Part shown: one piece after another, positions 1 to 64,000 of the stretch
Layout: each line of letters starts with the position of its first letter
Position numbering within the stretch: position 1 is the stretch's first letter
NCBI GenBank assembly: GCA_007695035.1
Contig: REEO01000075.1
Location: 1-64,000 of the forward strand
Source: Saprospirales bacterium
GTDB taxonomy: Bacteria > Bacteroidota > Bacteroidia > Chitinophagales > Saprospiraceae
DNA length: 64,000 nt
Reading direction: 5' to 3'
Notes under the pieces: model-generated
Database searches by the model: none
What the model was told of the DNA's origin: nothing
The model's input: only the letters and a program-made list of their open reading frames with translations
Translations under genes and position numbers: made by a program

Positions 1-1
1 G

Positions 2-482
2 GTATGCCAAAAAGTCGGAAGATCGCTTAATCCCAAAGTTTGGGTAAGGGAACTTGTACTTCGGCCTAACTGCCATGCAACAAAGTCGTTTGGAATTATG
101 GTTCTTATTATTGGAGCCAACGTTACTATTAACCCAGATGATGGATCAAGAACTCAGGAGAATGACCTCGTTTTTTTCTTGATCAACTTTCTACTGATGA
201 ATATCAGCGAGCGGAATTTGCTTTGAATGTTCATGAAGTGCTGATATTGGGTTGGAAATGAATGGATCAGTCCAGCCAACCATCCAGCTTTCAAATACTA
301 ATGGCGTTCTACTTAATTTGACTTTGATGTTTGAAAGTGCTATTGCAAAAGGTGCCGGGATTGTGAATATGGGAACAGATACTGAAATCACAAGTTATGT
401 TGGTGGAGTACTTCAAGTCCCAGGCGGGGTAGCAGATGGGGAATACACTGGAACATTTATAGTAACTGCAGATTATCAGTGA
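2..482 (+). pseudogene. Frameshifted DUF4402-domain protein, cut by the left edge
   Basis: The last 76 codons match the end of a DUF4402 domain, including the closing GEYTGTFIVTADYQ that parallels GDYSGTFIVTVNYN in the intact gene at 661. Going upstream the similarity continues in two other frames: SFGIMVLIIGANVTINPDDG (from about 86) corresponds to the LSFGNI...GGTVSF part of the neighbour, then DQLSTDEYQRAEFALN (from 181) and SADIGLEMNGS (from 237). Two single-base losses would explain this, one at the seven-T run 171-177 and one near 235-239. No continuous frame links the pieces, so either the gene is broken or the assembly has two one-base errors. The start lies outside the window. Confidence 0.6.
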
Positions 483-543
483 TTAAAGAATTAATGGTTT
501 GAAATTGTTTTCAGCCAAAGATATTTAAGAGGGATTTATTGTA

Positions 544-582
544 TTTGGGCTTCGCCGGTTTTTCCGGTAAGCCCAAATTTTT
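544..582 (+). terminator. Rho-independent terminator after the broken DUF4402 gene
   Basis: A perfect 9-bp stem (TTTGGGCTT at 544-552, AAGCCCAAA at 569-577) encloses a second CCGG/CCGG stem around a T5 loop and is followed by TTTTT. It separates the broken copy from the intact DUF4402 gene 80 bases downstream, so the two are not one transcript. Confidence 0.85.
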
Positions 583-660
583 AAAAATCATCATGGAGGG
601 GAACCTTTATTAAAGGGAGTTCGTTTAGCACTAGTAATTGACCCTTTAATATACCCCGTG

Positions 661-1185
661 ATGAATAATTTATGTTCATGGTCAACTGCTATAGGCGGTT
701 TGGCTTTCCTACTTTTAGGTCTCTTAGGGCCAATTTCTGTATCTGCGCAGAATACCGTATCTGTAAATGTCTCCGTTGAAATTGTTGAACCACTTACCAT
801 TGAAAAAACCAGTGATTTATCTTTTGGAAATATCCTGATTGATTCAGATGGAGGTACAGTTAGTTTCGATGCGGATGGCAATATTCAAATGACAGGGGGA
901 CTTACTTTTCTCAACAGTGGTTCCCAACCTGTTCAGGCTTCATTCAACATCTCCGGTCGTCCAGGCACCGGAATCAACATTGAACTCCCCCAGGAAGTAA
1001 TCCTGATTCATCCCGATGGTCATGAAATAATTTTGGATGGAATTACTCCCAATACCGATGCCGATCCCACTCTTGATGCTGATGGGAAAATTGATTTCCT
1101 TCTTAATGGAACTCTTCATGTTCTTCAAAATCAGGAATCCGGTGATTATTCCGGGACCTTTATAGTCACAGTGAATTACAATTAG
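661..1185 (+). CDS. Exported DUF4402 domain protein
   Basis: A 174-residue protein with an N-terminal hydrophobic stretch ending SVSAQ, read as a Sec signal peptide, followed by a single DUF4402-type beta-rich domain (SDLSFGNI at about residue 55, closing GTFIVTVNYN at the C-terminus). DUF4402 proteins are small exported proteins of unknown function, sometimes compared with fimbrial subunits. I chose ATG at 661 over the GTG three bases earlier. The gene sits behind a terminator, next to a frameshifted relative, so the pair looks like a tandem duplication in which one copy decayed. There is no chaperone or usher gene beside it. Role unknown. Confidence 0.8.
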   Translation: MNNLCSWSTAIGGLAFLLLGLLGPISVSAQNTVSVNVSVEIVEPLTIEKTSDLSFGNILIDSDGGTVSFDADGNIQMTGGLTFLNSGSQPVQASFNISGRPGTGINIELPQEVILIHPDGHEIILDGITPNTDADPTLDADGKIDFLLNGTLHVLQNQESGDYSGTFIVTVNYN

Positions 1186-1413
1186 TAAGATTCTGCTTGG
1201 CTACCATCCATTTTCGGTTCATCCTATTTTTAAAATTTTTTGCTGTAAGGAAAAGATTTTTCCATCCTTCCCATTTTAGGTCTCCACCTTTTTTTTGAGT
1301 AAAAAATGCTTCAACCCTAATTGAATTTTGAATCCTCATTAGTAGTTTCGGTCCTCCTCCAAATTCTAATCAAATTCTAAAACATCCTGGCTGGGTAATT
1401 CCTCACTTTGGAT

Positions 1414-1421
1414 TACTTTTG
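1414..1421 (+). promoter_or_regulatory. Bacteroidota-type -7 element before the MgtC-like gene
   Basis: TACTTTTG matches the Bacteroidota primary-sigma -7 consensus TAnnTTTG and lies 43 bases before the ATG at 1464. I found no convincing -33 TTG at the usual spacing, so the call rests on the -7 box and location. Confidence 0.45.
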
Positions 1422-1463
1422 CGGATTGTTTGAAAAACTCTATGCCGCCTAAAAGTGGCGAAA

Positions 1464-2201
1464 ATGAGAGCGTTTGAAACTTTGGAGATGGGTATAGAAG
1501 ATTTTGCGATAAGGATGTTTGTGGCCGTGTTGCTTGGGATTGCAGTAGGTTTCGAGCGACAGTGGAGGCAGCGTTCTGCCGGTTTAAGGACCAATACCCT
1601 GGTCAGCGCTGGGTCAGCTGCTTTTGTACTTCTTTCAGCATCATTGACTGCAGATACGGTCATTGGTGACCCTTCAAGGGTAGCAGGACAAATTGTCACA
1701 GGGATCGGATTTCTTGGAGCCGGTGTCATCATGAAGGATGGATTTACTGTCCGGGGTTTAAATACGGCTGCTACCATATGGTGCTCTGCCGCCGTGGGCG
1801 CACTTGCAGGTGCCGGACTTTTGATGGAGAGTGCCATAACCGCTTTTTTCATCCTTTTTATCCATGTATCGCTAAGACCTTTTGGTAATATTTTGGATAG
1901 GCGTCCTATACAGAATGAAGAAGTGAGAAGTGTTTATTACGCCTTTGAAGTTAGATGCAAGGCCGATGTCGAAAACCACATCAGGGTTCTGTTGCTTCAG
2001 TTCATCAATCAGGACGATGAACTTTCATTGAGGTTGTTGAAAAGTGTGGATGATGAAAGCCCTGCAAAGGCAGCAATTGTTGCAGAGATATTTGCCAATC
2101 GCAGCAAAGATGAGGCACTAGAGAAGGCCTCCGCACGGTTTACGGTAATTCCCGGTGTTACTCACGTATCCTGGGAGGTTAAGGAAAGGGAGACGGACTG
2201 A
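1464..2201 (+). CDS. MgtC/SapB family membrane protein
   Basis: About 245 residues. The N-terminal half has several membrane helices with the family core GIAVGFERQWRQRSAGLRT, then VAGQIVTGIGFLGAGVI and a helix around AAVGALAGAGLL. The C-terminal 90 residues are soluble and resemble the ACT-like regulatory tail seen in part of the family. MgtC-type proteins act in low-magnesium adaptation, and some inhibit F1Fo ATP synthase; none is proven as a transporter. The start is uncertain: GTG 1455, ATG 1464 and ATG 1488 are in frame, and 1488 gives the family's usual short leader before the first helix. The MgtE gene follows 37 bases after, which supports a shared magnesium role. Confidence 0.85.
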   Translation: MRAFETLEMGIEDFAIRMFVAVLLGIAVGFERQWRQRSAGLRTNTLVSAGSAAFVLLSASLTADTVIGDPSRVAGQIVTGIGFLGAGVIMKDGFTVRGLNTAATIWCSAAVGALAGAGLLMESAITAFFILFIHVSLRPFGNILDRRPIQNEEVRSVYYAFEVRCKADVENHIRVLLLQFINQDDELSLRLLKSVDDESPAKAAIVAEIFANRSKDEALEKASARFTVIPGVTHVSWEVKERETD

Positions 2202-2238
2202 TAATAGGTAATTGATTTCTCGGAGAAAAATTTTAGCC

Positions 2239-3612
2239 ATGGAAACAAATGTAAAAAATGGGGTAAATAAGTTTCAAGAACTCATTGCAAATCAGGGTGA
2301 ACTCACTGAATTTCTCGAGAAGTACCCGACAGTGGAAGTGGCTGAGATGATTGAAAACTTGAATACAGGTGACATGCTCCACTGTTTTGACCTGTTGCCT
2401 CTAGAGCGTCAAGGTGCCATATTCTCCGAATTACAATTGACCCGGCAACTTTCCTTTTTTCAACAGGTGAGTAAAAAGCGTTTTGGGCCCATTTTTGAAC
2501 ACATGTATTCCGACCACCGGGCTGACCTTTTTCAGCACTTTACCCAGCAGGAGAAAACGGCCATATTGCCTTTTTTATCTGGAGAAGTAAGGGAGAACGT
2601 CATTCACCTGAGCGCCTATCCACCGGAAACCGCCGGGGGAATAATGAGAACCGACTTTACCGCAATTAGAGAGGATTTAAGTTGTCGGCAGGCCATTGAA
2701 CAAGTAAGAAGTTCCAGTACAAAGAACCTCATCTACTACGTATATGTAGTGGATGAAAATATGCGACTGTTGGGTTTTTCCAGCCTGAAAGACATCATTA
2801 TGGCAGACCCCTCATCCATGGTTCGCAAAATCTATCACCGGGAATTTGTTTATTCCATGGTTGAAGAAGATCGGGAAGAAGTGGCAAAAAAGGTGGAAAA
2901 ATACGATCTTGTTGCCATCCCTGTGCTCAATAGCGAGAATCAATTGATCGGTCTGGTACACCACGACGATGCCCTCGAGGTCATTCGGGCAGAACATACC
3001 GAAGACATGGAAAAATTTATGGGTATTGTGCCCGGAGATGAAATCCTGGATTACAACCAGACTTCCACCTTTGGCCATTTTCGTAAAAGGGTAGTGTGGC
3101 TATCTCTTCTGGCTGTTCTAGGGGTAATCTCTGGCATAATTATTCACAGTTTTGAGGAAACCCTGGCCACTCTTATTATCCTCGCGATGTACATCCCCAT
3201 GGTGGCCGATACCGGCGGAAATGCTGGTAGCCAGGCCGCTACTGTCGTTATTAGGGCTTTGGCACTTGGACAGTTAAAATTGGCCGATTGGCTCCGAATT
3301 ATCTGGAAAGAGGCAAGAATTGCTTTCCTCCTCGCCATTGTATTGGGAATAATCGCATTTGGTAAAGTTTTATGGCTTTCTTGGAATACGCACATTCCCC
3401 CGGAATATGACCTGTTTTTTCTCGCATTTGGGATTTCACTTGCATTGAGTTTTCAAGTGATCACTTCCACGGTTGTTGGTGCTTGCCTTCCACTTTTAGT
3501 CAAGCGATTTGGGGGTGACCCGGCCGTCGCCGCCAGTCCGGCTATTACCACCACTGTCGATATAACCGGCCTGCTCATTTATTTTGGAATTGCCATGATG
3601 TTGTTTTTCTGA
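2239..3612 (+). CDS. mgtE: Magnesium transporter MgtE
   Basis: A 457-residue MgtE channel: N-terminal superhelical domain (about residues 1-125), two CBS domains (about 130-250) that sense cytosolic Mg2+ in characterised members, then a five-helix membrane domain. The signature MVADTGGNAGSQAATVVIRAL is present (about residue 320), as is the conserved end ITTTVDITGLLIYFGIAM. Length is normal. ATG 2239 is preferred over an in-frame TTG at 2212 because MgtE proteins begin close to the N domain. It follows the MgtC-like gene closely and is probably cotranscribed. Confidence 0.95.
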   Translation: METNVKNGVNKFQELIANQGELTEFLEKYPTVEVAEMIENLNTGDMLHCFDLLPLERQGAIFSELQLTRQLSFFQQVSKKRFGPIFEHMYSDHRADLFQHFTQQEKTAILPFLSGEVRENVIHLSAYPPETAGGIMRTDFTAIREDLSCRQAIEQVRSSSTKNLIYYVYVVDENMRLLGFSSLKDIIMADPSSMVRKIYHREFVYSMVEEDREEVAKKVEKYDLVAIPVLNSENQLIGLVHHDDALEVIRAEHTEDMEKFMGIVPGDEILDYNQTSTFGHFRKRVVWLSLLAVLGVISGIIIHSFEETLATLIILAMYIPMVADTGGNAGSQAATVVIRALALGQLKLADWLRIIWKEARIAFLLAIVLGIIAFGKVLWLSWNTHIPPEYDLFFLAFGISLALSFQVITSTVVGACLPLLVKRFGGDPAVAASPAITTTVDITGLLIYFGIAMMLFF

Positions 3613-3957
3613 TCTCCCGATGACCAGATTGTTTTGACTGAACCCAAGGGAATAGGGCTGGGGCATGGCTGTGTTTTTAGTGTTAACTTATTGTGCAGGT
3701 AGCATATTACTGGGTCTGCCGTAACCTTCATCCAGAGAGTTTATTGTATGGTCAACAAATTCTAATGATTTTCTAATACAGTTTAGAAGTCCTTCTCGCT
3801 CTTAGGGCTTTACATTTGTAAATAAGTGAATCTGGCATTCACGTGAATTGCCTGGGAAATTCTTATTGATTTCAATTTGACAACAATAGGTGTCCTCTGA
3901 GAAGGTATTCTGGGAGGCTTTTACTGAATAAAGACGGGAATAGATAAAATATTTACT
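3613..3957. other. Intergenic region before the efflux operon
   Basis: No gene is visible in these 345 bases. TACATTTG at 3811-3818 fits the TAnnTTTG -7 box and could serve the efflux genes on the plus strand, which would give a leader of about 135 bases. No clear -33 element or terminator hairpin was seen. Confidence 0.35.
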
Positions 3958-5103
3958 ATGGAAAACGATAAAAAACACAATCTCAATCGATTGCTCAGAT
4001 GGTTGCTGGTACTGCTAATTGTGGGAGTGCTTGCTGTGTTGGTCTTTATACCACAATTCCGGGTGCAACCAGAAGACCCTCAACCGGTTGAGCGATTTAT
4101 GCAGGTTGATGGTAAGATTTTTATCCTGGAAGAATCTCCTATACGAGACAGGGTCGGTACCGGTAAGGTCAGGTTGGACACGCTTCAGCGAAGGGTCAGT
4201 GCTCCTGCTTCCGTTGAGGCCAATCCAAGCAGAAGGGCCCACATTTATCCACCCGTTGGTGGCCGGATTGTCAGCCTAAAAATCAGCATGGGGCAGGAAG
4301 TGCAGAAGGGACAAAAGCTCTTCACCATCTATTCTCCCGAAATTGCCGAGGTCCAAACTGAATTTATCAGTGCGAGAAGTTCACTGGCGCAGGCGGAGAG
4401 GGAATTGGCGCGAAAGCAAGACCTCTACGAACGCGGCATTGCCCCTAGCAGGGAGTTGGATGAGGCCGCCACAGCTTATGAGATCGCTCAAAGTGAAATG
4501 GAGGGCGTCTCAGTTAGGATGGATATTATGGGAATGACGGAAGAGGACCTTGGCATGCCATTAATTGTAACTTCTCCTATCAATGGAAAAATCATCGATT
4601 TGAATGTGGCTGAGGGCGAATTTATCGCTGAACCTGATGAACCGCTCATGCTCATTGCAGATTTGAGTTATCTGTGGGTCACAGCCAGCATTCAGGAAAA
4701 AGATATTCGCTTTGTCCGTCCGGAGGCCGAGGCTGAGGCGCGTTTTTCTGCCTATCCTGGCGAGGTGTATAGTGGTTCTGTGCTCTTTATCGGGGATATG
4801 CTGGACATTGAGACACGTACCACCAGGGTAGTGGTAGAAATGGAAAATCCCGAAGGCAAACTTAAACCCGGAATGTTTGCCAACGTGATTTTTAAAACGG
4901 CTGCTGAACCTACTTTGGTGATCGACCCGGGAGCAGTACTTCAGAGAAGGGATTTTAACTATGTGTATATTGAAACGGAACCTTTTACTTTTGAAAAAAG
5001 GAGGATTGTGACCGGTGATTTGATTGATGGAAAACTGATTGTTGTCAGCGGACTGACCGAAGGTGAAACTATCGCTGTGCGCAATGCTGTATTATTGCCC
5101 TGA
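3958..5103 (+). CDS. RND efflux periplasmic adaptor subunit (CusB/CzcB type)
   Basis: A 381-residue membrane fusion protein. One N-terminal membrane anchor (about residues 12-32) is followed by a barrel-sandwich half (HIYPPVGGRIVSLKISMG), an alpha-hairpin (about 125-180, FISARSSLAQAERELARKQD), the second lipoyl half (TSPINGKIIDLNVAEGEFI) and beta-barrel and membrane-proximal domains. It couples the inner-membrane pump to the outer-membrane channel. I see no Cys- or Met-rich metal-binding stretch, so the sequence does not reveal the substrate. The pump gene begins 16 bases after the stop, so the two are cotranscribed. Confidence 0.9.
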   Translation: MENDKKHNLNRLLRWLLVLLIVGVLAVLVFIPQFRVQPEDPQPVERFMQVDGKIFILEESPIRDRVGTGKVRLDTLQRRVSAPASVEANPSRRAHIYPPVGGRIVSLKISMGQEVQKGQKLFTIYSPEIAEVQTEFISARSSLAQAERELARKQDLYERGIAPSRELDEAATAYEIAQSEMEGVSVRMDIMGMTEEDLGMPLIVTSPINGKIIDLNVAEGEFIAEPDEPLMLIADLSYLWVTASIQEKDIRFVRPEAEAEARFSAYPGEVYSGSVLFIGDMLDIETRTTRVVVEMENPEGKLKPGMFANVIFKTAAEPTLVIDPGAVLQRRDFNYVYIETEPFTFEKRRIVTGDLIDGKLIVVSGLTEGETIAVRNAVLLP

Positions 5104-5119
5104 TCAAAAATTCTGAAAG

Positions 5120-8100
5120 ATGTATGTAAACAGATTTATACGGTATTGTCTCGCCAATCGATGGGTTTTGGTCAGTTTGTTTACCCTGATCGCTGCTTTT
5201 GGCTATTACTCCTGGACTCAATTGTCCATAGATGCTTATCCGGATATAGCTGATGTCACGACCATGGTAATCACCAAGTACGACGGACATGCGGCCGAAA
5301 CGGTAGAAGAGCAGATTACCATTCCGCTGGAGCGGGAACTCAATGGGATGCCAGGACTGATAGTGATGCGGTCAATAAGTACCTTTGGACTGTCTATGAT
5401 CACACTGGTCTTTGCAGATGGAGTGGATGATTACTTTGCCAGGCAAATTACCAGGGAGCGCCTCTCTGAAGTGGAGTTGCCCGAAGGCGCAGAACCGGAA
5501 CTGGAGCCGCTTACCAGCCCCACGGGTGAGATTTACAGATACACTCTGCAGTCGGATATTTACTCGCAAAGGGAATTGCGGGAATTGCAGGAATGGGTGA
5601 TAATACCAAAAATAAGGGAAGTCTTCGGTGTGGCTGAAGTTGCCAATTTTGGCGGGGAGACCACTCAGTTTCAATGTGAACTTGACCCTGAATTGCTCCT
5701 GAAGTTTGATCTCGACCTGGACGATGTGATCGAAGCCATCAATATCAATAACGCCAATGCTGGAGGTGGACGGGTTGTTCGGGGGGACCTGGCCTACGTG
5801 ATACGAGGCATTGGTTTGGTGCGGTCCCTGGAAGATATGGGAAATATCGTTGTCGCATCAGTGGGAGGCACACCTATTTACCTGAGGGACCTTGGAGAAC
5901 TCAAGCTCGGTGCCATGGAGCGTAACGGCATGTTGGGAATGGATGATCAGGATGATCTGGTATCCGGGATTGTGGTTTTGTTGCGAGGTGAGGACCCAAC
6001 CCGCACCCTAATTGGGATACACGAAAAAGTGGACGAACTCAATGAACGCATTCTCCCGGATGGGGTAGAAGTGGTCCCGTATTACGATCGTACCGAGTTG
6101 ATTGAACAGACCATCGGCACAGTTTCATTCACCTTGATGCAGGGTATAATCCTTGTGTTGCTTATCTTACTTTTGTTTCTTGGGAGTATTCGATCGGCTC
6201 TCATCGTGGCCACTGTCATTCCGGTGGCTATGCTGGTTTCTTTTGCCCTAATGTACCTGACCGATATTCCGGCCAATTTGCTGTCTCTGGGTGCGCTTAG
6301 TTTTGGTATTTTGGTGGATGCTGCAGTGGTGATGGTTGAAGCTCTGCAGGCAAAACGAGAGAAAAATCCAAAGGAGAAATTTTCGGAAAAGCGCATTGCA
6401 GAGGGAACCACAAGAGTAGCGAGACCCATATTTTTCTCCGTTTTGATTATTATCGCAGCCCACTTGCCACTTTTCGCTTTTGAGCGTATAGAAGCCAAGT
6501 TTTTCACCCCCATGGCCTGGACAGTCGCCTATGCCCTGGGAGGTGCTCTTTTGTTTTCACTCGCTGTAATTCCAGGACTTATGCTCTGGTCGTTCAGCCG
6601 ACCGTCGAAGGTCTTTGTAAATCGTCCCTTTGAATGGCTCAAAGAGCGGTATCGCAGGTTGATGTCTTTTCTGCTTGGAAATCCCGCCTATGCTCTGGTG
6701 CCGGCTGTGGCTGCCATCTTGCTCACCTCCATGGTTTTTGTTCGAATCGGGAAAGAGTTTTTGCCCTATATCGACGAGGGATCCATATGGTTGCAAGTGA
6801 AATTGCCCAGTGGCATCTCTATTGAGAAGGGGAGTGAAATGGCCATTGAGTTGAGGGACGCTGTGCGGGAATTTCCCGAAGTCTCTTTCATTGTTACTCA
6901 ACTCGGTCGAAACGATGAAGGAACTGACCCTTTTACCCCTTCTCATATTGAGGCTATGGTTGGCTTGAAGCCCTACCACACCTGGCAACCGCAGCGGAGT
7001 AAACTGGAATTGATAGATGAAATGGATGCCAGACTTGCTGAAATCCCTGGCATGACCGTCGGGTTTTCTCAACCGATGATAGATGGCGTGAACGACAAGG
7101 TGGCTGGTGCACACAGTGAGCTTGTAGTCAAGGTTTTTGGGGATGATTTTTTAGAAACCCGCCGCATTGCTGAAGAGGTTATGGCTACATTAGAAGGTGT
7201 GGAAGGAGCTGTCGATTTGGCGCTCGACAAGGAACCTCCACTGCCTCAAATGCAGATTGAAATTGACAGGGATGCCGCAGCCAGATACGGAATAAACGTG
7301 GCCGAAATATCGGAGTTGATTGAAGTGGGACTTGGCGGAAGACCAATCTCCGAAATTTTCCTCGGTCAGAGACGCTACGATGTAATCCTCCGCTTCAATG
7401 AAGAAGTGAGAAATACCCCGGAAAAAATTGGCAACTTATTACTGACTTCGCCCACCGGCGCTAAAGTGGCCCTGTCTCAGGTTGCTGACATTAAATTAAC
7501 CACCGGTGAGAGTACAATTTCTCGGGAAATGAACCGGAGACACATGACAGTGAAATTAAATCTCCGAAACAGGGAATTCTCCCATTTTTACCGCGAAGCT
7601 GTACGAACAATTGAAGAGACAGTGGATTACGACGAGGATGAAATTTCCCTGGAATGGGGCGGTCTTTTTGAGAATAAAGAAAGAGCTGAGGGGAGGGCTC
7701 TGATTATCATGCCTATGGTTTTTGCCATCATTTTCCTCCTGTTGTATGCGGAATTTGGCACTCTCCGACATTCGGCCATCATTTTACTGTGCCTGCCTTT
7801 GGCAATTGTGGGTGGCTTACTCGCACTCGACTTGAGGGGAATGACCCTCAATGTAGCCAGTACGGTTGGGTTTATTGCGCTTTCTGGATTGGCTGTCCAA
7901 AACGGGGTGATTTTGATAAGCTATATCAATGCCATGAAGCGGAAAGCAGGAATGAAGCTCAAGGATGCAGTGTTATCCGGATCGGTGGCCAGACTCAGAC
8001 CGGTGCTGATTACTGCGCTCACCACCTTGTTTGGGGTGCTGCCTGCTGCTTACACTTTTGGGGTGGGAAGTGACATTCAGCGACCGCTCACCACTGTGGT

Positions 8101-8206
8101 ACTTGGAGGACTGATTTCGGCAACCATTCTCACCATGATAGTCTTGCCTTTGATTTACTATCTTGTTGAGAAAAAATTTACGAAAGATGAAGCTGGTGGA
8201 GATTGA
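5120..8206 (+). CDS. RND efflux pump, CusA/CzcA (heavy-metal) family
   Basis: A 1028-residue inner-membrane proton antiporter with the usual 12-helix plan: helix 1 near residues 14-33, large periplasmic loops (about 35-335 and 560-860), and C-terminal helices ending IVLPLIYYLVEKKF. Early motifs SIDAYPDIADV and VEEQITIPLERELNGMPG are typical of heavy-metal RND pumps. In helix 4 the motif SFGILVDAAVVMVEA keeps Asp400 and Glu407 but has Ser394 where CzcA-type pumps have a third acidic residue (DFG). This leaves the metal uncertain and resembles the two-acid CusA pattern. It sits between the adaptor and channel genes of the same system. Confidence 0.93.
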   Translation: MYVNRFIRYCLANRWVLVSLFTLIAAFGYYSWTQLSIDAYPDIADVTTMVITKYDGHAAETVEEQITIPLERELNGMPGLIVMRSISTFGLSMITLVFADGVDDYFARQITRERLSEVELPEGAEPELEPLTSPTGEIYRYTLQSDIYSQRELRELQEWVIIPKIREVFGVAEVANFGGETTQFQCELDPELLLKFDLDLDDVIEAININNANAGGGRVVRGDLAYVIRGIGLVRSLEDMGNIVVASVGGTPIYLRDLGELKLGAMERNGMLGMDDQDDLVSGIVVLLRGEDPTRTLIGIHEKVDELNERILPDGVEVVPYYDRTELIEQTIGTVSFTLMQGIILVLLILLLFLGSIRSALIVATVIPVAMLVSFALMYLTDIPANLLSLGALSFGILVDAAVVMVEALQAKREKNPKEKFSEKRIAEGTTRVARPIFFSVLIIIAAHLPLFAFERIEAKFFTPMAWTVAYALGGALLFSLAVIPGLMLWSFSRPSKVFVNRPFEWLKERYRRLMSFLLGNPAYALVPAVAAILLTSMVFVRIGKEFLPYIDEGSIWLQVKLPSGISIEKGSEMAIELRDAVREFPEVSFIVTQLGRNDEGTDPFTPSHIEAMVGLKPYHTWQPQRSKLELIDEMDARLAEIPGMTVGFSQPMIDGVNDKVAGAHSELVVKVFGDDFLETRRIAEEVMATLEGVEGAVDLALDKEPPLPQMQIEIDRDAAARYGINVAEISELIEVGLGGRPISEIFLGQRRYDVILRFNEEVRNTPEKIGNLLLTSPTGAKVALSQVADIKLTTGESTISREMNRRHMTVKLNLRNREFSHFYREAVRTIEETVDYDEDEISLEWGGLFENKERAEGRALIIMPMVFAIIFLLLYAEFGTLRHSAIILLCLPLAIVGGLLALDLRGMTLNVASTVGFIALSGLAVQNGVILISYINAMKRKAGMKLKDAVLSGSVARLRPVLITALTTLFGVLPAAYTFGVGSDIQRPLTTVVLGGLISATILTMIVLPLIYYLVEKKFTKDEAGGD

Positions 8207-8332
8207 TCTGGGATTGTATGTCATTTATAACAGAAAGAACATCCATGGACTCCTTTTGAAAAGTGTTTGTTTGGAAAATCTCCTCTTAACCATTGCGAGG
8301 TCATTTATTTTAAGGAATATTAAAGCGAAAAT

Positions 8333-9601
8333 ATGATACGCATCTTTATCGCAATTTGGATTATCGCCTGTGGGGCTCTCTCTGCCGGGGCGCAGAATAA
8401 TAATGTGAAGGAGCCTCTGGAACTCGATTTTCAGGAATTTCTGACCCGGGTCCTGGCGAACAATCTCGATCTGGCCATTGAAGAATTTGAAATACCCATA
8501 TCGGAGGCAGCTGCTGTCGCTGCCAGGGTTTATGAGGATCCGGAGCTCGAAGTTATACTCCCTGCTTTTGCCCGGGAAGATTTTAGAGGTATGCCGAGGA
8601 ACATCGCCTTCGAATTAGAAATTCCAATCGAAACTTTTGGTAAGCGGCGATACAGAATCCAGGGAGCAGAGATGGAAAAACAGGTTGCTCAGGCCGGTCT
8701 GGAAGATTTTCTAAGGTTTCTCAGAGCAGAAGCGGCCGCCCTTTACGCTGAACTTCTGGTTAACCAGCTCATTAGGGAGCGCATGGGACTTACGCTGGAA
8801 CAGTTGGAATCCCTGATTGAAGTCAATGAGGCCCGCTTTGAAACTGGTGAGATTGGTGAAATCGACCTGTTGCAAACCCGCCTGGAAGCCAAGAAATTTG
8901 AAACAGAAGTTTTCGACCTCATAGCGGATTTTGCTGAGCTCAACGCAGAACTCAATTATCTTATGGGCTCCTGGGAATCCGATTCACTTGTTCTGGAGGG
9001 TACCCTCGAAATACCCGGCCCCACTGACAATATCGTTACGCTGATCGACCGCGCAAGAACAGAAAGACCGGATGTCCACCTCGCTGAACGCAGTCGCGAC
9101 CTGGCTGAAATTGATCTAAAGCTTGCACGGGCTGAGCGTTTACCTGACTTTTCATTTATTGCAGGTTACCACAACGAAGAGGCTTTGAAACCTGCACCTG
9201 GCTTTGGGGCTGTTTTTGCAGGCCTGAGAATCCCTTTGCAGTTCAGTGGTTTTAACAGGGGGCAGGTGCAAATGAGTAGCGCCATGTTTGAGCAGTCCGG
9301 TGCATTCGTTAATGCCGCAAAACTCGAGGTGGAGGTGGAGGTCCGTGAAGCCCATTCCCGATTCCGCCTTGCCGAGTCCAAACTTGCACTTTTTACCGAT
9401 CAGATTCTCAGTGATGCGGAAAGGGTGCAAGATGCGGCCCTATTCAGCTACCAGCGCGGGGAGGTCTCGCTACTGGAGGTGTTGGAAGCACAGCGAACAC
9501 TTAATGAAATTTACCTGAATTACTACGAAACCCTTGGGCAGTACGCAGAATCATTGGTCGATCTCTCCAGGGCAACGGGCATTTGGCTGGTCGAATTCTG
9601 A
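8333..9601 (+). CDS. TolC-family outer membrane efflux channel
   Basis: A 422-residue outer membrane factor with a signal peptide (MIRIFIAIWIIACGALSAGAQ) and two TolC-type repeats of long alpha-helices, for example FLRAEAAALYAELLVNQLIR and, at the C-terminal end, GEVSLLEVLEAQRTLNEIYLNYYETLGQYAESL. It would form the exit duct for the RND pump. It is the third gene of the efflux set, 126 bases after the pump; there is room for a separate promoter but no terminator is evident. Within the CusC/CzcC group it is of normal length. Confidence 0.9.
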   Translation: MIRIFIAIWIIACGALSAGAQNNNVKEPLELDFQEFLTRVLANNLDLAIEEFEIPISEAAAVAARVYEDPELEVILPAFAREDFRGMPRNIAFELEIPIETFGKRRYRIQGAEMEKQVAQAGLEDFLRFLRAEAAALYAELLVNQLIRERMGLTLEQLESLIEVNEARFETGEIGEIDLLQTRLEAKKFETEVFDLIADFAELNAELNYLMGSWESDSLVLEGTLEIPGPTDNIVTLIDRARTERPDVHLAERSRDLAEIDLKLARAERLPDFSFIAGYHNEEALKPAPGFGAVFAGLRIPLQFSGFNRGQVQMSSAMFEQSGAFVNAAKLEVEVEVREAHSRFRLAESKLALFTDQILSDAERVQDAALFSYQRGEVSLLEVLEAQRTLNEIYLNYYETLGQYAESLVDLSRATGIWLVEF

Positions 9602-9741
9602 GTTTTTTTAGGTGGTTTTCTAAAGTTCTTGGACGTATCGGACTCAGTATTCGATGGTCTGTTTTGTGTCTTGTCCAAAGCTCACATATATTCCCAAAGC
9701 ATTCATTCCATCGCGCTTTTCCTACTCATAAAAATTACTCT

Positions 9742-9749
9742 TACTTTTG
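9742..9749 (+). promoter_or_regulatory. Bacteroidota-type -7 element before lhgO
   Basis: TACTTTTG, 59 bases before the ATG at 9809, matches TAnnTTTG. The -33 partner is not obvious. Confidence 0.4.
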
Positions 9750-9808
9750 CCGCAGGAAATCCCCAGGAAACAGGGATGTTCTTTGTAATTTGATTGATTG
9801 AATTACTG

Positions 9809-11014
9809 ATGCACATTAATCCAAAAAGCGTGCTGGTTATCGGCGGTGGCATTACCGGATTGGCAGTGGCCCGCAGGTTGCTTCTGAAATACGGCAATCG
9901 CATCAGCTTGCGTATTTTGGAAAAAGAAAAGCTTCCCGGTAAGCATCAAAGTAGTAGAAACAGCGGTGTTCTCCACGCCGGACTCGCCTACAAACCCGGT
10001 AGTAAAAAAGCGCTGCTGGCCGTGTCGGGAATCCGGCAAATGGTTCAGTTTTGCGAGGAGAATAACCTTCCTCACGAACAGTGTGGTAAGTTGGTCGTGG
10101 CCCGGAATGAGGATGAAATTGCCGGGCTGGGGGCACTGTTGAAAAAGGGCCGGGCCAATGGTTTATCCGGCCTTAGACAACTTGACAGGGAGGAAATGAC
10201 CTCGATGGAGCCGCATGTGGGTGGAGTGGCAGGATTGCTGGTGCCGGGAGAGGGGATTGCGGATTTTGCTGCCGTGTGTGAAAAGCTCAGTGAGAAAATT
10301 GTACAAAAGAGTGGTCAGATCGTCACCGGATTCAAATTGTCAGGTGTAGTTGAGAAGAACAATCAATTGATACTGAAGGCTGAAAGTGGCGACCAAATGG
10401 TTGCCGATTTTGCCATCAATTGCGCAGGACTTTACGCTGATAAGGTTTGTGAGTTTTTTGGATTGAAGCCGGGGCTGAGAATCATTCCTTTCCGGGGGGA
10501 CTACTACAGATTGAAAAAAGAGTCCGAACACCTGGTTAGAAACCTAATCTACCCCGTACCCGACCCCGGTTATCCATTCCTGGGTGTGCATTTGCACAGA
10601 ATGATCCCAGACGGGGTAGCGGCCGGTCCCAATGCGGTACTGGCTTTTTCCCGCGAGGGGTACCGAATGCGCGATGTCAATTTCAGGGAACTCCTTGAAT
10701 CCGTCTCTTACAGGGGTTTGCAAAAGTTTTTGCTGCGACATCGCAAAATGGTGATATCAGAATTGCGGTCCTCGGCCTCAGCGACTGTTTTTTTGAATCG
10801 GTTGAGAAAACTGGTGCCCGAATTATCAGCCGGTGATTTGGAGAGGGGGAAATCCGGTGTCAGGGCACAGGGAATTGACCGAAAGGGAAATTTGATTGGG
10901 GATTTTTTTATAAAAAAGGGAAAGAACAGCCTGCACCTTCTTAACGCGCCCAGTCCGGGGGCTACAGCTTCTCTGTCTATTGCTGACTGGGTAGTTGACC
11001 ATATCGAATTCTAA
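9809..11014 (+). CDS. lhgO: L-2-hydroxyglutarate oxidase
   Basis: A 401-residue FAD enzyme of the DAO family. The dinucleotide motif VLVIGGGITGLAVARRLL is at residues 8-25, and the LhgO hallmark KHQSSRNSGVLHAGLAYKPG follows at about 45-65, near FAD and the substrate. The C-terminal part has the GVRAQGIDRKG motif and an ending (LHLLNAPSPGATASLSIADWV) typical of LhgO. It oxidises L-2-hydroxyglutarate to 2-oxoglutarate and passes electrons to the quinone pool, clearing a side product of central metabolism. ATG 9809 is preferred to an in-frame TTG at 9794. Its stop codon overlaps that of the convergent GH3 gene. Confidence 0.92.
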   Translation: MHINPKSVLVIGGGITGLAVARRLLLKYGNRISLRILEKEKLPGKHQSSRNSGVLHAGLAYKPGSKKALLAVSGIRQMVQFCEENNLPHEQCGKLVVARNEDEIAGLGALLKKGRANGLSGLRQLDREEMTSMEPHVGGVAGLLVPGEGIADFAAVCEKLSEKIVQKSGQIVTGFKLSGVVEKNNQLILKAESGDQMVADFAINCAGLYADKVCEFFGLKPGLRIIPFRGDYYRLKKESEHLVRNLIYPVPDPGYPFLGVHLHRMIPDGVAAGPNAVLAFSREGYRMRDVNFRELLESVSYRGLQKFLLRHRKMVISELRSSASATVFLNRLRKLVPELSAGDLERGKSGVRAQGIDRKGNLIGDFFIKKGKNSLHLLNAPSPGATASLSIADWVVDHIEF

Positions 11015-12522
11015 AGGATGCCCCTTTCAATAAATTCCTTTAGCTCATCCGCCATGTCGCGCTTATTATTGAGGTGCGGTACTTTGTTTTGCCCGCCGAG
11101 TTTTCCCCGTTTTTTCATCAGTTTCCTGAAGGCGTTTTCTTTGAGAATATTCAACTTGAGGGGCCTGAGGATTTTACCTTTGATCAGGTCTTCGTAATAA
11201 ATATTCTGGCGCACCATTTCACCGTCGAGAAATTTCGCAAAGGCCTCCGGATCATCAGGTGGGGTTTCGAATTCAATAAACCACTCGTGATAGGGGAGAC
11301 CGCCCTCCGGTGGAGTGACCTGTGGAGCCACCGTAAACTCAACCACTCCGACTCCGTATTTCTCACCGGCCAGCTTTATGGCCTCTTCCACTTCTTTGGC
11401 AATCGCGTGCTCCCCAAAAGCAGAGATGTAATTCTTGGTTCGGCCGGAAACAATGATCCGGGGTGGATCGGTGCTCAAAAAACGGACTGTGTCTCCAACA
11501 TCGTAAGCCCAAAGCCCGGCATTGGAGGTTACAATCAATGCGTAATCCACGTCTTTTTCCACTTCCCGTAAAGTGAGCCGTGGGGGATTATCACTCCCGT
11601 ATTCCCGTAGTGGGATAAATTCATAAAAGATGCCGGAGTTAATGTTGAGCATCATGCCCTCTTCTCCGGGTCGGTCCTGAAAGCCGAAAAAACCCTCGGA
11701 TGCAGGATAGGTCTCCAGACTGTCAATTGGGGCGCCTATGTATTTTTCCATGATAGCGCGATAGGGCTCGTAATTGACGCCGCCAAAAACGAAGAGGGAA
11801 AAATTGGGGAAGATGTCCAAAATGGTCGATTTGCCGGTTCGCTCCAACAGCCGCTCGAAGTACATCTGAACCCAGGGGGGGATCCCGCTGATTAATCGCA
11901 TGTCCTCCGTGAGTGTTTCGTCTATGATATGTTCGAGTTTCTCTTCCCAATTCTCGATAATGTTGGTCTCGTAGGAGGGCATTTGGTTGCGCTTTAGCCA
12001 ACCGGGTATGAGGTGGTTGGAAATGCCGGATAATCTTCCGGTGAGTATTCCATTGGTTTTGTCTAATTTGGGTGATCCGGAGAGAAATATCATTTTCCCA
12101 TCCATGAAGTCGAAGTTGCCCGTCTGATGGGCAAAATTAAACACTGCATTGCGGGCGGTTCCAAAGTGGTTGGGAAGACTGTCGGTTGTGATGGGGATGT
12201 ATTTTTGACCGGATGTGGTGCCGCTGGTCTTCGCAAAATACCTGGGTGTTCCCGGCCAAAGAATGTCCTTTTCAGCATTGATGACCTGCTCCACCCAGGG
12301 GCGCATCTCTTCGTAACCTCGCACAGGAACTTTTCCGGTGTATTCACGGTGTGATTTTATTTCAGAAAATCCGTGGTTACTTCCGAAAACGGTTTTTGCA
12401 CCTTTTCTCAGCAACTTATGGAATAGTTTCTCCTGAATTTTCACTCCATTTGCGCCATTCTTTTTAATGCTTGTGGCCGTCCAGGCTGCAAAGGGTCTGG
12501 CTAACACCGATTTTATTCCCAT
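11011..12522 (-). CDS. GH3-family acyl-acid amido synthetase
   Basis: A 503-residue member of the GH3 family, the adenylate-forming enzymes that in plants conjugate auxin or jasmonate to amino acids. Visible motifs: ATP-binding SGTTSGQKYIPIT (about residue 110), YPASEGFFG (about 270), and YALIVTSNAGLWAYDVGDTVRF (about 325). The C-terminal cap domain is complete. Bacterial GH3 homologues are common in Bacteroidota, but their substrates are unknown, so I give no acid or amine. It starts 14 bases after the lolA stop on the same strand and is probably cotranscribed with it. The convergent lhgO overlaps its stop by four bases. Confidence 0.9.
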   Translation of the reverse strand: MGIKSVLARPFAAWTATSIKKNGANGVKIQEKLFHKLLRKGAKTVFGSNHGFSEIKSHREYTGKVPVRGYEEMRPWVEQVINAEKDILWPGTPRYFAKTSGTTSGQKYIPITTDSLPNHFGTARNAVFNFAHQTGNFDFMDGKMIFLSGSPKLDKTNGILTGRLSGISNHLIPGWLKRNQMPSYETNIIENWEEKLEHIIDETLTEDMRLISGIPPWVQMYFERLLERTGKSTILDIFPNFSLFVFGGVNYEPYRAIMEKYIGAPIDSLETYPASEGFFGFQDRPGEEGMMLNINSGIFYEFIPLREYGSDNPPRLTLREVEKDVDYALIVTSNAGLWAYDVGDTVRFLSTDPPRIIVSGRTKNYISAFGEHAIAKEVEEAIKLAGEKYGVGVVEFTVAPQVTPPEGGLPYHEWFIEFETPPDDPEAFAKFLDGEMVRQNIYYEDLIKGKILRPLKLNILKENAFRKLMKKRGKLGGQNKVPHLNNKRDMADELKEFIERGIL

Positions 12523-12536
12523 GACACTAACTGGCT

Positions 12537-13205
12537 TTAGTTAAGCCGGAGGTCCTCAATTTCGGCTCCGGGAAAGTCGTTCGGGTCAAAGGTAAATAAA
12601 TTTTCAGGAAAATCACCACCTCGTTGATGGTCCCTGATGGCGAGCTCATAGACTGTCCCATTCCGGGCGATAATGGCCACATAACCTGGAACACGATTGT
12701 CCATATCCAGCAGCAAATTGATTTTGACATAATCCGAAGCTCTGGGATCGGTGGGTTTCATTTCGATGAAATCGTAGGCTTTTCCGTCCAGGGTTTGCTT
12801 GCCGGAATGCTGGTATTCGTATTTGCCGCTTTCGTACATTTGGACGATCTGCGCAGGACTCATAAACATCTCGTCCAGGTCATCTTCATATTCGGTGATC
12901 TGAACCTCATTGAAATCTTTTATCCAGGTCCAAATTGACTCCCCGTCACTGATGACAATCTGCTCTCCGAGGTCAACCCTGAATTGGTCTCCCTTTTGAT
13001 GGAGGGTTCCCTCGATTATGTCGGGTTCCATTTCGGGGAAGCGCACCTTTAATTCAAAGGAGAATTTCCAACTGCTCTCAGATTCTATATTTTCTTTGAC
13101 GGACTCCAACATCTGCTTTGCCACAGGATCCTGTCCAAACAGGGAGGTGGGGCTAAACTGACTTAGAAAAAAAACGCATGCAATTGCCAACAGGAATCTT
13201 TTCAT
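12537..13205 (-). CDS. lolA: LolA-like outer-membrane lipoprotein carrier protein
   Basis: A 222-residue periplasmic protein: signal peptide ending SLFGQ, then the LolA fold recognisable from VRFPEMEPDIIEGTLHQKGDQFRVDLGEQIVISDGESIWTW-type sequence (about residues 50-95) and a C-terminal NLFTFDPNDFPGAEIEDLRLN that is typical of Bacteroidota LolA. It shuttles lipoproteins from the inner-membrane LolCDE complex to the outer membrane. The length is normal. It is the first gene of a probable two-gene unit with the GH3 enzyme. No ftsK, a common neighbour elsewhere, is seen here. Confidence 0.85.
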   Translation of the reverse strand: MKRFLLAIACVFFLSQFSPTSLFGQDPVAKQMLESVKENIESESSWKFSFELKVRFPEMEPDIIEGTLHQKGDQFRVDLGEQIVISDGESIWTWIKDFNEVQITEYEDDLDEMFMSPAQIVQMYESGKYEYQHSGKQTLDGKAYDFIEMKPTDPRASDYVKINLLLDMDNRVPGYVAIIARNGTVYELAIRDHQRGGDFPENLFTFDPNDFPGAEIEDLRLN

Positions 13206-13291
13206 CTCTTTAGTACTTGTTTTTTCAGTGTATCAATTGATCCCTGATTGAAAATCAAGTGAAGTTCATTTCAGGACCCGATTTCTATTCT

Positions 13292-13299
13292 CAAAGGTA
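13292..13299 (-). promoter_or_regulatory. Bacteroidota-type -7 element before lolA
   Basis: On the minus strand this reads TACCTTTG, matching TAnnTTTG, 86 bases upstream of the lolA ATG at 13205. No good -33 element was found. Confidence 0.4.
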
Positions 13300-13388
13300 A
13301 AGTGATAGAACTGATTTCCCGCCCACCTTGTTTTAGCAGCTTCATCACAATGGCTGTGGGTAGAAAAAATAAAGCACTTTTGCCTGCT

Positions 13389-14465
13389 TCATTCTGAAAT
13401 TTCCCCTCCACAACTGGACCCGGCGCCCGCCGTGCAGGCGTAACAGTGTTGTCCTGTTATAATTTTTCGCTCTAACAGGGTTTTAGGGGCAAATTCAGAA
13501 ATGTGTTGTCCCGGGGCATCCACTTTCAGGTCCAACATTTGATTGAAGTCGCAATCATAGATATAACCGTCCCAACTCACACTGAGGGTGTACTTGCACA
13601 TCAGCCCCTCAATGGTAGCGGGATTAAAGGCATTTATCAACTTTTCCATATAGGATTCGTACTGGTCGGTGTGAATCAGGTACTCCAAAAACCGGCTGAT
13701 CGGTTGATTGGTAATTGCGTACAAATTATTAAAAACTACATCGAATTTTCGCTTGAGTTTTCGCTTGAATTCGCGCTCCAAAGTTGCCTGACTCCCCGGC
13801 AGGTAGGCACCGGTGGGATTGTAAACGAGGTCCAGGGTGAGCCCGGTGTCCTCTTTACCGTAACCCACCTCGTTTAGCATTTTTAAAGCTTTTATGGAGT
13901 CTTCGAAAACTCCGTCACCCCGCTGCGAATTGGTCCTTTTTTCGCTAAAGTGAGGTAGTGAGGAGACCACTTTCACTTTGTGATCGCGGTAAAATTCCGG
14001 TATGTCATGGTATTTTTTATTGGCCACGATAATGGTGAGATTGCAGCGGGCCATCACCTCAGCTCCCAGTTTGTAACACTCACTTACAAACCATCGAAAT
14101 TCGCTGTGCATCTCTGGGGCACCACCGGTAATATCCACCGTGGGAATTTTGTGTTTTTCGATAATCTCCAGACAGGTTTCTAAATCTTCCCTGGTCATCA
14201 TCTCATCCCCCTTGTCGGGTCCTGCATCCACATGACAGTGAGAACAGGTCTGGTTGCACAATTTACCGATGTTGAGTTGAAAAATTTCGATGCCATCCGG
14301 TCGGAGGGATTGTAAATTGTGCTCGTCGAGTTTTTGGTCGAAGGGGGTAAACCCTTCACTATTGCCGGGCTCAATTCCCTTCTTAAGGACTTTAAGTTGA
14401 TAAAATGTGTCGCTGAGTTGGCTTTTTTTTGCCTTCAGGCTTTTTGTGCGTTGCTTAACTCCCAT
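13389..14465 (-). CDS. arsS: Arsenosugar-type radical SAM protein ArsS
   Basis: A 358-residue radical SAM enzyme. The [4Fe-4S] cluster motif CNQTCSHCH places Cys at residues 70, 74 and 77; DITGGAPEMH follows at about 115. The C-terminal DUF3641 part ends HCYACTAGAGSSCGG, a Cys-rich motif that marks the ArsS group. ArsS proteins are implicated in making arsenosugars; some relatives are selenoproteins, but here the key positions are ordinary Cys codons. The AhpD-like partner gene lies 13 bases upstream on the same strand, so the two form an operon. No arsenite methyltransferase (ArsM) is present in the window. Confidence 0.88.
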   Translation of the reverse strand: MGVKQRTKSLKAKKSQLSDTFYQLKVLKKGIEPGNSEGFTPFDQKLDEHNLQSLRPDGIEIFQLNIGKLCNQTCSHCHVDAGPDKGDEMMTREDLETCLEIIEKHKIPTVDITGGAPEMHSEFRWFVSECYKLGAEVMARCNLTIIVANKKYHDIPEFYRDHKVKVVSSLPHFSEKRTNSQRGDGVFEDSIKALKMLNEVGYGKEDTGLTLDLVYNPTGAYLPGSQATLEREFKRKLKRKFDVVFNNLYAITNQPISRFLEYLIHTDQYESYMEKLINAFNPATIEGLMCKYTLSVSWDGYIYDCDFNQMLDLKVDAPGQHISEFAPKTLLERKIITGQHCYACTAGAGSSCGGEISE

Positions 14466-14478
14466 GGTTTGGCTTGAT

Positions 14479-14814
14479 TTACATCGACATTTTTTTGGCG
14501 TGCTCCATCATCTGTACAGAATAAACGAGTGACGCACCTCCTCTTATGGCCGCGGCCACATGTACTGCTTCCATCATCTCTTCTTCATCGCTTCCATTTT
14601 CAAGGCTGCCAGTGGTGAAAGCATCTATGCAATAGGGACACTGTATGGTGTGAGCTACGGCCAGCGCTATCAGTGATTTTTCCCGCATAGTTAGTGCCCC
14701 GTCCTTAAAGACTGATCCGTAGTATTCAAAAAATTTTTCGCCCAGTTCTTTTTGGTGTTCTGTAATGTCTCCAAACTTTTTCAGGTCGTCCGGGTTGAAG
14801 TACTGTTTTTTCAT
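14479..14814 (-). CDS. AhpD/carboxymuconolactone decarboxylase-like protein of the arsenosugar pair
   Basis: A 111-residue all-helical protein of the AhpD/CMD fold with the redox motif AHTIQCPYC (Cys59 and Cys62) and the family helix SLIALAVAH. This small protein type is repeatedly found with ArsS and is named an arsenosugar-biosynthesis-associated peroxidase-like protein; its reaction is not established. I start it at ATG 14814, because the longer reading to 14898 adds 28 residues unlike the family and runs into the divergent gene. It is the promoter-proximal gene of the pair with arsS. Confidence 0.85.
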   Translation of the reverse strand: MKKQYFNPDDLKKFGDITEHQKELGEKFFEYYGSVFKDGALTMREKSLIALAVAHTIQCPYCIDAFTTGSLENGSDEEEMMEAVHVAAAIRGGASLVYSVQMMEHAKKMSM

Positions 14815-14837
14815 AATTTTGTAAATTATTAAATCCT

Positions 14838-16109
14838 TTGAGAAGTAAGACGAAGGTATCAAAAATAAATTACAGGGACGCCATCGAAGAATCTTCATCT
14901 TTCAGTTGGAATTTTGATCACAAAGGACACCGCTTTGACTGCCGGGTAGATTCCTGCGATCATGTGTCAGATGCCGGCGGCAGTGAAGGTTTTAATATTT
15001 CTTCCATTGAGCATTCGGAAAATGGGTCAAAAATACCCTGGCATCTCCTGGCCGCTTTTTGCCGGGTACTGCCTGATAATATAAGCCAGTACAGCTTGCG
15101 CATTTACACGAAAGACAGCTTGATTGCGACATCCTCTTTCCAGCGAATTCAATTCAAGCTTAGCTCCTTCGTGAACACCCAACAAAGTAAATCTTTCCCG
15201 GGGAGCTTATTAAAGAAAATGCTGGTTGGTGGTGTCAACTTTCTGGACGGAGATATTTGGTTGATCGGCAATGTCGTTGTATCCGGTGCACATTATTGGG
15301 AGAACGATCATTCAATTTGGAGTGAGTATTATGAAGAACTCGAGTTTCAACAAAAAGTCTTAGAGTCTCTCAAGGAGAATTGGATCATAGTAACTCCACC
15401 CATGGCTCTGGGGATTATTCAAAGAGGAAGTGTGGAAGATCAAATCGACGGTGGGAGTTCTGACTGGAAATACTTTCCCGTAGAGCCATTGATGCGTCTG
15501 GATATTTCTTCCAAATGGGGTTCTTTTGACGATTATTACAGCAGCCTGAGGTCTCGTTACCGGAAGAAAGTAAGGCGTGTGCTACGGGCTTCCTCATCAA
15601 TTAAGGTCAAGGAGTTAAAGCTGAAGGACATTGAGGGGTACCGCGAAAAAACATGGAGTTTTCTGCAGGACTTACTGGATGAAATTCCCTACATTTCTGT
15701 TCAGCCAAAACCAAATACCCTGGAGATGTTGAAGAGTGTGCTGGAGGAGGATTACCATGTGTTGGGTTTTTTCATGGAAGAAAAACTGGTTGGATTTCTT
15801 TCTGCCACGCAATTGAATGGCACCACTGAGGGACATTTGATTGGTTATGACCGACAGGTAAACGAGGACTTTAGTCTTTATAAGTTCATGCTGACTGCGT
15901 TGGTGGCGCGTGCCATCTCTGCCGGTAGTAAGCGACTGTATTTTGGACGAACTGCATCCATTTCCAAGATAAATCTCGGTGCACTCCCGGAACCATCCGG
16001 AACCTGGTTTCATCTCACCAACCCCTTCGCACGAAAATTGATGCCGCTGGTTTACAACCTTCTATATAAGCAGGACCAATCCGAAGAGCGCAATGTCTTT
16101 AAAGATTGA
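14838..16109 (+). CDS. GNAT/FemAB-like acyltransferase
   Basis: A protein of up to 423 residues. The C-terminal half (from about residue 215) reads as a GNAT/FemAB acyl-transfer domain: YYSSLRSRYRKKVRRVLRAS, then LGFFMEEKLVGFLSATQL and a conserved-looking LYFGRTASISKINLGALPEP near residue 380. The N-terminal half is poorly conserved to my eye. The substrate is unknown. No in-frame ATG exists before about residue 125, so translation must begin at TTG 14838 or another non-ATG codon. A TAATTTTG box at 14814-14821 with TTG at 14795-14797 could be its promoter; it would overlap the start of the divergent arsS pair. Confidence 0.65.
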   Translation: MRSKTKVSKINYRDAIEESSSFSWNFDHKGHRFDCRVDSCDHVSDAGGSEGFNISSIEHSENGSKIPWHLLAAFCRVLPDNISQYSLRIYTKDSLIATSSFQRIQFKLSSFVNTQQSKSFPGSLLKKMLVGGVNFLDGDIWLIGNVVVSGAHYWENDHSIWSEYYEELEFQQKVLESLKENWIIVTPPMALGIIQRGSVEDQIDGGSSDWKYFPVEPLMRLDISSKWGSFDDYYSSLRSRYRKKVRRVLRASSSIKVKELKLKDIEGYREKTWSFLQDLLDEIPYISVQPKPNTLEMLKSVLEEDYHVLGFFMEEKLVGFLSATQLNGTTEGHLIGYDRQVNEDFSLYKFMLTALVARAISAGSKRLYFGRTASISKINLGALPEPSGTWFHLTNPFARKLMPLVYNLLYKQDQSEERNVFKD

Positions 16110-16159
16110 TACTAGAATTTAATTCTGACTGGAGTCAGGCTTAATATGATCTAGTGTCT

Positions 16160-17296
16160 TTAAAGGAGTTTCTGCAACTCATTTTCCAGATTGGTTTGTG
16201 CCCTTGGGTTGATTACGGCTATTTTTCCATCCCGGTCTATGAGATATGTTCTGGGTATAGCTCTTACCCCGTAAGTTTGAGCAGCGCTGCACTGCCATCT
16301 TCTGAGTTCACTTACATGGTAGGGCCAATCAAGGCCATCTTGTTCGATGGCATCCGTCCAGCGCTTCTTTTGGATGGCCAATTGCTGTTCTATCTCCTCC
16401 GGGCCACTTAAACGCGCTCTGGCCTGGGGGTCGAGTCCGTCAAGGGAAACGTTGAAAACCTTGAATCCCTGGTCCTTGTACTGGTTGTAAATTTCTACAA
16501 TTTTGGGATTGGCGATGCGGCAGGGTCCGCACCAGGCAGCCCAAAAATCCAATAGAACCACATTGCCTCGGAGATCTGACAGCCGGTAAATTTCTCCATC
16601 CGGTCCTTCCATTTCAATGTCAGGTGCTTCCATCCCGACCTGTATGCCTCCTTGTTGTTGATTTCGGTTGGCTTGTTGATTGGCCTGCTGATTGAGTTGT
16701 ACAACAATTTCCGCATATTGTTCGGCATCTTTGGTGCCGGGGTGTTCTTGAATTAATCTTTCGCTGGTTTTATTGTGTATTTCGACAAACTCCGGCCTGC
16801 TTCGGAGCCCTCGCATGGCAAAATGTGCGGCTGCATAGGCATTTTCTATCTGGTCAATGTGGGCACTTATGTCCTCCACACTTTGAAATTCACGATTGTT
16901 GGCCAATTTAAAGCTCTCGACCATTTCCTTCGTGGCTTCACTGCCTTCCACCTCAAAAATATTTTGCGCCAATTGGTCCATATTGCCCGATATCCTTATT
17001 TGGTCCTCTTCCCCGGTTAGTATGAGGTCCCCACCCTGGGCACCGATTCGAACGCGGTAGATCCCCGGCCTGGGTTTGGGATCTAAATCAATACTGAAAT
17101 TGCCGTAGTCGTCAGAACTTGTCCGCGCCAGGGTGACAGGCTCCTGCCCGACAATGATATGCTCTAAAACCACAGATAGATTTTCTGAACCCTCTATCTG
17201 ACCTTCGATATTCAGACTGGATGATAGATTGCCGCAACCGGTTAAACCAATCGTAAAAATTGCTGATGTAATCAGGGTTGTAATCAAGTACTTCAT
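16160..17296 (-). CDS. TlpA-like thiol-disulfide oxidoreductase lipoprotein with DUF4369 domain
   Basis: A 378-residue envelope protein. The N-terminus is a lipoprotein signal with lipobox LTGC (Cys21). Residues about 30-130 form a DUF4369-type beta domain (EGQIEGSENLSVVLEHI). The C-terminal thioredoxin domain (about 225-378) carries VVLLDFWAAWCGPC, and an IPRTYLIDRDGKI cis-Pro motif. Such proteins reduce disulfides of secreted or cytochrome-maturation proteins in the periplasm; the specific partner is unknown. A Gln/Asn-rich linker (QLNQQANQQANRNQQQGG) separates the domains. It stands 87 bases downstream of purL on the same strand and is convergent with the acyltransferase gene. Confidence 0.9.
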   Translation of the reverse strand: MKYLITTLITSAIFTIGLTGCGNLSSSLNIEGQIEGSENLSVVLEHIIVGQEPVTLARTSSDDYGNFSIDLDPKPRPGIYRVRIGAQGGDLILTGEEDQIRISGNMDQLAQNIFEVEGSEATKEMVESFKLANNREFQSVEDISAHIDQIENAYAAAHFAMRGLRSRPEFVEIHNKTSERLIQEHPGTKDAEQYAEIVVQLNQQANQQANRNQQQGGIQVGMEAPDIEMEGPDGEIYRLSDLRGNVVLLDFWAAWCGPCRIANPKIVEIYNQYKDQGFKVFNVSLDGLDPQARARLSGPEEIEQQLAIQKKRWTDAIEQDGLDWPYHVSELRRWQCSAAQTYGVRAIPRTYLIDRDGKIAVINPRAQTNLENELQKLL

Positions 17297-17383
17297 ATGC
17301 CTGTTTTAATTTTTTTGAGAGAGGTGATTTACAAAGACAAAGCATTCCAAAAAATTGGAAGTGACCGCTCACATTTTATCACC

Positions 17384-19615
17384 TCACTCACCAATTTTAT
17401 TTGCAATGGTATTTTCGTGGATTTCTCTGTATTCATCTATGTTTCCAAAGGGCTCAGAATCAATGGTCACAGACCCATCGGTCACATTTCCTAAAACATG
17501 GTACTTCAGATTTTTATTGTCCAGGATATCGAATATAAGGTCCCGCAAATTCGGGTCGATGGATACCACCGCCCTGGACTGACTTTCTCCGAATAAAAAG
17601 GCATCTTTCCGCACCAGAGAATCTGATACTATCTCAAATCCCAGTCCTCTTTCCATGCCGGATTCTGCCAGACAGGCAAAAAGTCCGCCTTCGGAAATGT
17701 CATGTGCCGATTTGATGAGCCTTTTGTCAATGAGTTCCAAAAGGGTGTCGTGCAATTCCTTTTCGACAGTAAGATCAATATCGGGTACGGGTGAGTGCTG
17801 GGGTCCATTTGTGATGCGCAAATACTCTGACGAACCAATATCGTTTTTGTGGTCTCCAAGCATGATAATCAGGTCACCGGATTGCTTGAAATCCATGGTC
17901 ATTATCTTCGATTGGTCTTGTATAATTCCGATCATCCCGATAGTAGGTGTCGGATAGACCGGCTCGTTCCCGGACTTGAGGACTGAGTGGTTATAAAAAC
18001 TCACATTTCCGCCCGTAACAGGGGTGTTGAATTGTTTACAGGCCGCTGCCATCCCTTTGATGGCGTACACAAACTGGTAGTAAACCTCGGGGTTATAGGG
18101 GTTTCCAAAATTCAAACAATTGGTTATGGCCAGGGGTTTGGCACCGGTACATACCAGATTTCTCGCTGCCTCCGACACTGCGATAGCTCCACCTCTAAAG
18201 GGATCGGCATACACGTAGCTTGAATTACAGTCTGAGGTGGCGGCCAATGCCACACCGGTTCCCTTAATTCGTATTACCGAAGCGTCAGACGGACTGTTAA
18301 AACTGAGGGTATTTGTCCTGACAGTGGAATCGTACTGGTTATAAATCCACTTTTTTGAGGCGATATTGGATGAGGCCATTAATTTTTTAGCCACCAATAC
18401 TAGATCTGTTGGCTGAGGGATGTTTTGAATGTCAAACTCATCGATTTTTTTGAAGTATGCGGGGGTTTGGTAATCCCGGTCATAAACCGGCGCTCCACCG
18501 CCCAAAACCAAGGAGGCTGCCGGAATGTCTGCCACTTTTTCTCCGTGCATAAAATACTCCAATCGGCCGCAATCGGTCACTTCGCCAATTTGCACACATT
18601 CGAGGTCCCATTTTTTGTAAACCTCCAGCAATTTGTCCTCGCTTCCCTTTTTGGCGACGACAAGCATGCGTTCCTGGCTCTCACTAAGGAGAATTTCAAA
18701 GGGATGCATATTTTCCTGACGGAGTGGCACCTTGTCCAGATGGATGACCATTCCCGTGCCGCTCTTGGCCGACATTTCAGAGGTGGAGCAGGAAATTCCC
18801 GCCGCACCCATGTCTTGCATACCTTCAACTGCTCCTGTTTTAAGTGCTTCCAGGCTGGCTTCGAGTAGTAGTTTTTCCTGAAAGGGATCACCAACCTGTA
18901 CCGAGGGCAGGTCGTCTGCGGAATCCTCGGTCAGGTCTGCGGAAGCGAAGGTCGCTCCGTGGATGCCGTCCTTGCCCGTGGCTGATCCCACGATAAAAAC
19001 CGGATTGCCCGGTCCAGGAGCTACCGCAGAAGCCGTTTCGCCCACTTTTACAATTCCGATGGACATGGCATTGACCAGGATGTTTTGTTGGTAGCTCGGA
19101 TGAAAGTATGTTTCCCCACCAATGGTAGGCACTCCGAGGCAATTTCCGTAATCCCCGATGCCTCTAACTACACCCTTTAGCAGGTGTTTGGTGCGCTCGG
19201 TATCCAGGTCGCCGAAGCGAAGGGAATTGAGTGCTGCGATGGGACGCGCTCCCATGGTAAAAATATCCCGGTGGATTCCACCAACTCCGGTAGCCGCTCC
19301 CTGATAGGGTTCAATGGCAGAGGGGTGATTGTGGGATTCCATCTTAAAGGCACAGGCCAGACCATCGCCAATATCAACCAGGCCTGCATTCTCCTCACCA
19401 GCCTCTACCAGTAGATTTTCTCCCTTTCGAGGGAGTGTCTTGATCCATTTAATGGAGTTCTTATAACTGCAGTGTTCGGACCACATTACGGAGTATACAC
19501 TCAGTTCCGTAAAGTTGGGTTCCCTGCCGAGATAATCGACTATTTTATCGTATTCCTCTTTGAGCAATCCCAACTTTTCTGCGGTTTCCACTCCCGGCTT
19601 TGTCTCCTGACTCAT
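17384..19615 (-). CDS. purL: Phosphoribosylformylglycinamidine synthase subunit PurL
   Basis: A 743-residue PurL of the small type, lacking the glutaminase domain that PurQ supplies in such systems. Motifs: VMWSEHCSYKNS at about residue 42, the ATP-binding SHNHPSAIEPYQGAATGVGG at about 90, and DMGAAGISCSTSEMS near 265. It makes formylglycinamidine ribonucleotide from FGAR, ATP and ammonia in purine synthesis. ATG 19615 is chosen over an upstream reading to 19654. No purQ or purS is adjacent. purN, also in this pathway, is 40 kb away in the same window. Confidence 0.96.
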   Translation of the reverse strand: MSQETKPGVETAEKLGLLKEEYDKIVDYLGREPNFTELSVYSVMWSEHCSYKNSIKWIKTLPRKGENLLVEAGEENAGLVDIGDGLACAFKMESHNHPSAIEPYQGAATGVGGIHRDIFTMGARPIAALNSLRFGDLDTERTKHLLKGVVRGIGDYGNCLGVPTIGGETYFHPSYQQNILVNAMSIGIVKVGETASAVAPGPGNPVFIVGSATGKDGIHGATFASADLTEDSADDLPSVQVGDPFQEKLLLEASLEALKTGAVEGMQDMGAAGISCSTSEMSAKSGTGMVIHLDKVPLRQENMHPFEILLSESQERMLVVAKKGSEDKLLEVYKKWDLECVQIGEVTDCGRLEYFMHGEKVADIPAASLVLGGGAPVYDRDYQTPAYFKKIDEFDIQNIPQPTDLVLVAKKLMASSNIASKKWIYNQYDSTVRTNTLSFNSPSDASVIRIKGTGVALAATSDCNSSYVYADPFRGGAIAVSEAARNLVCTGAKPLAITNCLNFGNPYNPEVYYQFVYAIKGMAAACKQFNTPVTGGNVSFYNHSVLKSGNEPVYPTPTIGMIGIIQDQSKIMTMDFKQSGDLIIMLGDHKNDIGSSEYLRITNGPQHSPVPDIDLTVEKELHDTLLELIDKRLIKSAHDISEGGLFACLAESGMERGLGFEIVSDSLVRKDAFLFGESQSRAVVSIDPNLRDLIFDILDNKNLKYHVLGNVTDGSVTIDSEPFGNIDEYREIHENTIANKIGE

Positions 19616-19962
19616 ATTGGTTTGTAGTATTTTTCCGCCCCAGCTCGAATCCAATTGAATGGCAATCTGAAATAGGGAAGCGGTGGTTAAAACTTTTCCT
19701 CTGATTCAATGACTGCAAAGATATAACAATGTCGTCAAGTTTGCCCGATTTTAATTCCACTGTCATGGGAAATTTATCCTTGGTCCAATTGCAGCTTCAC
19801 GATCTTTTTCCCAAAGTTCACGATTGAATCCCACCCTTTCTATCGTGAAACGACCTCCAACTCCGCAATCCTTATTTGGCCTGATTCCCAAAAAAAGTGG
19901 CCGGGAGCATCGCAATTTTGCAATGTTTTTCTATGTTTACGATTCTTTAATTTGAAAAGACC
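19616..19962. promoter_or_regulatory. Divergent purL/yhaO intergenic region with purL promoter element
   Basis: These 347 bases separate purL (minus) from the YhaO-like gene (plus). On the minus strand TATCTTTG (19723-19716) matches the TAnnTTTG box about 100 bases before purL. For the plus side only weak matches are seen near 19930-19955. No purine riboswitch or other structured leader was recognised. Confidence 0.4.
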
Positions 19963-21258
19963 ATGCAAATAAAATTTCTCCATGCCGCCGATCTCCATCT
20001 AGGCAGCCCCTTCAAAGGTCTTCACAATGTCAATCCCTCCCTGGGAAAAAAATTGAGGAAGGCATCCTTTGTCGCTTTTGATAATATGGTAGATGCAGCA
20101 ATCGAAGATGAGGTGGATTTTGTCCTGATCGCCGGCGATTCTTTTGATTCCGGTTCGGGTGACCTGCAGGCCCAGTTTTTTTTCCTCCGGGGCATGAATA
20201 CGCTCCGTGAAAAAGGGATTCCGGTTTACCTGATCACAGGGAATCACGATCCGCTGAACAAATGGTCTGAAAACCTCAAAATGCCCGACAACGTCATCCT
20301 TTTTAGTGGTGAAAAACCGGAGGTGTACGATTTTTTAAAAGACGGCAAAGTTGCTGCCAAAATTATCGGCATGAGTTATTCCCAAAGGGAAGTTTTTGAC
20401 AACCTGGCTGCCTATTATCCTAATGGAGATCCCGGTATTCTCTCCATCGCCCTTCTGCACGGAAACAGAGGCACCGATACCGGTCATCAGCCCTACAGTC
20501 CATTTGCCCTGGACGATTTGAGACGTCACGCAAATACGGATTACTGGGCGTTGGGCCACATTCACAAAAGAGAAGTTCTGTCCGATCAAAATCCCTGTGC
20601 TGTTTTTCCCGGGAATATTCAGGGACGACACTTTAATGAAGATGGAGAAAAAGGTTGCTATTTGGTTGAGTTTGATGGGAAGAAAAGGAATGACTTCCGC
20701 TTTGTGCCCCTCTCTGAATTTATTTTCCAAAGGGTTGAGGTGGATTGTTCAAAGGTGGGTGACATTGGCGCTTTTACAGAAAAACTTGAAGAGGTCGCAT
20801 CTGAACTTTTAGAGGGAAAAAGTGGAACCAGTTTTATCCTGAGACCTGTGCTGATCGGGATGACAGAGATGTTTGTTGCACTTCAGAACCACCAGCAGGT
20901 CGATGAGCTTTTTCGGGAAATTAACAACAGATCACTGCACAGGGCCTCGATTGTGCACTTTGATTCCCCGGTAAATAAAACCCTGCCTTCCGTTAACCTT
21001 GAAGAGAGGGCCAAATCGGATGATTTTTTTGCTGATCTGCTCAGGGATTTTAAGGCCCTGCTTTCCGACGATATCGAGACAAAAGGTATTATCGATGAGA
21101 TTAATGAGGAGATAACCGGGAATACCAAAAGGATGCTTTCCGGGGAGATAGAAAAGGTTAATAAAGACAACGGAGAGCGGGAGGAATTGATTCGCAGTGC
21201 CAGAAATGTTGCTGTGGCTGCTTTGTTGGAACAAAAAAACCGGGGAAATGATAATTAA
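19963..21258 (+). CDS. YhaO/SbcD-like DNA repair exonuclease (metallophosphoesterase)
   Basis: A 431-residue calcineurin-type phosphoesterase. Metal ligands are visible in order: LHAADLHLGSPF (Asp10, His12), IAGDSFDS, ITGNHDP, LLHGNRG and ALGHIHKRE. This arrangement is that of SbcD/Mre11 nucleases, and the pairing with a YhaN-like ATPase marks the YhaO subgroup. It would cut DNA ends or hairpins in repair. The C-terminal 200 residues form a capping and partner-binding region. The next gene overlaps its end by 11 bases, pointing to translational coupling and a two-subunit complex. Confidence 0.9.
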   Translation: MQIKFLHAADLHLGSPFKGLHNVNPSLGKKLRKASFVAFDNMVDAAIEDEVDFVLIAGDSFDSGSGDLQAQFFFLRGMNTLREKGIPVYLITGNHDPLNKWSENLKMPDNVILFSGEKPEVYDFLKDGKVAAKIIGMSYSQREVFDNLAAYYPNGDPGILSIALLHGNRGTDTGHQPYSPFALDDLRRHANTDYWALGHIHKREVLSDQNPCAVFPGNIQGRHFNEDGEKGCYLVEFDGKKRNDFRFVPLSEFIFQRVEVDCSKVGDIGAFTEKLEEVASELLEGKSGTSFILRPVLIGMTEMFVALQNHQQVDELFREINNRSLHRASIVHFDSPVNKTLPSVNLEERAKSDDFFADLLRDFKALLSDDIETKGIIDEINEEITGNTKRMLSGEIEKVNKDNGEREELIRSARNVAVAALLEQKNRGNDN

Positions 21259-24172
21259 GGAATTGCATATCGATGGATTTGGCATTTTTCACGACCACCG
21301 CATCACCGGATTGAACAGCGGCATGGAGGTGCTTTATGGTGCCAATGAAGCAGGAAAATCTACCTTGCTGGATTTTATTCGAATGACGCTGATGGGATAC
21401 CCAAGACCCAATGATCAGCGAAGACCACCTTTGAAGGGCGGAAATCACGGGGGCAGTATTTTCTTTGAGGACAAGACTGGAAAAACCTGGGAAATTCGGA
21501 GGACAGGAACCAATCACAACGCCCCGCCCACACTTATTGATCAAACTACACTGGAAGAATTTCGAGACCAGGTACAGTTTGATAAGGTTGTTAGCAACGC
21601 CAACAGTGAAATTTTTGAAAACATCTACGCGATCGGACTGAGTGAGCTTTTTCAAATGGGAAGCATTGACAAATCCGGAATGAAAGATCGCATATACAGC
21701 CTCGGAACCGGAGTGGTTGGTCTGGATCTTCGCGCATTGGAATCCGAACTCACCAAAAAATCCAGAGACCTTTATATCCCAAGAGGCAGCACTCAAAGAA
21801 TTTCCAATTTGGTCAGTGATCTCAATGAATTGGAAGGGAAACTCCATCACATGGATGCCGGAGTAGAGCGGTACGATCAAATTCTCCATAAAGTTGGTGA
21901 TTTTAGAGAGAAAAGTGAGGAGGTATCAAATGAAATTCAGTGCATAGACAAGGAACTTGAACAACTCAAGGCGCGCAGTGATATCTATCAAAACTTTGTG
22001 GACCTTGAAGATGCGAGGAAAAAACTGGCTGAATATGTTGACTTTCAGGAAATGCACGATGAGGACGTCGAAAATATTCGCTCTATTCAACAAAGGCTTG
22101 ATGACAGAAAAAAACAACTCAGTGAGTCCCAAAAACAGTTGGATGAACTCCGGGATAGATTGGATAAGGTCAAAACTGATGAAAATCTGCTAGAATTTTT
22201 GCCCAAGAAGGGCTGGCTGGAGCGGGCAATACCAGAATATGAATCCAGAATGACTCAATCCCAAAGGGAGCAGGAACAAATTTCCCGGCTAAAGGAGGAG
22301 AGGGATTCACTTTTGAGTCGCCTTGGGAAAGGGTATTCATCTGATTTGTTAGCTCAATTCAACCAATTTGACGGTTTGAGAAACAAGGGGGAGGAGGTGT
22401 ACAAAAAGTTGGAAAGCCTGGATCGAAGTATTGCTCTAAAAAAGGAAAGACTTGAGGACAGGAATAGGGCAGTAAGGGAAATCCAGACCGCCGTGGAGCA
22501 ATTTGAACACCAACGGGATTCCGGGAACATTGCAACCGAACAGGATGCAGTAACCGGAAGGAAAAAATGGGCAGAGTTGGAGGTGAAATTTAATGAATTG
22601 ATAAGCGCGCCCACATCCCAAGTGGATTTGCCTACCTGGCTGCACTTTGGTGCGCTTGTCGTTGCTATTATTGCGGCTGTTGGGGCCGTTCTTTTGTGGG
22701 AAACTTACATGTGGTTTGGGATAATTGGCCTTCTCGGTGCTGTGGTAATTTCCGTGCTGATTTTAAGCAGTTGGAGAAGCGGAGGGAAAAGAAATGATAA
22801 ACCTGACGCAATTGAATTGCAGGCCAAAATCAAGGAATTGGAAGCGCAATTGAACTCCTATGAAAAAATTAGGGACGCCATTGAGGAAAAGGTCCGTGAA
22901 CGTGACAGGTTGGTATCGCTGAAAAGGGAGGAAGAAGACCAGGTTGCGCAAGAGGAAAAATCCAGGGAGGAATTGGAGCGTGACTGGTTTGAATTTATAA
23001 CTGAATTGGGTCTGCCAGCCGGGCTTAGACCTTCTGCAGCCGGGGACTTCTGCGAACGGGCGAAAAATTTTCAGGACCTGGAACGCAAGCAAAAAACCGC
23101 AGAATTGGCCAGGGGGGAATTGCAAAAAAAAATGGAGGGCTTCGAGCAGGAAATTCGTAAAATGATTTTAGCCGGGGATGGTGAATCCATTACCGAGGCA
23201 GCCAGTAGGCTTAGCAATCAGCTGGAAGAGCAGGAGAAGAAAAAGAATGAAAAGTCGAGCCTGGGCGAGCGATTGGAACGTGAGAACCACGATATGGAAA
23301 CCCTGGAAAAAGAAATTGATAGGCTGGAAGGGGAGGGGGATGCGCTGTATGGCAAATACGGCATCGGTTCCGCTGAGGAGTTCCCGGAATTCCTTAAAAA
23401 ACAAACTGAATACAGGGAGGCAGTGGACCAGAAAAATGAGGCGAGGCGCTTGATTGAAAGCCGCTGTGGAAAAAATCGATTTGACGGAGTGGTTCATGAC
23501 CTCAGAGGGTTGGACCCCCCTGAAATCAACCGACGAATCTCTGAATTGGAGGAAAGGAAAAAAGAGCTCGACCGCGATCGGGAAGGAATTAATCAGTCCA
23601 TTGGTAAGCTATCCGAGGATGCAAAGAAATTGATCGACTCCGAGGAGCAGGCCGGTTTGCTGGAAGAGCGGGAGGTCAAACGAGCTGCCCTCGCTGACGC
23701 TTACAGAGAGTGGATGTCTGTTCGCCTTGCAGAGCGGGTAATTTCCCACTGCAAGTTAAAGTACCAGGAAACCAGACAACCTGCTGTAATTCGACGTACA
23801 GCAGAGATTTTTTCAGCAATTACCTCGGGCCGGTACGGCAATATTCAGGTTTCGGTGGACGACGAGGCCCTGATTGTTTTTGGAAAAGGAGGTTCGCGCA
23901 AATCCGTTTTTGAATTGAGCCGGGGTACCAGGGAGCAACTCCTGCTGTCGCTCAGAATGGGGCTGATCGACCAGTATGAAGCGAGTGGGGCAGAACCCCT
24001 TCCTGTTGTACTGGACGATGTGTTGGTTAATTTTGATAAGAAGAGGGCCTCGGAGACAGCCCGCCAACTCACTTCTTTCGCCCAAAAACGCCAGGTTTTG
24101 TTATTCACCTGCCATAAATACATTGCGGAACTATTGGAGGCTGAGGGAGCCAGGGTGCGCACAGTTGATTAG
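21248..24172 (+). CDS. YhaN/SbcC-like SMC-type ATPase
   Basis: A 974-residue ATPase. Walker A is GANEAGKST (residues 31-39); near the C-terminus come the ABC signature-like FELSRGTREQLLLSLRMGL and Walker B PLPVVLDDVLVNF. Long coiled coils lie between (about 190-450 and 520-820). Two hydrophobic helices at about residues 464-510 (FGALVVAIIAAVGAVLLW; FGIIGLLGAVVISVLIL) sit in the middle, a feature of YhaN but not of SbcC or Rad50, suggesting membrane attachment. ATG 21248 is inside the end of yhaO. The pair would process DNA ends together; the cellular trigger is unknown. Confidence 0.88.
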   Translation: MIIKELHIDGFGIFHDHRITGLNSGMEVLYGANEAGKSTLLDFIRMTLMGYPRPNDQRRPPLKGGNHGGSIFFEDKTGKTWEIRRTGTNHNAPPTLIDQTTLEEFRDQVQFDKVVSNANSEIFENIYAIGLSELFQMGSIDKSGMKDRIYSLGTGVVGLDLRALESELTKKSRDLYIPRGSTQRISNLVSDLNELEGKLHHMDAGVERYDQILHKVGDFREKSEEVSNEIQCIDKELEQLKARSDIYQNFVDLEDARKKLAEYVDFQEMHDEDVENIRSIQQRLDDRKKQLSESQKQLDELRDRLDKVKTDENLLEFLPKKGWLERAIPEYESRMTQSQREQEQISRLKEERDSLLSRLGKGYSSDLLAQFNQFDGLRNKGEEVYKKLESLDRSIALKKERLEDRNRAVREIQTAVEQFEHQRDSGNIATEQDAVTGRKKWAELEVKFNELISAPTSQVDLPTWLHFGALVVAIIAAVGAVLLWETYMWFGIIGLLGAVVISVLILSSWRSGGKRNDKPDAIELQAKIKELEAQLNSYEKIRDAIEEKVRERDRLVSLKREEEDQVAQEEKSREELERDWFEFITELGLPAGLRPSAAGDFCERAKNFQDLERKQKTAELARGELQKKMEGFEQEIRKMILAGDGESITEAASRLSNQLEEQEKKKNEKSSLGERLERENHDMETLEKEIDRLEGEGDALYGKYGIGSAEEFPEFLKKQTEYREAVDQKNEARRLIESRCGKNRFDGVVHDLRGLDPPEINRRISELEERKKELDRDREGINQSIGKLSEDAKKLIDSEEQAGLLEEREVKRAALADAYREWMSVRLAERVISHCKLKYQETRQPAVIRRTAEIFSAITSGRYGNIQVSVDDEALIVFGKGGSRKSVFELSRGTREQLLLSLRMGLIDQYEASGAEPLPVVLDDVLVNFDKKRASETARQLTSFAQKRQVLLFTCHKYIAELLEAEGARVRTVD

Positions 24173-24301
24173 TGGTATGTAAAGCCAGAGTGCCACCAGA
24201 ATACTGCACCCTGAAGGGAAGCAACCAAAAAGCCTAACGTGAACTTCAACCCCAAATCCCCATTTTCCTCCATCCATAACCCTCCCGCCGGAAAAATTAT
24301 T

Positions 24302-24309
24302 TAGCTTTG
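24302..24309 (+). promoter_or_regulatory. Bacteroidota-type -7 element before hutI
   Basis: TAGCTTTG matches TAnnTTTG and lies 16 bases before the hutI ATG, which predicts a very short leader. No -33 partner is obvious. Confidence 0.4.
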
Positions 24310-24325
24310 CCAGCAAAAAGGAAAC

Positions 24326-25573
24326 ATGAAAAAACGGCTTTTTACCAATATCGGAGAACTCCTTCAGGTTAGGGAAAAAACAACCAACCCCCTTGCCGGT
24401 GAGGAAATGAGCGAAGTGCCCTCCATTTATAATGCGTGGTTGTTGACCGAAGGCGATCGAATTAGCGGGTACGGAAAGATGGATGCGCTACCTGATGTAA
24501 AAGATGCAGAGAATATTGATTTGTCCGGTAGAAAAGTAATGCCGGCCTGGGTGGATTCGCACACCCACATAGTTTTTGCCAAAAGCCGCGAAGAGGAATT
24601 TGTAATGCGGTTAAAAGGTCGTTCGTACGAAGAAATAGCTGCAAGTGGAGGTGGAATCCTGAATTCTGCCAAAAAGCTGCAAAAAACCTCAGAGGATGAA
24701 TTGTACCGTTCAGCCGAGATTCGGCTAAAGGAGGTGCGCGCTTTGGGTACCGGAGCCATAGAAATTAAAAGTGGTTACGGACTCACCACGGAAAGTGAAT
24801 TGAAAATGCTTAGGGTCATTAAGCGCCTCCGGGAGAATTATCCTGACATGCCCATCAAAAGCACCTTTCTCGGGGCCCATGCACTGCCGGTTGAATACAA
24901 GGAGCGCAGGGAAGATTTTATCCGCTTGATCATCGATGAGATGCTCCCCAAAGTGGCTGAACAGGGGCTGGCTGAGTACTGCGATGTGTTTTGCGAGCGC
25001 GGATTTTTTACCTACGATGAAACCGATCGCATTTTGCAAGCCGCTGCCAATTGCGATATGAAGCCTAAGGTCCACGCGAATGAACTCGACTACTCCGGGG
25101 GTGTGCAGGTAGGTGTAAAAAACAAGGCTGTATCCGTGGATCACCTCGAGTTTGTCGGGAAAGAAGAGCTCGAAGCCCTGAATGGAAGTGGAACCATGCC
25201 CACGCTATTGCCCTCGACGGCCTTCTTTTTGGATATTGATTACGCACCGGCCAGAAAAATAATCGATTACGGTCTTCCCGTTGCAGTTGCCTCTGATTAC
25301 AATCCCGGCTCAACTCCCTCCGGGCGGATGCCGCTGGTCATGTCACTGGCCTGTATCAAGATGAAAATGACCCCGGCCGAAGCCCTGAATGCCATGACCA
25401 TCAACGGAGCTTTTGCAATGGAGATCGAAGACCAATGCGGCTCCATCACCAAAGGCAAATTGGCCAATTTTATCGTCTTAAACAAAGAAGTGCCATCCCT
25501 GGATTTTCTACCTTATGCATTTGGTACGGATTGGATAGATGGGGTCTATGTTTCCGGTCGAAAAGTGGGGTAG
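24326..25573 (+). CDS. hutI: Imidazolonepropionase
   Basis: A 415-residue amidohydrolase matching HutI: metal-binding VDSHTHIVFAKSREEEF (about residue 75), the substrate loop GRSYEEIAASGGGI, KSGYGLTTESELKM, HANELDYSGG (about 245) and VASDYNPGSTPS (about 325). It opens the ring of imidazolonepropionate to formiminoglutamate, the third step of histidine breakdown. No hutH, hutU or hutG is next to it, so the pathway must be dispersed. It is convergent with trmN6. Confidence 0.95.
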   Translation: MKKRLFTNIGELLQVREKTTNPLAGEEMSEVPSIYNAWLLTEGDRISGYGKMDALPDVKDAENIDLSGRKVMPAWVDSHTHIVFAKSREEEFVMRLKGRSYEEIAASGGGILNSAKKLQKTSEDELYRSAEIRLKEVRALGTGAIEIKSGYGLTTESELKMLRVIKRLRENYPDMPIKSTFLGAHALPVEYKERREDFIRLIIDEMLPKVAEQGLAEYCDVFCERGFFTYDETDRILQAAANCDMKPKVHANELDYSGGVQVGVKNKAVSVDHLEFVGKEELEALNGSGTMPTLLPSTAFFLDIDYAPARKIIDYGLPVAVASDYNPGSTPSGRMPLVMSLACIKMKMTPAEALNAMTINGAFAMEIEDQCGSITKGKLANFIVLNKEVPSLDFLPYAFGTDWIDGVYVSGRKVG

Positions 25574-25608
25574 GGTTTCGATAGGTGAAAATCTAAATCG
25601 AAGGGGAA

Positions 25609-26313
25609 TCACGCTTGCAAATAAAACCCCCTTGTGATTTTTTTAAATTCTTCCGTGTATTGGCCTGCTTCATTTCGGATGGTCAAGCTTGTTTCTTCAA
25701 TTCCCGAATCGCCCTGACCGGATTTTTGATACTCGAGTAAAAGCCTGTGAGCGGGTGTGCCGGGTTGTGGATGCACCCTGCAAATACGCCTGCATCGAAG
25801 TTCCGGAAACTGATTGAGTGGCGGGGATTTCCGGTCGTTTTCACATTCTACAATCAATGAGACACTTGCTCCCGGATTCAGAAGAACTGGAGCGCGGTTT
25901 AGCAGTGATGTGTGAGAGAGTGGGCCGATCTGGCGCGCGGTGTGGGTTCCGCTTTTTCGACTGGGACTTCCCCTGAAAAAAGGCGGATTGCAAACGATGC
26001 GGTCCCATTTTTCCTCAAGTTCTTTAAAACATCCTTTTCTGACGCTCAGCCTATCCTTCCAGGGGCTGTTCTCAAAATTACTTTCTGCCAGCTTTACCGC
26101 TTCCTCGTTGATGTCAATTGCGTGTACCATTACCCCTGGATAGCGCTGGGCAATCATAAGAGAAAGAATACCGGTCCCTGTACCAATGTCCAGGGCGGTT
26201 CCCGACTCCCCGACTTCTGCCCAGACGCCCAAGAGTACCGCATCAGTAGTCAGCGGCATAGCCGATTCGGACTGCTGAAGGTAAAATTTCTGAAACTGGA
26301 AGACGCTACCCAT
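25609..26313 (-). CDS. trmN6: tRNA1(Val) (adenine37-N6)-methyltransferase
   Basis: A 234-residue class I SAM methyltransferase. The N-terminal MGSVFQFQKFYLQQSESAMP region (the FQFKxFxL-type start of the YfiC/TrmN6 family) is followed by the SAM motif ALDIGTGTGILSLMIA and the base-flipping catalytic motif NPPFF at about residue 115. It methylates A37 of tRNA1(Val) in characterised members. ATG 26313 is preferred over an in-frame TTG at 26346, because family members start just before the FQFK segment. It is downstream of the phospholipase-D-like gene by about 100 bases. Confidence 0.87.
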   Translation of the reverse strand: MGSVFQFQKFYLQQSESAMPLTTDAVLLGVWAEVGESGTALDIGTGTGILSLMIAQRYPGVMVHAIDINEEAVKLAESNFENSPWKDRLSVRKGCFKELEEKWDRIVCNPPFFRGSPSRKSGTHTARQIGPLSHTSLLNRAPVLLNPGASVSLIVECENDRKSPPLNQFPELRCRRICRVHPQPGTPAHRLLLEYQKSGQGDSGIEETSLTIRNEAGQYTEEFKKITRGFYLQA

Positions 26314-26410
26314 TTTGACGGTTGATATGGTTTTAAACTTTGCCAATCTCCGAATTAATCAATCCAGGAAACTTGTATGTTTTGTACCTGGAGAGATCTA
26401 CCTGCCCCCT

Positions 26411-28099
26411 TTAATTTTGAATTACTATTTGGATCGTCTGTGTTTGTCCGTTTGAATCAATGCGGAGAAAGTGGCTGCCGGTGGGCAGGTTGCTGAGCTG
26501 AAACACCCCACTGTTGGTCTGTCTGAAACCGGATTTAATAATTTTTCCGGAGCGGTCAAACACCATGAAAGTGTATGGTTGATCGCTAAACTCCTCATTG
26601 AATTCTACATGGGTGGTGGTTACGGAGGGATTGGGGAAAACGGAGAAAAAGCCGGATGATTTTCCAATGAGTTCGTAAGTGTTAACCATACATTCATCTG
26701 GTACATTTTCGCACCAACGCGCTTCGAATTCCTGCCTGAAAATATTGGCAATTTCCACACTGTGGAGGATCAGGGTGTTTTCATCGTTGTGATTGTTTGC
26801 GCGATTAGTCCAGTTGTGGGAGCCTGTGATTACCCTGGGTTGGGCGGAGCTGGATTCAGCATCAGCGTCAACAATGGCATATTTGTGGTGCAATTGCACA
26901 CCGTTGACCTGATCCTGGTGTACATTCATATTGTTGCTCTGTAGCTTTGGAAAACGGGTGCCCGTAGAAGTGACATCGTGGATCAATCCGCGCACATTCA
27001 GTCCCTGAAAATGTTTTGATATAAGGGTTTCAGCCAGGGGATTGAAGGTAAAAATTAAGAGTGCAAATGATATGCTCTCCTCGGCATCCTCAAGGGCATT
27101 GGAAATGTGCCAGGCTGTATTGTCTGATGGCGAAAAGTATATTTGGGTTGGAACATTGCCGATTTCCAAAAATTGCGGGGTATTAGAGACTTTGTTTTCT
27201 CCAAACCGGGAACTGGCATGGTTGGGTGTCTCCGTATTGCTTCCCCACATTTCTTCGAACTCCATCTCGTAAATCTTTGCCAACGATTGGTCTTGTATGA
27301 AAAGGGAGTTGTTGTTGTCGGTGGCAATTTGCTGGGTTGTCAGATTGGTGGAGCCTGTAAATACCCAGGAAATATTTTCGTGATCTGCATCTGCTATTAC
27401 AAATTTGTGGTGCATAATGCCATCGTTGTCATCGCGCTCCAACACCTCAAAAGGAAGTGAGCGGTTGAGGGCGGTGTTTGCGTTTTCTCCCTCCGCTATA
27501 TATCGCACTCTTACCCCTCTGTAATACGCTGCAATCAACGCATCCACTATCTCTGATCTGTTGTTGTTGTAGGCAGCCACATCGAGGGTGTGTTCTGCTT
27601 CATCAATCAGTTGCAACAACCTGTTTCGAAGGACTGTCCCCGAAGTGGAAACCGGCTCTGGGCCAGTAGATATACCTGTATTTACACTGCTGTTAAAATA
27701 TACAAGGATTTCTCCCGATGAGCGGGACCTGGTCACTATGGGCATATTGCGAAGCGTATCGCTTCTTTCATCTGTTGAAATGGCAAGTGATACCTCGTAT
27801 AGGGTTCCAGGCTCCAGTCCGGCTAACTCTATTTCAGCAGTTCGAATCCCTACCGGTTGGTCTTTCCATTCCGTCCGATTGCTTATTTTGTATCCCTCCA
27901 AAATTGCATTCGGTAGGTCTGTTTTCAACTGAATGGCATTTTCAGAAACATTTTTTATGTAAAAGCCATCGGCTGACTCGTGCAGTGGAATAGGAGCATG
28001 GTGTTGTGCGATTAAGCCTTCCGGAGAGGACTCGCAAAGGGCTAGAAAAAAAAGGGTAGCCAAAATGCTTTTCCCGGTGATTGTAAAAACTTTGTTCAT
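26411..28099 (-). CDS. T9SS-secreted phospholipase-D-fold protein
   Basis: A 562-residue exported protein. After the signal peptide comes a fibronectin-III-like segment (about residues 45-125), then two PLD half-sites, each with an intact HxK(x)4D motif: HHKFVIAD followed by FTGSTN, and HHKYAIVD followed by ITGSHNWTN. Two sites usually form one active centre that cleaves phosphodiesters, in lipids or nucleic acids. The last 80 residues (FSVFPNPSVTTTHVEF... to the C-terminus) are a type A T9SS sorting domain, so it is sent across the outer membrane and either released or anchored. It has its own promoter, and a terminator upstream isolates it from the DUF5689 gene. Confidence 0.88.
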   Translation of the reverse strand: MNKVFTITGKSILATLFFLALCESSPEGLIAQHHAPIPLHESADGFYIKNVSENAIQLKTDLPNAILEGYKISNRTEWKDQPVGIRTAEIELAGLEPGTLYEVSLAISTDERSDTLRNMPIVTRSRSSGEILVYFNSSVNTGISTGPEPVSTSGTVLRNRLLQLIDEAEHTLDVAAYNNNRSEIVDALIAAYYRGVRVRYIAEGENANTALNRSLPFEVLERDDNDGIMHHKFVIADADHENISWVFTGSTNLTTQQIATDNNNSLFIQDQSLAKIYEMEFEEMWGSNTETPNHASSRFGENKVSNTPQFLEIGNVPTQIYFSPSDNTAWHISNALEDAEESISFALLIFTFNPLAETLISKHFQGLNVRGLIHDVTSTGTRFPKLQSNNMNVHQDQVNGVQLHHKYAIVDADAESSSAQPRVITGSHNWTNRANNHNDENTLILHSVEIANIFRQEFEARWCENVPDECMVNTYELIGKSSGFFSVFPNPSVTTTHVEFNEEFSDQPYTFMVFDRSGKIIKSGFRQTNSGVFQLSNLPTGSHFLRIDSNGQTQTIQIVIQN

Positions 28100-28137
28100 T
28101 CAGTGAAAATTACGAACTGCATTATATAAAACTCTCC

Positions 28138-28169
28138 CAAAGGTACTATCAAAACCAGTGATTTGCAAA
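28138..28169 (-). promoter_or_regulatory. Promoter of the PLD-fold gene
   Basis: On the minus strand, TTTG (28169-28166), a 20-base spacer, then TACCTTTG (28145-28138) match the Bacteroidota -33/-7 pair closely. The -7 box is 39 bases before the ATG at 28099. Confidence 0.7.
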
Positions 28170-28238
28170 AAACGCTATTTATAGCCTGACATTGTTGGAG
28201 ACTGGAGTGTCATAAGACTCCAACAGGTACCTGACAGC

Positions 28239-28271
28239 AAAAAAGCAGGGCACAAATTGTTGCACCCTGCT
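28239..28271 (-). terminator. Rho-independent terminator after the DUF5689 gene
   Basis: Read on the minus strand, a 7-bp stem AGCAGGG/CCCTGCT (28271-28265 with 28250-28244) is followed directly by six T residues. It lies 31 bases after the stop of the DUF5689 gene and ends the receptor/lipoprotein transcript. Confidence 0.85.
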
Positions 28272-28301
28272 CCTGCTGTTTATTTTTCTATTGCATCCGG
28301 C

Positions 28302-30260
28302 TTAATCGGTAAAGATGCGGACGTTGTCAAGTCGGTAGGTGGTGGTCTCATCTTGAGGTGCAGATCCCTCATACACCCACGCAATATGGGCATTTCCGGG
28401 GAAGGCACTCAAATCGATGGTTCCAGAGCTGACAAACCCCCAGCGATCATCCTGGGGACCAGCAATTCTTGCATCCAGTTCAGTCCAGTCTGCGGCAGTG
28501 GGGTCATCTCCGTCAAAATTATTGGAGATATACACGGTGAGTCCGTCATGAACATGGAATCCCTGGGCAGACTCAAACTCGAGCTTTACTCCGTTTTCAA
28601 CTTCAAAGCCGGGGGTTATTAACCACATTTTGTTCGCAGCGTCGGCAGACTGAAATGAACTGGCCGTCCCAAATTGGTTATCCTGGAATCCCCCCATTTC
28701 CCAGGGGCGGGTTCCTGTTTCAATAATGTTGTACCATCCCGGAAGGTCAAGTGGCTCATCTTCTACTCCTTCCTGAAAATCCTCAAAGAGAATGGTCATC
28801 GGCTCGGTAAAATCACCATCTACATCATCCAGGTTTCTTATGCTCACCTGCCGTGACTCTTGAGTTCCTCCCACTGAAACGATTCCGGTTAGTGATACTT
28901 CATCGGAGGGGATGGTTTGGTTGGCAAATGTGGCCTGTGGTCTGGTAAAGTGATCGATGGTAGCGGTTCCGTCGTTGAGGGTGGTGGTAAATGCAAAATC
29001 CTGAATATCGCCATCTTTGGTAATGCTCACGTCGTGAATCCTCACCAGGGTGGCTTCGTAATCGCTGAAATTAGCCTGGAGTTCGCTTATAGTAAGTACA
29101 GTGGGTTCTACTTCATTGCCTTCAGAAAGCACCTCTGCAGCGAGCAGATCTACATTGTTTATCTGCAATAGCCCCTGAAACTGGGACAATTCCTGACCTG
29201 ATACGTCAATTTGCAACATCGCACCCATTGGGAAATTGTGATTTCCTGTGAAACGCACCATAATACCTCCGCTCTCATCCTGAATAAACATATTGCGCTC
29301 GGAAGTATTTAAGTGGTCTTTGTCTGAAATGACTACACCTTGAATAACTGAGTTGCCAGCCACTGAAGTCGGGCTGCCGGTAAATTGACCGCGGATGGAA
29401 GAAATGGGTGTAATTGTGGCATCGCAGCGCTCGTCTTCCATCATAACGTCTTCGATCTCTCGAATCATGAGTTGTTTCACATCCCCAAAAACGGTGTAGA
29501 TGCCCACTACTTCACCACTTCCCTCGGGAAGTTGAGTCGTTGCAAAATCAGCAAACCCGCTGGTCCTGACTATGATAGGAGCATCTCCTTCACAGGAGGT
29601 GAGATCGTGGTTGATGGTTTGTCTGATCTCATTGCCCTCGTCGTCAATGGTATTTATGGCAAACGTTTCACCGAGGTCTCCGGCTCGGAATTGCACATTT
29701 TCCAACCGGATTACGGTATTGATATCATCCTCGGTGAGTTGATCCACTCTCGTGGTATTGATGTCGTAATCCTGATCCCATTTTCCTCTAAGGATAAATT
29801 TATCTGCAAGTGGCAGCGGAATACCGTCCATGCCTGTAATATTGCCAGAAGCATCTCTTTCCACACCGCCTCCTAGTTGGAGGGTGCCGTTAAAGTCGCT
29901 GATGTAGAGGTCCCTTGCCCGGATAAATAACCTCCGTCCTATGGGGTAATTGTTGTGCAAATCGGTAAAATTAAAGCGTATTTGGATGCCTCCGGTCTCA
30001 TCCTGAAGAACAAGGTTCCGGAAAAAGTTTCCCGAACGGTCATCTGCAACCACGATGGCTGAGAAAATCAGGTCTTCTTCAATTTGCACGTAATTTCCCG
30101 GCTGGTAGAAAGCCTTGATGTCAGCTATGGTCGCATTTACCTCCACATTGGGATCGGTTCCCTCAGCCGGTGGCTCGTCAAAGTCTTCCTTTACACAGGC
30201 AGTGAGTACTAAGATAAACGCAGTGAATAAGAGTGATAATTTTAAGTTGATGGTTTTCAT
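28302..30260 (-). CDS. Surface-type lipoprotein with two DUF5689 domains and a choice-of-anchor J domain
   Basis: A 652-residue lipoprotein: lipobox LTAC with Cys22, then VKEDFDE. A Lys followed by acidic residues just after the Cys resembles the surface-export signal of Bacteroidota lipoproteins. Two OB-fold-like DUF5689 repeats follow (about residues 45-215 and 285-455; FFRNLVLQDETGGIQIRF and NMFIQDESGGIMVRF mark them). The final 160 residues (FEDFQEGVEDEPLDLPGW, ...RLDNVRIFTD) match a choice-of-anchor J/MAM-like fold. DUF5689 proteins are usually found next to TonB-dependent receptors, as here, 93 bases downstream of one, and probably act as its surface partner. The ligand is unknown. Confidence 0.88.
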   Translation of the reverse strand: MKTINLKLSLLFTAFILVLTACVKEDFDEPPAEGTDPNVEVNATIADIKAFYQPGNYVQIEEDLIFSAIVVADDRSGNFFRNLVLQDETGGIQIRFNFTDLHNNYPIGRRLFIRARDLYISDFNGTLQLGGGVERDASGNITGMDGIPLPLADKFILRGKWDQDYDINTTRVDQLTEDDINTVIRLENVQFRAGDLGETFAINTIDDEGNEIRQTINHDLTSCEGDAPIIVRTSGFADFATTQLPEGSGEVVGIYTVFGDVKQLMIREIEDVMMEDERCDATITPISSIRGQFTGSPTSVAGNSVIQGVVISDKDHLNTSERNMFIQDESGGIMVRFTGNHNFPMGAMLQIDVSGQELSQFQGLLQINNVDLLAAEVLSEGNEVEPTVLTISELQANFSDYEATLVRIHDVSITKDGDIQDFAFTTTLNDGTATIDHFTRPQATFANQTIPSDEVSLTGIVSVGGTQESRQVSIRNLDDVDGDFTEPMTILFEDFQEGVEDEPLDLPGWYNIIETGTRPWEMGGFQDNQFGTASSFQSADAANKMWLITPGFEVENGVKLEFESAQGFHVHDGLTVYISNNFDGDDPTAADWTELDARIAGPQDDRWGFVSSGTIDLSAFPGNAHIAWVYEGSAPQDETTTYRLDNVRIFTD

Positions 30261-30353
30261 CTGATTGTAACATTTTGCTTTGTTAACCGCCGCCGCATAA
30301 TTTTTGGCTGGCAGCTTTTAATGTAATTTTTGTCTAAACGCTTTCTGTATGCT

Positions 30354-33125
30354 TTAAAATCTATACGCTAAGCTGGCGAAGAAATTGATCCCCTGAGCGT
30401 AAAAGTACCTGCTTGGATGGGTGTCAGGGTCTCTGTCCTGAAAGTTGTACCTTCGCTGTTCAAATCCTCCTGTTCTTATGTCTTTTGTATTGAGCAGATT
30501 GTTGATTCCAACATTCAGATAAATAAACTGACCCCGGGCAATTCTCCAGGACTTTCCTCCAAATACATTGACCATAACAGCCGATTCTGTGCTTTCCTGA
30601 CGGTGAATTCTCTCCCATTGCTCAGACCCTTTTTCAACTAAATCAAAGGCGACTGCTCTTCTGCGATCAGGATTGAAGTCGATGTACAGGTCGTCGAAGT
30701 AACTGACATCCATATTGATGAACCAGTAGTTGGGTGAGTTGTAACTAATCCCAAGGGATAGGGCGGTCTGCGGCGTACCAGAAACCAAAAAGCCCTTGGT
30801 GTAAATGGTCTCATCTTCAAACAAGAATTCCTCCGTTCGGTCCTGTACCTGCGAAGCTTTGGGATTGGAAGTGTGTCGGTAAAATCCGAGGGCTGCCACA
30901 CCGCTTACTGACAGGGTGGGACTGACCTTGACTTCCACGGCGGCTTCTATTCCCTGATGAGTGGTGTTCACATCCTCCAGGAAGTAAAAACCGAATGCCC
31001 GCTCAATATCATTGTAAAACGCAATCAGTTCTGTAATGTCACTAAATTCCGTGTAATAGCCCGTCAATCGGCCTCTCACAAAAGGAGTTCTGATCTGGTA
31101 ACCACCCTCAAGTGACATAATAGTTTCTTCTGTCATTTTGGGGTTCAAGCGGTGACTGGTTCGCGGAGATAAAAAGGCATTTCGCGCCTGAGGAGCTCGC
31201 GTCTGATACGACACATTCCCATACAGGTATTGCCTTCCTGAAATTTTAAAAGTAGCTCCGGCCTTGGTGGAGTAGTTGGTGAAATCAGTTTTTTCAGAAT
31301 CACCGAGAGAGTTGTCGGGGAAATGGCCATTTTGCATATATCCCGTTCTCCAAAAATTGGTGTAGGTCAATTGTGCGCCGGCAAAGAAATAAAACCTTTG
31401 AAGGTCAATTTCTGTCTGGGCCCAGGCATTGGCGCGCTCGACGTTAATGTCATAGTGATATCCGAAAACATCTCCCTCGGTGACTAATCTATTTGGGTTT
31501 TGAAGGTCTGACTGAAGTCTGAGTTGACCAAGTGCTGCGACATCCCGCTCTGCAAACCGATCGATGTCCAGGTAAAAGTCGCCACCTAACAGGTCACTAA
31601 CTTTTTTATAGCTTTCGTTTGTAAGCCTTTGATAGCCGATGCCGCCGGTTAGCTTGATGGTGGGTGAAATTACAGAATTGATGGTACTGTTGAAAGACAG
31701 AACGGTAGGGTCAAATCTCCGCTGCTCGACAATGTACTTGCTGCGATTTCCGGTGATGTCATTTCCCTCTATGCCATCTACATCCCGGATTGTGGCCTGA
31801 CTTCTGCGGTTGACGTAGTAAAAATCGTCCCAGTTTAGTTGGCGAACTTCCGGCTCGTTTTTCCATCTATCTGCAATCGCATCGGCCAGTCCCGGATCGT
31901 TGGTGTAGCTCGGCAAGTAGCGATAGTAGTCAGGCCTGGGGTCTCTTGCATTGTTCCAGTCAAGAGCTGTGGTGCCATACATCCCCGTCTGGAAAGAGAC
32001 TGCTGTGGTGATATTAGTTTGGTTGATTATTTCCCAGTCGTGCCTCAGTATTACGGTAGGTCTATGAGATCTTGCGACACGGGAATTCCGTTTTTCGCCA
32101 TTCTGAAACCCCCAAAAGGAGTTGTAGAAGTTATCACCACTCAGGTCATAAGCTTCCTGGGTAGCTGGTCCCGACCGCCCTCTTTTTGACTGTGCACCAA
32201 AAAAGGTTAGATTGATGGAGTGGCCGTCGCCAAACAACTTGTCGGCCGAAATGAAGTAACTCCATGCGTCGTAAAAAGTCCCATCCTGAAAGCCCTCCTG
32301 GGCCCATCTTCTCGATGCAGAAACCGAAAGTGCCCACTCACCAGGCATTAAACCTGTGCTGTGGGTTGCCATCACCCGGTGGTTGTAACTTCTATTCGAA
32401 GCTGCATATCCTATGCGGGTTTGTTGCCACTGTTGCAGGGCCCTGGTGTCGATGCTTGTGCCGCCCCCAATGTCAGTGAATGCAAATTCAGTGGGTTCCA
32501 GGCCTACTGAACTCGTTCTGGATCGCAGCACATCGTTCAAGCCGCCCCAATGCGCCCAGATGATATTGCCACTTTCCAGGTCGTTCATGGGGATGCCGTT
32601 GAGCATCATGGTGGAATATTGAGCGTCGTAACCCCTTACCCTGAACCTTCTCTGTCCAAAGGCAAAACCCGCCCTGGCCTGAAATAGATCGCGAGAGGCA
32701 GAAAGCATTTGAGAGTAGTCCTGTACTTCAATGTCGGCACTCTCAAAGTCCGATTCGTCAAGCTCAATTACCGGCAATTCTCTTCTGAAGTCCAGGTCGT
32801 CCATTCTGACGTCCACTTCAATAGTGCCAAGGTCTAGCAGATCGCCTTCTGCAATTTCAATCGCCTGTTCGTAAATTTGGTTCTCCCGGCTGCTGATCAC
32901 CAGGTGGTAGCTTCCCGGTTCGATGTTTTCCAGCAGAAACCTGCCCCTGGTGGAGGTGGTGGTTTGATGCACTGTCCCTTCCAAAAACACCTCCAGCCCA
33001 GGAAGTTTTTGCTCTGTGTTGTCCTCCTCAACTACGCCGGTTATACCGCCTGATTGAGCGGAAGCCATGGAAGTGAAGAGAATGAGAGTAAGGCCGAGGG
33101 CCATTGGTCTCCATATATTTATCAT
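30354..33125 (-). CDS. TonB-dependent receptor with carboxypeptidase-regulatory-like N-terminal domain
   Basis: A 923-residue outer-membrane receptor. Signal peptide ending SMASAQ; carboxypeptidase regulatory-like beta domain at about residues 25-105 (GITGVVEEDNTEQKLPGLEV); plug at about 125-235 (RRFRVRGYDAQYSTMMLNGIPMNDLE); 22-strand-type barrel to the terminal aromatic residue (FFASLAYRF). It imports a substrate too large for porins, driven by TonB. It is unlike typical SusC proteins, and no SusD is present; the DUF5689 lipoprotein takes that position. Gene order receptor, DUF5689 lipoprotein, with a secreted EEP-fold enzyme divergent, suggests uptake of a phosphate-containing product. Confidence 0.92.
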   Translation of the reverse strand: MINIWRPMALGLTLILFTSMASAQSGGITGVVEEDNTEQKLPGLEVFLEGTVHQTTTSTRGRFLLENIEPGSYHLVISSRENQIYEQAIEIAEGDLLDLGTIEVDVRMDDLDFRRELPVIELDESDFESADIEVQDYSQMLSASRDLFQARAGFAFGQRRFRVRGYDAQYSTMMLNGIPMNDLESGNIIWAHWGGLNDVLRSRTSSVGLEPTEFAFTDIGGGTSIDTRALQQWQQTRIGYAASNRSYNHRVMATHSTGLMPGEWALSVSASRRWAQEGFQDGTFYDAWSYFISADKLFGDGHSINLTFFGAQSKRGRSGPATQEAYDLSGDNFYNSFWGFQNGEKRNSRVARSHRPTVILRHDWEIINQTNITTAVSFQTGMYGTTALDWNNARDPRPDYYRYLPSYTNDPGLADAIADRWKNEPEVRQLNWDDFYYVNRRSQATIRDVDGIEGNDITGNRSKYIVEQRRFDPTVLSFNSTINSVISPTIKLTGGIGYQRLTNESYKKVSDLLGGDFYLDIDRFAERDVAALGQLRLQSDLQNPNRLVTEGDVFGYHYDINVERANAWAQTEIDLQRFYFFAGAQLTYTNFWRTGYMQNGHFPDNSLGDSEKTDFTNYSTKAGATFKISGRQYLYGNVSYQTRAPQARNAFLSPRTSHRLNPKMTEETIMSLEGGYQIRTPFVRGRLTGYYTEFSDITELIAFYNDIERAFGFYFLEDVNTTHQGIEAAVEVKVSPTLSVSGVAALGFYRHTSNPKASQVQDRTEEFLFEDETIYTKGFLVSGTPQTALSLGISYNSPNYWFINMDVSYFDDLYIDFNPDRRRAVAFDLVEKGSEQWERIHRQESTESAVMVNVFGGKSWRIARGQFIYLNVGINNLLNTKDIRTGGFEQRRYNFQDRDPDTHPSRYFYAQGINFFASLAYRF

Positions 33126-33249
33126 ACAAATAATTTTATCAAGTTTGTTTTGCTGCCTTTTTCAATACTGAATCATCTCTCCGCTCCCCATACACTCCAC
33201 TTCCTGGTTCGTTACAGACTAAATTACAGCACATTATACATTTATCATG

Positions 33250-33278
33250 CAAATGTAATCAATTCTGAGAATTTCCAA
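33250..33278 (-). promoter_or_regulatory. Promoter of the TonB receptor operon
   Basis: On the minus strand, TTG (33278-33276), 18 bases, then TACATTTG (33257-33250) fit the -33/-7 pattern. The -7 box is 125 bases before the receptor ATG. Confidence 0.5.
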
Positions 33279-33665
33279 TTGATTTTTTGCAAACAGCTAC
33301 TGGGAATTTCGATGGATTTGGAATCAAATACGCACGGCCACGGGTTCTACAAATGTGAACCAATGCGCGACTCCTCACTCGGAACCTGGATTATTGGGGA
33401 TAATACGCAGGACCGTGCGTATCTAAAAATACTGGTATTAAATCATATCCGATTGCCCCCCAAAGCCTTGGGGGTGGGTCATTTCTAGACTTTATACTTT
33501 TAAAACTTTCAACTTGTAGTTTTGGAATAAGCCAGCTTGAAATTAACGAAAAGATAATTCCCTGCCGGGGTGGCCTGGAGTGATTCGCTGCGGAAAAGAA
33601 TCCATGTAATACAGATGATCTTTTATCGGTATAATATAAAAAGTCGGGACCAGATTGTAGCCGTT

Positions 33666-33700
33666 TTTGGAGACAGACAATAATTTTTGGATTATCTTTG
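33666..33700 (+). promoter_or_regulatory. Promoter of the EEP-fold enzyme
   Basis: TTTG (33666-33669), 23 bases, then TATCTTTG (33693-33700) match the Bacteroidota promoter; the -7 box lies 30 bases before the ATG at 33730. Confidence 0.6.
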
Positions 33701-33729
33701 GGGTTCTTTGATAAATAAATACTCGTTCA

Positions 33730-34797
33730 ATGATATTTAGCAGCCTTATTAAGCGATTGCTTCCGTTGGCACTAATCGCAACCATGATTCTGGGCTCGGT
33801 TCAGTTAACTGCACAGCGGCAACAGTTTGAACTCGCTTGTATTGCCTTTTATAATGTGGAGAACCTTTTTGACACCATCAATGAGCCTGGGAAAATGGAT
33901 ATCGACTATACCCCGGAGGGCAGGTATTTGTGGGATACGGAAAAGTATTTGGACAAGCTCGACAAATTGGCCTGGGTGTTGAAGAGGCTCGGAACTGATA
34001 AGAGTCCAGATGGAGCTGCTGTTATTGGCCTCGCTGAGGTTGAGAATCGCCGGGTTTTGGAAGACCTGGCTGCTCATGAAGATATCAGGGACAGGAATTA
34101 TCAGGTAGTACACTACGAGTCACCGGATTTTCGGGGTATTGACAATGCGCTGTTCTACAATCCAGATTACTTTGAATACATATCATCCCGACCCCTGCCT
34201 TTTGAAATCGAGCGACCGGACGGCAGCATTGAAAAAAACCGGGACGTCTTGCTGGTGACCGGCAAATTAATGGGAGAGAAAATACACGTCATGGTGAACC
34301 ACTGGCCCTCCAGAAGGGGAGGTGAGGCCGCTACTCGCTACAAGAGAAATCGCGGGGCACAAGTCAACCGCGCCATAGTGGACAGCCTGAAAGCGGAAGA
34401 CCCTATGGCCAAAATTATTGTAATGGGGGACTTTAACGATGATCCTGTCAATGAGAGCATCAAAAAATACATCAACGCAGTTGGTGACCGGGATGCGATG
34501 GAACCCGAAAATATGTACAACCCCTTTTACGATGCTTTCAGGAGAGGACTGGGTACAAATGCCTGGCGCGACTCATGGAGTTTGTTTGATCAGATAATAG
34601 TCTCCTACGGCCTGGTGCATGAACAGGGAGACGGTTGGAGGTATTTCAGGTCTGAAATTTGGAATCACCGACAATTGGTTCAGCGGACGGGTCGGTTCAA
34701 GGGATATCCCTACAGGAGTTTTGCGGGTGGTCAGTATATTGGCGGTTACAGCGATCACTTTCCGGTATTTATATACCTGGTGCGTCCCGTTCAGTAA
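33730..34797 (+). CDS. Exported endonuclease/exonuclease/phosphatase-fold enzyme
   Basis: A 355-residue protein with a signal peptide ending VQLTAQ. EEP-fold catalytic motifs are in order: IAFYNVENLFDT (Asn42, Glu44), GLAEVENRRVL (about residue 106), VNHWPSRRGG (about 185), VMGDFNDDP (about 235) and YSDHFPVF at the end. It is complete. The family hydrolyses phosphodiester or phosphomonoester bonds in DNA, RNA, or lipid headgroups; nothing in the sequence fixes which. It is divergent from a TonB receptor and DUF5689 lipoprotein, a combination I regard as one functional unit, acting in the periplasm or outside the cell. Confidence 0.9.
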   Translation: MIFSSLIKRLLPLALIATMILGSVQLTAQRQQFELACIAFYNVENLFDTINEPGKMDIDYTPEGRYLWDTEKYLDKLDKLAWVLKRLGTDKSPDGAAVIGLAEVENRRVLEDLAAHEDIRDRNYQVVHYESPDFRGIDNALFYNPDYFEYISSRPLPFEIERPDGSIEKNRDVLLVTGKLMGEKIHVMVNHWPSRRGGEAATRYKRNRGAQVNRAIVDSLKAEDPMAKIIVMGDFNDDPVNESIKKYINAVGDRDAMEPENMYNPFYDAFRRGLGTNAWRDSWSLFDQIIVSYGLVHEQGDGWRYFRSEIWNHRQLVQRTGRFKGYPYRSFAGGQYIGGYSDHFPVFIYLVRPVQ

Positions 34798-34863
34798 AAG
34801 TTGGAGTGGGATTTACGCTTGGTGAATCCTTCTTTATTTTCCTCTTCCACCGGAACATTTTCT

Positions 34864-34871
34864 TACTTTTG
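34864..34871 (+). promoter_or_regulatory. Bacteroidota-type -7 element before the PIF1-like helicase
   Basis: TACTTTTG matches TAnnTTTG, 71 bases before the ATG at 34943. The -33 element is not clear. Confidence 0.4.
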
Positions 34872-34942
34872 CCCGATTGACAGATGGTTCTGCGAGTTGA
34901 TTAATCCTCCCGTACCTCGATTTCTCATTAAAACAGGCTATT

Positions 34943-36247
34943 ATGGATTCCGCCGGTTTTGAACCTGTAAGAGTAACCACTGAATTTGATCAGGCCATGG
35001 AATTGATTTCTAATTCCGGGAATGATCCTGTCTTTATTACAGGAAGTGCCGGCACCGGGAAATCCACCCTTCTAAAACTTTTTACCGATTACACCGACCG
35101 GAAAATGGTTTGCCTGGCTCCCACAGGAGTTGCTGCCCTTCACGCCGGTGGACAGACGATCCACTCCTTTTTCGGCTTCCCACCGAGCTTACTGGTACCC
35201 GGGGAGTTTAAGATCTGGAAAAACAAGCGAATAATCCGAAAACTGGACCTCATTGTAATCGACGAGATATCCATGGTCCGGGCGGATTTGATGGATGCAA
35301 TGGATCACTTTTTGAAGGTGGTGAGAAAATCCGAATCTCACTTTGGCGGGGTGAAAATGGTCTTTTTTGGAGACCTTTACCAGTTGCCCCCTATCGTAAG
35401 TGGGGTCGCTGCCGCCAATTACTTCAATACCGAGTATGAGAGTCCGTATTTTTTCTCTGCCCGCGTTTTTGAAAGAGAATGCAGGCTCCATCAATTTGAA
35501 CTGACCGAAGTATTCAGGCAAAAGGACCGCAAACTCGTGGAATTGCTCGACCGCATTCGTACCAATACCGCAGATTTTGATGACCTCGAATTTATAAACA
35601 GCCGGGTTGACCCCTCCTTTGACAGTCCGGATTGGTGCGTCACCCTCGCCGCCCGGAATGCCACGGTCAATGCCATCAACCAGCTCAGGCTTTCTCAACT
35701 CGAAGGAGATCCAGTTCTTTACAATGCAAAAGTGAAGGGCAAATTCCCGCCCAATGCCTTTCCGGCTGACAGTGTGCTCTCTTTGAAATCCGGTGCACAG
35801 GTAATATTTTTGAGGAATTCCCCCGACCATCAATTTGTAAATGGTACCCTCGGTAGGGTAGTGGAGGTGCACGAGGATCATATATTGGTGAGGTTAAAAG
35901 ATGGCTTGCACGAGGACAAGGTGATTGAGGTGGAGCCATTTAAGTGGGACATGACTGAGTACGAGTACGACAGCAAGGAGAATAAGCTGAAAACCCGAAC
36001 CAAAGGCGAGTTTGTACAGTATCCGCTCAAACTGGCGTGGGCACTCACCATCCACAAAGCCCAGGGCAAAACCTTCGAAAATGTGTTTATTGACCTGTCG
36101 GGAGGAGGAGCTTTTGAAACGGGTCAGGCCTACGTGGCATTGAGTCGATGTAAAACCCTTGAAGGCATTGTGCTCAAGCGGGATATAAAACCTTCGGATA
36201 TAAAAATTGACCCTCTAATTGCGGAATTTTTGGGATATGCTGTATAA
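34943..36247 (+). CDS. PIF1-like superfamily 1 helicase
   Basis: A 434-residue ATPase. Walker A GSAGTGKST is at residues 34-42, followed by CLAPTGVAALHAGGQTIHSFF (motif Ia region), LDLIVIDEISMVRAD (Walker B, about 100) and FGDLYQLPPI. The C-terminal half has QVIFLRNSP, LAWALTIHKAQGKTFENVFID and YVALSRC, all typical of PIF1/RecD-like helicases. It unwinds DNA 5' to 3' in known members, helping at G-quadruplexes or stalled forks. It ends without the C-terminal HRDC-type extension some Bacteroidota homologues have. A very small membrane protein gene follows after 37 bases. Confidence 0.9.
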   Translation: MDSAGFEPVRVTTEFDQAMELISNSGNDPVFITGSAGTGKSTLLKLFTDYTDRKMVCLAPTGVAALHAGGQTIHSFFGFPPSLLVPGEFKIWKNKRIIRKLDLIVIDEISMVRADLMDAMDHFLKVVRKSESHFGGVKMVFFGDLYQLPPIVSGVAAANYFNTEYESPYFFSARVFERECRLHQFELTEVFRQKDRKLVELLDRIRTNTADFDDLEFINSRVDPSFDSPDWCVTLAARNATVNAINQLRLSQLEGDPVLYNAKVKGKFPPNAFPADSVLSLKSGAQVIFLRNSPDHQFVNGTLGRVVEVHEDHILVRLKDGLHEDKVIEVEPFKWDMTEYEYDSKENKLKTRTKGEFVQYPLKLAWALTIHKAQGKTFENVFIDLSGGGAFETGQAYVALSRCKTLEGIVLKRDIKPSDIKIDPLIAEFLGYAV

Positions 36248-36284
36248 TTGTACCCTGATTCATTCACTTTATAAATGATTGATT

Positions 36285-36422
36285 ATGTCTAAACATAAGA
36301 GAAAAGCCAGAAAACAAGCACACTATAAGAAGCAGGAGAAGAAGTTTTTCAGGGTTTTATTGATTGTAACCATTTCGCTGCTGGTCTTGCTCGGATTTAT
36401 TTTCTTCTACTGGTTTGCATGA
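36285..36422 (+). CDS. 45-residue single-pass membrane protein
   Basis: ATG 36285 opens a 45-codon frame: a strongly basic start (MSKHKRKARKQAHYKKQEKK) followed by one hydrophobic helix of about 22 residues (VLLIVTISLLVLLGFIFF) and a short YWFA end. The lysine/arginine-rich N-terminus should stay in the cytoplasm. It lies between the PIF1-like helicase and miaE, all on the plus strand, and may share the helicase transcript. I do not recognise a family, so no function is assigned. The clean amphipathic-free basic-then-membrane design makes a real gene more likely than chance. Confidence 0.55.
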   Translation: MSKHKRKARKQAHYKKQEKKFFRVLLIVTISLLVLLGFIFFYWFA

Positions 36423-36529
36423 TGGCAAAAACCTCACTCCGAGGTGTTTCAAACGACCTTTTCTGCACAGCTCGGTTTCGATGCTGTGCTTTGTATTTGT
36501 CGAAAATCTCATAAACCAATAATGAAGGT

Positions 36530-37114
36530 ATGAAACTAAATCTGGACGTGCTGGAACCCAGCAAGCCCGAATGGGTTGAAGCGGTAATCAATGGTTTTGA
36601 CGAATTTTTGCAAGATCATGCTGATTGCGAGCGGAAAGCATCCGCCATGGCAATGAGTTTGGTCGCCAAGTATCCCAACCGGGTGGAGATTATACCGGAA
36701 CTCATTGAAACCGGAATCGAAGAATTGGAACATTTCCAACAAGTTTACCAAATTATGGAAAAGCGGGGAATCCAGCTTGCCCACCAAATTAAAGAAGACC
36801 CCTATGTTAAACAATTGGTGAAAAAATGTCACTCGGGCAGGGAGGAGCGCTTTATGGACCGGTTGCTTATCGCATCAGTAGTTGAAACCCGGGGTGCAGA
36901 GCGATTTAAACTCGTGGCTGAGGCGCTGGAGGATGAAGAATTAAAGAAGTTTTACAAGATGCTATGGACTTCGGAAGCCAAACATGGACACATATTTGTG
37001 AAAATGGCCCTCAATTACTTTCCGAAGGACCAGGTTTACGATCGGTTGCGGTGGTGGATTAAACAGGAGGCAGAAGCGATCAATAGCCTGGAGATCAGTC
37101 CCGCCCTTCACTGA
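36530..37114 (+). CDS. miaE: tRNA-(ms2io6A)-hydroxylase MiaE
   Basis: A 194-residue ferritin-like diiron monooxygenase. Iron ligands appear in the expected pattern: DCERKASAMAM, EELEHFQQV (ExxH), SVVETRGAERF and SEAKHGHIF (ExxxH). It hydroxylates the isopentenyl side chain of ms2i6A37 in tRNA, depending on oxygen. Length is normal. It is convergent with ruvC, 26 bases away. Confidence 0.92.
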   Translation: MKLNLDVLEPSKPEWVEAVINGFDEFLQDHADCERKASAMAMSLVAKYPNRVEIIPELIETGIEELEHFQQVYQIMEKRGIQLAHQIKEDPYVKQLVKKCHSGREERFMDRLLIASVVETRGAERFKLVAEALEDEELKKFYKMLWTSEAKHGHIFVKMALNYFPKDQVYDRLRWWIKQEAEAINSLEISPALH

Positions 37115-37140
37115 GTCCGGTTCTGGAGCATTGGCAGAAT

Positions 37141-37710
37141 TCACCTCCGGTTTTTTACAAAATCCTTCCAGCCTGAGTAGCGTTTGCGGGTTTTTTGACC
37201 CAGGTTTCCATCTGATATTCGCAATTTGTGACAAATGGCTACAGCCAGCGCATCGGTGGCATCCAAAAATTTCTCCTGGAGAGGGCTGCCGCATAAATGG
37301 GCCACCATCCCGGCAACTTGTTCCTTGCTCGCATTGCCATTGCCCGTGACCGAGAGCTTGATTTCTTTGGGGCTGTATTCAAAAACCGATAAATCACTTG
37401 AGAATCCGGCTGCGAGTGCAACCCCCTGCGCTCTGCCCAACTTGAGCATAGACTGTACGTTTTTTCCGTAAAAAGGTGCTTCAACAGCCATTTCATAGGG
37501 TTGGTACACCTCGATGAGTTTTTGAACCCGGTCAAACAACCGCTTAAGTTTTTCCGCCTGACTGTTGAGATGGCCCATTTTTACCACTCCGAGATTGATC
37601 AACTTGATGCTGTTTTTATCTCCCTCAATAAGGGCGTAACCGAGTACATTGGTGCCCGGGTCAATACCCATTATCCTTGTCTTTCCGGCTTTCTTTTCCT
37701 CCTTCTGCAT
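37141..37710 (-). CDS. ruvC: Holliday junction resolvase RuvC
   Basis: A 189-residue RNase H-fold nuclease. The four catalytic acids are visible: Asp in MGIDPGTNVLGYAL, Glu in AVEAPFYGKNVQSML, and two Asp in FLDATDALAVAICH. It cuts Holliday junctions with RuvAB. The basic C-terminal tail (KTRKRYSGWKDFVKNRR) is family-like. An in-frame ATG at 37671 would begin right at MGIDPG and is less likely. A TATATTTG box at 37722-37715 is almost at the start codon, which would give a nearly leaderless message if it is used. Confidence 0.94.
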   Translation of the reverse strand: MQKEEKKAGKTRIMGIDPGTNVLGYALIEGDKNSIKLINLGVVKMGHLNSQAEKLKRLFDRVQKLIEVYQPYEMAVEAPFYGKNVQSMLKLGRAQGVALAAGFSSDLSVFEYSPKEIKLSVTGNGNASKEQVAGMVAHLCGSPLQEKFLDATDALAVAICHKLRISDGNLGQKTRKRYSGWKDFVKNRR

Positions 37711-38132
37711 AAGGCAAATATAGTAAAAAAATTTAATGGGTTAACTTATGTCTTTTTTCAGGTAGATTGTAAACAATTGAGGAAGGGATGGAATTTTGCT
37801 GATAGTTGAGGAGGTGATGGCGTCTAATGAGTTGATTTGCAGCCCCCTAATCAAGATCGGGATTGGAGCCTGAAAGTTGTTTACAATAAGTCATTCAGGA
37901 TGGATTTAAGTCCTGGTACTTGAATTTTTATGACCCTTTTTATTAAGGGGTTCATTTGGTGCGAATACAGGTTCGTCGCTCTACAGGGAAACGGAAACTC
38001 TTCTTTGTGCGTTTAGACTATTGAATGTGGTAACTGTGAATCCAGTAAAACCTGAAATGTAGTCATGAGATGGCGAGTATTCATTTAGAAATATTTAGGT
38101 GTTTGGCTCCGTTTCCTTGATTAGTGATTAAA
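37711..38132. repeat. Divergent ruvC/DUF3108 intergenic region with paired inverted repeat
   Basis: An 11-base sequence ATTGTAAACAA at 37766-37776 recurs as its exact reverse complement TTGTTTACAAT at 37877-37887, 100 bases apart. Each arm is itself nearly palindromic, as a regulator-binding half-site would be. No coding content is evident in these 422 bases. Confidence 0.5.
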
Positions 38133-39008
38133 ATGCGGACTATGAATTCGATAAAATTTGTATTATTTCCTGCGCTCCTGCTTTTCCTCCCTCTAACTCA
38201 ACCGGAAAAGGGTGGAGAAAAATTTGAATCTGTTGGAGAGAACAGACCTGAAGCCAATGACTTTTTTTCAGATTGTTCCCTTGACAATAGAGCATTTAGC
38301 AGTGGTGAGCGGGTGGTCTATACAGTTTATTATAAACTCGGATTTATTTGGCTGTCTGCGGGCCAGGTGACATTTACAGTAGAAGAAGATGACGATTATT
38401 ATCATCTGGAAGCATTTGGCCGCACTTCCTCTACCTATGACCGCGTGTTTCGCGTACGTGACCGATACACTTCAAAAGTCGATAAGTACAGCTTGTTGCC
38501 CGTTCACGCTGTGAGGGACATCGAAGAGGGGTCCTACCGCAAGTATGCCGAATTGAGTTTTGACTACAACAGCGGCTTGGTAAAGGCTAAACACGGCAGA
38601 TCCAAAGACAAATTAGAGTTGGATACTATTGATATGGACCGGTGTATGCACGACGTTCTTTCCATTATTTACTATTCGAGAAATATGAACGTGGACCGCA
38701 TGAATGTCAACGATGTGGTTGAATTGGCGGTGACACTGGACGACAAAACCTACAATGTGGGAATGAGGTATGAAGGCCTGTCAGAAAACAAGAGAGTTCG
38801 AAGGGCAGGAAGGTTTGACTTGTTGGAATTCACCCCACAGGTAATTGCCGGAAATGTCTTTGAGGAAGGTGACGAAATGACCGTCTGGGTTTCCAACGAC
38901 CGTAACCGGATTCCCGTAATGATTGAATCCCCACTGACGGTTGGATCAATCAGAGTGGTCCTGGATGAATATGACGGTTTGAGACATCCACTGGTATCAA
39001 TGAGATAA
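38133..39008 (+). CDS. Exported DUF3108 domain protein
   Basis: About 291 residues with a signal peptide (NSIKFVLFPALLLFLPLT). The DUF3108 fold covers most of the rest: AFSSGERVVYTVYYKLGFIWLSAGQ (about residue 55), a region with RDRYTSKVDKYSLLPVHAVRDI, and the closing SDENRIPVMIESPL-like segment VSNDRNRIPVMIESPLTVGSIRV. DUF3108 proteins are periplasmic beta-rich proteins of unknown function, thought to work near the outer membrane. ATG 38133 is used; ATG 38142 is also possible. A DUF4230 protein gene follows after 149 bases. Confidence 0.85.
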   Translation: MRTMNSIKFVLFPALLLFLPLTQPEKGGEKFESVGENRPEANDFFSDCSLDNRAFSSGERVVYTVYYKLGFIWLSAGQVTFTVEEDDDYYHLEAFGRTSSTYDRVFRVRDRYTSKVDKYSLLPVHAVRDIEEGSYRKYAELSFDYNSGLVKAKHGRSKDKLELDTIDMDRCMHDVLSIIYYSRNMNVDRMNVNDVVELAVTLDDKTYNVGMRYEGLSENKRVRRAGRFDLLEFTPQVIAGNVFEEGDEMTVWVSNDRNRIPVMIESPLTVGSIRVVLDEYDGLRHPLVSMR

Positions 39009-39157
39009 TGCCTCAGGGAAAATCCACTTCTCAACCAGAGGATTTTGATTGGTAAAATGTGCTGAAGGAGCCTGAGTTTCCCCTCTTCCTTTTGAACGTA
39101 TTACACGAAAAGCCGATCGACAGGGCTGTGTAAGAATTAATCATTAAAAAAACACAG

Positions 39158-39799
39158 ATGATAAGGTGGTATTTTGGGTTCGCATTGCTGGTGCTGGCAT
39201 TTTTGGCCGGTGCGTACATCACAAGAGAGTACTTCAAAAGTGCTGAAAACAGAGTGGTGAACGAAACGGCTGTGGTAATAGCCGAGAAATTTACTGACGT
39301 CATGAAACTGGTGGCCGTTGAAGGTCATTTTAGCGAGATATACACCTACGAGGATTATGTAGGATGGAGTTGGTTTCCACTTCGGAAGAAAGCATTGGTC
39401 AGAGTGGATGCCAAAGTTTCGGCAGGTTTTGACCTGGAATTCATGTGTCTGGTGATCGATGACGATTCCCGGACGGTATATCTCAGCCAACCTCCCCCTC
39501 CCTCTATACTCTCCATTGATCACAACTTACAATACTATGACATAAGTCAGGGTGCATTCAACGTCTTTAGCGCATCGGATTACAACCACATCAATGCAAA
39601 GGCAAAAGAAAATATTTCCATCGCAGCCCTGAGTGATGGAACCCTATTGAAAAAGGCGAGTCTTCAGATGTATCACATAATAGACGGCCTGGAAAGCGGC
39701 CTCAACTCCATAGGTTGGAATCTTGAATTCACCCCAATGGAACCCGCATTGGATGAATTTTACGGTCCTGAGCTGGTTTCTGTTCAGAGGGTTAATTGA
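39158..39799 (+). CDS. Membrane-anchored DUF4230 domain protein
   Basis: A 213-residue protein with an N-terminal membrane helix (YFGFALLVLAFLAGAYI) and a DUF4230 domain (about residues 40-200). FSEIYTYEDY and FPLRKKALVRVDAKVSAGFDL mark its beta-rich core. DUF4230 is uncharacterised; the domain faces the periplasm if the helix is an uncleaved anchor. It may be cotranscribed with the DUF3108 gene, but the gap allows its own promoter. It converges with the erythromycin-esterase-like gene 23 bases away. Confidence 0.8.
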   Translation: MIRWYFGFALLVLAFLAGAYITREYFKSAENRVVNETAVVIAEKFTDVMKLVAVEGHFSEIYTYEDYVGWSWFPLRKKALVRVDAKVSAGFDLEFMCLVIDDDSRTVYLSQPPPPSILSIDHNLQYYDISQGAFNVFSASDYNHINAKAKENISIAALSDGTLLKKASLQMYHIIDGLESGLNSIGWNLEFTPMEPALDEFYGPELVSVQRVN

Positions 39800-39822
39800 T
39801 GGGGGTGGCTGGTGTGAGTAGT

Positions 39823-41160
39823 CTACTCCACCACCTCCAGTTCATTTGTTTTCCTAATAAACCAGAATCCATCATACCGGTGTGCAATTCTGGTGGGGAC
39901 GTAGTTTCCAGATTCCTGTCTTGGGTTATAGACAACTCCGATGGCCCTGTGTCCGATGTATTCGCGCAGGGGCTGAAACTGTCGATCCTCTGAGTCGAAG
40001 ACCATGGCAAACTCCTCTTTCGGCATTTGGCTGAGTAGGTGTTCGTATGTTCCAGAGGGCGATTCAGGGACATTCATTATTTGCATGGGGGAACCCCATT
40101 CTGATCCAGCATTAACGCGTCCGGTAAAAGTTCCAAACCCCAGAATAAAAACGTTTTCCTCACCCAGTTCTTCCCTGCTCAATTGTCCAATATTCACTTG
40201 TCCCTGCATGCGCATTATGGTTGTGTGCGAGGCGTCCCCCACATGGGTGTTGTGCGCCCATACAATTCCCCTTGAGTCGGGTCCGTATTTTTCTAGCAAT
40301 CGCTGTGTGGTTTGCCAAAAGTGATTGACGCGGGCGTTCCAGGATCCACCTCTGTCGTTCGCTGCCAATCTCACGTGTTTTTCGGAGTTTTTGAGTACCA
40401 GGCCCTTTTGATGTAGCCTGAAAAACTCGTAATCAGCCCAATTTCCTGCTGAATGGGCCCCGGATTCCAGTTTTTCCAATAGGGCTGCGAGATCTTCTTC
40501 GCAAGAGGAAGTCATTCCCCTGAAAACCATGCCTGCATAATCCCACTCATTGCCTTTGAATTCTTCGTAGCAAGCGAGCAATTCAGATACTTCAGAGGCG
40601 AGATCAGCTTGGAATCGCTCCACCAACAGATGCAATTTTTCCAGTGCTTCCCACTGGCCGTAAACATCGATGCCGTAGAAACCAACTTTTTCATCTTCAG
40701 GTCGGTCTTCATTGAATTCCCTCATCCATTCGGCCAGTTTTTCGACCTCGGTATTTCCCCACATCCACTCAGGCCATCTGTCAAAAGCGTGCAAGACTTC
40801 CGCTGCCGATCCGGCTGCACCCGGAAGGTCTTTTATGTATTTGTTGAGTTGAAAAATAGCGGCCCAATCTCCCTCTACTGCGATAAAATTAAATCCCTTC
40901 TCCTCTATCAGTTTTTTGGACAACATTGCGCGTCTGTTGTAGAATTCGGCTGTTCCGTGGCTTGCCTCTCCCATCAGGACGAGTCGCTTGCCGTCTGTTT
41001 GCCCAACTATCTTTTCGGCTGCCGCTCCATTGTCCGCGGCTGTTATTTTTTCCACCAGGTGTTCATAGAGTGGCATTTGACCCTCTTCAATATCCGGTTG
41101 GTGCTGTGCCTGGCAGCTGGTCCAGAGAAAAATGGTCAAAATTAATGCGATTGGCTTCAT
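39823..41160 (-). CDS. Erythromycin-esterase-family protein, exported
   Basis: A 445-residue protein with a signal sequence (lipobox-like LWTSC, Cys16). The EreA/EreB-type active-site segments are present: LVLMGEASHGTAEFYNRRAML, FIAVEGDWAAIF, WAHNTHVGDAS and FGTFTGRVNAGSEWG. EreA-type enzymes hydrolyse macrolide lactones, but most family members lie in non-resistant bacteria and have other, unknown substrates, so a resistance function is not implied. It may be lipid-anchored in the envelope. No operon partner is visible. Confidence 0.85.
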   Translation of the reverse strand: MKPIALILTIFLWTSCQAQHQPDIEEGQMPLYEHLVEKITAADNGAAAEKIVGQTDGKRLVLMGEASHGTAEFYNRRAMLSKKLIEEKGFNFIAVEGDWAAIFQLNKYIKDLPGAAGSAAEVLHAFDRWPEWMWGNTEVEKLAEWMREFNEDRPEDEKVGFYGIDVYGQWEALEKLHLLVERFQADLASEVSELLACYEEFKGNEWDYAGMVFRGMTSSCEEDLAALLEKLESGAHSAGNWADYEFFRLHQKGLVLKNSEKHVRLAANDRGGSWNARVNHFWQTTQRLLEKYGPDSRGIVWAHNTHVGDASHTTIMRMQGQVNIGQLSREELGEENVFILGFGTFTGRVNAGSEWGSPMQIMNVPESPSGTYEHLLSQMPKEEFAMVFDSEDRQFQPLREYIGHRAIGVVYNPRQESGNYVPTRIAHRYDGFWFIRKTNELEVVE

Positions 41161-41481
41161 GTTGTTGGATTATGCTTTTTTGAGTTTCCCGGGATTTTCC
41201 AAATCAATAACGGCTCCTATCAAAACCACAAGATACGAAAGGGCGGATTAATGGCAAAATGGGAATAGGCTAGGGCCTTTGGTAGGATATTGATCTCTGT
41301 ACCTGTTTTAATTGCCCATTGCCACCTTTTGCCACTAGTGGTTTGTACCGAATCTAAAATTACTGACAAAAAAATGTTCAAACTATTCATTCATAAGAAA
41401 TAATAGATATAATTTTGCAAATGTTTTCAAACAAGCCCGTGATGCGGGTGGGATTTTTTAACCAATAAGCCAAACAAAGCG
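41161..41481. promoter_or_regulatory. Divergent esterase/glnN region with glnN -7 element
   Basis: No gene is seen in these 321 bases. TAATTTTG at 41410-41417 matches TAnnTTTG, 65 bases before the glnN ATG. A good minus-strand promoter for the esterase gene was not found. Confidence 0.45.
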
Positions 41482-43674
41482 ATGACCTATTCCAGATTTA
41501 CTGCGCTTGAACAAATTGCAGCACGCAACTCCCATTTCAACGAAGTGTTGGATGTTCCCGGCAAGAGGATATCTGAATTTTACGGACAGAATGTCTTTAA
41601 CGAGCAGACCATCAAAAAATACCTGACCCGGGATTTGTATGAAGAGTTGAGCAATACGATACACGGTGGTGAGGAATTGGATCAATCGCAGTTGAGGATA
41701 ATTGCCAATGCGATGAAGAAGTGGGCCATGGATAAGGGGGCTACGCATTACGCTCATTGGTTTCAGCCACTCACCGGGAAGACAGCCGAAAAGCACGATT
41801 CGTTTTTCACCCTGGACAGCAACGACAATCCCATTGAAGAGTTCAGCGTGAATGCGCTGACTCAGCAGGAACCAGATGGGTCCAGTTTTCCAGGAGGAGG
41901 TCTTCGCTCTACTTTTGAAGCCAGGGGATACACAGCCTGGGATCCCACCTCACCCGCATTTATTTTGGAAGTTGGCATGGGGAAGACACTCTGCATACCG
42001 ACGATATTCGTCACATACAGTGGAGATTCGATGGACTATAAGTTGCCCCTTTTGAAATCTGCTTCTTTTCTCGAGAACGCGGCCAAAGAGGTTTGCCAGT
42101 ACTTTGATCCCAATATCACCTCCGTTAAGACCACTTTGGGATGGGAACAGGAGTACTTCCTGGTGGATGAAGCTACCTTTTTTGCTCGACCTGACCTGAT
42201 CCTCTGCGGAAGAACGCTGGTTGGAAAATACGCGGCCAAGGGGCAGCAGCTCGACGATCACTACTTTGGTTCGATACCAGAGCGTGTATATAAATACATG
42301 CGGGATTTGGAAAATGAATGCCACAAACTCGGCATTCCGGTGAGAACCCGTCACAACGAGGTAGGGCCGGGCCAGTACGAGCTTGCTCCCATGTATGAAG
42401 AGGTAAATGTGGCTGTGGATCACAACCAGTTGCTCATGGACCTGATGGACCGGGTAGCGAGAAAGCACAAATTGCGCGTGTTGTTGCACGAAAAGCCTTT
42501 TGAAGGTGTCAATGGTTCAGGTAAACACAACAACTGGTCCATGTCCACCAATACGGGGAAAAATTTGCTCTCACCGGGGAAAAAGCCGGGGCGCAATCTC
42601 CGTTTTCTCACCTTTTTTGTCTCGACCATCAGAGCCGTTTGGGAACATGCAGATCTTCTGCGCGCCAGTGTAGCATCCGCAGGAAATGACCACAGGTTGG
42701 GCGCCAATGAAGCCCCGCCGGCCATTGTTTCGGTTTTCATTGGCTCCACTTTGAAGAAAGTGCTTGACAATATTGAAAACGACATTGAAGCCGATGAGAA
42801 GGGTGTGCAAACGGTACTCAACCTGTTGAAAAAGGTACCCAATCTCGAATTGGACAATACGGACCGTAACAGAACCTCGCCTTTTGCCTTTACGGGCAAT
42901 AAGTTTGAGGTGAGAATGGTCGGTTCCACAAGAAATTGCGCGGCACCTATGACCGTACTTAATACCATCGTGGGTAATCAACTCAATAAGTTCCGGCAAG
43001 CCGTGGACGGAGCGGTAGAAGAGGGAAAGGACAGAGATTCTGCCATCCTGCAGGAAATCAAGAAGTACATCCGTGAGAGCAGACCCATACTGTTTGAAGG
43101 AGATGGATACAGCGATGAGTGGAAAGAGGAGGCGCGAAAAAGGGGATTGAATGATCTCGAATCCACTCCTGATGCATTGCCCGTTTACACCCGACCGTCC
43201 ACGGTCTCCCTTTTTGAGGAAAACAATATCCTCACCGAAAGGGAATTGAACGCCCACCAGGAGGTAATGCTCGAAAACTACAGCCTCAATCTCCAGATAG
43301 AATCCAGGGCTCTGGGCGAAATGATCTACAATCAAATTCTACCCGCTGCGCTAAAATACCAAACTGCGGTCGCGGATAACTACAAAAGTCTGACGAAAAT
43401 GGGTATCGACGGAGAGCAATTGACTGCTCAGCGGGATATTTTAGAGCGACTCAATAACTGCATCCAAAAAGTAGCCCGGGAAGTTAAGGATATGACCGAA
43501 AAAAGACGATCGGCCAACCGGATTGATGACCCTAAATTGAGGGCTGAGGCCTATTGTAGGGAAGTGAAACCACTTTTGAACTCAATTCGCATATGCTCCG
43601 ACAGGTTGGAATACCTCATTGATGACAAAGAATGGCCGCTCGCCAAATACCGGGAGTTGATGTTTATTAAGTAG
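41482..43674 (+). CDS. glnN: Glutamine synthetase type III
   Basis: A 730-residue GSIII, the long form typical of Bacteroidota. Motifs: the ATP/Glu site GWEQEYFLVDEA (about residue 215), RHNEVGPGQYELAPMYEE (about 295), and NDHRLGANEAPPAIVSVF (about 395). It forms glutamine from glutamate, ammonia and ATP, the main nitrogen-assimilation step. The C-terminal 150 residues are the helical extension of GSIII. It has its own promoter and is convergent with mutS. Confidence 0.96.
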   Translation: MTYSRFTALEQIAARNSHFNEVLDVPGKRISEFYGQNVFNEQTIKKYLTRDLYEELSNTIHGGEELDQSQLRIIANAMKKWAMDKGATHYAHWFQPLTGKTAEKHDSFFTLDSNDNPIEEFSVNALTQQEPDGSSFPGGGLRSTFEARGYTAWDPTSPAFILEVGMGKTLCIPTIFVTYSGDSMDYKLPLLKSASFLENAAKEVCQYFDPNITSVKTTLGWEQEYFLVDEATFFARPDLILCGRTLVGKYAAKGQQLDDHYFGSIPERVYKYMRDLENECHKLGIPVRTRHNEVGPGQYELAPMYEEVNVAVDHNQLLMDLMDRVARKHKLRVLLHEKPFEGVNGSGKHNNWSMSTNTGKNLLSPGKKPGRNLRFLTFFVSTIRAVWEHADLLRASVASAGNDHRLGANEAPPAIVSVFIGSTLKKVLDNIENDIEADEKGVQTVLNLLKKVPNLELDNTDRNRTSPFAFTGNKFEVRMVGSTRNCAAPMTVLNTIVGNQLNKFRQAVDGAVEEGKDRDSAILQEIKKYIRESRPILFEGDGYSDEWKEEARKRGLNDLESTPDALPVYTRPSTVSLFEENNILTERELNAHQEVMLENYSLNLQIESRALGEMIYNQILPAALKYQTAVADNYKSLTKMGIDGEQLTAQRDILERLNNCIQKVAREVKDMTEKRRSANRIDDPKLRAEAYCREVKPLLNSIRICSDRLEYLIDDKEWPLAKYRELMFIK

Positions 43675-43894
43675 CCTCCGAAATACCGTAACTATCCCGG
43701 CTTTGCAGTTGTGGAAAATCCTGGTATTTATTCTGTGCGGGAGTTGTCAGAGTAGTGACCCGGTAGGAAAAATGGGTTTCAACAGAAGTAATTTATAAAA
43801 GAGTCCCTTTTTTGTGTTTTGAACAAAGGAGTTCATAACCGACCGGCACTTGGGGCTTCTTTTAGCTGAAAAAGAGGATTAATGGCATGTGTAT

Positions 43895-46534
43895 TTAATC
43901 ATTGAGTAATTGTTGGAGCTCCCGGATTTTCAACATACATTCTACGGGGGTCATGGAATTAATATCCATTCCCTGCAGTTTTTCTGCCACTTTTTCACTT
44001 TGCGGATTGGATATTTCAAAAAGGCTCATTTGAACTCCGTCCTGTGAGGATTTTTCCCTGGATGGGGTAGGGACCTTAGCCTTTTCTTCATCGGGTTGGT
44101 TGATGGATTTTTGTTCCAATTCCTGTAGGATGTTTCCAGCCCTATTGATAACCTCCGTCGGCATGCCAGACATAGCAGCTACATGTATTCCAAAACTGTG
44201 GTTGGATCCCCCCTTAACGAGCTTTCGCAGAAAGATTACCTTGTTGCCCGCCTGTCTTGTGGAGACGTGGTAATTTTTGATCCGGCTAAAGGATTTTTCA
44301 AGTTCATTGAGTTCGTGGTAGTGGGTTGCAAAGAGTGTTTTTGGTCTCAGGTTGTTCACTTCATGCAAAAATTCAGCGATGGACCAGGCGATGCTGATGC
44401 CGTCGTAAGTAGAGGTGCCCCTTCCTATTTCATCCAGCAAAATAAGACTTCTGTCTGACAGATTGTTGAGTATGGAGGCTGTTTCATTCATCTCCACCAT
44501 GAATGTGGATTCTCCTGAAGAGATGTTATCCGAGGCTCCCACGCGGGTGAAAATTTTGTCAATAAGCCCTATTTTGGCTTCATCAGCGGGCACAAAACAG
44601 CCCATTTGCGCCATGAGGCAGATCAGGGCCGTTTGCCTGAGAATGGCTGATTTACCCGACATGTTGGGGCCCGTAATCATGAGGATTTGATGCTCCTCAG
44701 TATCCAGATTAACATCGTTGGGAATGTAGGCCTGTCCGGGGGGCATTTCTCTCTCAATAACCGGATGCCGCCCTCCCTTAATGGTTATACCGAAGCCTTC
44801 GTTGACTTCAGGTTTGCGGTACTGGTATTCGGCGGATACCAGGGAGAAAGAGATTAAGCAATCCAGTGTTGCCAGCAATTTGGCGTTGTTTTGAATGGGT
44901 TCCACATAGATTTGGAGGTCTTCCATCAGTTTTTCATAGAGTTTTTCCTCCAGTATGCTAATTTGGTCTTCTGCAGTTAGGATGCGGGTTTCCAGGTCTT
45001 TAAGGTCTTCGGTAATATACCGCTCAGAATTGGTGAGAGTCTGTTTTCGGACCCACTCGTCCGGCACCATTCCCTTGTTTTTGTATTTGTTGGTCACCTC
45101 CAGATAGTAACCGAAGACATTATTAAAGCCAATCTTAAGATTTTGTATGCCTGTTCTGGCAGCTTCCTTTTCTTGAATTTCCAGTAGCAATTCCTTGCTG
45201 TTTCGAATGGTATCCCGCCATTCGTCCAGCTCTTCGTGGTATCCGTCCTTGATAACGGGACCTTTTCCAAATACAGCAGGTGCATCTTCTCTAATTTGTT
45301 GTTTGAGAATGTGCTGAAGGTCCTCGCAAGGGGTGAGTTGATCACCAATTAACTTCAAAGCCCCGGGACAATCCGTTTTCAGTAAATCAGCAATGGGTTG
45401 GATAGACTCCATGGCGATTCTGAGTTGTAACAATTCCCTGGGACTGATGCGCTGAAGGGTAATTTTTGAGACCAGTCTTTCAAGGTCGCCCATTTTTTTT
45501 AGGTGGTTGAGCAATTCGTCCAGTACCTCATGGTTTTTTAACAAATAGTCCACTGCTTCCAGCCTACCCTGAATTTTTTTTGGTGTGGTCAGCGGAAGGA
45601 CAACCCATTTTTTCAAAAGGCGGGCCCCCATTGGACTCGTAGTGCGATCGATTATATTGAGCAAAGACTGGCCGGTAGGGTGGAGGCTGTCGATGAGTTC
45701 GAGATTCCGAATGGTGAACTTGTCCAACCAAAGATACTGGCCAGAGAAGAGCCTGCTGATTTTTTGGATGTGGTTCAGCCTGTTGTTTTCGGTGTTGTGC
45801 AGATATTCGAGAATGATTCCGGCTGCAATCTGTGCCTGTTTCATTCCCTCTATTCCGAATCCCTTTAGAGAACTCACGTTAAAGTGGCGGTGTAATTTTT
45901 CCTCTGCATAATCAATGGAGAACATCCAGTCATCCATCGCATAGGTGTGAAATTCATCGCCCAACCACTCCTCGATGGTGGCTTTATGCGAGCGGGAGTG
46001 GAGTATTTCGGAAGGTTGAAAACTCTGGAGGTATTTTTCAGTCTGAAATTTATCCCCCTCGGTCACAAAAAATTCTCCAGTAGAAATATCCAAAAAGGCG
46101 AGTCCGGTTTGGTATTCTTTTTCGGTGAATATGGCGCAGAGGTAGTTGTTGTTGTTTTGGTTGAGCAGGCTGTCATTAATAGTGACACCGGGTGTGACTA
46201 CCTCAGTGACCCCGCGTTTGACAATTTTCTTATGGGGTGATGGCTTTTCCAATTGGTCGCAAACGGCCACACGGTACCCGGCCTTTACCAGTTTGGGCAA
46301 ATAGGTCTCCATGGAGTGATGAGGGAAACCCGCAAGTTCTATTTTGCTGCCACCGTTGTTTCGGTTGGTTAGAATGATACCAAGAATTTTGGAGGCAATG
46401 ACTGCATCCTCGCCAAATGTCTCGTAAAAATCCCCCACTCTGAAGAGTAAAATGGCATCGGGGTACTTCGCTTTCATTTGGAAGTACTGCTTCATCAGGG
46501 GTGTTTGCTTCCCGCTCTTGCTTTTGGTGGCCAA
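43895..46534 (-). CDS. mutS: DNA mismatch repair protein MutS
   Basis: An 879-residue MutS. The mismatch-binding motif LFRVGDFYETFGEDA (Phe-Tyr-Glu) is near residue 30; the ATPase has ITGPNMSGKSAILRQTALI (Walker A), DEIGRGTSTYDG, and FATHYHEL. The C-terminal clamp-interacting and tetramerisation end is short. No ATG precedes the family start; I chose TTG 46534 (MATKSKSGKQTPLM), because homologues begin there and the promoter -7 box overlaps the alternative TTG at 46573. It recognises base mismatches after replication. Convergent with glnN. Confidence 0.95.
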   Translation of the reverse strand: MATKSKSGKQTPLMKQYFQMKAKYPDAILLFRVGDFYETFGEDAVIASKILGIILTNRNNGGSKIELAGFPHHSMETYLPKLVKAGYRVAVCDQLEKPSPHKKIVKRGVTEVVTPGVTINDSLLNQNNNNYLCAIFTEKEYQTGLAFLDISTGEFFVTEGDKFQTEKYLQSFQPSEILHSRSHKATIEEWLGDEFHTYAMDDWMFSIDYAEEKLHRHFNVSSLKGFGIEGMKQAQIAAGIILEYLHNTENNRLNHIQKISRLFSGQYLWLDKFTIRNLELIDSLHPTGQSLLNIIDRTTSPMGARLLKKWVVLPLTTPKKIQGRLEAVDYLLKNHEVLDELLNHLKKMGDLERLVSKITLQRISPRELLQLRIAMESIQPIADLLKTDCPGALKLIGDQLTPCEDLQHILKQQIREDAPAVFGKGPVIKDGYHEELDEWRDTIRNSKELLLEIQEKEAARTGIQNLKIGFNNVFGYYLEVTNKYKNKGMVPDEWVRKQTLTNSERYITEDLKDLETRILTAEDQISILEEKLYEKLMEDLQIYVEPIQNNAKLLATLDCLISFSLVSAEYQYRKPEVNEGFGITIKGGRHPVIEREMPPGQAYIPNDVNLDTEEHQILMITGPNMSGKSAILRQTALICLMAQMGCFVPADEAKIGLIDKIFTRVGASDNISSGESTFMVEMNETASILNNLSDRSLILLDEIGRGTSTYDGISIAWSIAEFLHEVNNLRPKTLFATHYHELNELEKSFSRIKNYHVSTRQAGNKVIFLRKLVKGGSNHSFGIHVAAMSGMPTEVINRAGNILQELEQKSINQPDEEKAKVPTPSREKSSQDGVQMSLFEISNPQSEKVAEKLQGMDINSMTPVECMLKIRELQQLLND

Positions 46535-46570
46535 GGTGATTGGTGGTTTTGTATGAAAAAAAATCTTATA

Positions 46571-46601
46571 CAAAAATACTACATGTGTTTGAATTGTCCA
46601 A
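46571..46601 (-). promoter_or_regulatory. Promoter of mutS
   Basis: On the minus strand, TTG (46601-46599), 20 bases, then TATTTTTG (46578-46571) fit the consensus. The -7 box covers the TTG at 46573, so that codon cannot be the start if this promoter is used; TTG 46534 gets a leader of about 30 bases. Confidence 0.6.
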
Positions 46602-46811
46602 TTCTTAATTTCTCCCCGGCAGCTTTTTGTATTGGAGTTTATGGCATTTAATGGTTGCAGGTGTGGAAAAATTCCTTGATCAAATAGAAGTTGGGAAAAT
46701 TTTCAGAGCCCGCCTCCGGTTAATGTTTTCAAAGTTTGTTGTGAAAAATCGGAAAAAAAGTAACTAGAGCTTATTGCTTGTTGCGATATTTGCGCGGAAA
46801 AACTTAGGAAT

Positions 46812-47273
46812 ATGGACAAATTAAGTACACGAGATAGAGAAAAACTCATCGATGCCATTCCATTGATTACAGCTTATGTGGCTTTTGCGGACGGCAGATT
46901 GGACGCCGTGGAAGTTGATACAGCGAGAAGGCTGGCTACATTGAAAAAGCACAGGAAGGACCTTTCGCAGAGCGTGAGAAAATACTACGAAGAGGTTATC
47001 AACAGCTTTGATGATCGCTTTGAGAAATTGGTGGGAACACTTCCTGATGAGGAAGAGCCTCGAATGGATGTTTTGGAAAGTAAGTTGCGGAGCCTCAATG
47101 CTGTTTTGGAAAAACTGGATCCATTGCATGCCTATGAGCTGTACAAAACTTTCAAGAGTTATGCAAAACGTGTGGCCAAATCCGAGGGATCTTTTCTTGG
47201 TATGGGTGGAGTAGGTCCTAAACAAGACAAAGCAGCGCAACTTGAAATGCTTTCTGACCCGGATTCGATTTAA
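46812..47273 (+). CDS. Small TerB-like helical protein
   Basis: A 153-residue, highly charged, mostly helical protein without signal peptide. The segment LITAYVAFADGRLDAVEVDTARRLATL (about residues 17-43) resembles the acidic helix of TerB-like domains, which bind metals or act in stress pathways. The rest is EEVINSFDDRF..., LEKLDPLHAYELYKTFKSYAK, ending SFLGMGGVGPKQDKAAQLEMLSD. I am not certain of the family, and no function is assigned. It stands alone between mutS (divergent) and secDF. Confidence 0.6.
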   Translation: MDKLSTRDREKLIDAIPLITAYVAFADGRLDAVEVDTARRLATLKKHRKDLSQSVRKYYEEVINSFDDRFEKLVGTLPDEEEPRMDVLESKLRSLNAVLEKLDPLHAYELYKTFKSYAKRVAKSEGSFLGMGGVGPKQDKAAQLEMLSDPDSI

Positions 47274-47355
47274 ATCGAGAGTTAGACAAATGGGTTCAGA
47301 ATCATTTTTCAGTGAAATCAATTATACCGTCCCGAAATGACTGCCGTCGGTGACT

Positions 47356-47381
47356 AACTCTCATGCTGGCGAGTTTTTTTT
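47356..47381 (+). terminator. Weak terminator after the TerB-like gene
   Basis: AACTC (47356-47360) pairs with GAGTT (47371-47375) around a 10-base loop and leads into a run of eight T. The stem is short, so this is only a likely terminator. Confidence 0.4.
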
Positions 47382-47676
47382 GCAAAAGGTTGTTGCTGGA
47401 GACCTTTAGTCGAAAAAATGGCCGAAAAATGATAGCTAAGGCTATTCCGGCATCCAATAATTTGCCACTCATTTATGTTTTATTAGGCCGTAATATATTG
47501 ATAAAAATTGCGGACAATTTGCTATTAGCCAGTGTTTTAGCTCTAAGCTGTTGAGCGAAAATAAGATATGTACAAAAGGGAGCACAGAAAGACTGGACCA
47601 TATCGCTTCAAATATATTAGGTATTTGCCTATCTTTGTGGCGTTTTTTGAAAAACACTCATAATTAGGTTTTTAAC
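47382..47676 (+). promoter_or_regulatory. Leader region of secDF with -7 element
   Basis: TATCTTTG at 47630-47637 matches TAnnTTTG, 39 bases before the secDF ATG. The rest of this gap, from the TerB-like gene to secDF, has no recognisable gene or structured RNA; a good -33 element was not found. Confidence 0.5.
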
Positions 47677-50600
47677 ATGCAAGGAAAAGGGATTGTTAAG
47701 TTTTTTCTCGTGGTGATGATTATTGTTACACTGATCCAGTACTTTTTTGTGCTGCCCACGACGAGAGTAGAGAGAGATGCGGATCGCCATGCCGAGGCAG
47801 TAACTGCAGGTATTGAAGATCCTGATGAGCGCCATGATCGCTACAGAGAAGCCAGAATTACATTTTTGGATTCCATGTCCTCTGAAGAGATATTTACGCT
47901 GCCACTCGTCAAGTCTTTTACATACGAAGAACTCAAGTCGAGACAACTGGCTTTGGGTCTGGACCTCAGGGGTGGTATGAGTACTGTCCTTCAGATCGAC
48001 CTCAAGGAGTTCCTCATAGCGCTATCAAATAACAGCAGGGACCCAGTATTCAGGGAAGCCCTCGATGCTGCTGATAAGCGATTTGCCGGTGCGCAAACTG
48101 ACTATATTTCTCTGTTTTACGAGGAATTCAGAGAGCGGGCTGATGGTCAAACGCTGGTCAGCATTTTTTCCAGAAATCCCGCACTAAGGGACGAAGTTAC
48201 CTTTGAAACTACTGATGGAGAAATGCTTCGGCTGATTCGCGAAAGGGCGGATGAGACGGTGCAGTTGACCTTTCAACGGATGCGGGACAGAATCGACCAA
48301 TTCGGTGTGACCCAGCCCAATGTATCGCTGGATGCTTCCCGGGACCTAATTATTGTAGAGCTTCCCGGTGTGGATAATCCCGAAAGGGCCAGACGCTTCC
48401 TTCAGGCAAGTGCTGAGTTGGAGTTCTGGGATGTCTATCGAGTTACCGATGAGGGCATTGTATCTGCTTTTTTCGATGCGGATGACCGGCTGCGACAGGT
48501 GTTCACGGGTGATGATATCGATGTCGAAGAAGGTGAATTTAGCATGGATACCACAATCAGCTTCACCTACGACGATGCCGGTGAAATTTTGGACACCATT
48601 ATTACAGTGGATACACTTTTCGCTGAAACCGTAATTGACGAAACCGGCCCCGGACCTCTTTTGTCGGTTTTAGAACTCAACTCCACAACAGGCGGCCAGC
48701 TAATCTTTTCCCCTGCTGTTATGGGGATAGCTGACCGCAATCAGCGCGACAACATCATGGAGATGTTGACCAGGCCGGATATCATGGCTTTATTTCCGAG
48801 AGACCTCGAGTTTCGCTGGTCATCTCAGCCTGTTCAGGATTTTGAAACCGGACAGCGAACCAGAAATTATCAACTCTACGCCATACAAAAGAGACGTGGA
48901 GCTACCTCTGCTCCCATCGAGGGAGACCGTGTAATCCGTGCGACCAGTGCGATGGACCCTGTAACCAATGAAGTGGTAGTAAACCTTTCACTTGATCAGC
49001 AAGGAGCACGTGTTTGGGAAGATATGACAACCCGGGCGGCGAATGATAACAACCGGGAGATTGCCATTGTGCTTGATGGCCAGGTAGTATCTGCGCCCCG
49101 TGTTAATGAACCCATAGCCGGTGGAAGTTCGCGAATCAGCGGTAATTTCTCCGTTCAGGAGGGACAGGACCTCGCCAATATTTTGGAGATCGGTAAACTT
49201 CCCACGCGGGTTGTGATCATTCAGGAGGCATTGGTGGGACCTTCACTTGGTCAGGATAATATCAACCGGAGTATCAGGGCCCTTGTGGTCGGATTCCTCC
49301 TGGTGTTGATGTTTATGATATTGTATTACAGCACCGGAGGTATAGTGGCTATTATTGCACTATTTGCAAATCTGTTCTTTATTTTCGGGGCCTTATCGTC
49401 CTTCGGGACGGTGCTCACGCTGCCGGGGATAGCCGGTATTGTTCTCACCATCGGTATGGCTGTGGATGCCAACGTGATTATATTTGAGCGGATCCGGGAG
49501 GAGGTCCGGGAGGGCAAATCCATGCTGATGGCTATCAGTGACGGATTTAAAAACTCCTATTCGGCCATCATCGATGCCAACGTCACAACCATTTTGACCG
49601 CCATCGTTCTCGCTTACTTTGGAATGGGGCCAATACAGGGATTTGCCGTTGTATTGATCATCGGTGTGATCTGCTCCTTGTTTACAGCGGTTCTGTTGGG
49701 TAGGATGTTAATCGAGTGGTGGACCATCTCTAGAGGTAAAAACATCACCTTCTTTACCGGTGCAACTAAAAATATGTTTGCCAATCCTCAGGTGGACTGG
49801 CTCGGTAAGCGTAAAATTGCGTATGTGCTGTCCTCTGTAATTATTTTGGCAGGTATCATTTCCTTTGCCACCAGAGGTTTTGAGCTAGGTGTGGACTTCC
49901 GTGGAGGATACTCCTACAATGTCCAGTTTGCTGAAGGAACGGATGTAGATGCTGAGGATATTAGGGTTACTCTGGCAGATGTTTTTGATGATGAACCCAT
50001 AGTGAAAGCGGTTGATACCCGAAATACATTCAATATAACGACCTCGCATCTGATTGACGATCGCAGTGAGGAGGCTGCCCAAACGGTGGTTACCCTACTA
50101 TACGAGGGAATCAATGATTTGGTTGGGGGTGGACTGGATTTCGATCGCTTTACAACCACGGACTCCAGGGGATATACGCACATCGTGAGTTCGTCCATGA
50201 TTGGCCCGATTATCGCGGACGATATCCGGCAGAGTTCTGTTTATGCAACCATATTTGCGCTCTTGTTGATCTTCCTGTATTTGTTTATCCGATTTAACAG
50301 ATGGCAATACAGTATGGGGGCAATCGCAGCACTGACGCACGATACCCTGGTTCTGCTCGCGGTGTTCTCTCTGCTCCACGGCATTGTACCCTTTGCCCTG
50401 GAAATTGACCAGGCATTCATTGCGGCACTATTGACCATGATTGGTTATTCGATCAATGATACCGTGGTAGTGTTTGACCGTATAAGGGAGTACATCAACA
50501 CCTATACGAATCGGGACAAAACCGAGGTCATCAACATGGCGATTAACAGCACCATTAGTCGAACAGTGATCACATCGGCCACTACATTCTTCGTGATTTT

Positions 50601-50781
50601 TGTACTGTTTGTCTTTGGAGGTGGAAGTATCAAGGGTTTTGCATTTGCACTCCTGATCGGTATTGTTGTAGGTACTTACAGCTCTGTCTTTGTTGCTTCT
50701 CCGGTTGTACACGATCTCACTGGTGAAATGAAGCCAAAAGTTGTCAAGAAAGAATCCAGCTTGGCGCGCTCCAAAGTGTGA
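47677..50781 (+). CDS. secDF: Fused protein translocase SecDF
   Basis: A 1034-residue fusion, normal in Bacteroidota. One N-terminal helix (IVKFFLVVMIIVTLIQYFFVLP), then the SecD first motif SRQLALGLDLRGGMSTVLQID (about residue 88), a long P1 domain, and helices with GIAGIVLTIGMAVDANVIIFERIREE (about 585-610). From about residue 690 comes SecF, with FELGVDFRGGYSYNVQF and MIGYSINDTVVVFDRIRE. It uses proton flow to help complete preprotein export through SecYEG, including T9SS substrates and outer membrane proteins. A strong terminator follows, so it is transcribed alone. Confidence 0.96.
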   Translation: MQGKGIVKFFLVVMIIVTLIQYFFVLPTTRVERDADRHAEAVTAGIEDPDERHDRYREARITFLDSMSSEEIFTLPLVKSFTYEELKSRQLALGLDLRGGMSTVLQIDLKEFLIALSNNSRDPVFREALDAADKRFAGAQTDYISLFYEEFRERADGQTLVSIFSRNPALRDEVTFETTDGEMLRLIRERADETVQLTFQRMRDRIDQFGVTQPNVSLDASRDLIIVELPGVDNPERARRFLQASAELEFWDVYRVTDEGIVSAFFDADDRLRQVFTGDDIDVEEGEFSMDTTISFTYDDAGEILDTIITVDTLFAETVIDETGPGPLLSVLELNSTTGGQLIFSPAVMGIADRNQRDNIMEMLTRPDIMALFPRDLEFRWSSQPVQDFETGQRTRNYQLYAIQKRRGATSAPIEGDRVIRATSAMDPVTNEVVVNLSLDQQGARVWEDMTTRAANDNNREIAIVLDGQVVSAPRVNEPIAGGSSRISGNFSVQEGQDLANILEIGKLPTRVVIIQEALVGPSLGQDNINRSIRALVVGFLLVLMFMILYYSTGGIVAIIALFANLFFIFGALSSFGTVLTLPGIAGIVLTIGMAVDANVIIFERIREEVREGKSMLMAISDGFKNSYSAIIDANVTTILTAIVLAYFGMGPIQGFAVVLIIGVICSLFTAVLLGRMLIEWWTISRGKNITFFTGATKNMFANPQVDWLGKRKIAYVLSSVIILAGIISFATRGFELGVDFRGGYSYNVQFAEGTDVDAEDIRVTLADVFDDEPIVKAVDTRNTFNITTSHLIDDRSEEAAQTVVTLLYEGINDLVGGGLDFDRFTTTDSRGYTHIVSSSMIGPIIADDIRQSSVYATIFALLLIFLYLFIRFNRWQYSMGAIAALTHDTLVLLAVFSLLHGIVPFALEIDQAFIAALLTMIGYSINDTVVVFDRIREYINTYTNRDKTEVINMAINSTISRTVITSATTFFVIFVLFVFGGGSIKGFAFALLIGIVVGTYSSVFVASPVVHDLTGEMKPKVVKKESSLARSKV

Positions 50782-50811
50782 TTTCAAACTGCAATCTTAA
50801 TAACCTAAATC

Positions 50812-50850
50812 GGGGGAGGTGCTTCATTGCGCTTCCCCCTTTTTCTTTTC
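50812..50850 (+). terminator. Rho-independent terminator after secDF
   Basis: GGGGGAGGTGC (50812-50822) pairs with GCGCTTCCCCC (50829-50839) over 11 positions with two G-T pairs, around the loop TTCATT, followed by TTTTTC and more pyrimidines. Confidence 0.85.
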
Positions 50851-51280
50851 TCACGGTGATGGCTATAGTTTAAATACTTATTTGAAGACGCCTGCGGCCG
50901 TTGTGATTTGAACCTGATTAAGGAAATTGTTCTAAACCATATTTTACTTGCTTGTTTTGGCTTCTCGTGCGAAGACGCGAATGGGGGGTGAAGAGGGGCA
51001 ACCGAACCAAATGGCTCCGGACAAAAACCTCAATTATATATGCCCCGGGGAAAGAGGATGTTTTCGCGACCACCTCGTACTTGCAATTAAAATAATTCAC
51101 TAAATCACAGAGTCACCAGATCACAACTGAGATATCCATCAACTGTCCCCCCGGATCTTATACTGAAGTATAATGTCTCTCTTAGTGACAGTGGTGTCTT
51201 CCCTTTCGAAATGATCTAAGGCCAGAAACTACTTTTAGGGATACTGCGTTTAAAACAGGAACCCATAGCGATATGATTTA
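50851..51280. other. Intergenic region before the PorE-like gene
   Basis: These 430 bases have no convincing gene. A perfect hairpin TTATAC/GTATAA with loop TGAA is at 51158-51173. TACTTTTA at 51230-51237 is one base off the -7 consensus and lies about 43 bases before the ATG, so it may drive the next gene. Function of the hairpin is unknown. Confidence 0.4.
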
Positions 51281-53245
51281 ATGATTCGAAAACTATTGCC
51301 ACTTGGCCTGATTGCAGCACTTCTGCTTGTGGCTTGCGGTGGAATGATGAAAATAAGAGATGGGAACACCGCCTTTGAACTGAGGAAGTACGCCCTTGCG
51401 ATTGAACTATTATCCGACGAGTACGAAAGTGCTCGATTTAGAGACGTAAAAGCGGAGAAGGCCTTTTTATTGGGGGAAAGTCACAATCGGAAAGGCAATT
51501 TTCGCGAGGCATCCCGGTGGTATGAGGAAGCTGCTAACCTGGGGTATGGTGTCGATGCCATCGAGGCATTTGCCGGGACCCTGATGAAAATGGAAGAATA
51601 CGAAACTGCTGCAGACGTTTACAGCAGGCTTTTGCGGGATTACGGGAGTTTGGACGAGTGGGAAGATGCCCGCCGCATTGCCCGGGAGGCCGGTGAGTGG
51701 ATTGCCCGTGGAGAAGAATTGCCCTATAAAATCGATCAACCCGATTTCAATTCTGTTTTCAGCGATTATGCTCCTTTTTTTTACGATTCCACCACCATAG
51801 TTTTTTCGAGTGACCGAAAACCTTTTAATCGGGATGCGGAGACTTATTCATGGACCGGAAGGAATTTCTTTAATTACTTTACTTACAATATCGAAAAGGA
51901 TGAATTTACCGATGACTTTGAGTTTTTGAACTCATCGTACAATGAAGGGTCTATCACTTTTTCGAAAGACAGGAAACAGGTTTTTTTCACCCGTTGTGCA
52001 CCACAGAATGACAGTGATGGTTATTGTCGTTTGTGGTTTTCAGAAAAACTCAATGGGCAGTGGGCGGAGCCTGAGATATTGCCGTTTCAGGAAAAAGAGG
52101 GCAATTACGCACATCCCGCTGTCAATGACGACGGCACTGAGTTGATTTATTCCTTCAGATCCAAAGAAAACAGTGAGGGATACGATATGTACGTTGTCTA
52201 CAGACGTGGCCAACACTGGTTAGAACCCATTAAACTCCCGGGTGCGGTCAATACCACCGGAAATGAATTGTTCCCCTTTTTGATAAAAGACACCCTGTAT
52301 TTTTCGTCTGATGGGCATCCCGGTTTTGGTGGTCTGGATATATTCAGGTCCGTGCGACAGGCAGACGGGAATTGGGGGCAGGTATTCAATTTGATGCCTC
52401 CCTTTAACTCCGGTGGAGACGATTTTGGCTTTGTGCTTGACGAGACCTTAAAACAGACCGAAACCCTTTTGAGTCGCGGATATTTTACCAGCAACCGGGA
52501 GCAACGGGGAGATCAGATATTTTACTTTGAGCAATTTGAAAAGATTAAAGAAGAGGAGGATCCGGTGCTTTATACGCTTCGGGTAGAGGGGGTGGTGTAT
52601 GAACGCCTTTACGAGGACCCGAACGATCCCAACAGCCGTAGATTGGGTCGCCGAAATTTGCCGAATGCGATGGTAGAAATAATCGGACCTGAGGGTACGG
52701 ATACCATTCGTACCAGGCGCGATTCACGTTTTGAAAAAGAAATCGAATACGGTCAGGAATACCGGCTGGCTGCCTCTGCACCGGACTACCTAAGGAAATC
52801 TATTCGCCTCGACCTCTCCGATATAGAAAAAGACCCGAACCGGCCGGACAGGGTGGTTTCTGTAGAAATTATACTGGACCGCAAGTTTATCGACCGGGAA
52901 GTGATTATGGAAGACATTTACTACGACTTTGATGAGTGGTTTATCAGGGAGGATGCCAAACCAACCCTCCAAAGCCTCTCTGTGTTGATGGAGGACAATC
53001 CCGGCATCAAAATCGAATTGGCATCCCATACGGACTGCCGGGGTTCTGTGGAATACAATCTCGAACTCTCCCAGAACAGGGCCCAGGCCGCAGTGGATTT
53101 TTTGGTAGATCTCGGAGTCGATCCGGATCGACTTGTTGCCACAGGCTACGGAAAATCCCGATTACTGATCGACTGCCCATGTGATGAGTGCACAGAAGAG
53201 GAGCATCAGATGAACAGGAGAACCACCTTCCGGATACTGGAGTGA
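51281..53245 (+). CDS. PorE-like OmpA-family lipoprotein (TPR, PD40 propeller, CRD, OmpA)
   Basis: A 654-residue protein. A lipobox LVAC (Cys19) is followed by TPR-like helices (about residues 25-150), WD40/PD40-type propeller repeats (about 150-400; TIVFSSDRKPF, QVFFTRC, LYFSSDGHPGFGG, YFTSNREQ), a carboxypeptidase-regulatory-like beta domain (about 425-510), and an OmpA C-terminal domain (about 540-654: IYYDFDEWFIREDAKPTL, ELASHTDCRGSVEYN, NRRTTFRI). This is the four-domain plan of the T9SS component PorE, which binds peptidoglycan. Other Bacteroidota OmpA proteins share parts of it, so the PorE call is likely but not certain. Confidence 0.75.
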   Translation: MIRKLLPLGLIAALLLVACGGMMKIRDGNTAFELRKYALAIELLSDEYESARFRDVKAEKAFLLGESHNRKGNFREASRWYEEAANLGYGVDAIEAFAGTLMKMEEYETAADVYSRLLRDYGSLDEWEDARRIAREAGEWIARGEELPYKIDQPDFNSVFSDYAPFFYDSTTIVFSSDRKPFNRDAETYSWTGRNFFNYFTYNIEKDEFTDDFEFLNSSYNEGSITFSKDRKQVFFTRCAPQNDSDGYCRLWFSEKLNGQWAEPEILPFQEKEGNYAHPAVNDDGTELIYSFRSKENSEGYDMYVVYRRGQHWLEPIKLPGAVNTTGNELFPFLIKDTLYFSSDGHPGFGGLDIFRSVRQADGNWGQVFNLMPPFNSGGDDFGFVLDETLKQTETLLSRGYFTSNREQRGDQIFYFEQFEKIKEEEDPVLYTLRVEGVVYERLYEDPNDPNSRRLGRRNLPNAMVEIIGPEGTDTIRTRRDSRFEKEIEYGQEYRLAASAPDYLRKSIRLDLSDIEKDPNRPDRVVSVEIILDRKFIDREVIMEDIYYDFDEWFIREDAKPTLQSLSVLMEDNPGIKIELASHTDCRGSVEYNLELSQNRAQAAVDFLVDLGVDPDRLVATGYGKSRLLIDCPCDECTEEEHQMNRRTTFRILE

Positions 53246-53422
53246 CATATTCAATTGAACTGAAACCCGAACAATTCCTACTAGCGCTTACATCCATATT
53301 TTTTCAATCTATCATAAGGCAAAATGCTCTTATGCAATCCTTTAGAAAGGTAAAGCAGGTCTTCTACATCTGGAATATCAAGACATTTTTAATACACCTC
53401 CTTACTGCAGGCTTTCCATTTC

Positions 53423-56400
53423 CTATTGCAATACCACCCATCGATTCCACGTATTCTCTCCCGGTATTTCAATAGTCAATAGATAGGGGGCCTTTGGGAA
53501 TTGACCCAGATTCAGTTCAATCCGATATCCGGGATTAAGTACTTCAGACCTGGTTTTCATCTCCTCTCCCGATTTTGACAAAAGGCGAATGTGTGCTTTT
53601 TTACCGGTAGTGGGCAGATTGCTCGCGTCAATCCATACAGCTCCTGTGGTTGGATTTGGAAAAAGTTGGATGCCATCTGACCGGCTGGCATCGACACGGT
53701 TAATAAGCTCCACATAAATGGTATCGGAAACCAGACATGCGTTGTCGTCAAAGACTAGGATTTCGTATTCTCCGTGGGGCAGGTTGAAAATGGTGTCATT
53801 TATTAAATTGCCCTCATGTGGATTCCAAAGGAAAAAATAGGGCGGGATGCCACCGCCTGGATTGATGGCAATAAAACCACTTTGAGTACCGTCGTCCCCG
53901 GTTGTTTCAAAAGTGGCGGAAAATGGAGGTGGATCGTTGAGCTTTATGTCCCTGCGCTCCCTGGAACAACCGTTTTGGTCTGTGGCCGTAACAGAGTAGG
54001 TGCCCGCCATTAAGTTTTCTGCTTCCTTCCCGGTAGCTGTATTCGAATGGGACCAAGAGAATGACAATGGAGGTGTCCCCCCAAGCGTGTTGATCATTAT
54101 GCTGCCGTCTGCTTCTCCGTGGCAGGTCGGTTGAGTAGTTATTATTTCCGAGATAATCAGTTCGGGAGGCTCGCTGATTACGGTATTAGGCGGTGAACCA
54201 ACGCAGCCTGTAGCGTCCTGAACTTGCAAGCTGTACACGTTGGGTCCGAGATTTTTCAGAGTGTCTCTGGGGTGGTCAGAAAGGTAGATCGGCAGGTGAC
54301 TCCACTGGTATCTGTAAGGTATGTAGGGACTGTTGACCACCGCCTCCATAATTGCGTCCTCTCCTCCATGACAAGCTATTTCATTGAGTACATTGATTTG
54401 AATATCCAATGGTTTTTGGTCATTGTCAATATGGAATTCTCGGGACGTGAATTTGCAGCCGGCCTGATCGGTGAGAGTAAATCGATAGAATCCCGGTTCT
54501 AGATTACTTATGGAAGTGGTGTCGGTGGCTCCGCTGTTCCAAAATATTTGATGAGGGCCATTTCCGCCGGTTACTTCGACCTCAAGACTTCCGTCGGATC
54601 TATTCCCGCAGGTCACATTTTGTTTGTCAAAAAGGATGGTGGTAAACGGCTCAGGACCGGGAAGGGTTATATTGGCTTCAAAGGTGCATCCATTTTGGTC
54701 TGTAACCCGTAAAAAGTAGTCTCCAGCGCGCACATTGATAAGATCACTGGTAGTGTAGGTATTGTTGCCACGCTGCCAGAAAAAAGTATAGGGGAAAGAG
54801 CCACCGTGTAATTCGGTCAATATACGTCCTCCTGAACTACCGGGACAAATGGGAGGCTCGATGGAGGTGAAATCTACACTTAGTTTTTCAGGTTCACTGA
54901 GTTGGATGGAGTCCAGCGCTACGGTACAGCCTGTACTGTCAGTAACCTCCACTGAGTAATACCCCGCATGAAGGTTTTCAATGTGGGCTGTGGTGTCTCC
55001 GTGACTCCATTGTATATCTTTCAAAACTCCGGATCCATTGGTTTGGATTCTCAACGAACCATTGCTTTCGCCCTGGCATCGAGGGGATATCTTCTCGGTG
55101 ACCTGTATGGAAAAGGGGTTTTGCGCCCGCAGGTGAAATTCCGGGCTCACAAACTCGCAGCCTGAGGCATCGATCACAGTCACTCTGTAATGCCCCTCCG
55201 GTAAATTGTGAAGGTGTGCGCTGTCGGCACCGTTGTTCCAATGGTATTCAAATGGGGGAGTGCCTCCTCCGGTGAGGATTTTCAGTGAACCGTCTTCAAA
55301 AGAACTGCAGCCCGGTCGTACTACTTCGGTAAAAGTAAAGGACATTTCTTGTTCTTTTTCCAGTTCAAAAAATTGTGTGCGAAATAGGCAACCCGCACTG
55401 TCTGTGACCGTGGCAAAATATATTCCGGTTTCCAGGTTTTGAATGTGCCTGCCGGTATCCCCGTGGTTCCACTCGATCGTATAGGGTGGATGCCCACCGG
55501 ACATTTCTATTTGAATTGCACCATCTTCCCCTCCCGGGCAGCTTTCATTTTGTAAAAACACCAAAGAGTCGATCATTGGATTGTCTGCGGGTTGGTCGTC
55601 TTCTAGTCCTGTGCAGTTTTCATCGATGAGGTTGCAGGGAATTACTTCTGCTCCCGGGTTAATATTCGGATCCTCGTCATCGCAATCTCCGTCCTGATCA
55701 GCCCATCCGTCAGGTGCTTCGTTTGTGCAAAAGAAGGTGCCGGTGCCGTCCTGTCCGTAGCCGTCTCCATCGTTGTCCACGTAGTAGATCAACTGACTGG
55801 TGTCCGCAAGGAATGCGTTGAAAAGGACAATTTCATCCACCGCTATATCGCCTATTGGGCCTTCACCGCCTGTGGCAATAAGTCTGAATTGCCCCGTGCT
55901 ACCGTGGTAGGGACCCAGGTCAATTTCGGCCTCCATCCACTGGTCGGCGACCTGACCCTTTTGACTCCAAAGCGTATCCCATTGAAACCCACCATCGATT
56001 GAAATCAGCAAATCCAGGCTTCCGATATGCACGCCCCACATGTGGTATTGAAAACTCATATCACATATGCCACCTGTGGAGTCAATGTCAATACAGGCCG
56101 ATTCCAAAATGGCGCTGGCAGGGGCCTGGCACTGAAGTCCTGCTGGGCTGTAAACCAGGTAATTCCCACTTCCGCTGAAGGCTGCCTGTGGACCTGAACC
56201 GGGAGCCGGAGTGGGTCCTTCGTATATCGACCAGTTCGACCCCTGTCCAATTTTGTTTCTCCACAATCCGCTCATTGGACAGGATATATTGCATACCAAC
56301 TGACAGGTTTGCTCATCGCTGAAGACGGAGCGAAGGGTTGGGTCTGCACAAAGTGTTGAAAATAAAGTGGGACATGAGATTGCTGATGTGACTGAGCCAC

Positions 56401-57526
56401 ATTTACTTAGCAGGTAGATTTCATAATCGGTACCTGCTGAGAGCCCCTCAATCCTAATTTGGTGTTCAGGACTGCAACCAATGGCTATTGTGGTATCGGC
56501 CTGATAAGCTGAGTCCCCGGGCGGATATGGCGAAAATCCTGGATTTCCTATCAGTACTAAAAGGGAATCACAATCGGGACCTGGATCATAATCGAGGGTA
56601 AATCCACTTGCATCAATCTCTGAGACCTGTATTCCAGTCGGTGGCGGACATTGAGCCTCCTCAAAAACAATGTTGAAAAAGAGGAGTGATCCAACATCTC
56701 CCGGTGCTTTGTCACAGATAAATAGCTCCCAGTTGCCATTGGCTGTGCTGCTGTCGTGTAATTCAGCCAGGGGCTCCTCCGGTAAAAAGCTACCGATAAA
56801 TGGTGGGGTTGCCTGACCTATCGAAACACAGGCCTGGTCAGAAAAAATGGTGGCATCGCTACAGTTTTCAGAATTGGGATCACCGTAATTATCTCCACCA
56901 ATTCCATTGTCTTTTGTAAGAGCGATTTCCCTGCCAGCCGGGTTTCTCAAAAAAATTTGTAAATCTGCCGGCCAGGTGTGTGGTACTATCATCTGAATTT
57001 CGCTGATAAAAATATTTTCACCAAGGTTCATTCCACTATAATTGTCCACTTTAATTACAAAGGTGTTGCCACCTGAGCCACAATTGTTGTCCCCAATGGG
57101 AAGGTAAAGGGCGCATCGAGTGGGGTTTGCCAGGTTGGTGGTAAACCGCCTGAGCGGTGACCAGTTGCCGGGTTGTCCACCGCATACGGCCCTTATTCTG
57201 TACTCGTACAGGCCACCGGAGAAAAGGTTTTCAAGGGTGGCTGAGTTTTCTGTAATTCCGGTGATTTGCGGGGGGTGAGGAAAATCCTCATCAACCAGTC
57301 TGTAATTCAGCTCGAAGCTATCTGCAGTGCCGGGTAAAAACCAATTGACAATGGCACTCTCCGTATCTATTTCCTGGACGCTTATCGGAACCGGAACGGG
57401 ACATTGCTGGCCGTGAATGGTGCCCGGTGTAACTGAAATAACAAAGAGCAAAAATGGAATGAAAAAGAAGTGTTTAATTGCCGGGAAACCTGCTGCGGAG
57501 TTGCCAAAAGTGCATTTGCTCTTCAT
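53423..57526 (-). CDS. Large T9SS-secreted multidomain protein with SprB repeats
   Basis: A 1367-residue exported protein from ATG 57526. In order, in approximate residues: signal peptide to 40; fibronectin-III-like domain 42-135; proprotein-convertase P-domain 140-295 (ADLQIFLRNPAGREIALTKD, NGNWELFICDKAPGD); second FN3-like domain 300-400; MAM-like beta domain 410-575; a Cys/Asp-rich metal-binding motif 580-645 (DNDGDGYGQDG, WADQDGDCDD); eight SprB-type repeats 650-1270, each ending near G-x-Y-x-V-x-V-x-D-x-x-G-C; and a T9SS type A sorting domain (VQLFPNPTTGAVWID). It is probably a surface adhesin or shed matrix protein; no catalytic domain is seen. Convergent with the PorE-like gene. Confidence 0.88.
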   Translation of the reverse strand: MKSKCTFGNSAAGFPAIKHFFFIPFLLFVISVTPGTIHGQQCPVPVPISVQEIDTESAIVNWFLPGTADSFELNYRLVDEDFPHPPQITGITENSATLENLFSGGLYEYRIRAVCGGQPGNWSPLRRFTTNLANPTRCALYLPIGDNNCGSGGNTFVIKVDNYSGMNLGENIFISEIQMIVPHTWPADLQIFLRNPAGREIALTKDNGIGGDNYGDPNSENCSDATIFSDQACVSIGQATPPFIGSFLPEEPLAELHDSSTANGNWELFICDKAPGDVGSLLFFNIVFEEAQCPPPTGIQVSEIDASGFTLDYDPGPDCDSLLVLIGNPGFSPYPPGDSAYQADTTIAIGCSPEHQIRIEGLSAGTDYEIYLLSKCGSVTSAISCPTLFSTLCADPTLRSVFSDEQTCQLVCNISCPMSGLWRNKIGQGSNWSIYEGPTPAPGSGPQAAFSGSGNYLVYSPAGLQCQAPASAILESACIDIDSTGGICDMSFQYHMWGVHIGSLDLLISIDGGFQWDTLWSQKGQVADQWMEAEIDLGPYHGSTGQFRLIATGGEGPIGDIAVDEIVLFNAFLADTSQLIYYVDNDGDGYGQDGTGTFFCTNEAPDGWADQDGDCDDEDPNINPGAEVIPCNLIDENCTGLEDDQPADNPMIDSLVFLQNESCPGGEDGAIQIEMSGGHPPYTIEWNHGDTGRHIQNLETGIYFATVTDSAGCLFRTQFFELEKEQEMSFTFTEVVRPGCSSFEDGSLKILTGGGTPPFEYHWNNGADSAHLHNLPEGHYRVTVIDASGCEFVSPEFHLRAQNPFSIQVTEKISPRCQGESNGSLRIQTNGSGVLKDIQWSHGDTTAHIENLHAGYYSVEVTDSTGCTVALDSIQLSEPEKLSVDFTSIEPPICPGSSGGRILTELHGGSFPYTFFWQRGNNTYTTSDLINVRAGDYFLRVTDQNGCTFEANITLPGPEPFTTILFDKQNVTCGNRSDGSLEVEVTGGNGPHQIFWNSGATDTTSISNLEPGFYRFTLTDQAGCKFTSREFHIDNDQKPLDIQINVLNEIACHGGEDAIMEAVVNSPYIPYRYQWSHLPIYLSDHPRDTLKNLGPNVYSLQVQDATGCVGSPPNTVISEPPELIISEIITTQPTCHGEADGSIMINTLGGTPPLSFSWSHSNTATGKEAENLMAGTYSVTATDQNGCSRERRDIKLNDPPPFSATFETTGDDGTQSGFIAINPGGGIPPYFFLWNPHEGNLINDTIFNLPHGEYEILVFDDNACLVSDTIYVELINRVDASRSDGIQLFPNPTTGAVWIDASNLPTTGKKAHIRLLSKSGEEMKTRSEVLNPGYRIELNLGQFPKAPYLLTIEIPGENTWNRWVVLQ

Positions 57527-57934
57527 GGATTTGTCGCCGTGTGTTGTCAAGTTCAGAATCTTTTAATTGGACAGGCTAAGATACTAAATATTCGCTAATT
57601 GTGAAAGGGATTTATTTGAAAGTTGAAGTTGGTGAGGTCTAAAATTTAGGGTAGAGGTCTCCTTTTCTTCGACCTACTCCAGGTAACTTTTTAATAATAG
57701 TTTTTTCGTGAAACTTCTAAGACCTGGTTTTTGCTTCTCGAAAAGGGGCTAGACTGCAAATCGAAAAGGGGCTAGACTGCAAAGCCCATTCACAACGGAG
57801 TAGCCATTGACCTGCAATGATATCAATTCAGCAAATTACAACTGAAACAACTGAAATGCACTGAAATAAGAGAGCTTCCCACAAGTGCCTATAGTAAGCC
57901 GAATTTTACCGATATTGCGAGATAAATTCACCCA
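57527..57934. other. Intergenic region between the SprB-repeat protein and the PLP enzyme
   Basis: These 408 bases separate divergent genes. Apart from the 23-base tandem duplication at 57738-57783, no gene, hairpin with T-run, or consensus promoter pair was recognised. Confidence 0.4.
57738..57783. repeat. Perfect 23-base tandem duplication
   Basis: The unit at 57738-57760, starting TCGAAAAGGGGC and ending GACTGCAAA, is repeated without change at 57761-57783. It is in non-coding DNA. Two copies only; identity suggests a recent duplication. Confidence 0.9.
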
Positions 57935-58900
57935 ATGGATATTTTTTCAGATTTTTCTCCCACCCCCCTCAATTGGATTGACTTTTGTTACGCTGGTGAA
58001 ACCCTGCAAATCGGTCTGAAAAGAGACGATCTGCCCTGTCCTTTACGAGGTGGCAACAAATTTAGGAAGTTGCGATACCATCCACTTTTTGTTCACCCTG
58101 AATCTGGTGCAGAGGTGGTTTCAGTTGGTGGAGGGTATTCCAATTTTGTAATTGCACTCACCTTGTTGTGTGTGGACGTTGGCTGTAAACCGCATTTTAT
58201 AACCAACCACAGGGGCGAGGACAGTTGGCTGATGCAGTTTTGTAAAGAGGCAGGTGCTGCCTTTTATTCAACCTCCAATTCCCGGTTGAGGGTGTGGCGC
58301 AAAGTAGGTTTTAATCCCGGGGAAATATCTGAAAAATTGAATGATTGTATTAGGATACCAGAAGGCGGGGGTGGAAAATGGTCAGAAAGGGGAGTGGCCG
58401 AAATGGTTGAGGAAATAAAAGCTCAGGTCACCGGACAAAGTTTTCACCTGTTAGTAGGTGCCGGGACGGGAACCACCTGTCGTTTTATATTGAAATACCT
58501 TCCCCCGACATGGAAGCTGTCTGCCTACCCGGGGGTTCGCGGAGTTCCTTTTAGAGAGTTTTTGGAGGAAATGGCCAAAGAGGTGGGGCGATCCGAATCA
58601 TTTTCACTGCTGAATATTGAATTGGACAGGGGCATAGGTTTTATCTCAGAGGAGGAGGCCGGATTGATTGAATTATTTTACCAACAGACTGGGGTGTTGC
58701 TGGACCCATTTTACAGCGGAAAGGCCTTAGTGGCCTGGGTTAGGTCCGATGATAGGAAATTGCCCGCGATATTGATCCACAGCGGGGGAATTCAAGCCTG
58801 GATTGGACTAGCACAGCATTCCAGGAGCCAGGTTGTTAGGAAGCTCGGAGCAATTGCTACCGACAAACTGCGGAAAGTCAAAGTAGATCTATTCCTTTGA
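57935..58900 (+). CDS. PLP-dependent ACC deaminase / D-cysteine desulfhydrase family protein
   Basis: A 321-residue tryptophan-synthase-beta-fold enzyme. KRDDLPCPLRGGNKFRKLRY (about residues 29-48) contains the PLP-binding lysine in GGNKFRKL; VVSVGGGYSNFVIAL and VGAGTGTTCRF supply substrate and phosphate loops. The family cleaves 1-aminocyclopropane-1-carboxylate or D-cysteine; residues that tell these apart cannot be placed with confidence here, so the substrate is left open. It is short for the family because the C-terminal end is compact. It stands alone between the SprB-repeat gene (divergent) and purN (convergent). Confidence 0.85.
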   Translation: MDIFSDFSPTPLNWIDFCYAGETLQIGLKRDDLPCPLRGGNKFRKLRYHPLFVHPESGAEVVSVGGGYSNFVIALTLLCVDVGCKPHFITNHRGEDSWLMQFCKEAGAAFYSTSNSRLRVWRKVGFNPGEISEKLNDCIRIPEGGGGKWSERGVAEMVEEIKAQVTGQSFHLLVGAGTGTTCRFILKYLPPTWKLSAYPGVRGVPFREFLEEMAKEVGRSESFSLLNIELDRGIGFISEEEAGLIELFYQQTGVLLDPFYSGKALVAWVRSDDRKLPAILIHSGGIQAWIGLAQHSRSQVVRKLGAIATDKLRKVKVDLFL

Positions 58901-59318
58901 AGTTTTGGAAATGGTGTGGGGATTAAAAATTAATTTGAAAACCCAATCGGTTCAGTTGAATGTAGATAATGCCGGCTGCTGTCACTTTGTAGAGGTTGCC
59001 GGGTGCTTTTATGTGGAAGATTGAAAACCTGTCCAGGAATAGTATATTTCGAGGAATTTTTAAGTATGGTTGAGGTTTTAGCCCAGGGCGACCTTAGGTC
59101 TGAGTGCATGGTATCAATGCGATAAATCGGAGAAATGTACGTCATTTACTCATTTTCTTGGGAAATGTACCTTTCCAAAAATGGGGGTTAAATTGCGGGG
59201 CAATAGGTTTTTACGCCTCCAATTCACTATCGTATTCCCCAATTGACCATTCAAAGCAGGAAAAAACAACCCTGAATATGCAATGATTCAATTGCCAGAA
59301 GGAAAGTCAAAAATGGTT
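58901..59318. other. Intergenic region downstream of the PLP enzyme and purN
   Basis: These 418 bases lie between convergent genes. A 9-base direct repeat GAAATGTAC occurs at 59132-59140 and 59162-59170. No hairpin with a T-run, and no coding sequence I can support. Confidence 0.35.
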
Positions 59319-59900
59319 TTAAAACCTGTCCCATCCCTGATTCTGAATAAAAACATCCACCACAATGGGGTAGTACTTCAATTCCAGTTGCCGGACCTTT
59401 TTTTCGATGGAAGTTGGATCCTCCCCGGGTTCAATGGGAACGGATTTTTGAAAAATCACTCTGCCCCTGTCGTACTCTTCATTTACCAGGTGGATACTGA
59501 TGCCGGACTGATCGCATTTGGCCTTGCTAACAGCGCGGTGTACATTGTGGCCGTACATTCCCTTTCCACCAAAGTCTGGTAAAAGAGCGGGGTGGATGTT
59601 GAGGATGCGGTTGGGGTAGATTTTTAGGAGATTTTCCGGTATTTTTCTCAGAAAACCCGCCAGGATGATGAGGTCTGTTTGGCAGCGCTGCAAAATGTTC
59701 ACTAATTTATCCGACATTAATTCTGAATTGGAGATCAGAGTGACGGGGATGTCGTGTTTCTTTCCCCTTTCAAAAATGCCGCTTTTTTCATTATTGGTGA
59801 TAAAGAGATTGATCTGCGCTTTATCCGCTCCCTGGAAGTAATCCGCCAGTGCGGTTGCATTGGAGCCATTACCGGATGCAAAAACGGCAATATTTGTCAT
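59319..59900 (-). CDS. purN: Phosphoribosylglycinamide formyltransferase PurN
   Basis: A 193-residue GAR transformylase. Motifs: VFASGNGSNATAL at the N-terminus (phosphate binding), LAGFLRKIPENLL, and the catalytic NIHPALLPDFGGKGMYG with Asn and His, then the Asp of NEEYDRGRVIFQ. It transfers a formyl group from 10-formyl-THF in purine synthesis. It begins 19 bases after porD on the same strand and is likely the last gene of the bamD-rpoZ-coaBC-porD transcript. Confidence 0.95.
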   Translation of the reverse strand: MTNIAVFASGNGSNATALADYFQGADKAQINLFITNNEKSGIFERGKKHDIPVTLISNSELMSDKLVNILQRCQTDLIILAGFLRKIPENLLKIYPNRILNIHPALLPDFGGKGMYGHNVHRAVSKAKCDQSGISIHLVNEEYDRGRVIFQKSVPIEPGEDPTSIEKKVRQLELKYYPIVVDVFIQNQGWDRF

Positions 59901-59919
59901 GGTTAGCCAGCTTGTCTGA

Positions 59920-60840
59920 TCAGGACCTCAGCGGTCGATAGTTGTTGATATTGGATGGATCGATCCGGGAGAGAATCTGATAAACGGCATTGCGGTCCTC
60001 TCTGGGAGCCTTGCTGAAAATTTCAACAATTTCAGTGCCTTTGGCGCGGGTGAAAATTTGAACGATCATGCTGTTGGGATAGGCTCTGTGAACCTCCTCG
60101 ATGGTTTGAAGAGCTCTCAAAATAGCGGCCCTGCATTCTTCTGCGTCTTTGTGGCAGACATCCAGTCCCTTCCTGTGGTATTCATAAATCGCTTCCCGGA
60201 GTGGAATCACCCTGGGGTTCAATAGATTTTCCACAATCCAGTAGCGGTTTCGATTGCCGTCCATTGCGCGCCAACCACCGAAGTTATCGGCCTCGGAAGA
60301 CGGTATAGAATTTACCACGCTCTCAGCTCTTTTGAGATATCTTTCACCTCCCATTGGTACAAATGTCTCGTAGTCCAGCCCAAGAACTAGATAACCGTAG
60401 TAAGTCAGCAGGGCGGAAAGGTTGTCCAAATAGCTGTTGGGGGTTATTTGAAGGGTCTGGCCTTCGTTGTATATAAATTTGATATCGCGGTCGAGATGGT
60501 TGAGGAGGGTGGTTTCATATTCGCTGTTAAATACCGGTCTGGTTGCCTGAACAGCCAGTTCGGCGGTAAAAGTGTTGTTGTTCAGTTCTTCCTGAATGGT
60601 CATCTGAAAAGTCAGGTTGATGCGCTCCGCTGTGCCGTACGTCATATCCGTAAAGGACCTGTTGTTGAGAAAATCATTCAGGTCGTTTTCCAGGTTTCTG
60701 AAAATTTGCGGGTCAGTAGCTTGTATTTGGGGTGTGGAAACCCTGACGGAAGTGTTGAATTCTTGGGCCTGGATAAAAGGAGTCCAGAGAAATAAAATAA
60801 CGGTGCTCAAAAAAGCACTAAGGCTTAGTATGCGGTTCAT
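59920..60840 (-). CDS. porD: T9SS protein PorD (DUF4835)
   Basis: A 306-residue DUF4835 protein with signal peptide ending FIQAQ. The first mature segment EFNTSVRVSTPQIQATDPQIFRNLENDLNDFLNNRSF and NLSALLTYYGYLVLGLDYETF at about residue 145 are family hallmarks; two Cys occur near residue 230 in DVCHKDAEECRAA. PorD is required for T9SS secretion in Porphyromonas, with an unclear biochemical role, probably periplasmic. It overlaps the end of coaBC by 23 bases, an arrangement conserved in many Bacteroidota. Confidence 0.9.
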   Translation of the reverse strand: MNRILSLSAFLSTVILFLWTPFIQAQEFNTSVRVSTPQIQATDPQIFRNLENDLNDFLNNRSFTDMTYGTAERINLTFQMTIQEELNNNTFTAELAVQATRPVFNSEYETTLLNHLDRDIKFIYNEGQTLQITPNSYLDNLSALLTYYGYLVLGLDYETFVPMGGERYLKRAESVVNSIPSSEADNFGGWRAMDGNRNRYWIVENLLNPRVIPLREAIYEYHRKGLDVCHKDAEECRAAILRALQTIEEVHRAYPNSMIVQIFTRAKGTEIVEIFSKAPREDRNAVYQILSRIDPSNINNYRPLRS

Positions 60841-62059
60841 AATTTTCAGCGATAAAATTTACAATCTCTTCGGCAATTTGCGCCTTTGGTTTTAACTCTA
60901 AATCCACACTCTTATTTTCCGAGATCAGCGATACTTTATTGGTGAAGTGGCCAAATCCGGCCCCTTCATCTGCCAGTGAGTTGAGAGCTATCGCATCGAA
61001 ATATTTCTCCCGGAGCTTTTTGGAGGCATTTTCCTGTTCGTTGTCCGTCTCGAGGGCAAAGCCGAGGTGGTATTGATCTGCCTTTTTCCGCTTCCCGCAA
61101 ATTGCTGCAATGTCCGGGTTTCGCTCGAATTCGATGGAAAGATTATCCTGTCCGCCCTTTTTAATCTTTTTATCGTATGCAGTCTTTGGCCTGTAATCTG
61201 AAACGGCTGCGGTAAATGCAGCAATGTCACAATTCGGGTGCAACTGATCGCAGATGCGCTCCATTTCTCTCGCAGTCTCCACAGGGTAAAGGCTAATGGA
61301 TGGGCTTTTGGGTGGTGCAACTTTCAGCGGGCCATGAACGACTTGCACAGTTGCTCCACTTCGGACAAATGCGTGCGCTAGTTCAATGCCCATTCGCCCT
61401 GTGCTGTGATTGGTAATAAACCTAACCGGGTCAATTTTTTCCACGGTAGGTCCTGCTGTAATCAGTACTTTTTTTCCTTTGAAAATCTTGCTGCGCTCAA
61501 AATGCCTGCAAATCAAACTGAAAATTTCATCAGGTTCCGACATCCTACCCGGTCCAACGAGCCCGCTCGCCAGTTCTCCATCTCCCACATCTATGAGATC
61601 GACTCCATCGCTTTGCAACAACTGCAAATTTCTACGGGTACTCGGGTGCTTCCACATGTCGAGGTCCATTGCCGGCGCGATCAGGCATTTACAACGGGCA
61701 GACAAATAAGTTGCTAAAAGCATATTGTCAGCAATTCCGGAAGCCATTTTGGCAAGGGTAGTGGCGGTGACCGGTGCGACAATAAATAAATCTGCCCAAA
61801 GTCCCCACGCCACATGGTCATTCCACTGGTCATCGTCTGTGATGGATACTTGAACCTGATTGCGAGAAAGGGTGGAAAGGGTAACAGGGGAAATAAATGA
61901 AGTTGCGGCAGGAGTCATTACGACCCGCACACTGGCGCCGGCTTTTACAAACAACCGGCACAGGTAAGCTGCTTTGTAGGCTGCAATGCTTCCGCAAATC
62001 CCCAGCAGGATTTTCTTTCCGGCCAATTCACCAGTATTTTGCCCTTTGCCGGGTTTCAT
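60818..62059 (-). CDS. coaBC: Bifunctional phosphopantothenoylcysteine decarboxylase / phosphopantothenate-cysteine ligase
   Basis: A 413-residue CoaBC. The CoaC half has FMN-binding GICGSIAAYKAAYLCRL, the catalytic-type WNDHVAWGLWAD, and the substrate motif APAMDLDMWKHP. The CoaB half starts at about residue 190 with VLITAGPTVEKIDPVRFITNHSTGRMG and has the lysine-containing DKKIKKGG and a C-terminal FGHFTNKVSLI. It makes phosphopantetheine from phosphopantothenate and cysteine, in coenzyme A synthesis. ATG 62059 is chosen over TTG 62068. It lies 30 bases after rpoZ and overlaps porD. Confidence 0.95.
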   Translation of the reverse strand: MKPGKGQNTGELAGKKILLGICGSIAAYKAAYLCRLFVKAGASVRVVMTPAATSFISPVTLSTLSRNQVQVSITDDDQWNDHVAWGLWADLFIVAPVTATTLAKMASGIADNMLLATYLSARCKCLIAPAMDLDMWKHPSTRRNLQLLQSDGVDLIDVGDGELASGLVGPGRMSEPDEIFSLICRHFERSKIFKGKKVLITAGPTVEKIDPVRFITNHSTGRMGIELAHAFVRSGATVQVVHGPLKVAPPKSPSISLYPVETAREMERICDQLHPNCDIAAFTAAVSDYRPKTAYDKKIKKGGQDNLSIEFERNPDIAAICGKRKKADQYHLGFALETDNEQENASKKLREKYFDAIALNSLADEGAGFGHFTNKVSLISENKSVDLELKPKAQIAEEIVNFIAENYEPHTKP

Positions 62060-62089
62060 AAGCCGCAATTGATGTGTAAAATAGATGGA

Positions 62090-62422
62090 TTAGTCATCCT
62101 CATCCCTGAAGCGATAATCCAATTCGCCATTCAGGTATTCGTTGATTGCAATGACAACAGGATTGGGAAGTTTCTCATAGAATTTACTGATTTCTACCTG
62201 CTCCTTGTTTTCCTGTATCTCCTCTATGGTGTCGGGGGTTACAGCGAATTCTTCCAGTTTAGAATGCAACTCACTCTTCAAATCCTGGGACAGCTGGTTG
62301 GCTCTTTTGGTAATTACGGCCAGCGTCTCGAACATGTTTTTATTGCGATCAACCATCTCACCGAGACTACGCGGTGAAATATTGGGATCCATATCCTGTA
62401 CCTTGGTTTTAATATCACTCAT
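62090..62422 (-). CDS. rpoZ: RNA polymerase omega subunit (RpoZ-like)
   Basis: A 110-residue, charged, mainly helical protein with the omega-like segment SPRSLGEMVDRNKNMFETLAVITKRANQLS (about residues 16-45), and an acidic C-terminal tail after FYEKLPNPVVIAINEYLNGELDYRF. It stabilises the beta-prime subunit of RNA polymerase. It overlaps the end of bamD by eight bases and precedes coaBC, the usual place in Bacteroidota. Confidence 0.88.
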   Translation of the reverse strand: MSDIKTKVQDMDPNISPRSLGEMVDRNKNMFETLAVITKRANQLSQDLKSELHSKLEEFAVTPDTIEEIQENKEQVEISKFYEKLPNPVVIAINEYLNGELDYRFRDEDD

Positions 62423-63230
62423 TGGTCAAAGCGTTTACTTGTTCACGTGAAATTTGATAAAAATTACTCAGTTCAGCCCGGTATGGACTGTCAGAATGCC
62501 TCCTTACAAAATTGTTGTAGGCGGTAATGGTTTGTTGGTAGCGCTCGGGTTGGCGTGCGAGGATGCTGTTCTCGGCCCAGTAAAAACTGGATTTAACAAT
62601 CATGTAGCGCACCTTTTCTATGTCCTGGGTCTCTGGATAATCCTGTAGTAAATGCTCAAAACTCTTTATTGCCGCCTGGTAATGTCCCATATTATAGTAG
62701 AGATCAGCCTGATAATACGCCTTTCTTTCCAGTTTTCTCCTCATCTCGTCCATCAAATCGTTGATTTCCGGGATGCGATCACTATTGGGATACCGTGTTA
62801 CATACCTTTGAAAACTCTCGATGGCTTTGTGTGTGAACTCCTGGTCAAGTCTGAAGGATGGAGAGAGCAGATAATTGGAATAAGCTGCCATGAAGTTTGC
62901 TTCCTGTCTTTTGGAACTGGTTGGAAAACTGCTGGCAAAATTTTCAAAGTAAAATGCAGAAAGGATATACTGCTCCAGGTGATAATGGGTGTATGCGTAC
63001 CGAAAAAAGAGCTCCTCGGCCTGTGATCTCCCACGGTAAGTATTTAATACCAGTTCGAAAAGCGTGCGGGCCCTGTCGTATTCTTCATTGTCATAATACT
63101 CCATTCCCGCATTCAGAATGCGTTCGGGGTCACCACTCATCCTAGTGCGTTCAAATTCACTTCTGCAACCGCTCAAAAGCAGCAGAAGAGTTACTATGGC
63201 TATAAAAGGTATGGCCGATGTTTTTGTCAT
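62415..63230 (-). CDS. bamD: Outer membrane protein assembly factor BamD
   Basis: A 271-residue lipoprotein with lipobox LSGC (Cys22) and TPR helices through the mature part: AGMEYYDNEEYDRARTLFELVLNTY, YTHYHLEQYILSAFYFENFASSF, and LYYNMGHYQAAIKSFEHLLQDYP. BamD binds BamA and helps fold outer-membrane beta-barrels, such as the TonB receptor and the efflux channel in this window. It is the first gene of the five-gene minus-strand unit. Confidence 0.93.
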   Translation of the reverse strand: MTKTSAIPFIAIVTLLLLLSGCRSEFERTRMSGDPERILNAGMEYYDNEEYDRARTLFELVLNTYRGRSQAEELFFRYAYTHYHLEQYILSAFYFENFASSFPTSSKRQEANFMAAYSNYLLSPSFRLDQEFTHKAIESFQRYVTRYPNSDRIPEINDLMDEMRRKLERKAYYQADLYYNMGHYQAAIKSFEHLLQDYPETQDIEKVRYMIVKSSFYWAENSILARQPERYQQTITAYNNFVRRHSDSPYRAELSNFYQISREQVNALTNE

Positions 63231-63591
63231 AAGAGCGCAAAATTACTACTTATTTTACAAAGCATTGCAAATCAACAGTCGCAAACTGTCAATTTTGTCC
63301 GATTGTCGGTGTTTTAACTGTCTTTCGAGCAGCTAATTGTTAGAGCATCTACTTTTTTGCAGCGGCAAGCTTTGGGCTACCAACTTTTTTTATGGAGGTT
63401 TGGGGCTCTATGGAACGACCTTGTATTAATGCATTAACAGTGCATGATTTTTAAGATTCCTTTATCTCTAAAGCCCACCGGAATAATAGATCTTGATCAT
63501 TATACTCGGCCGTTTTGGAATATTTATCTGTCGAAACTTGTATTTATGTTAGCTTTATGTTAACTTTGCATCTGAAACAATTTTCTATGAA
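63231..63591. promoter_or_regulatory. Divergent bamD/edge-gene promoter region
   Basis: Two promoter matches occupy this 361-base gap. For bamD (minus): TTTG at 63271-63268, 22 bases, then TAATTTTG at 63245-63238, eight bases before the ATG, so the message would be nearly leaderless. For the edge gene (plus): TTG at 63538-63540, 20 bases, then TAACTTTG at 63561-63568, 23 bases before its ATG. Nothing else was recognised. Confidence 0.6.
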
Positions 63592-64000
63592 ATGCAATAT
63601 CTATTACCTGTCTTTGCAATGTTATATTCTTTGGGTTTCTCCGTTGACCTTTTAGCAGAGCGAAATCAAAAAGATCTGTTCGGTATTTCAGGTGGACCCT
63701 TTTATCTTATCTCGCAGCAAGACCCATATTGTGAAACTCCATATTGCAGCTTGTGGGTTGCCCGAAATTATTTTGAATTGTACGAGGTGCTCAGTGATGC
63801 GATTTCTAAATCCGCTGAGAAAGGAGTAGTTGAACACCGATGGAAAAAGGAGCTGCTTATATTTTCATTACTTGAAGATGGCCTTTGTGAAAGCGCCTTA
63901 ATGTTTATAGAAGATGAAGTCGATGCCGAGGACAAAGACAGTCATTTTTATACCCGGATGGTCCGCGCAAGGATATTTGATTGCATCGGAAATAAGGAAA
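63592..64000 (+). CDS. Unrecognised exported protein, cut by the right edge
   Basis: ATG 63592 opens a frame that stays open to the window end (136 codons). The start MQYLLPVFAMLYSLGFSVDLLA looks like a signal peptide or membrane anchor. The rest is acidic and mostly helical in appearance (ARNYFELYEVLSDAISKSAEKG, LLIFSLLEDGLCESALMFIEDEVDAEDKD), perhaps a TPR-type repeat, but no family is recognised. A close match to the promoter consensus sits just upstream, which supports a real gene. Confidence 0.6.
   Translation, partial: MQYLLPVFAMLYSLGFSVDLLAERNQKDLFGISGGPFYLISQQDPYCETPYCSLWVARNYFELYEVLSDAISKSAEKGVVEHRWKKELLIFSLLEDGLCESALMFIEDEVDAEDKDSHFYTRMVRARIFDCIGNKE

What the first reader, a model, noticed from the sequence alone, without database searches (positions are those of the whole stretch)
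26411..34797. Candidate surface phosphodiester-capture system: PLD-fold and EEP-fold secreted enzymes around a TonB receptor and DUF5689 lipoprotein
Two different exported phosphodiester-cleaving folds flank a TonB receptor and a lipoprotein that replaces SusD. Established knowledge: PLD-fold and EEP-fold proteins cleave phosphodiesters, DUF5689 has an OB-like fold, and DUF5689 genes often sit next to TonB receptors. Inference: the set cuts extracellular nucleic acid or glycerophospholipid outside the cell and imports a nucleotide, sugar-phosphate or phosphate product. The substrate is unknown, and the PLD gene has a separate promoter, so its membership is less sure than that of the other three.
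Basis: partly seen in the sequence, partly recalled or inferred. Interest (0 to 1): 0.65.

Follow-up and report, generated by a model that had tools for sequence, protein, structure and literature searches.

The report
Outer-membrane DNA-import locus with nucleases
These four genes look like a version of the outer-membrane machine that lets some Bacteroidota bacteria pull in DNA without a known pilus, with two probable DNA-cutting enzymes attached, rather than a general phosphate-scavenging system.

Summary
In 149 class genomes (the window's included) the strong receptor and full-length DUF5689 occur in the same 29 genomes, within 5 kb in 28. EEP is in all 29 (55 of the other 120) and within 10 kb in 22. 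PLD is occasional: 8 of 61 full loci, the window included.

The interpretation needs changing. The receptor/DUF5689 pair corresponds to RA0C_RS04915/RS04920, essential for natural transformation in Riemerella anatipestifer (PMC8459023). EEP sits at +8, the RS04910 slot.

A sister receptor clade carries either a PLD protein, often fused to DUF5689, or Endonuclease I, pointing to nucleic acid as the PLD substrate.

Best model: lipoprotein and receptor take DNA across the outer membrane, PLD trims it outside, EEP cuts it in the periplasm. DNA binding, catalysis and transformation were not shown here. The window's DUF5689 protein is very acidic, against simple DNA binding. Nutritional use of DNA remains possible.

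The parts
26411..28099 (-). Secreted PLD-family enzyme: two PLDc_2 stretches with two HxK motifs (HHKFVIAD, HHKYAIVD) and a C-terminal T9SS sorting tail; probable surface nuclease, accessory
   Evidence: only copy of its PLDc part found in the genome
28234..28279 (-). Probable intrinsic terminator separating the DUF5689 gene from the PLD gene
   Evidence: -29.3 kcal/mol, z -3.92; 1 of 200 shuffles folds as well; sequence. Not in the list of the simple scan
28302..30260 (-). DUF5689 lipoprotein: lipobox LTAC followed by V-KED (export-type motif, recalled), two DUF5689 stretches, DUF5017-like/choice-of-anchor J C terminus; the partner that sits where SusD would; probable receptor lid or DNA-handling subunit
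   Evidence: AlphaFold model pLDDT 92.2, pTM 0.55
30354..33125 (-). TonB-type outer-membrane receptor with N-terminal CarboxypepD_reg domain; proposed DNA channel, counterpart of RA0C_RS04915
   Evidence: Plug domain only weakly recognised (17 bits, cut-off 23.9)
33126..33729 (.). Intergenic region between the divergent receptor and EEP genes; promoters of both expected here, none identified with confidence
   Evidence: 17 promoter-like hits in 26000-35200 against a shuffle mean of 13.2, sd 3.8
33730..34797 (+). EEP-fold phosphodiesterase (PF19580) with Sec-type N terminus only and an intact DNase I-type active site; probable periplasmic nuclease, counterpart of the RA0C_RS04910 slot

Best explanation
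The locus is a DNA-import module of the outer membrane, of the kind essential for natural transformation in Riemerella anatipestifer, in a Saprospiraceae-type bacterium in whose genome no secretin was found. Proposed mechanism: (1) the T9SS-secreted PLD enzyme nicks or shortens extracellular DNA (inferred; accessory). (2) The surface DUF5689 lipoprotein, acting as SusD does for SusC, presents DNA to or caps the receptor (inferred). (3) The CarboxypepD_reg/TonB-type receptor passes DNA through the outer membrane with TonB energy (inferred here; the counterpart pair is genetically required in R. anatipestifer). (4) The periplasmic EEP enzyme cuts the incoming DNA (inferred; it would fill the nuclease step that the published model leaves unassigned). 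(5) ComEC passes a strand to the cytoplasm (comEC and dprA are present in this genome). The DNA may serve recombination, nutrition or both.
For: Phylogenetic profile: receptor over 700 bits and DUF5689 of 85 bits or more occur in the same 29 of 149 genomes; within 5 kb in 28; EEP in 29 of 29 against 55 of 120, within 10 kb in 22 of 29. Loci chosen by receptor alone: DUF5689 within 3 kb in 106 of 109, EEP in 47 of 61.

That matches RS04870 recA, RS04895 ComEC, RS04915 and RS04920 by count. Its lipoprotein scores 599 bits against the 475 cut-off of the R. anatipestifer-named family M949_1556; its receptor has pfam13620, the only domain the paper names for RS04915, and no Plug hit, and is 31% identical to the window's. 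Of 60 genomes of that family, 20 have the lipoprotein at E 1e-100 or better (14 over the cut-off); the receptor lies beside it in 20 of 20, EEP in 19. PMC8459023: deleting either gene abolishes transformation.

Nucleic-acid substrate: sister loci carry a lamin-tail protein with a PLD protein (7 loci) or Endonuclease I (4 loci) (one side of a branch), and one Endonuclease I-DUF5689 fusion sits in a locus of the window's kind.

Own genome: no secretin; comEC and dprA present.
Against: The window's DUF5689 protein is very acidic (pI 4.1, net -72; median pI 4.6 in 125 relatives), which does not suit plain DNA binding. Identity is only 29-31% across that distance, and the window lipoprotein fails the M949_1556 cut-off. 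comEC is in 144 of 149 and HHH_3 in 149 of 149 genomes, so having them says little. RS04910 is not among the genes listed from the transposon screen. F. johnsoniae has the homologues but was not competent in the tested conditions, and has partial type IV pilus homologues including PilQ (PMC8459023, PMC7965970). EEP is not within 10 kb in 7 of 29 class genomes, and its presence near the DUF5689-type receptors needs 19 changes on the tree. The EEP fold does not tell nuclease from sugar phosphatase.
Confidence: 0.7

Rival explanations
1. Nutritional phosphodiester scavenging: both enzymes digest extracellular nucleic acid and the receptor imports small products for phosphorus, nitrogen or carbon.
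For: Two phosphodiesterase families in one locus. F. johnsoniae induces two fn3/LTD/Endonuclease I nucleases, and weakly an EEP protein, under phosphate depletion (PMC8115612, passages). Bacteroidota are named as likely DNA degraders in sediments (PMC8289736, passages).
Against: The counterpart receptor pair is essential for transformation, which needs DNA long enough to recombine. Those Pi-induced nucleases are listed as orphan genes. Removing phosphate lowered transformation in R. anatipestifer (PMC8383284). EEP is predicted periplasmic.
Confidence: 0.17
2. The receptor pair is needed for transformation only indirectly, for example by importing a nutrient or signal that induces competence, and EEP processes that ligand.
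For: Peptone, phosphate and iron all change transformation in R. anatipestifer, and the effect of one TonB was ascribed to iron (PMC8383284). The EEP fold also matches a Bacteroides mannosyl-6-phosphatase (4c1r, Z 23.3, tied with DNA enzymes). The DUF5689 protein is acidic.
Against: The deletions give complete loss (below detection), not reduction. Nucleases recur in related loci, fused to DUF5689 or exchanged for Endonuclease I.
Confidence: 0.09
3. Phospholipid or glycerophosphodiester capture: PLD and EEP act as phospholipase and sphingomyelinase-like enzymes and the receptor imports head groups.
For: The nearest solved relatives of the PLD enzyme by sequence are mitochondrial cardiolipin hydrolases, 6 of the 7 listed; human neutral sphingomyelinase is among EEP fold matches (Z 21.7).
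Against: Sister loci carry Endonuclease I where others carry PLD; the other PLD sequence matches include Nuc endonuclease and nuclease NucT, the latter far below its cut-off.
Confidence: 0.04

Closest known systems
RA0C_RS04915/RS04920 natural-transformation pair of Riemerella anatipestifer (PMC8459023)
   Same: Same order (receptor, then DUF5689 + DUF5017/choice-of-anchor J protein) and same domains; an EEP gene occupies the RS04910 slot in L253
   Different: 31% receptor identity to L253; the window lipoprotein has two DUF5689 stretches (652 aa against 467 in L253) and a T9SS PLD gene follows; different bacterial family; transformation not tested in the window's organism
SusCD glycan importers
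   Same: TonB-type receptor with CarboxypepD_reg extension plus a lipoprotein directly downstream
   Different: Partner is DUF5689, not SusD; probable nucleases in place of glycoside hydrolases
F. johnsoniae phosphate-utilisation (Pus) clusters (PMC8115612, passages)
   Same: TonB-type receptors with phosphodiesterases
   Different: Pus clusters have SusCD-like complexes and are induced by phosphate depletion; no such evidence here
EndA-type surface nuclease step of streptococcal transformation (recalled)
   Same: A dedicated nuclease linked to DNA uptake
   Different: EEP fold, periplasmic by prediction, unrelated family; role unproven

Membership tests
R. anatipestifer-type transformation receptor pair | Outer-membrane receptor of the RS04915 family with pfam13620 | tested here: met
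   PF13620 37.7 bits, cut-off 32.3; 31% identity over 910 columns to the L253 receptor, which sits in the published gene order. The RS04915 sequence itself was not available
R. anatipestifer-type transformation receptor pair | Adjacent DUF5689 protein with DUF5017/choice-of-anchor J end | tested here: met
   DUF5689 294.5 bits, choice_anch_J 70.4 bits over cut-off 30; DUF5017 16.7 bits, below its cut-off of 28.8
R. anatipestifer-type transformation receptor pair | comEC and dprA in the genome | tested here: met
   not discriminating, comEC is in 144 of 149 genomes
R. anatipestifer-type transformation receptor pair | No type IV pilus uptake machine | tested here: inconclusive
   No secretin PF00263 in the own genome, 0 of 1, assembly 96.6% complete; other pilus genes not searched
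R. anatipestifer-type transformation receptor pair | Required for natural transformation | not testable with these tools
   needs a deletion and a DNA-uptake assay
NCBIfam M949_1556 lipoprotein subfamily | Passes the subfamily cut-off | tested here: not met
   201.9 bits against 475, so homologous but outside that subfamily; L253 and G059 pass it
TonB-dependent receptor | Plug domain PF07715 | tested here: inconclusive
   17 bits, cut-off 23.9
SusCD system | SusD-family lipoprotein | tested here: not met
   Partner has DUF5689 and no SusD match
PLD-fold nuclease (Nuc/NucT) | HKD catalytic motifs | tested here: met
   Two HxK motifs read in the sequence; PF00614 over its cut-off once
PLD-fold nuclease (Nuc/NucT) | Passes the NucT family cut-off | tested here: not met
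   43.6 bits against 297
DNase I-like EEP enzyme | Conserved catalytic N, E, H, D-x-N, D-H | tested here: met
   N42, E105, H191, D234, N236, D342, H343 invariant in 33 sequences; the naming of the catalytic set is recalled
DNase I-like EEP enzyme | Nuclease rather than other phosphoesterase | tested here: inconclusive
   TDP2, Nocturnin, Bt3783 phosphatase and DNase I lie at Z 21.6-23.8; ExeM/NucH DNase model 27.7 bits, cut-off 300
T9SS cargo | C-terminal sorting domain | tested here: met
   PLD: TIGR04183 42.5 bits over cut-off 23. EEP has no match

The most novel reading that the evidence does not exclude
Across Bacteroidota, cells without an uptake pilus import DNA through a dedicated TonB-type receptor with a DUF5689 lid, and the unassigned strand-processing nuclease is the divergent EEP gene. 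Two architectures exist: one with EEP, receptor and DUF5689, the other with a lamin-tail protein, receptor and a T9SS nuclease (PLD, often fused to DUF5689, or Endonuclease I). This would be a phylum-wide DNA-uptake machine unlike any pilus-based one.
Probability: 0.45. Interest if true: 0.82.

Novelty: new variant of a known kind. Interest (0 to 1): 0.62.

Why it matters
How Bacteroidota without type IV pili bring DNA through the outer membrane is open. The 2021 screen named the receptor pair but left the nuclease step unidentified (it mentions ComEC as a possibility) and reported the receptor only in Flavobacteriaceae in one passage, while calling the four unknown genes widespread in Bacteroidetes in another. 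The locus family is seen here in records titled Saprospiraceae, Chitinophagaceae, Bacteroidales and Crocinitomix and carries a conserved EEP gene. That gives a specific, testable candidate for the missing nuclease and a possible marker for which environmental Bacteroidota can take up DNA, relevant to gene transfer and to recycling of extracellular DNA.

Tried and rejected
Presence or absence of comEC and of HHH_3 as a competence test: uninformative, 144 and 149 of 149 genomes. Viral contigs: no match. PDB sequence search with receptor profile, DUF5689 and EEP: no match at E 0.001, 1 and 0.001.

Fold search: the top Foldseek match of the DUF5689 model is a HIN-domain-dsDNA complex (5z7d, E 4e-8, TM 0.20/0.28, rmsd 16.5). 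It is kept only as a hint: OB folds are common, the acidic charge argues the other way, and the VIA list covers only the C-terminal part, residues 485-652. The EEP fold does not fix the substrate.

A first PLD profile was contaminated by DUF5689 and T9SS tails and was replaced by a domain-only profile. DUF1343 (PF07075), another gene of the published essential set, is present in the own genome; its spread was not measured. P-values ignore shared ancestry and its chance rates use rough copy numbers; they are not leaned on. Rows dropped before counts: 9 of the 38 genomes that matched the receptor profile at 1e-60 were left out because their matches are weaker (at most about 395 bits); none of the 9 has a DUF5689 match of 85 bits or more. 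In one search, three duplicate receptors were dropped, and receptors of 400 bits or less.

My first count of lipobox-like motifs in EEP relatives (3 of 87) included rows whose N terminus the script could not read; the recount is 5 of 77 readable.

Not-in-print statements rest on searches of the held open-access library only. Papers: PMC8459023 abstract, passages, whole Results and Discussion; PMC8383284, PMC8115612, PMC8289736, PMC12566107 and PMC7965970 passages only; other papers only as search listings.
Full report
What is there. The window holds, on the minus strand, a TonB-type receptor (30354-33125), a DUF5689 lipoprotein (28302-30260) and a PLD-family enzyme (26411-28099), and on the plus strand a divergent EEP enzyme (33730-34797). 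The DUF5689 protein has two DUF5689 stretches and a choice-of-anchor J end. The PLD enzyme carries a T9SS sorting tail; its sequence relatives in the PDB are cardiolipin hydrolases and the Nuc endonuclease, and nuclease NucT matches below its cut-off. EEP has a Sec-type N terminus. Among 87 EEP relatives near these receptors, 5 of the 77 with a readable N terminus show a lipobox-like motif, and none of 87 has more than 60 residues after the SDH motif, so there is no room for a T9SS tail. The periplasm is its likely place. A strong hairpin with a U run follows the DUF5689 stop codon, so PLD is probably its own transcription unit. The window lies in a 3.35-Mb assembly. A same-family genome (G175) has a contig of the same length as a record titled Saprospiraceae, and their receptors were flagged as duplicates, so the host is taken to be of that family (inference).

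In a class sample of 149 genomes, 38 match the receptor profile at 1e-60. The receptor exceeds 700 bits in 29 of them, the window's genome included, and DUF5689 reaches at least 85 bits in exactly the same 29. The two lie within 5 kb in 28; the exception is G113, where they are on different contigs. EEP (PF19580) is in 29 of 29 of these against 55 of the other 120, and within 10 kb in 22 of 29. In 122 distinct receptor loci gathered by receptor similarity alone, DUF5689 lies within 3 kb in 106 of the 109 with enough sequence, EEP lies in 47 of the 61 with both flanks, and a PLD gene in 8 of 61, the window included. The PLD part is found once in the window's genome; the other six hits match only the T9SS tail. 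8 of 61 is therefore above a rough chance estimate, though these genomes are related. EEP is a frequent core member and PLD an optional one. On a tree of 146 receptors the DUF5689 partner needs 8 changes, EEP 19 among the DUF5689-type loci, and PLD or Endonuclease I 17, so accessory genes come and go.

Sister loci suggest what the nucleases are for. A second receptor group, 21-28% identical to the window's where compared by blastp, forms one side of a branch with full local support (12 rows). Of these 12 loci, 7 have a lamin-tail protein and a PLD protein, 4 a lamin-tail protein and Endonuclease I, and 1 the lamin-tail protein alone. The PLD protein lies directly after the receptor in 5 of 7 (upstream, beyond the lamin-tail gene, in L055 and L057), and Endonuclease I directly after it in 3 of 4 (757 bases away in L140). 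A DUF5689 part is recognised in 5 of the 7 PLD proteins and in none of the 4 Endonuclease I proteins. The 7 PLD proteins have 723-749 residues; T9SS tails were confirmed by Pfam in the three of them that were scanned (L052, L056, L070) and in all 4 Endonuclease I proteins. In the main group, L182 has an Endonuclease I-DUF5689 fusion directly after the DUF5689 gene, and L209 a DUF5689-PLD fusion in the same spot. Exchange of PLD for a DNA/RNA endonuclease, and fusion of both to DUF5689, point to nucleic acid.

The transformation link. A literature search for DUF5689 returned one paper, a transposon screen for natural transformation in R. anatipestifer (PMC8459023; Results and Discussion read). 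Markerless deletion of RS04915 (predicted outer-membrane, CarboxypepD_reg) or of RS04920 (DUF5689, DUF5017, choice-of-anchor J) brought transformation below detection. The authors speculated that DNA binds RS04920 and passes RS04915, and left the nuclease that makes single strands unidentified, with ComEC mentioned as a possibility. They state in one place that the four unknown genes are widespread in Bacteroidetes and in another that the receptor was found only in Flavobacteriaceae.

I could not fetch those proteins by name. The NCBIfam family named after the locus M949_1556, which is an R. anatipestifer CH3 gene, is of this kind: a class-sample genome (G059) has a member at 753 bits, cut-off 475, beside the receptor and EEP. 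In 60 genomes of its family, 20 have a match at E 1e-100 or better, 14 of them over the cut-off; all 20 have the receptor next to it and 19 have EEP. One of them, L253, lies in a single 2.16-Mb contig and reads recA, dinB-type, sdhB, sdhA, sdhC-type, comEC, small ORF, carboxyltransferase, EEP, receptor, DUF5689 lipoprotein. Counting one locus tag per gene from RS04870 (recA), comEC falls on RS04895, the receptor on RS04915 and the lipoprotein on RS04920, all as published, which puts EEP at RS04910. comEC was found within the fetched stretch in only this one of the 20 loci; in a second genome of the same genus (G188) it lies about 12 kb upstream of the receptor (L267); one stretch (L261) holds only 2.3 kb upstream. 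The gene order is therefore fairly specific.

The same pair in the window is distant: 31% identity for the receptor over 910 columns, and against G059 29% for the receptor, 26% for the lipoprotein and 36% for EEP. The lipoprotein does not pass the M949_1556 cut-off (201.9 against 475). It belongs to the same wider family, not the same subfamily.

Mechanism, with status. Shown by sequence: the gene content, the conserved association, the export signals and the intact catalytic motifs. Shown by others in a distant relative: the receptor and lipoprotein are essential for transformation; tonB mutants also transform less, one of them ascribed to iron (PMC8383284, passages). Inferred: PLD shortens DNA at the surface; the lipoprotein caps the receptor as SusD caps SusC; DNA crosses through the receptor; EEP cuts it in the periplasm; ComEC takes over. 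The own genome has comEC, dprA and a DUF1343 gene, and no secretin. comEC is nearly universal in the class and carries little weight.

Against. The window's DUF5689 protein has pI 4.1 and net charge -72, and 125 relatives have a median pI of 4.6; the L253 relative has 5.2, while its receptor and EEP are basic (8.7 and 9.1). A simple DNA-binding lid is therefore doubtful, and metal-mediated binding or a purely structural role is possible. The Foldseek match to a HIN-domain-dsDNA complex is a hint only. The EEP fold is equally near DNA enzymes and a sugar phosphatase. RS04910 is not among the genes listed from the 3000-mutant screen. F. johnsoniae, with the homologues, was not competent under the tested conditions and was reported to have some pilus homologues, PilQ among them (PMC7965970, passages), so 'pilus-less' does not hold for every carrier. 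F. johnsoniae induces lamin-tail/Endonuclease I nucleases when phosphate is short (PMC8115612, passages), so a nutritional role of related nucleases is real, although those genes are listed as orphan.

Verdict. The nutrient-phosphodiester reading is replaced by DNA import, probability about 0.7, with transformation and nutrition both open as the purpose. Part of this is known for one genus; the breadth, the conserved EEP gene and the nuclease-swapping architecture were not found in print in searches.

Noticed in passing
window 34943-36247 (+): PIF1-like helicase gene directly after EEP; it keeps this place in same-family loci L036, L038, L039, L040, L045, L046 and L069, and lies about 1.9 kb away in L042. 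It also lies beside a sister-type receptor locus in L052. No hit in L101-L140; L141-L220 were not tested.
   Followed up: partly
window 19963-24172 (+): Calcineurin-like phosphoesterase followed by a 991-aa AAA/SMC-like ATPase with overlapping reading frames, resembling an SbcD/SbcC-type exonuclease pair (resemblance recalled; domains).
   Followed up: no
G000:C20 (open frames of 2244 and 1208 aa) and G000:C87 (1046 aa): Weak DUF5689 matches in very large proteins elsewhere in the genome; function unknown.
   Followed up: no
L114, L119, L121, L175, L183, L190: Receptor loci with two DUF5689 lipoprotein genes in tandem, as if the lid were duplicated.
   Followed up: no
L048 2643-10895 (EEP, receptor, DUF5017-type protein, DUF5689 protein): An extra DUF5017-type gene between receptor and DUF5689, the arrangement PMC8459023 reports for Flavobacterium columnare.
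   Followed up: partly
window 39823-41160 (-): Erythromycin-esterase family protein (PF05139, 316 bits) with a lipobox-like N terminus, unrelated to the finding.
   Followed up: no
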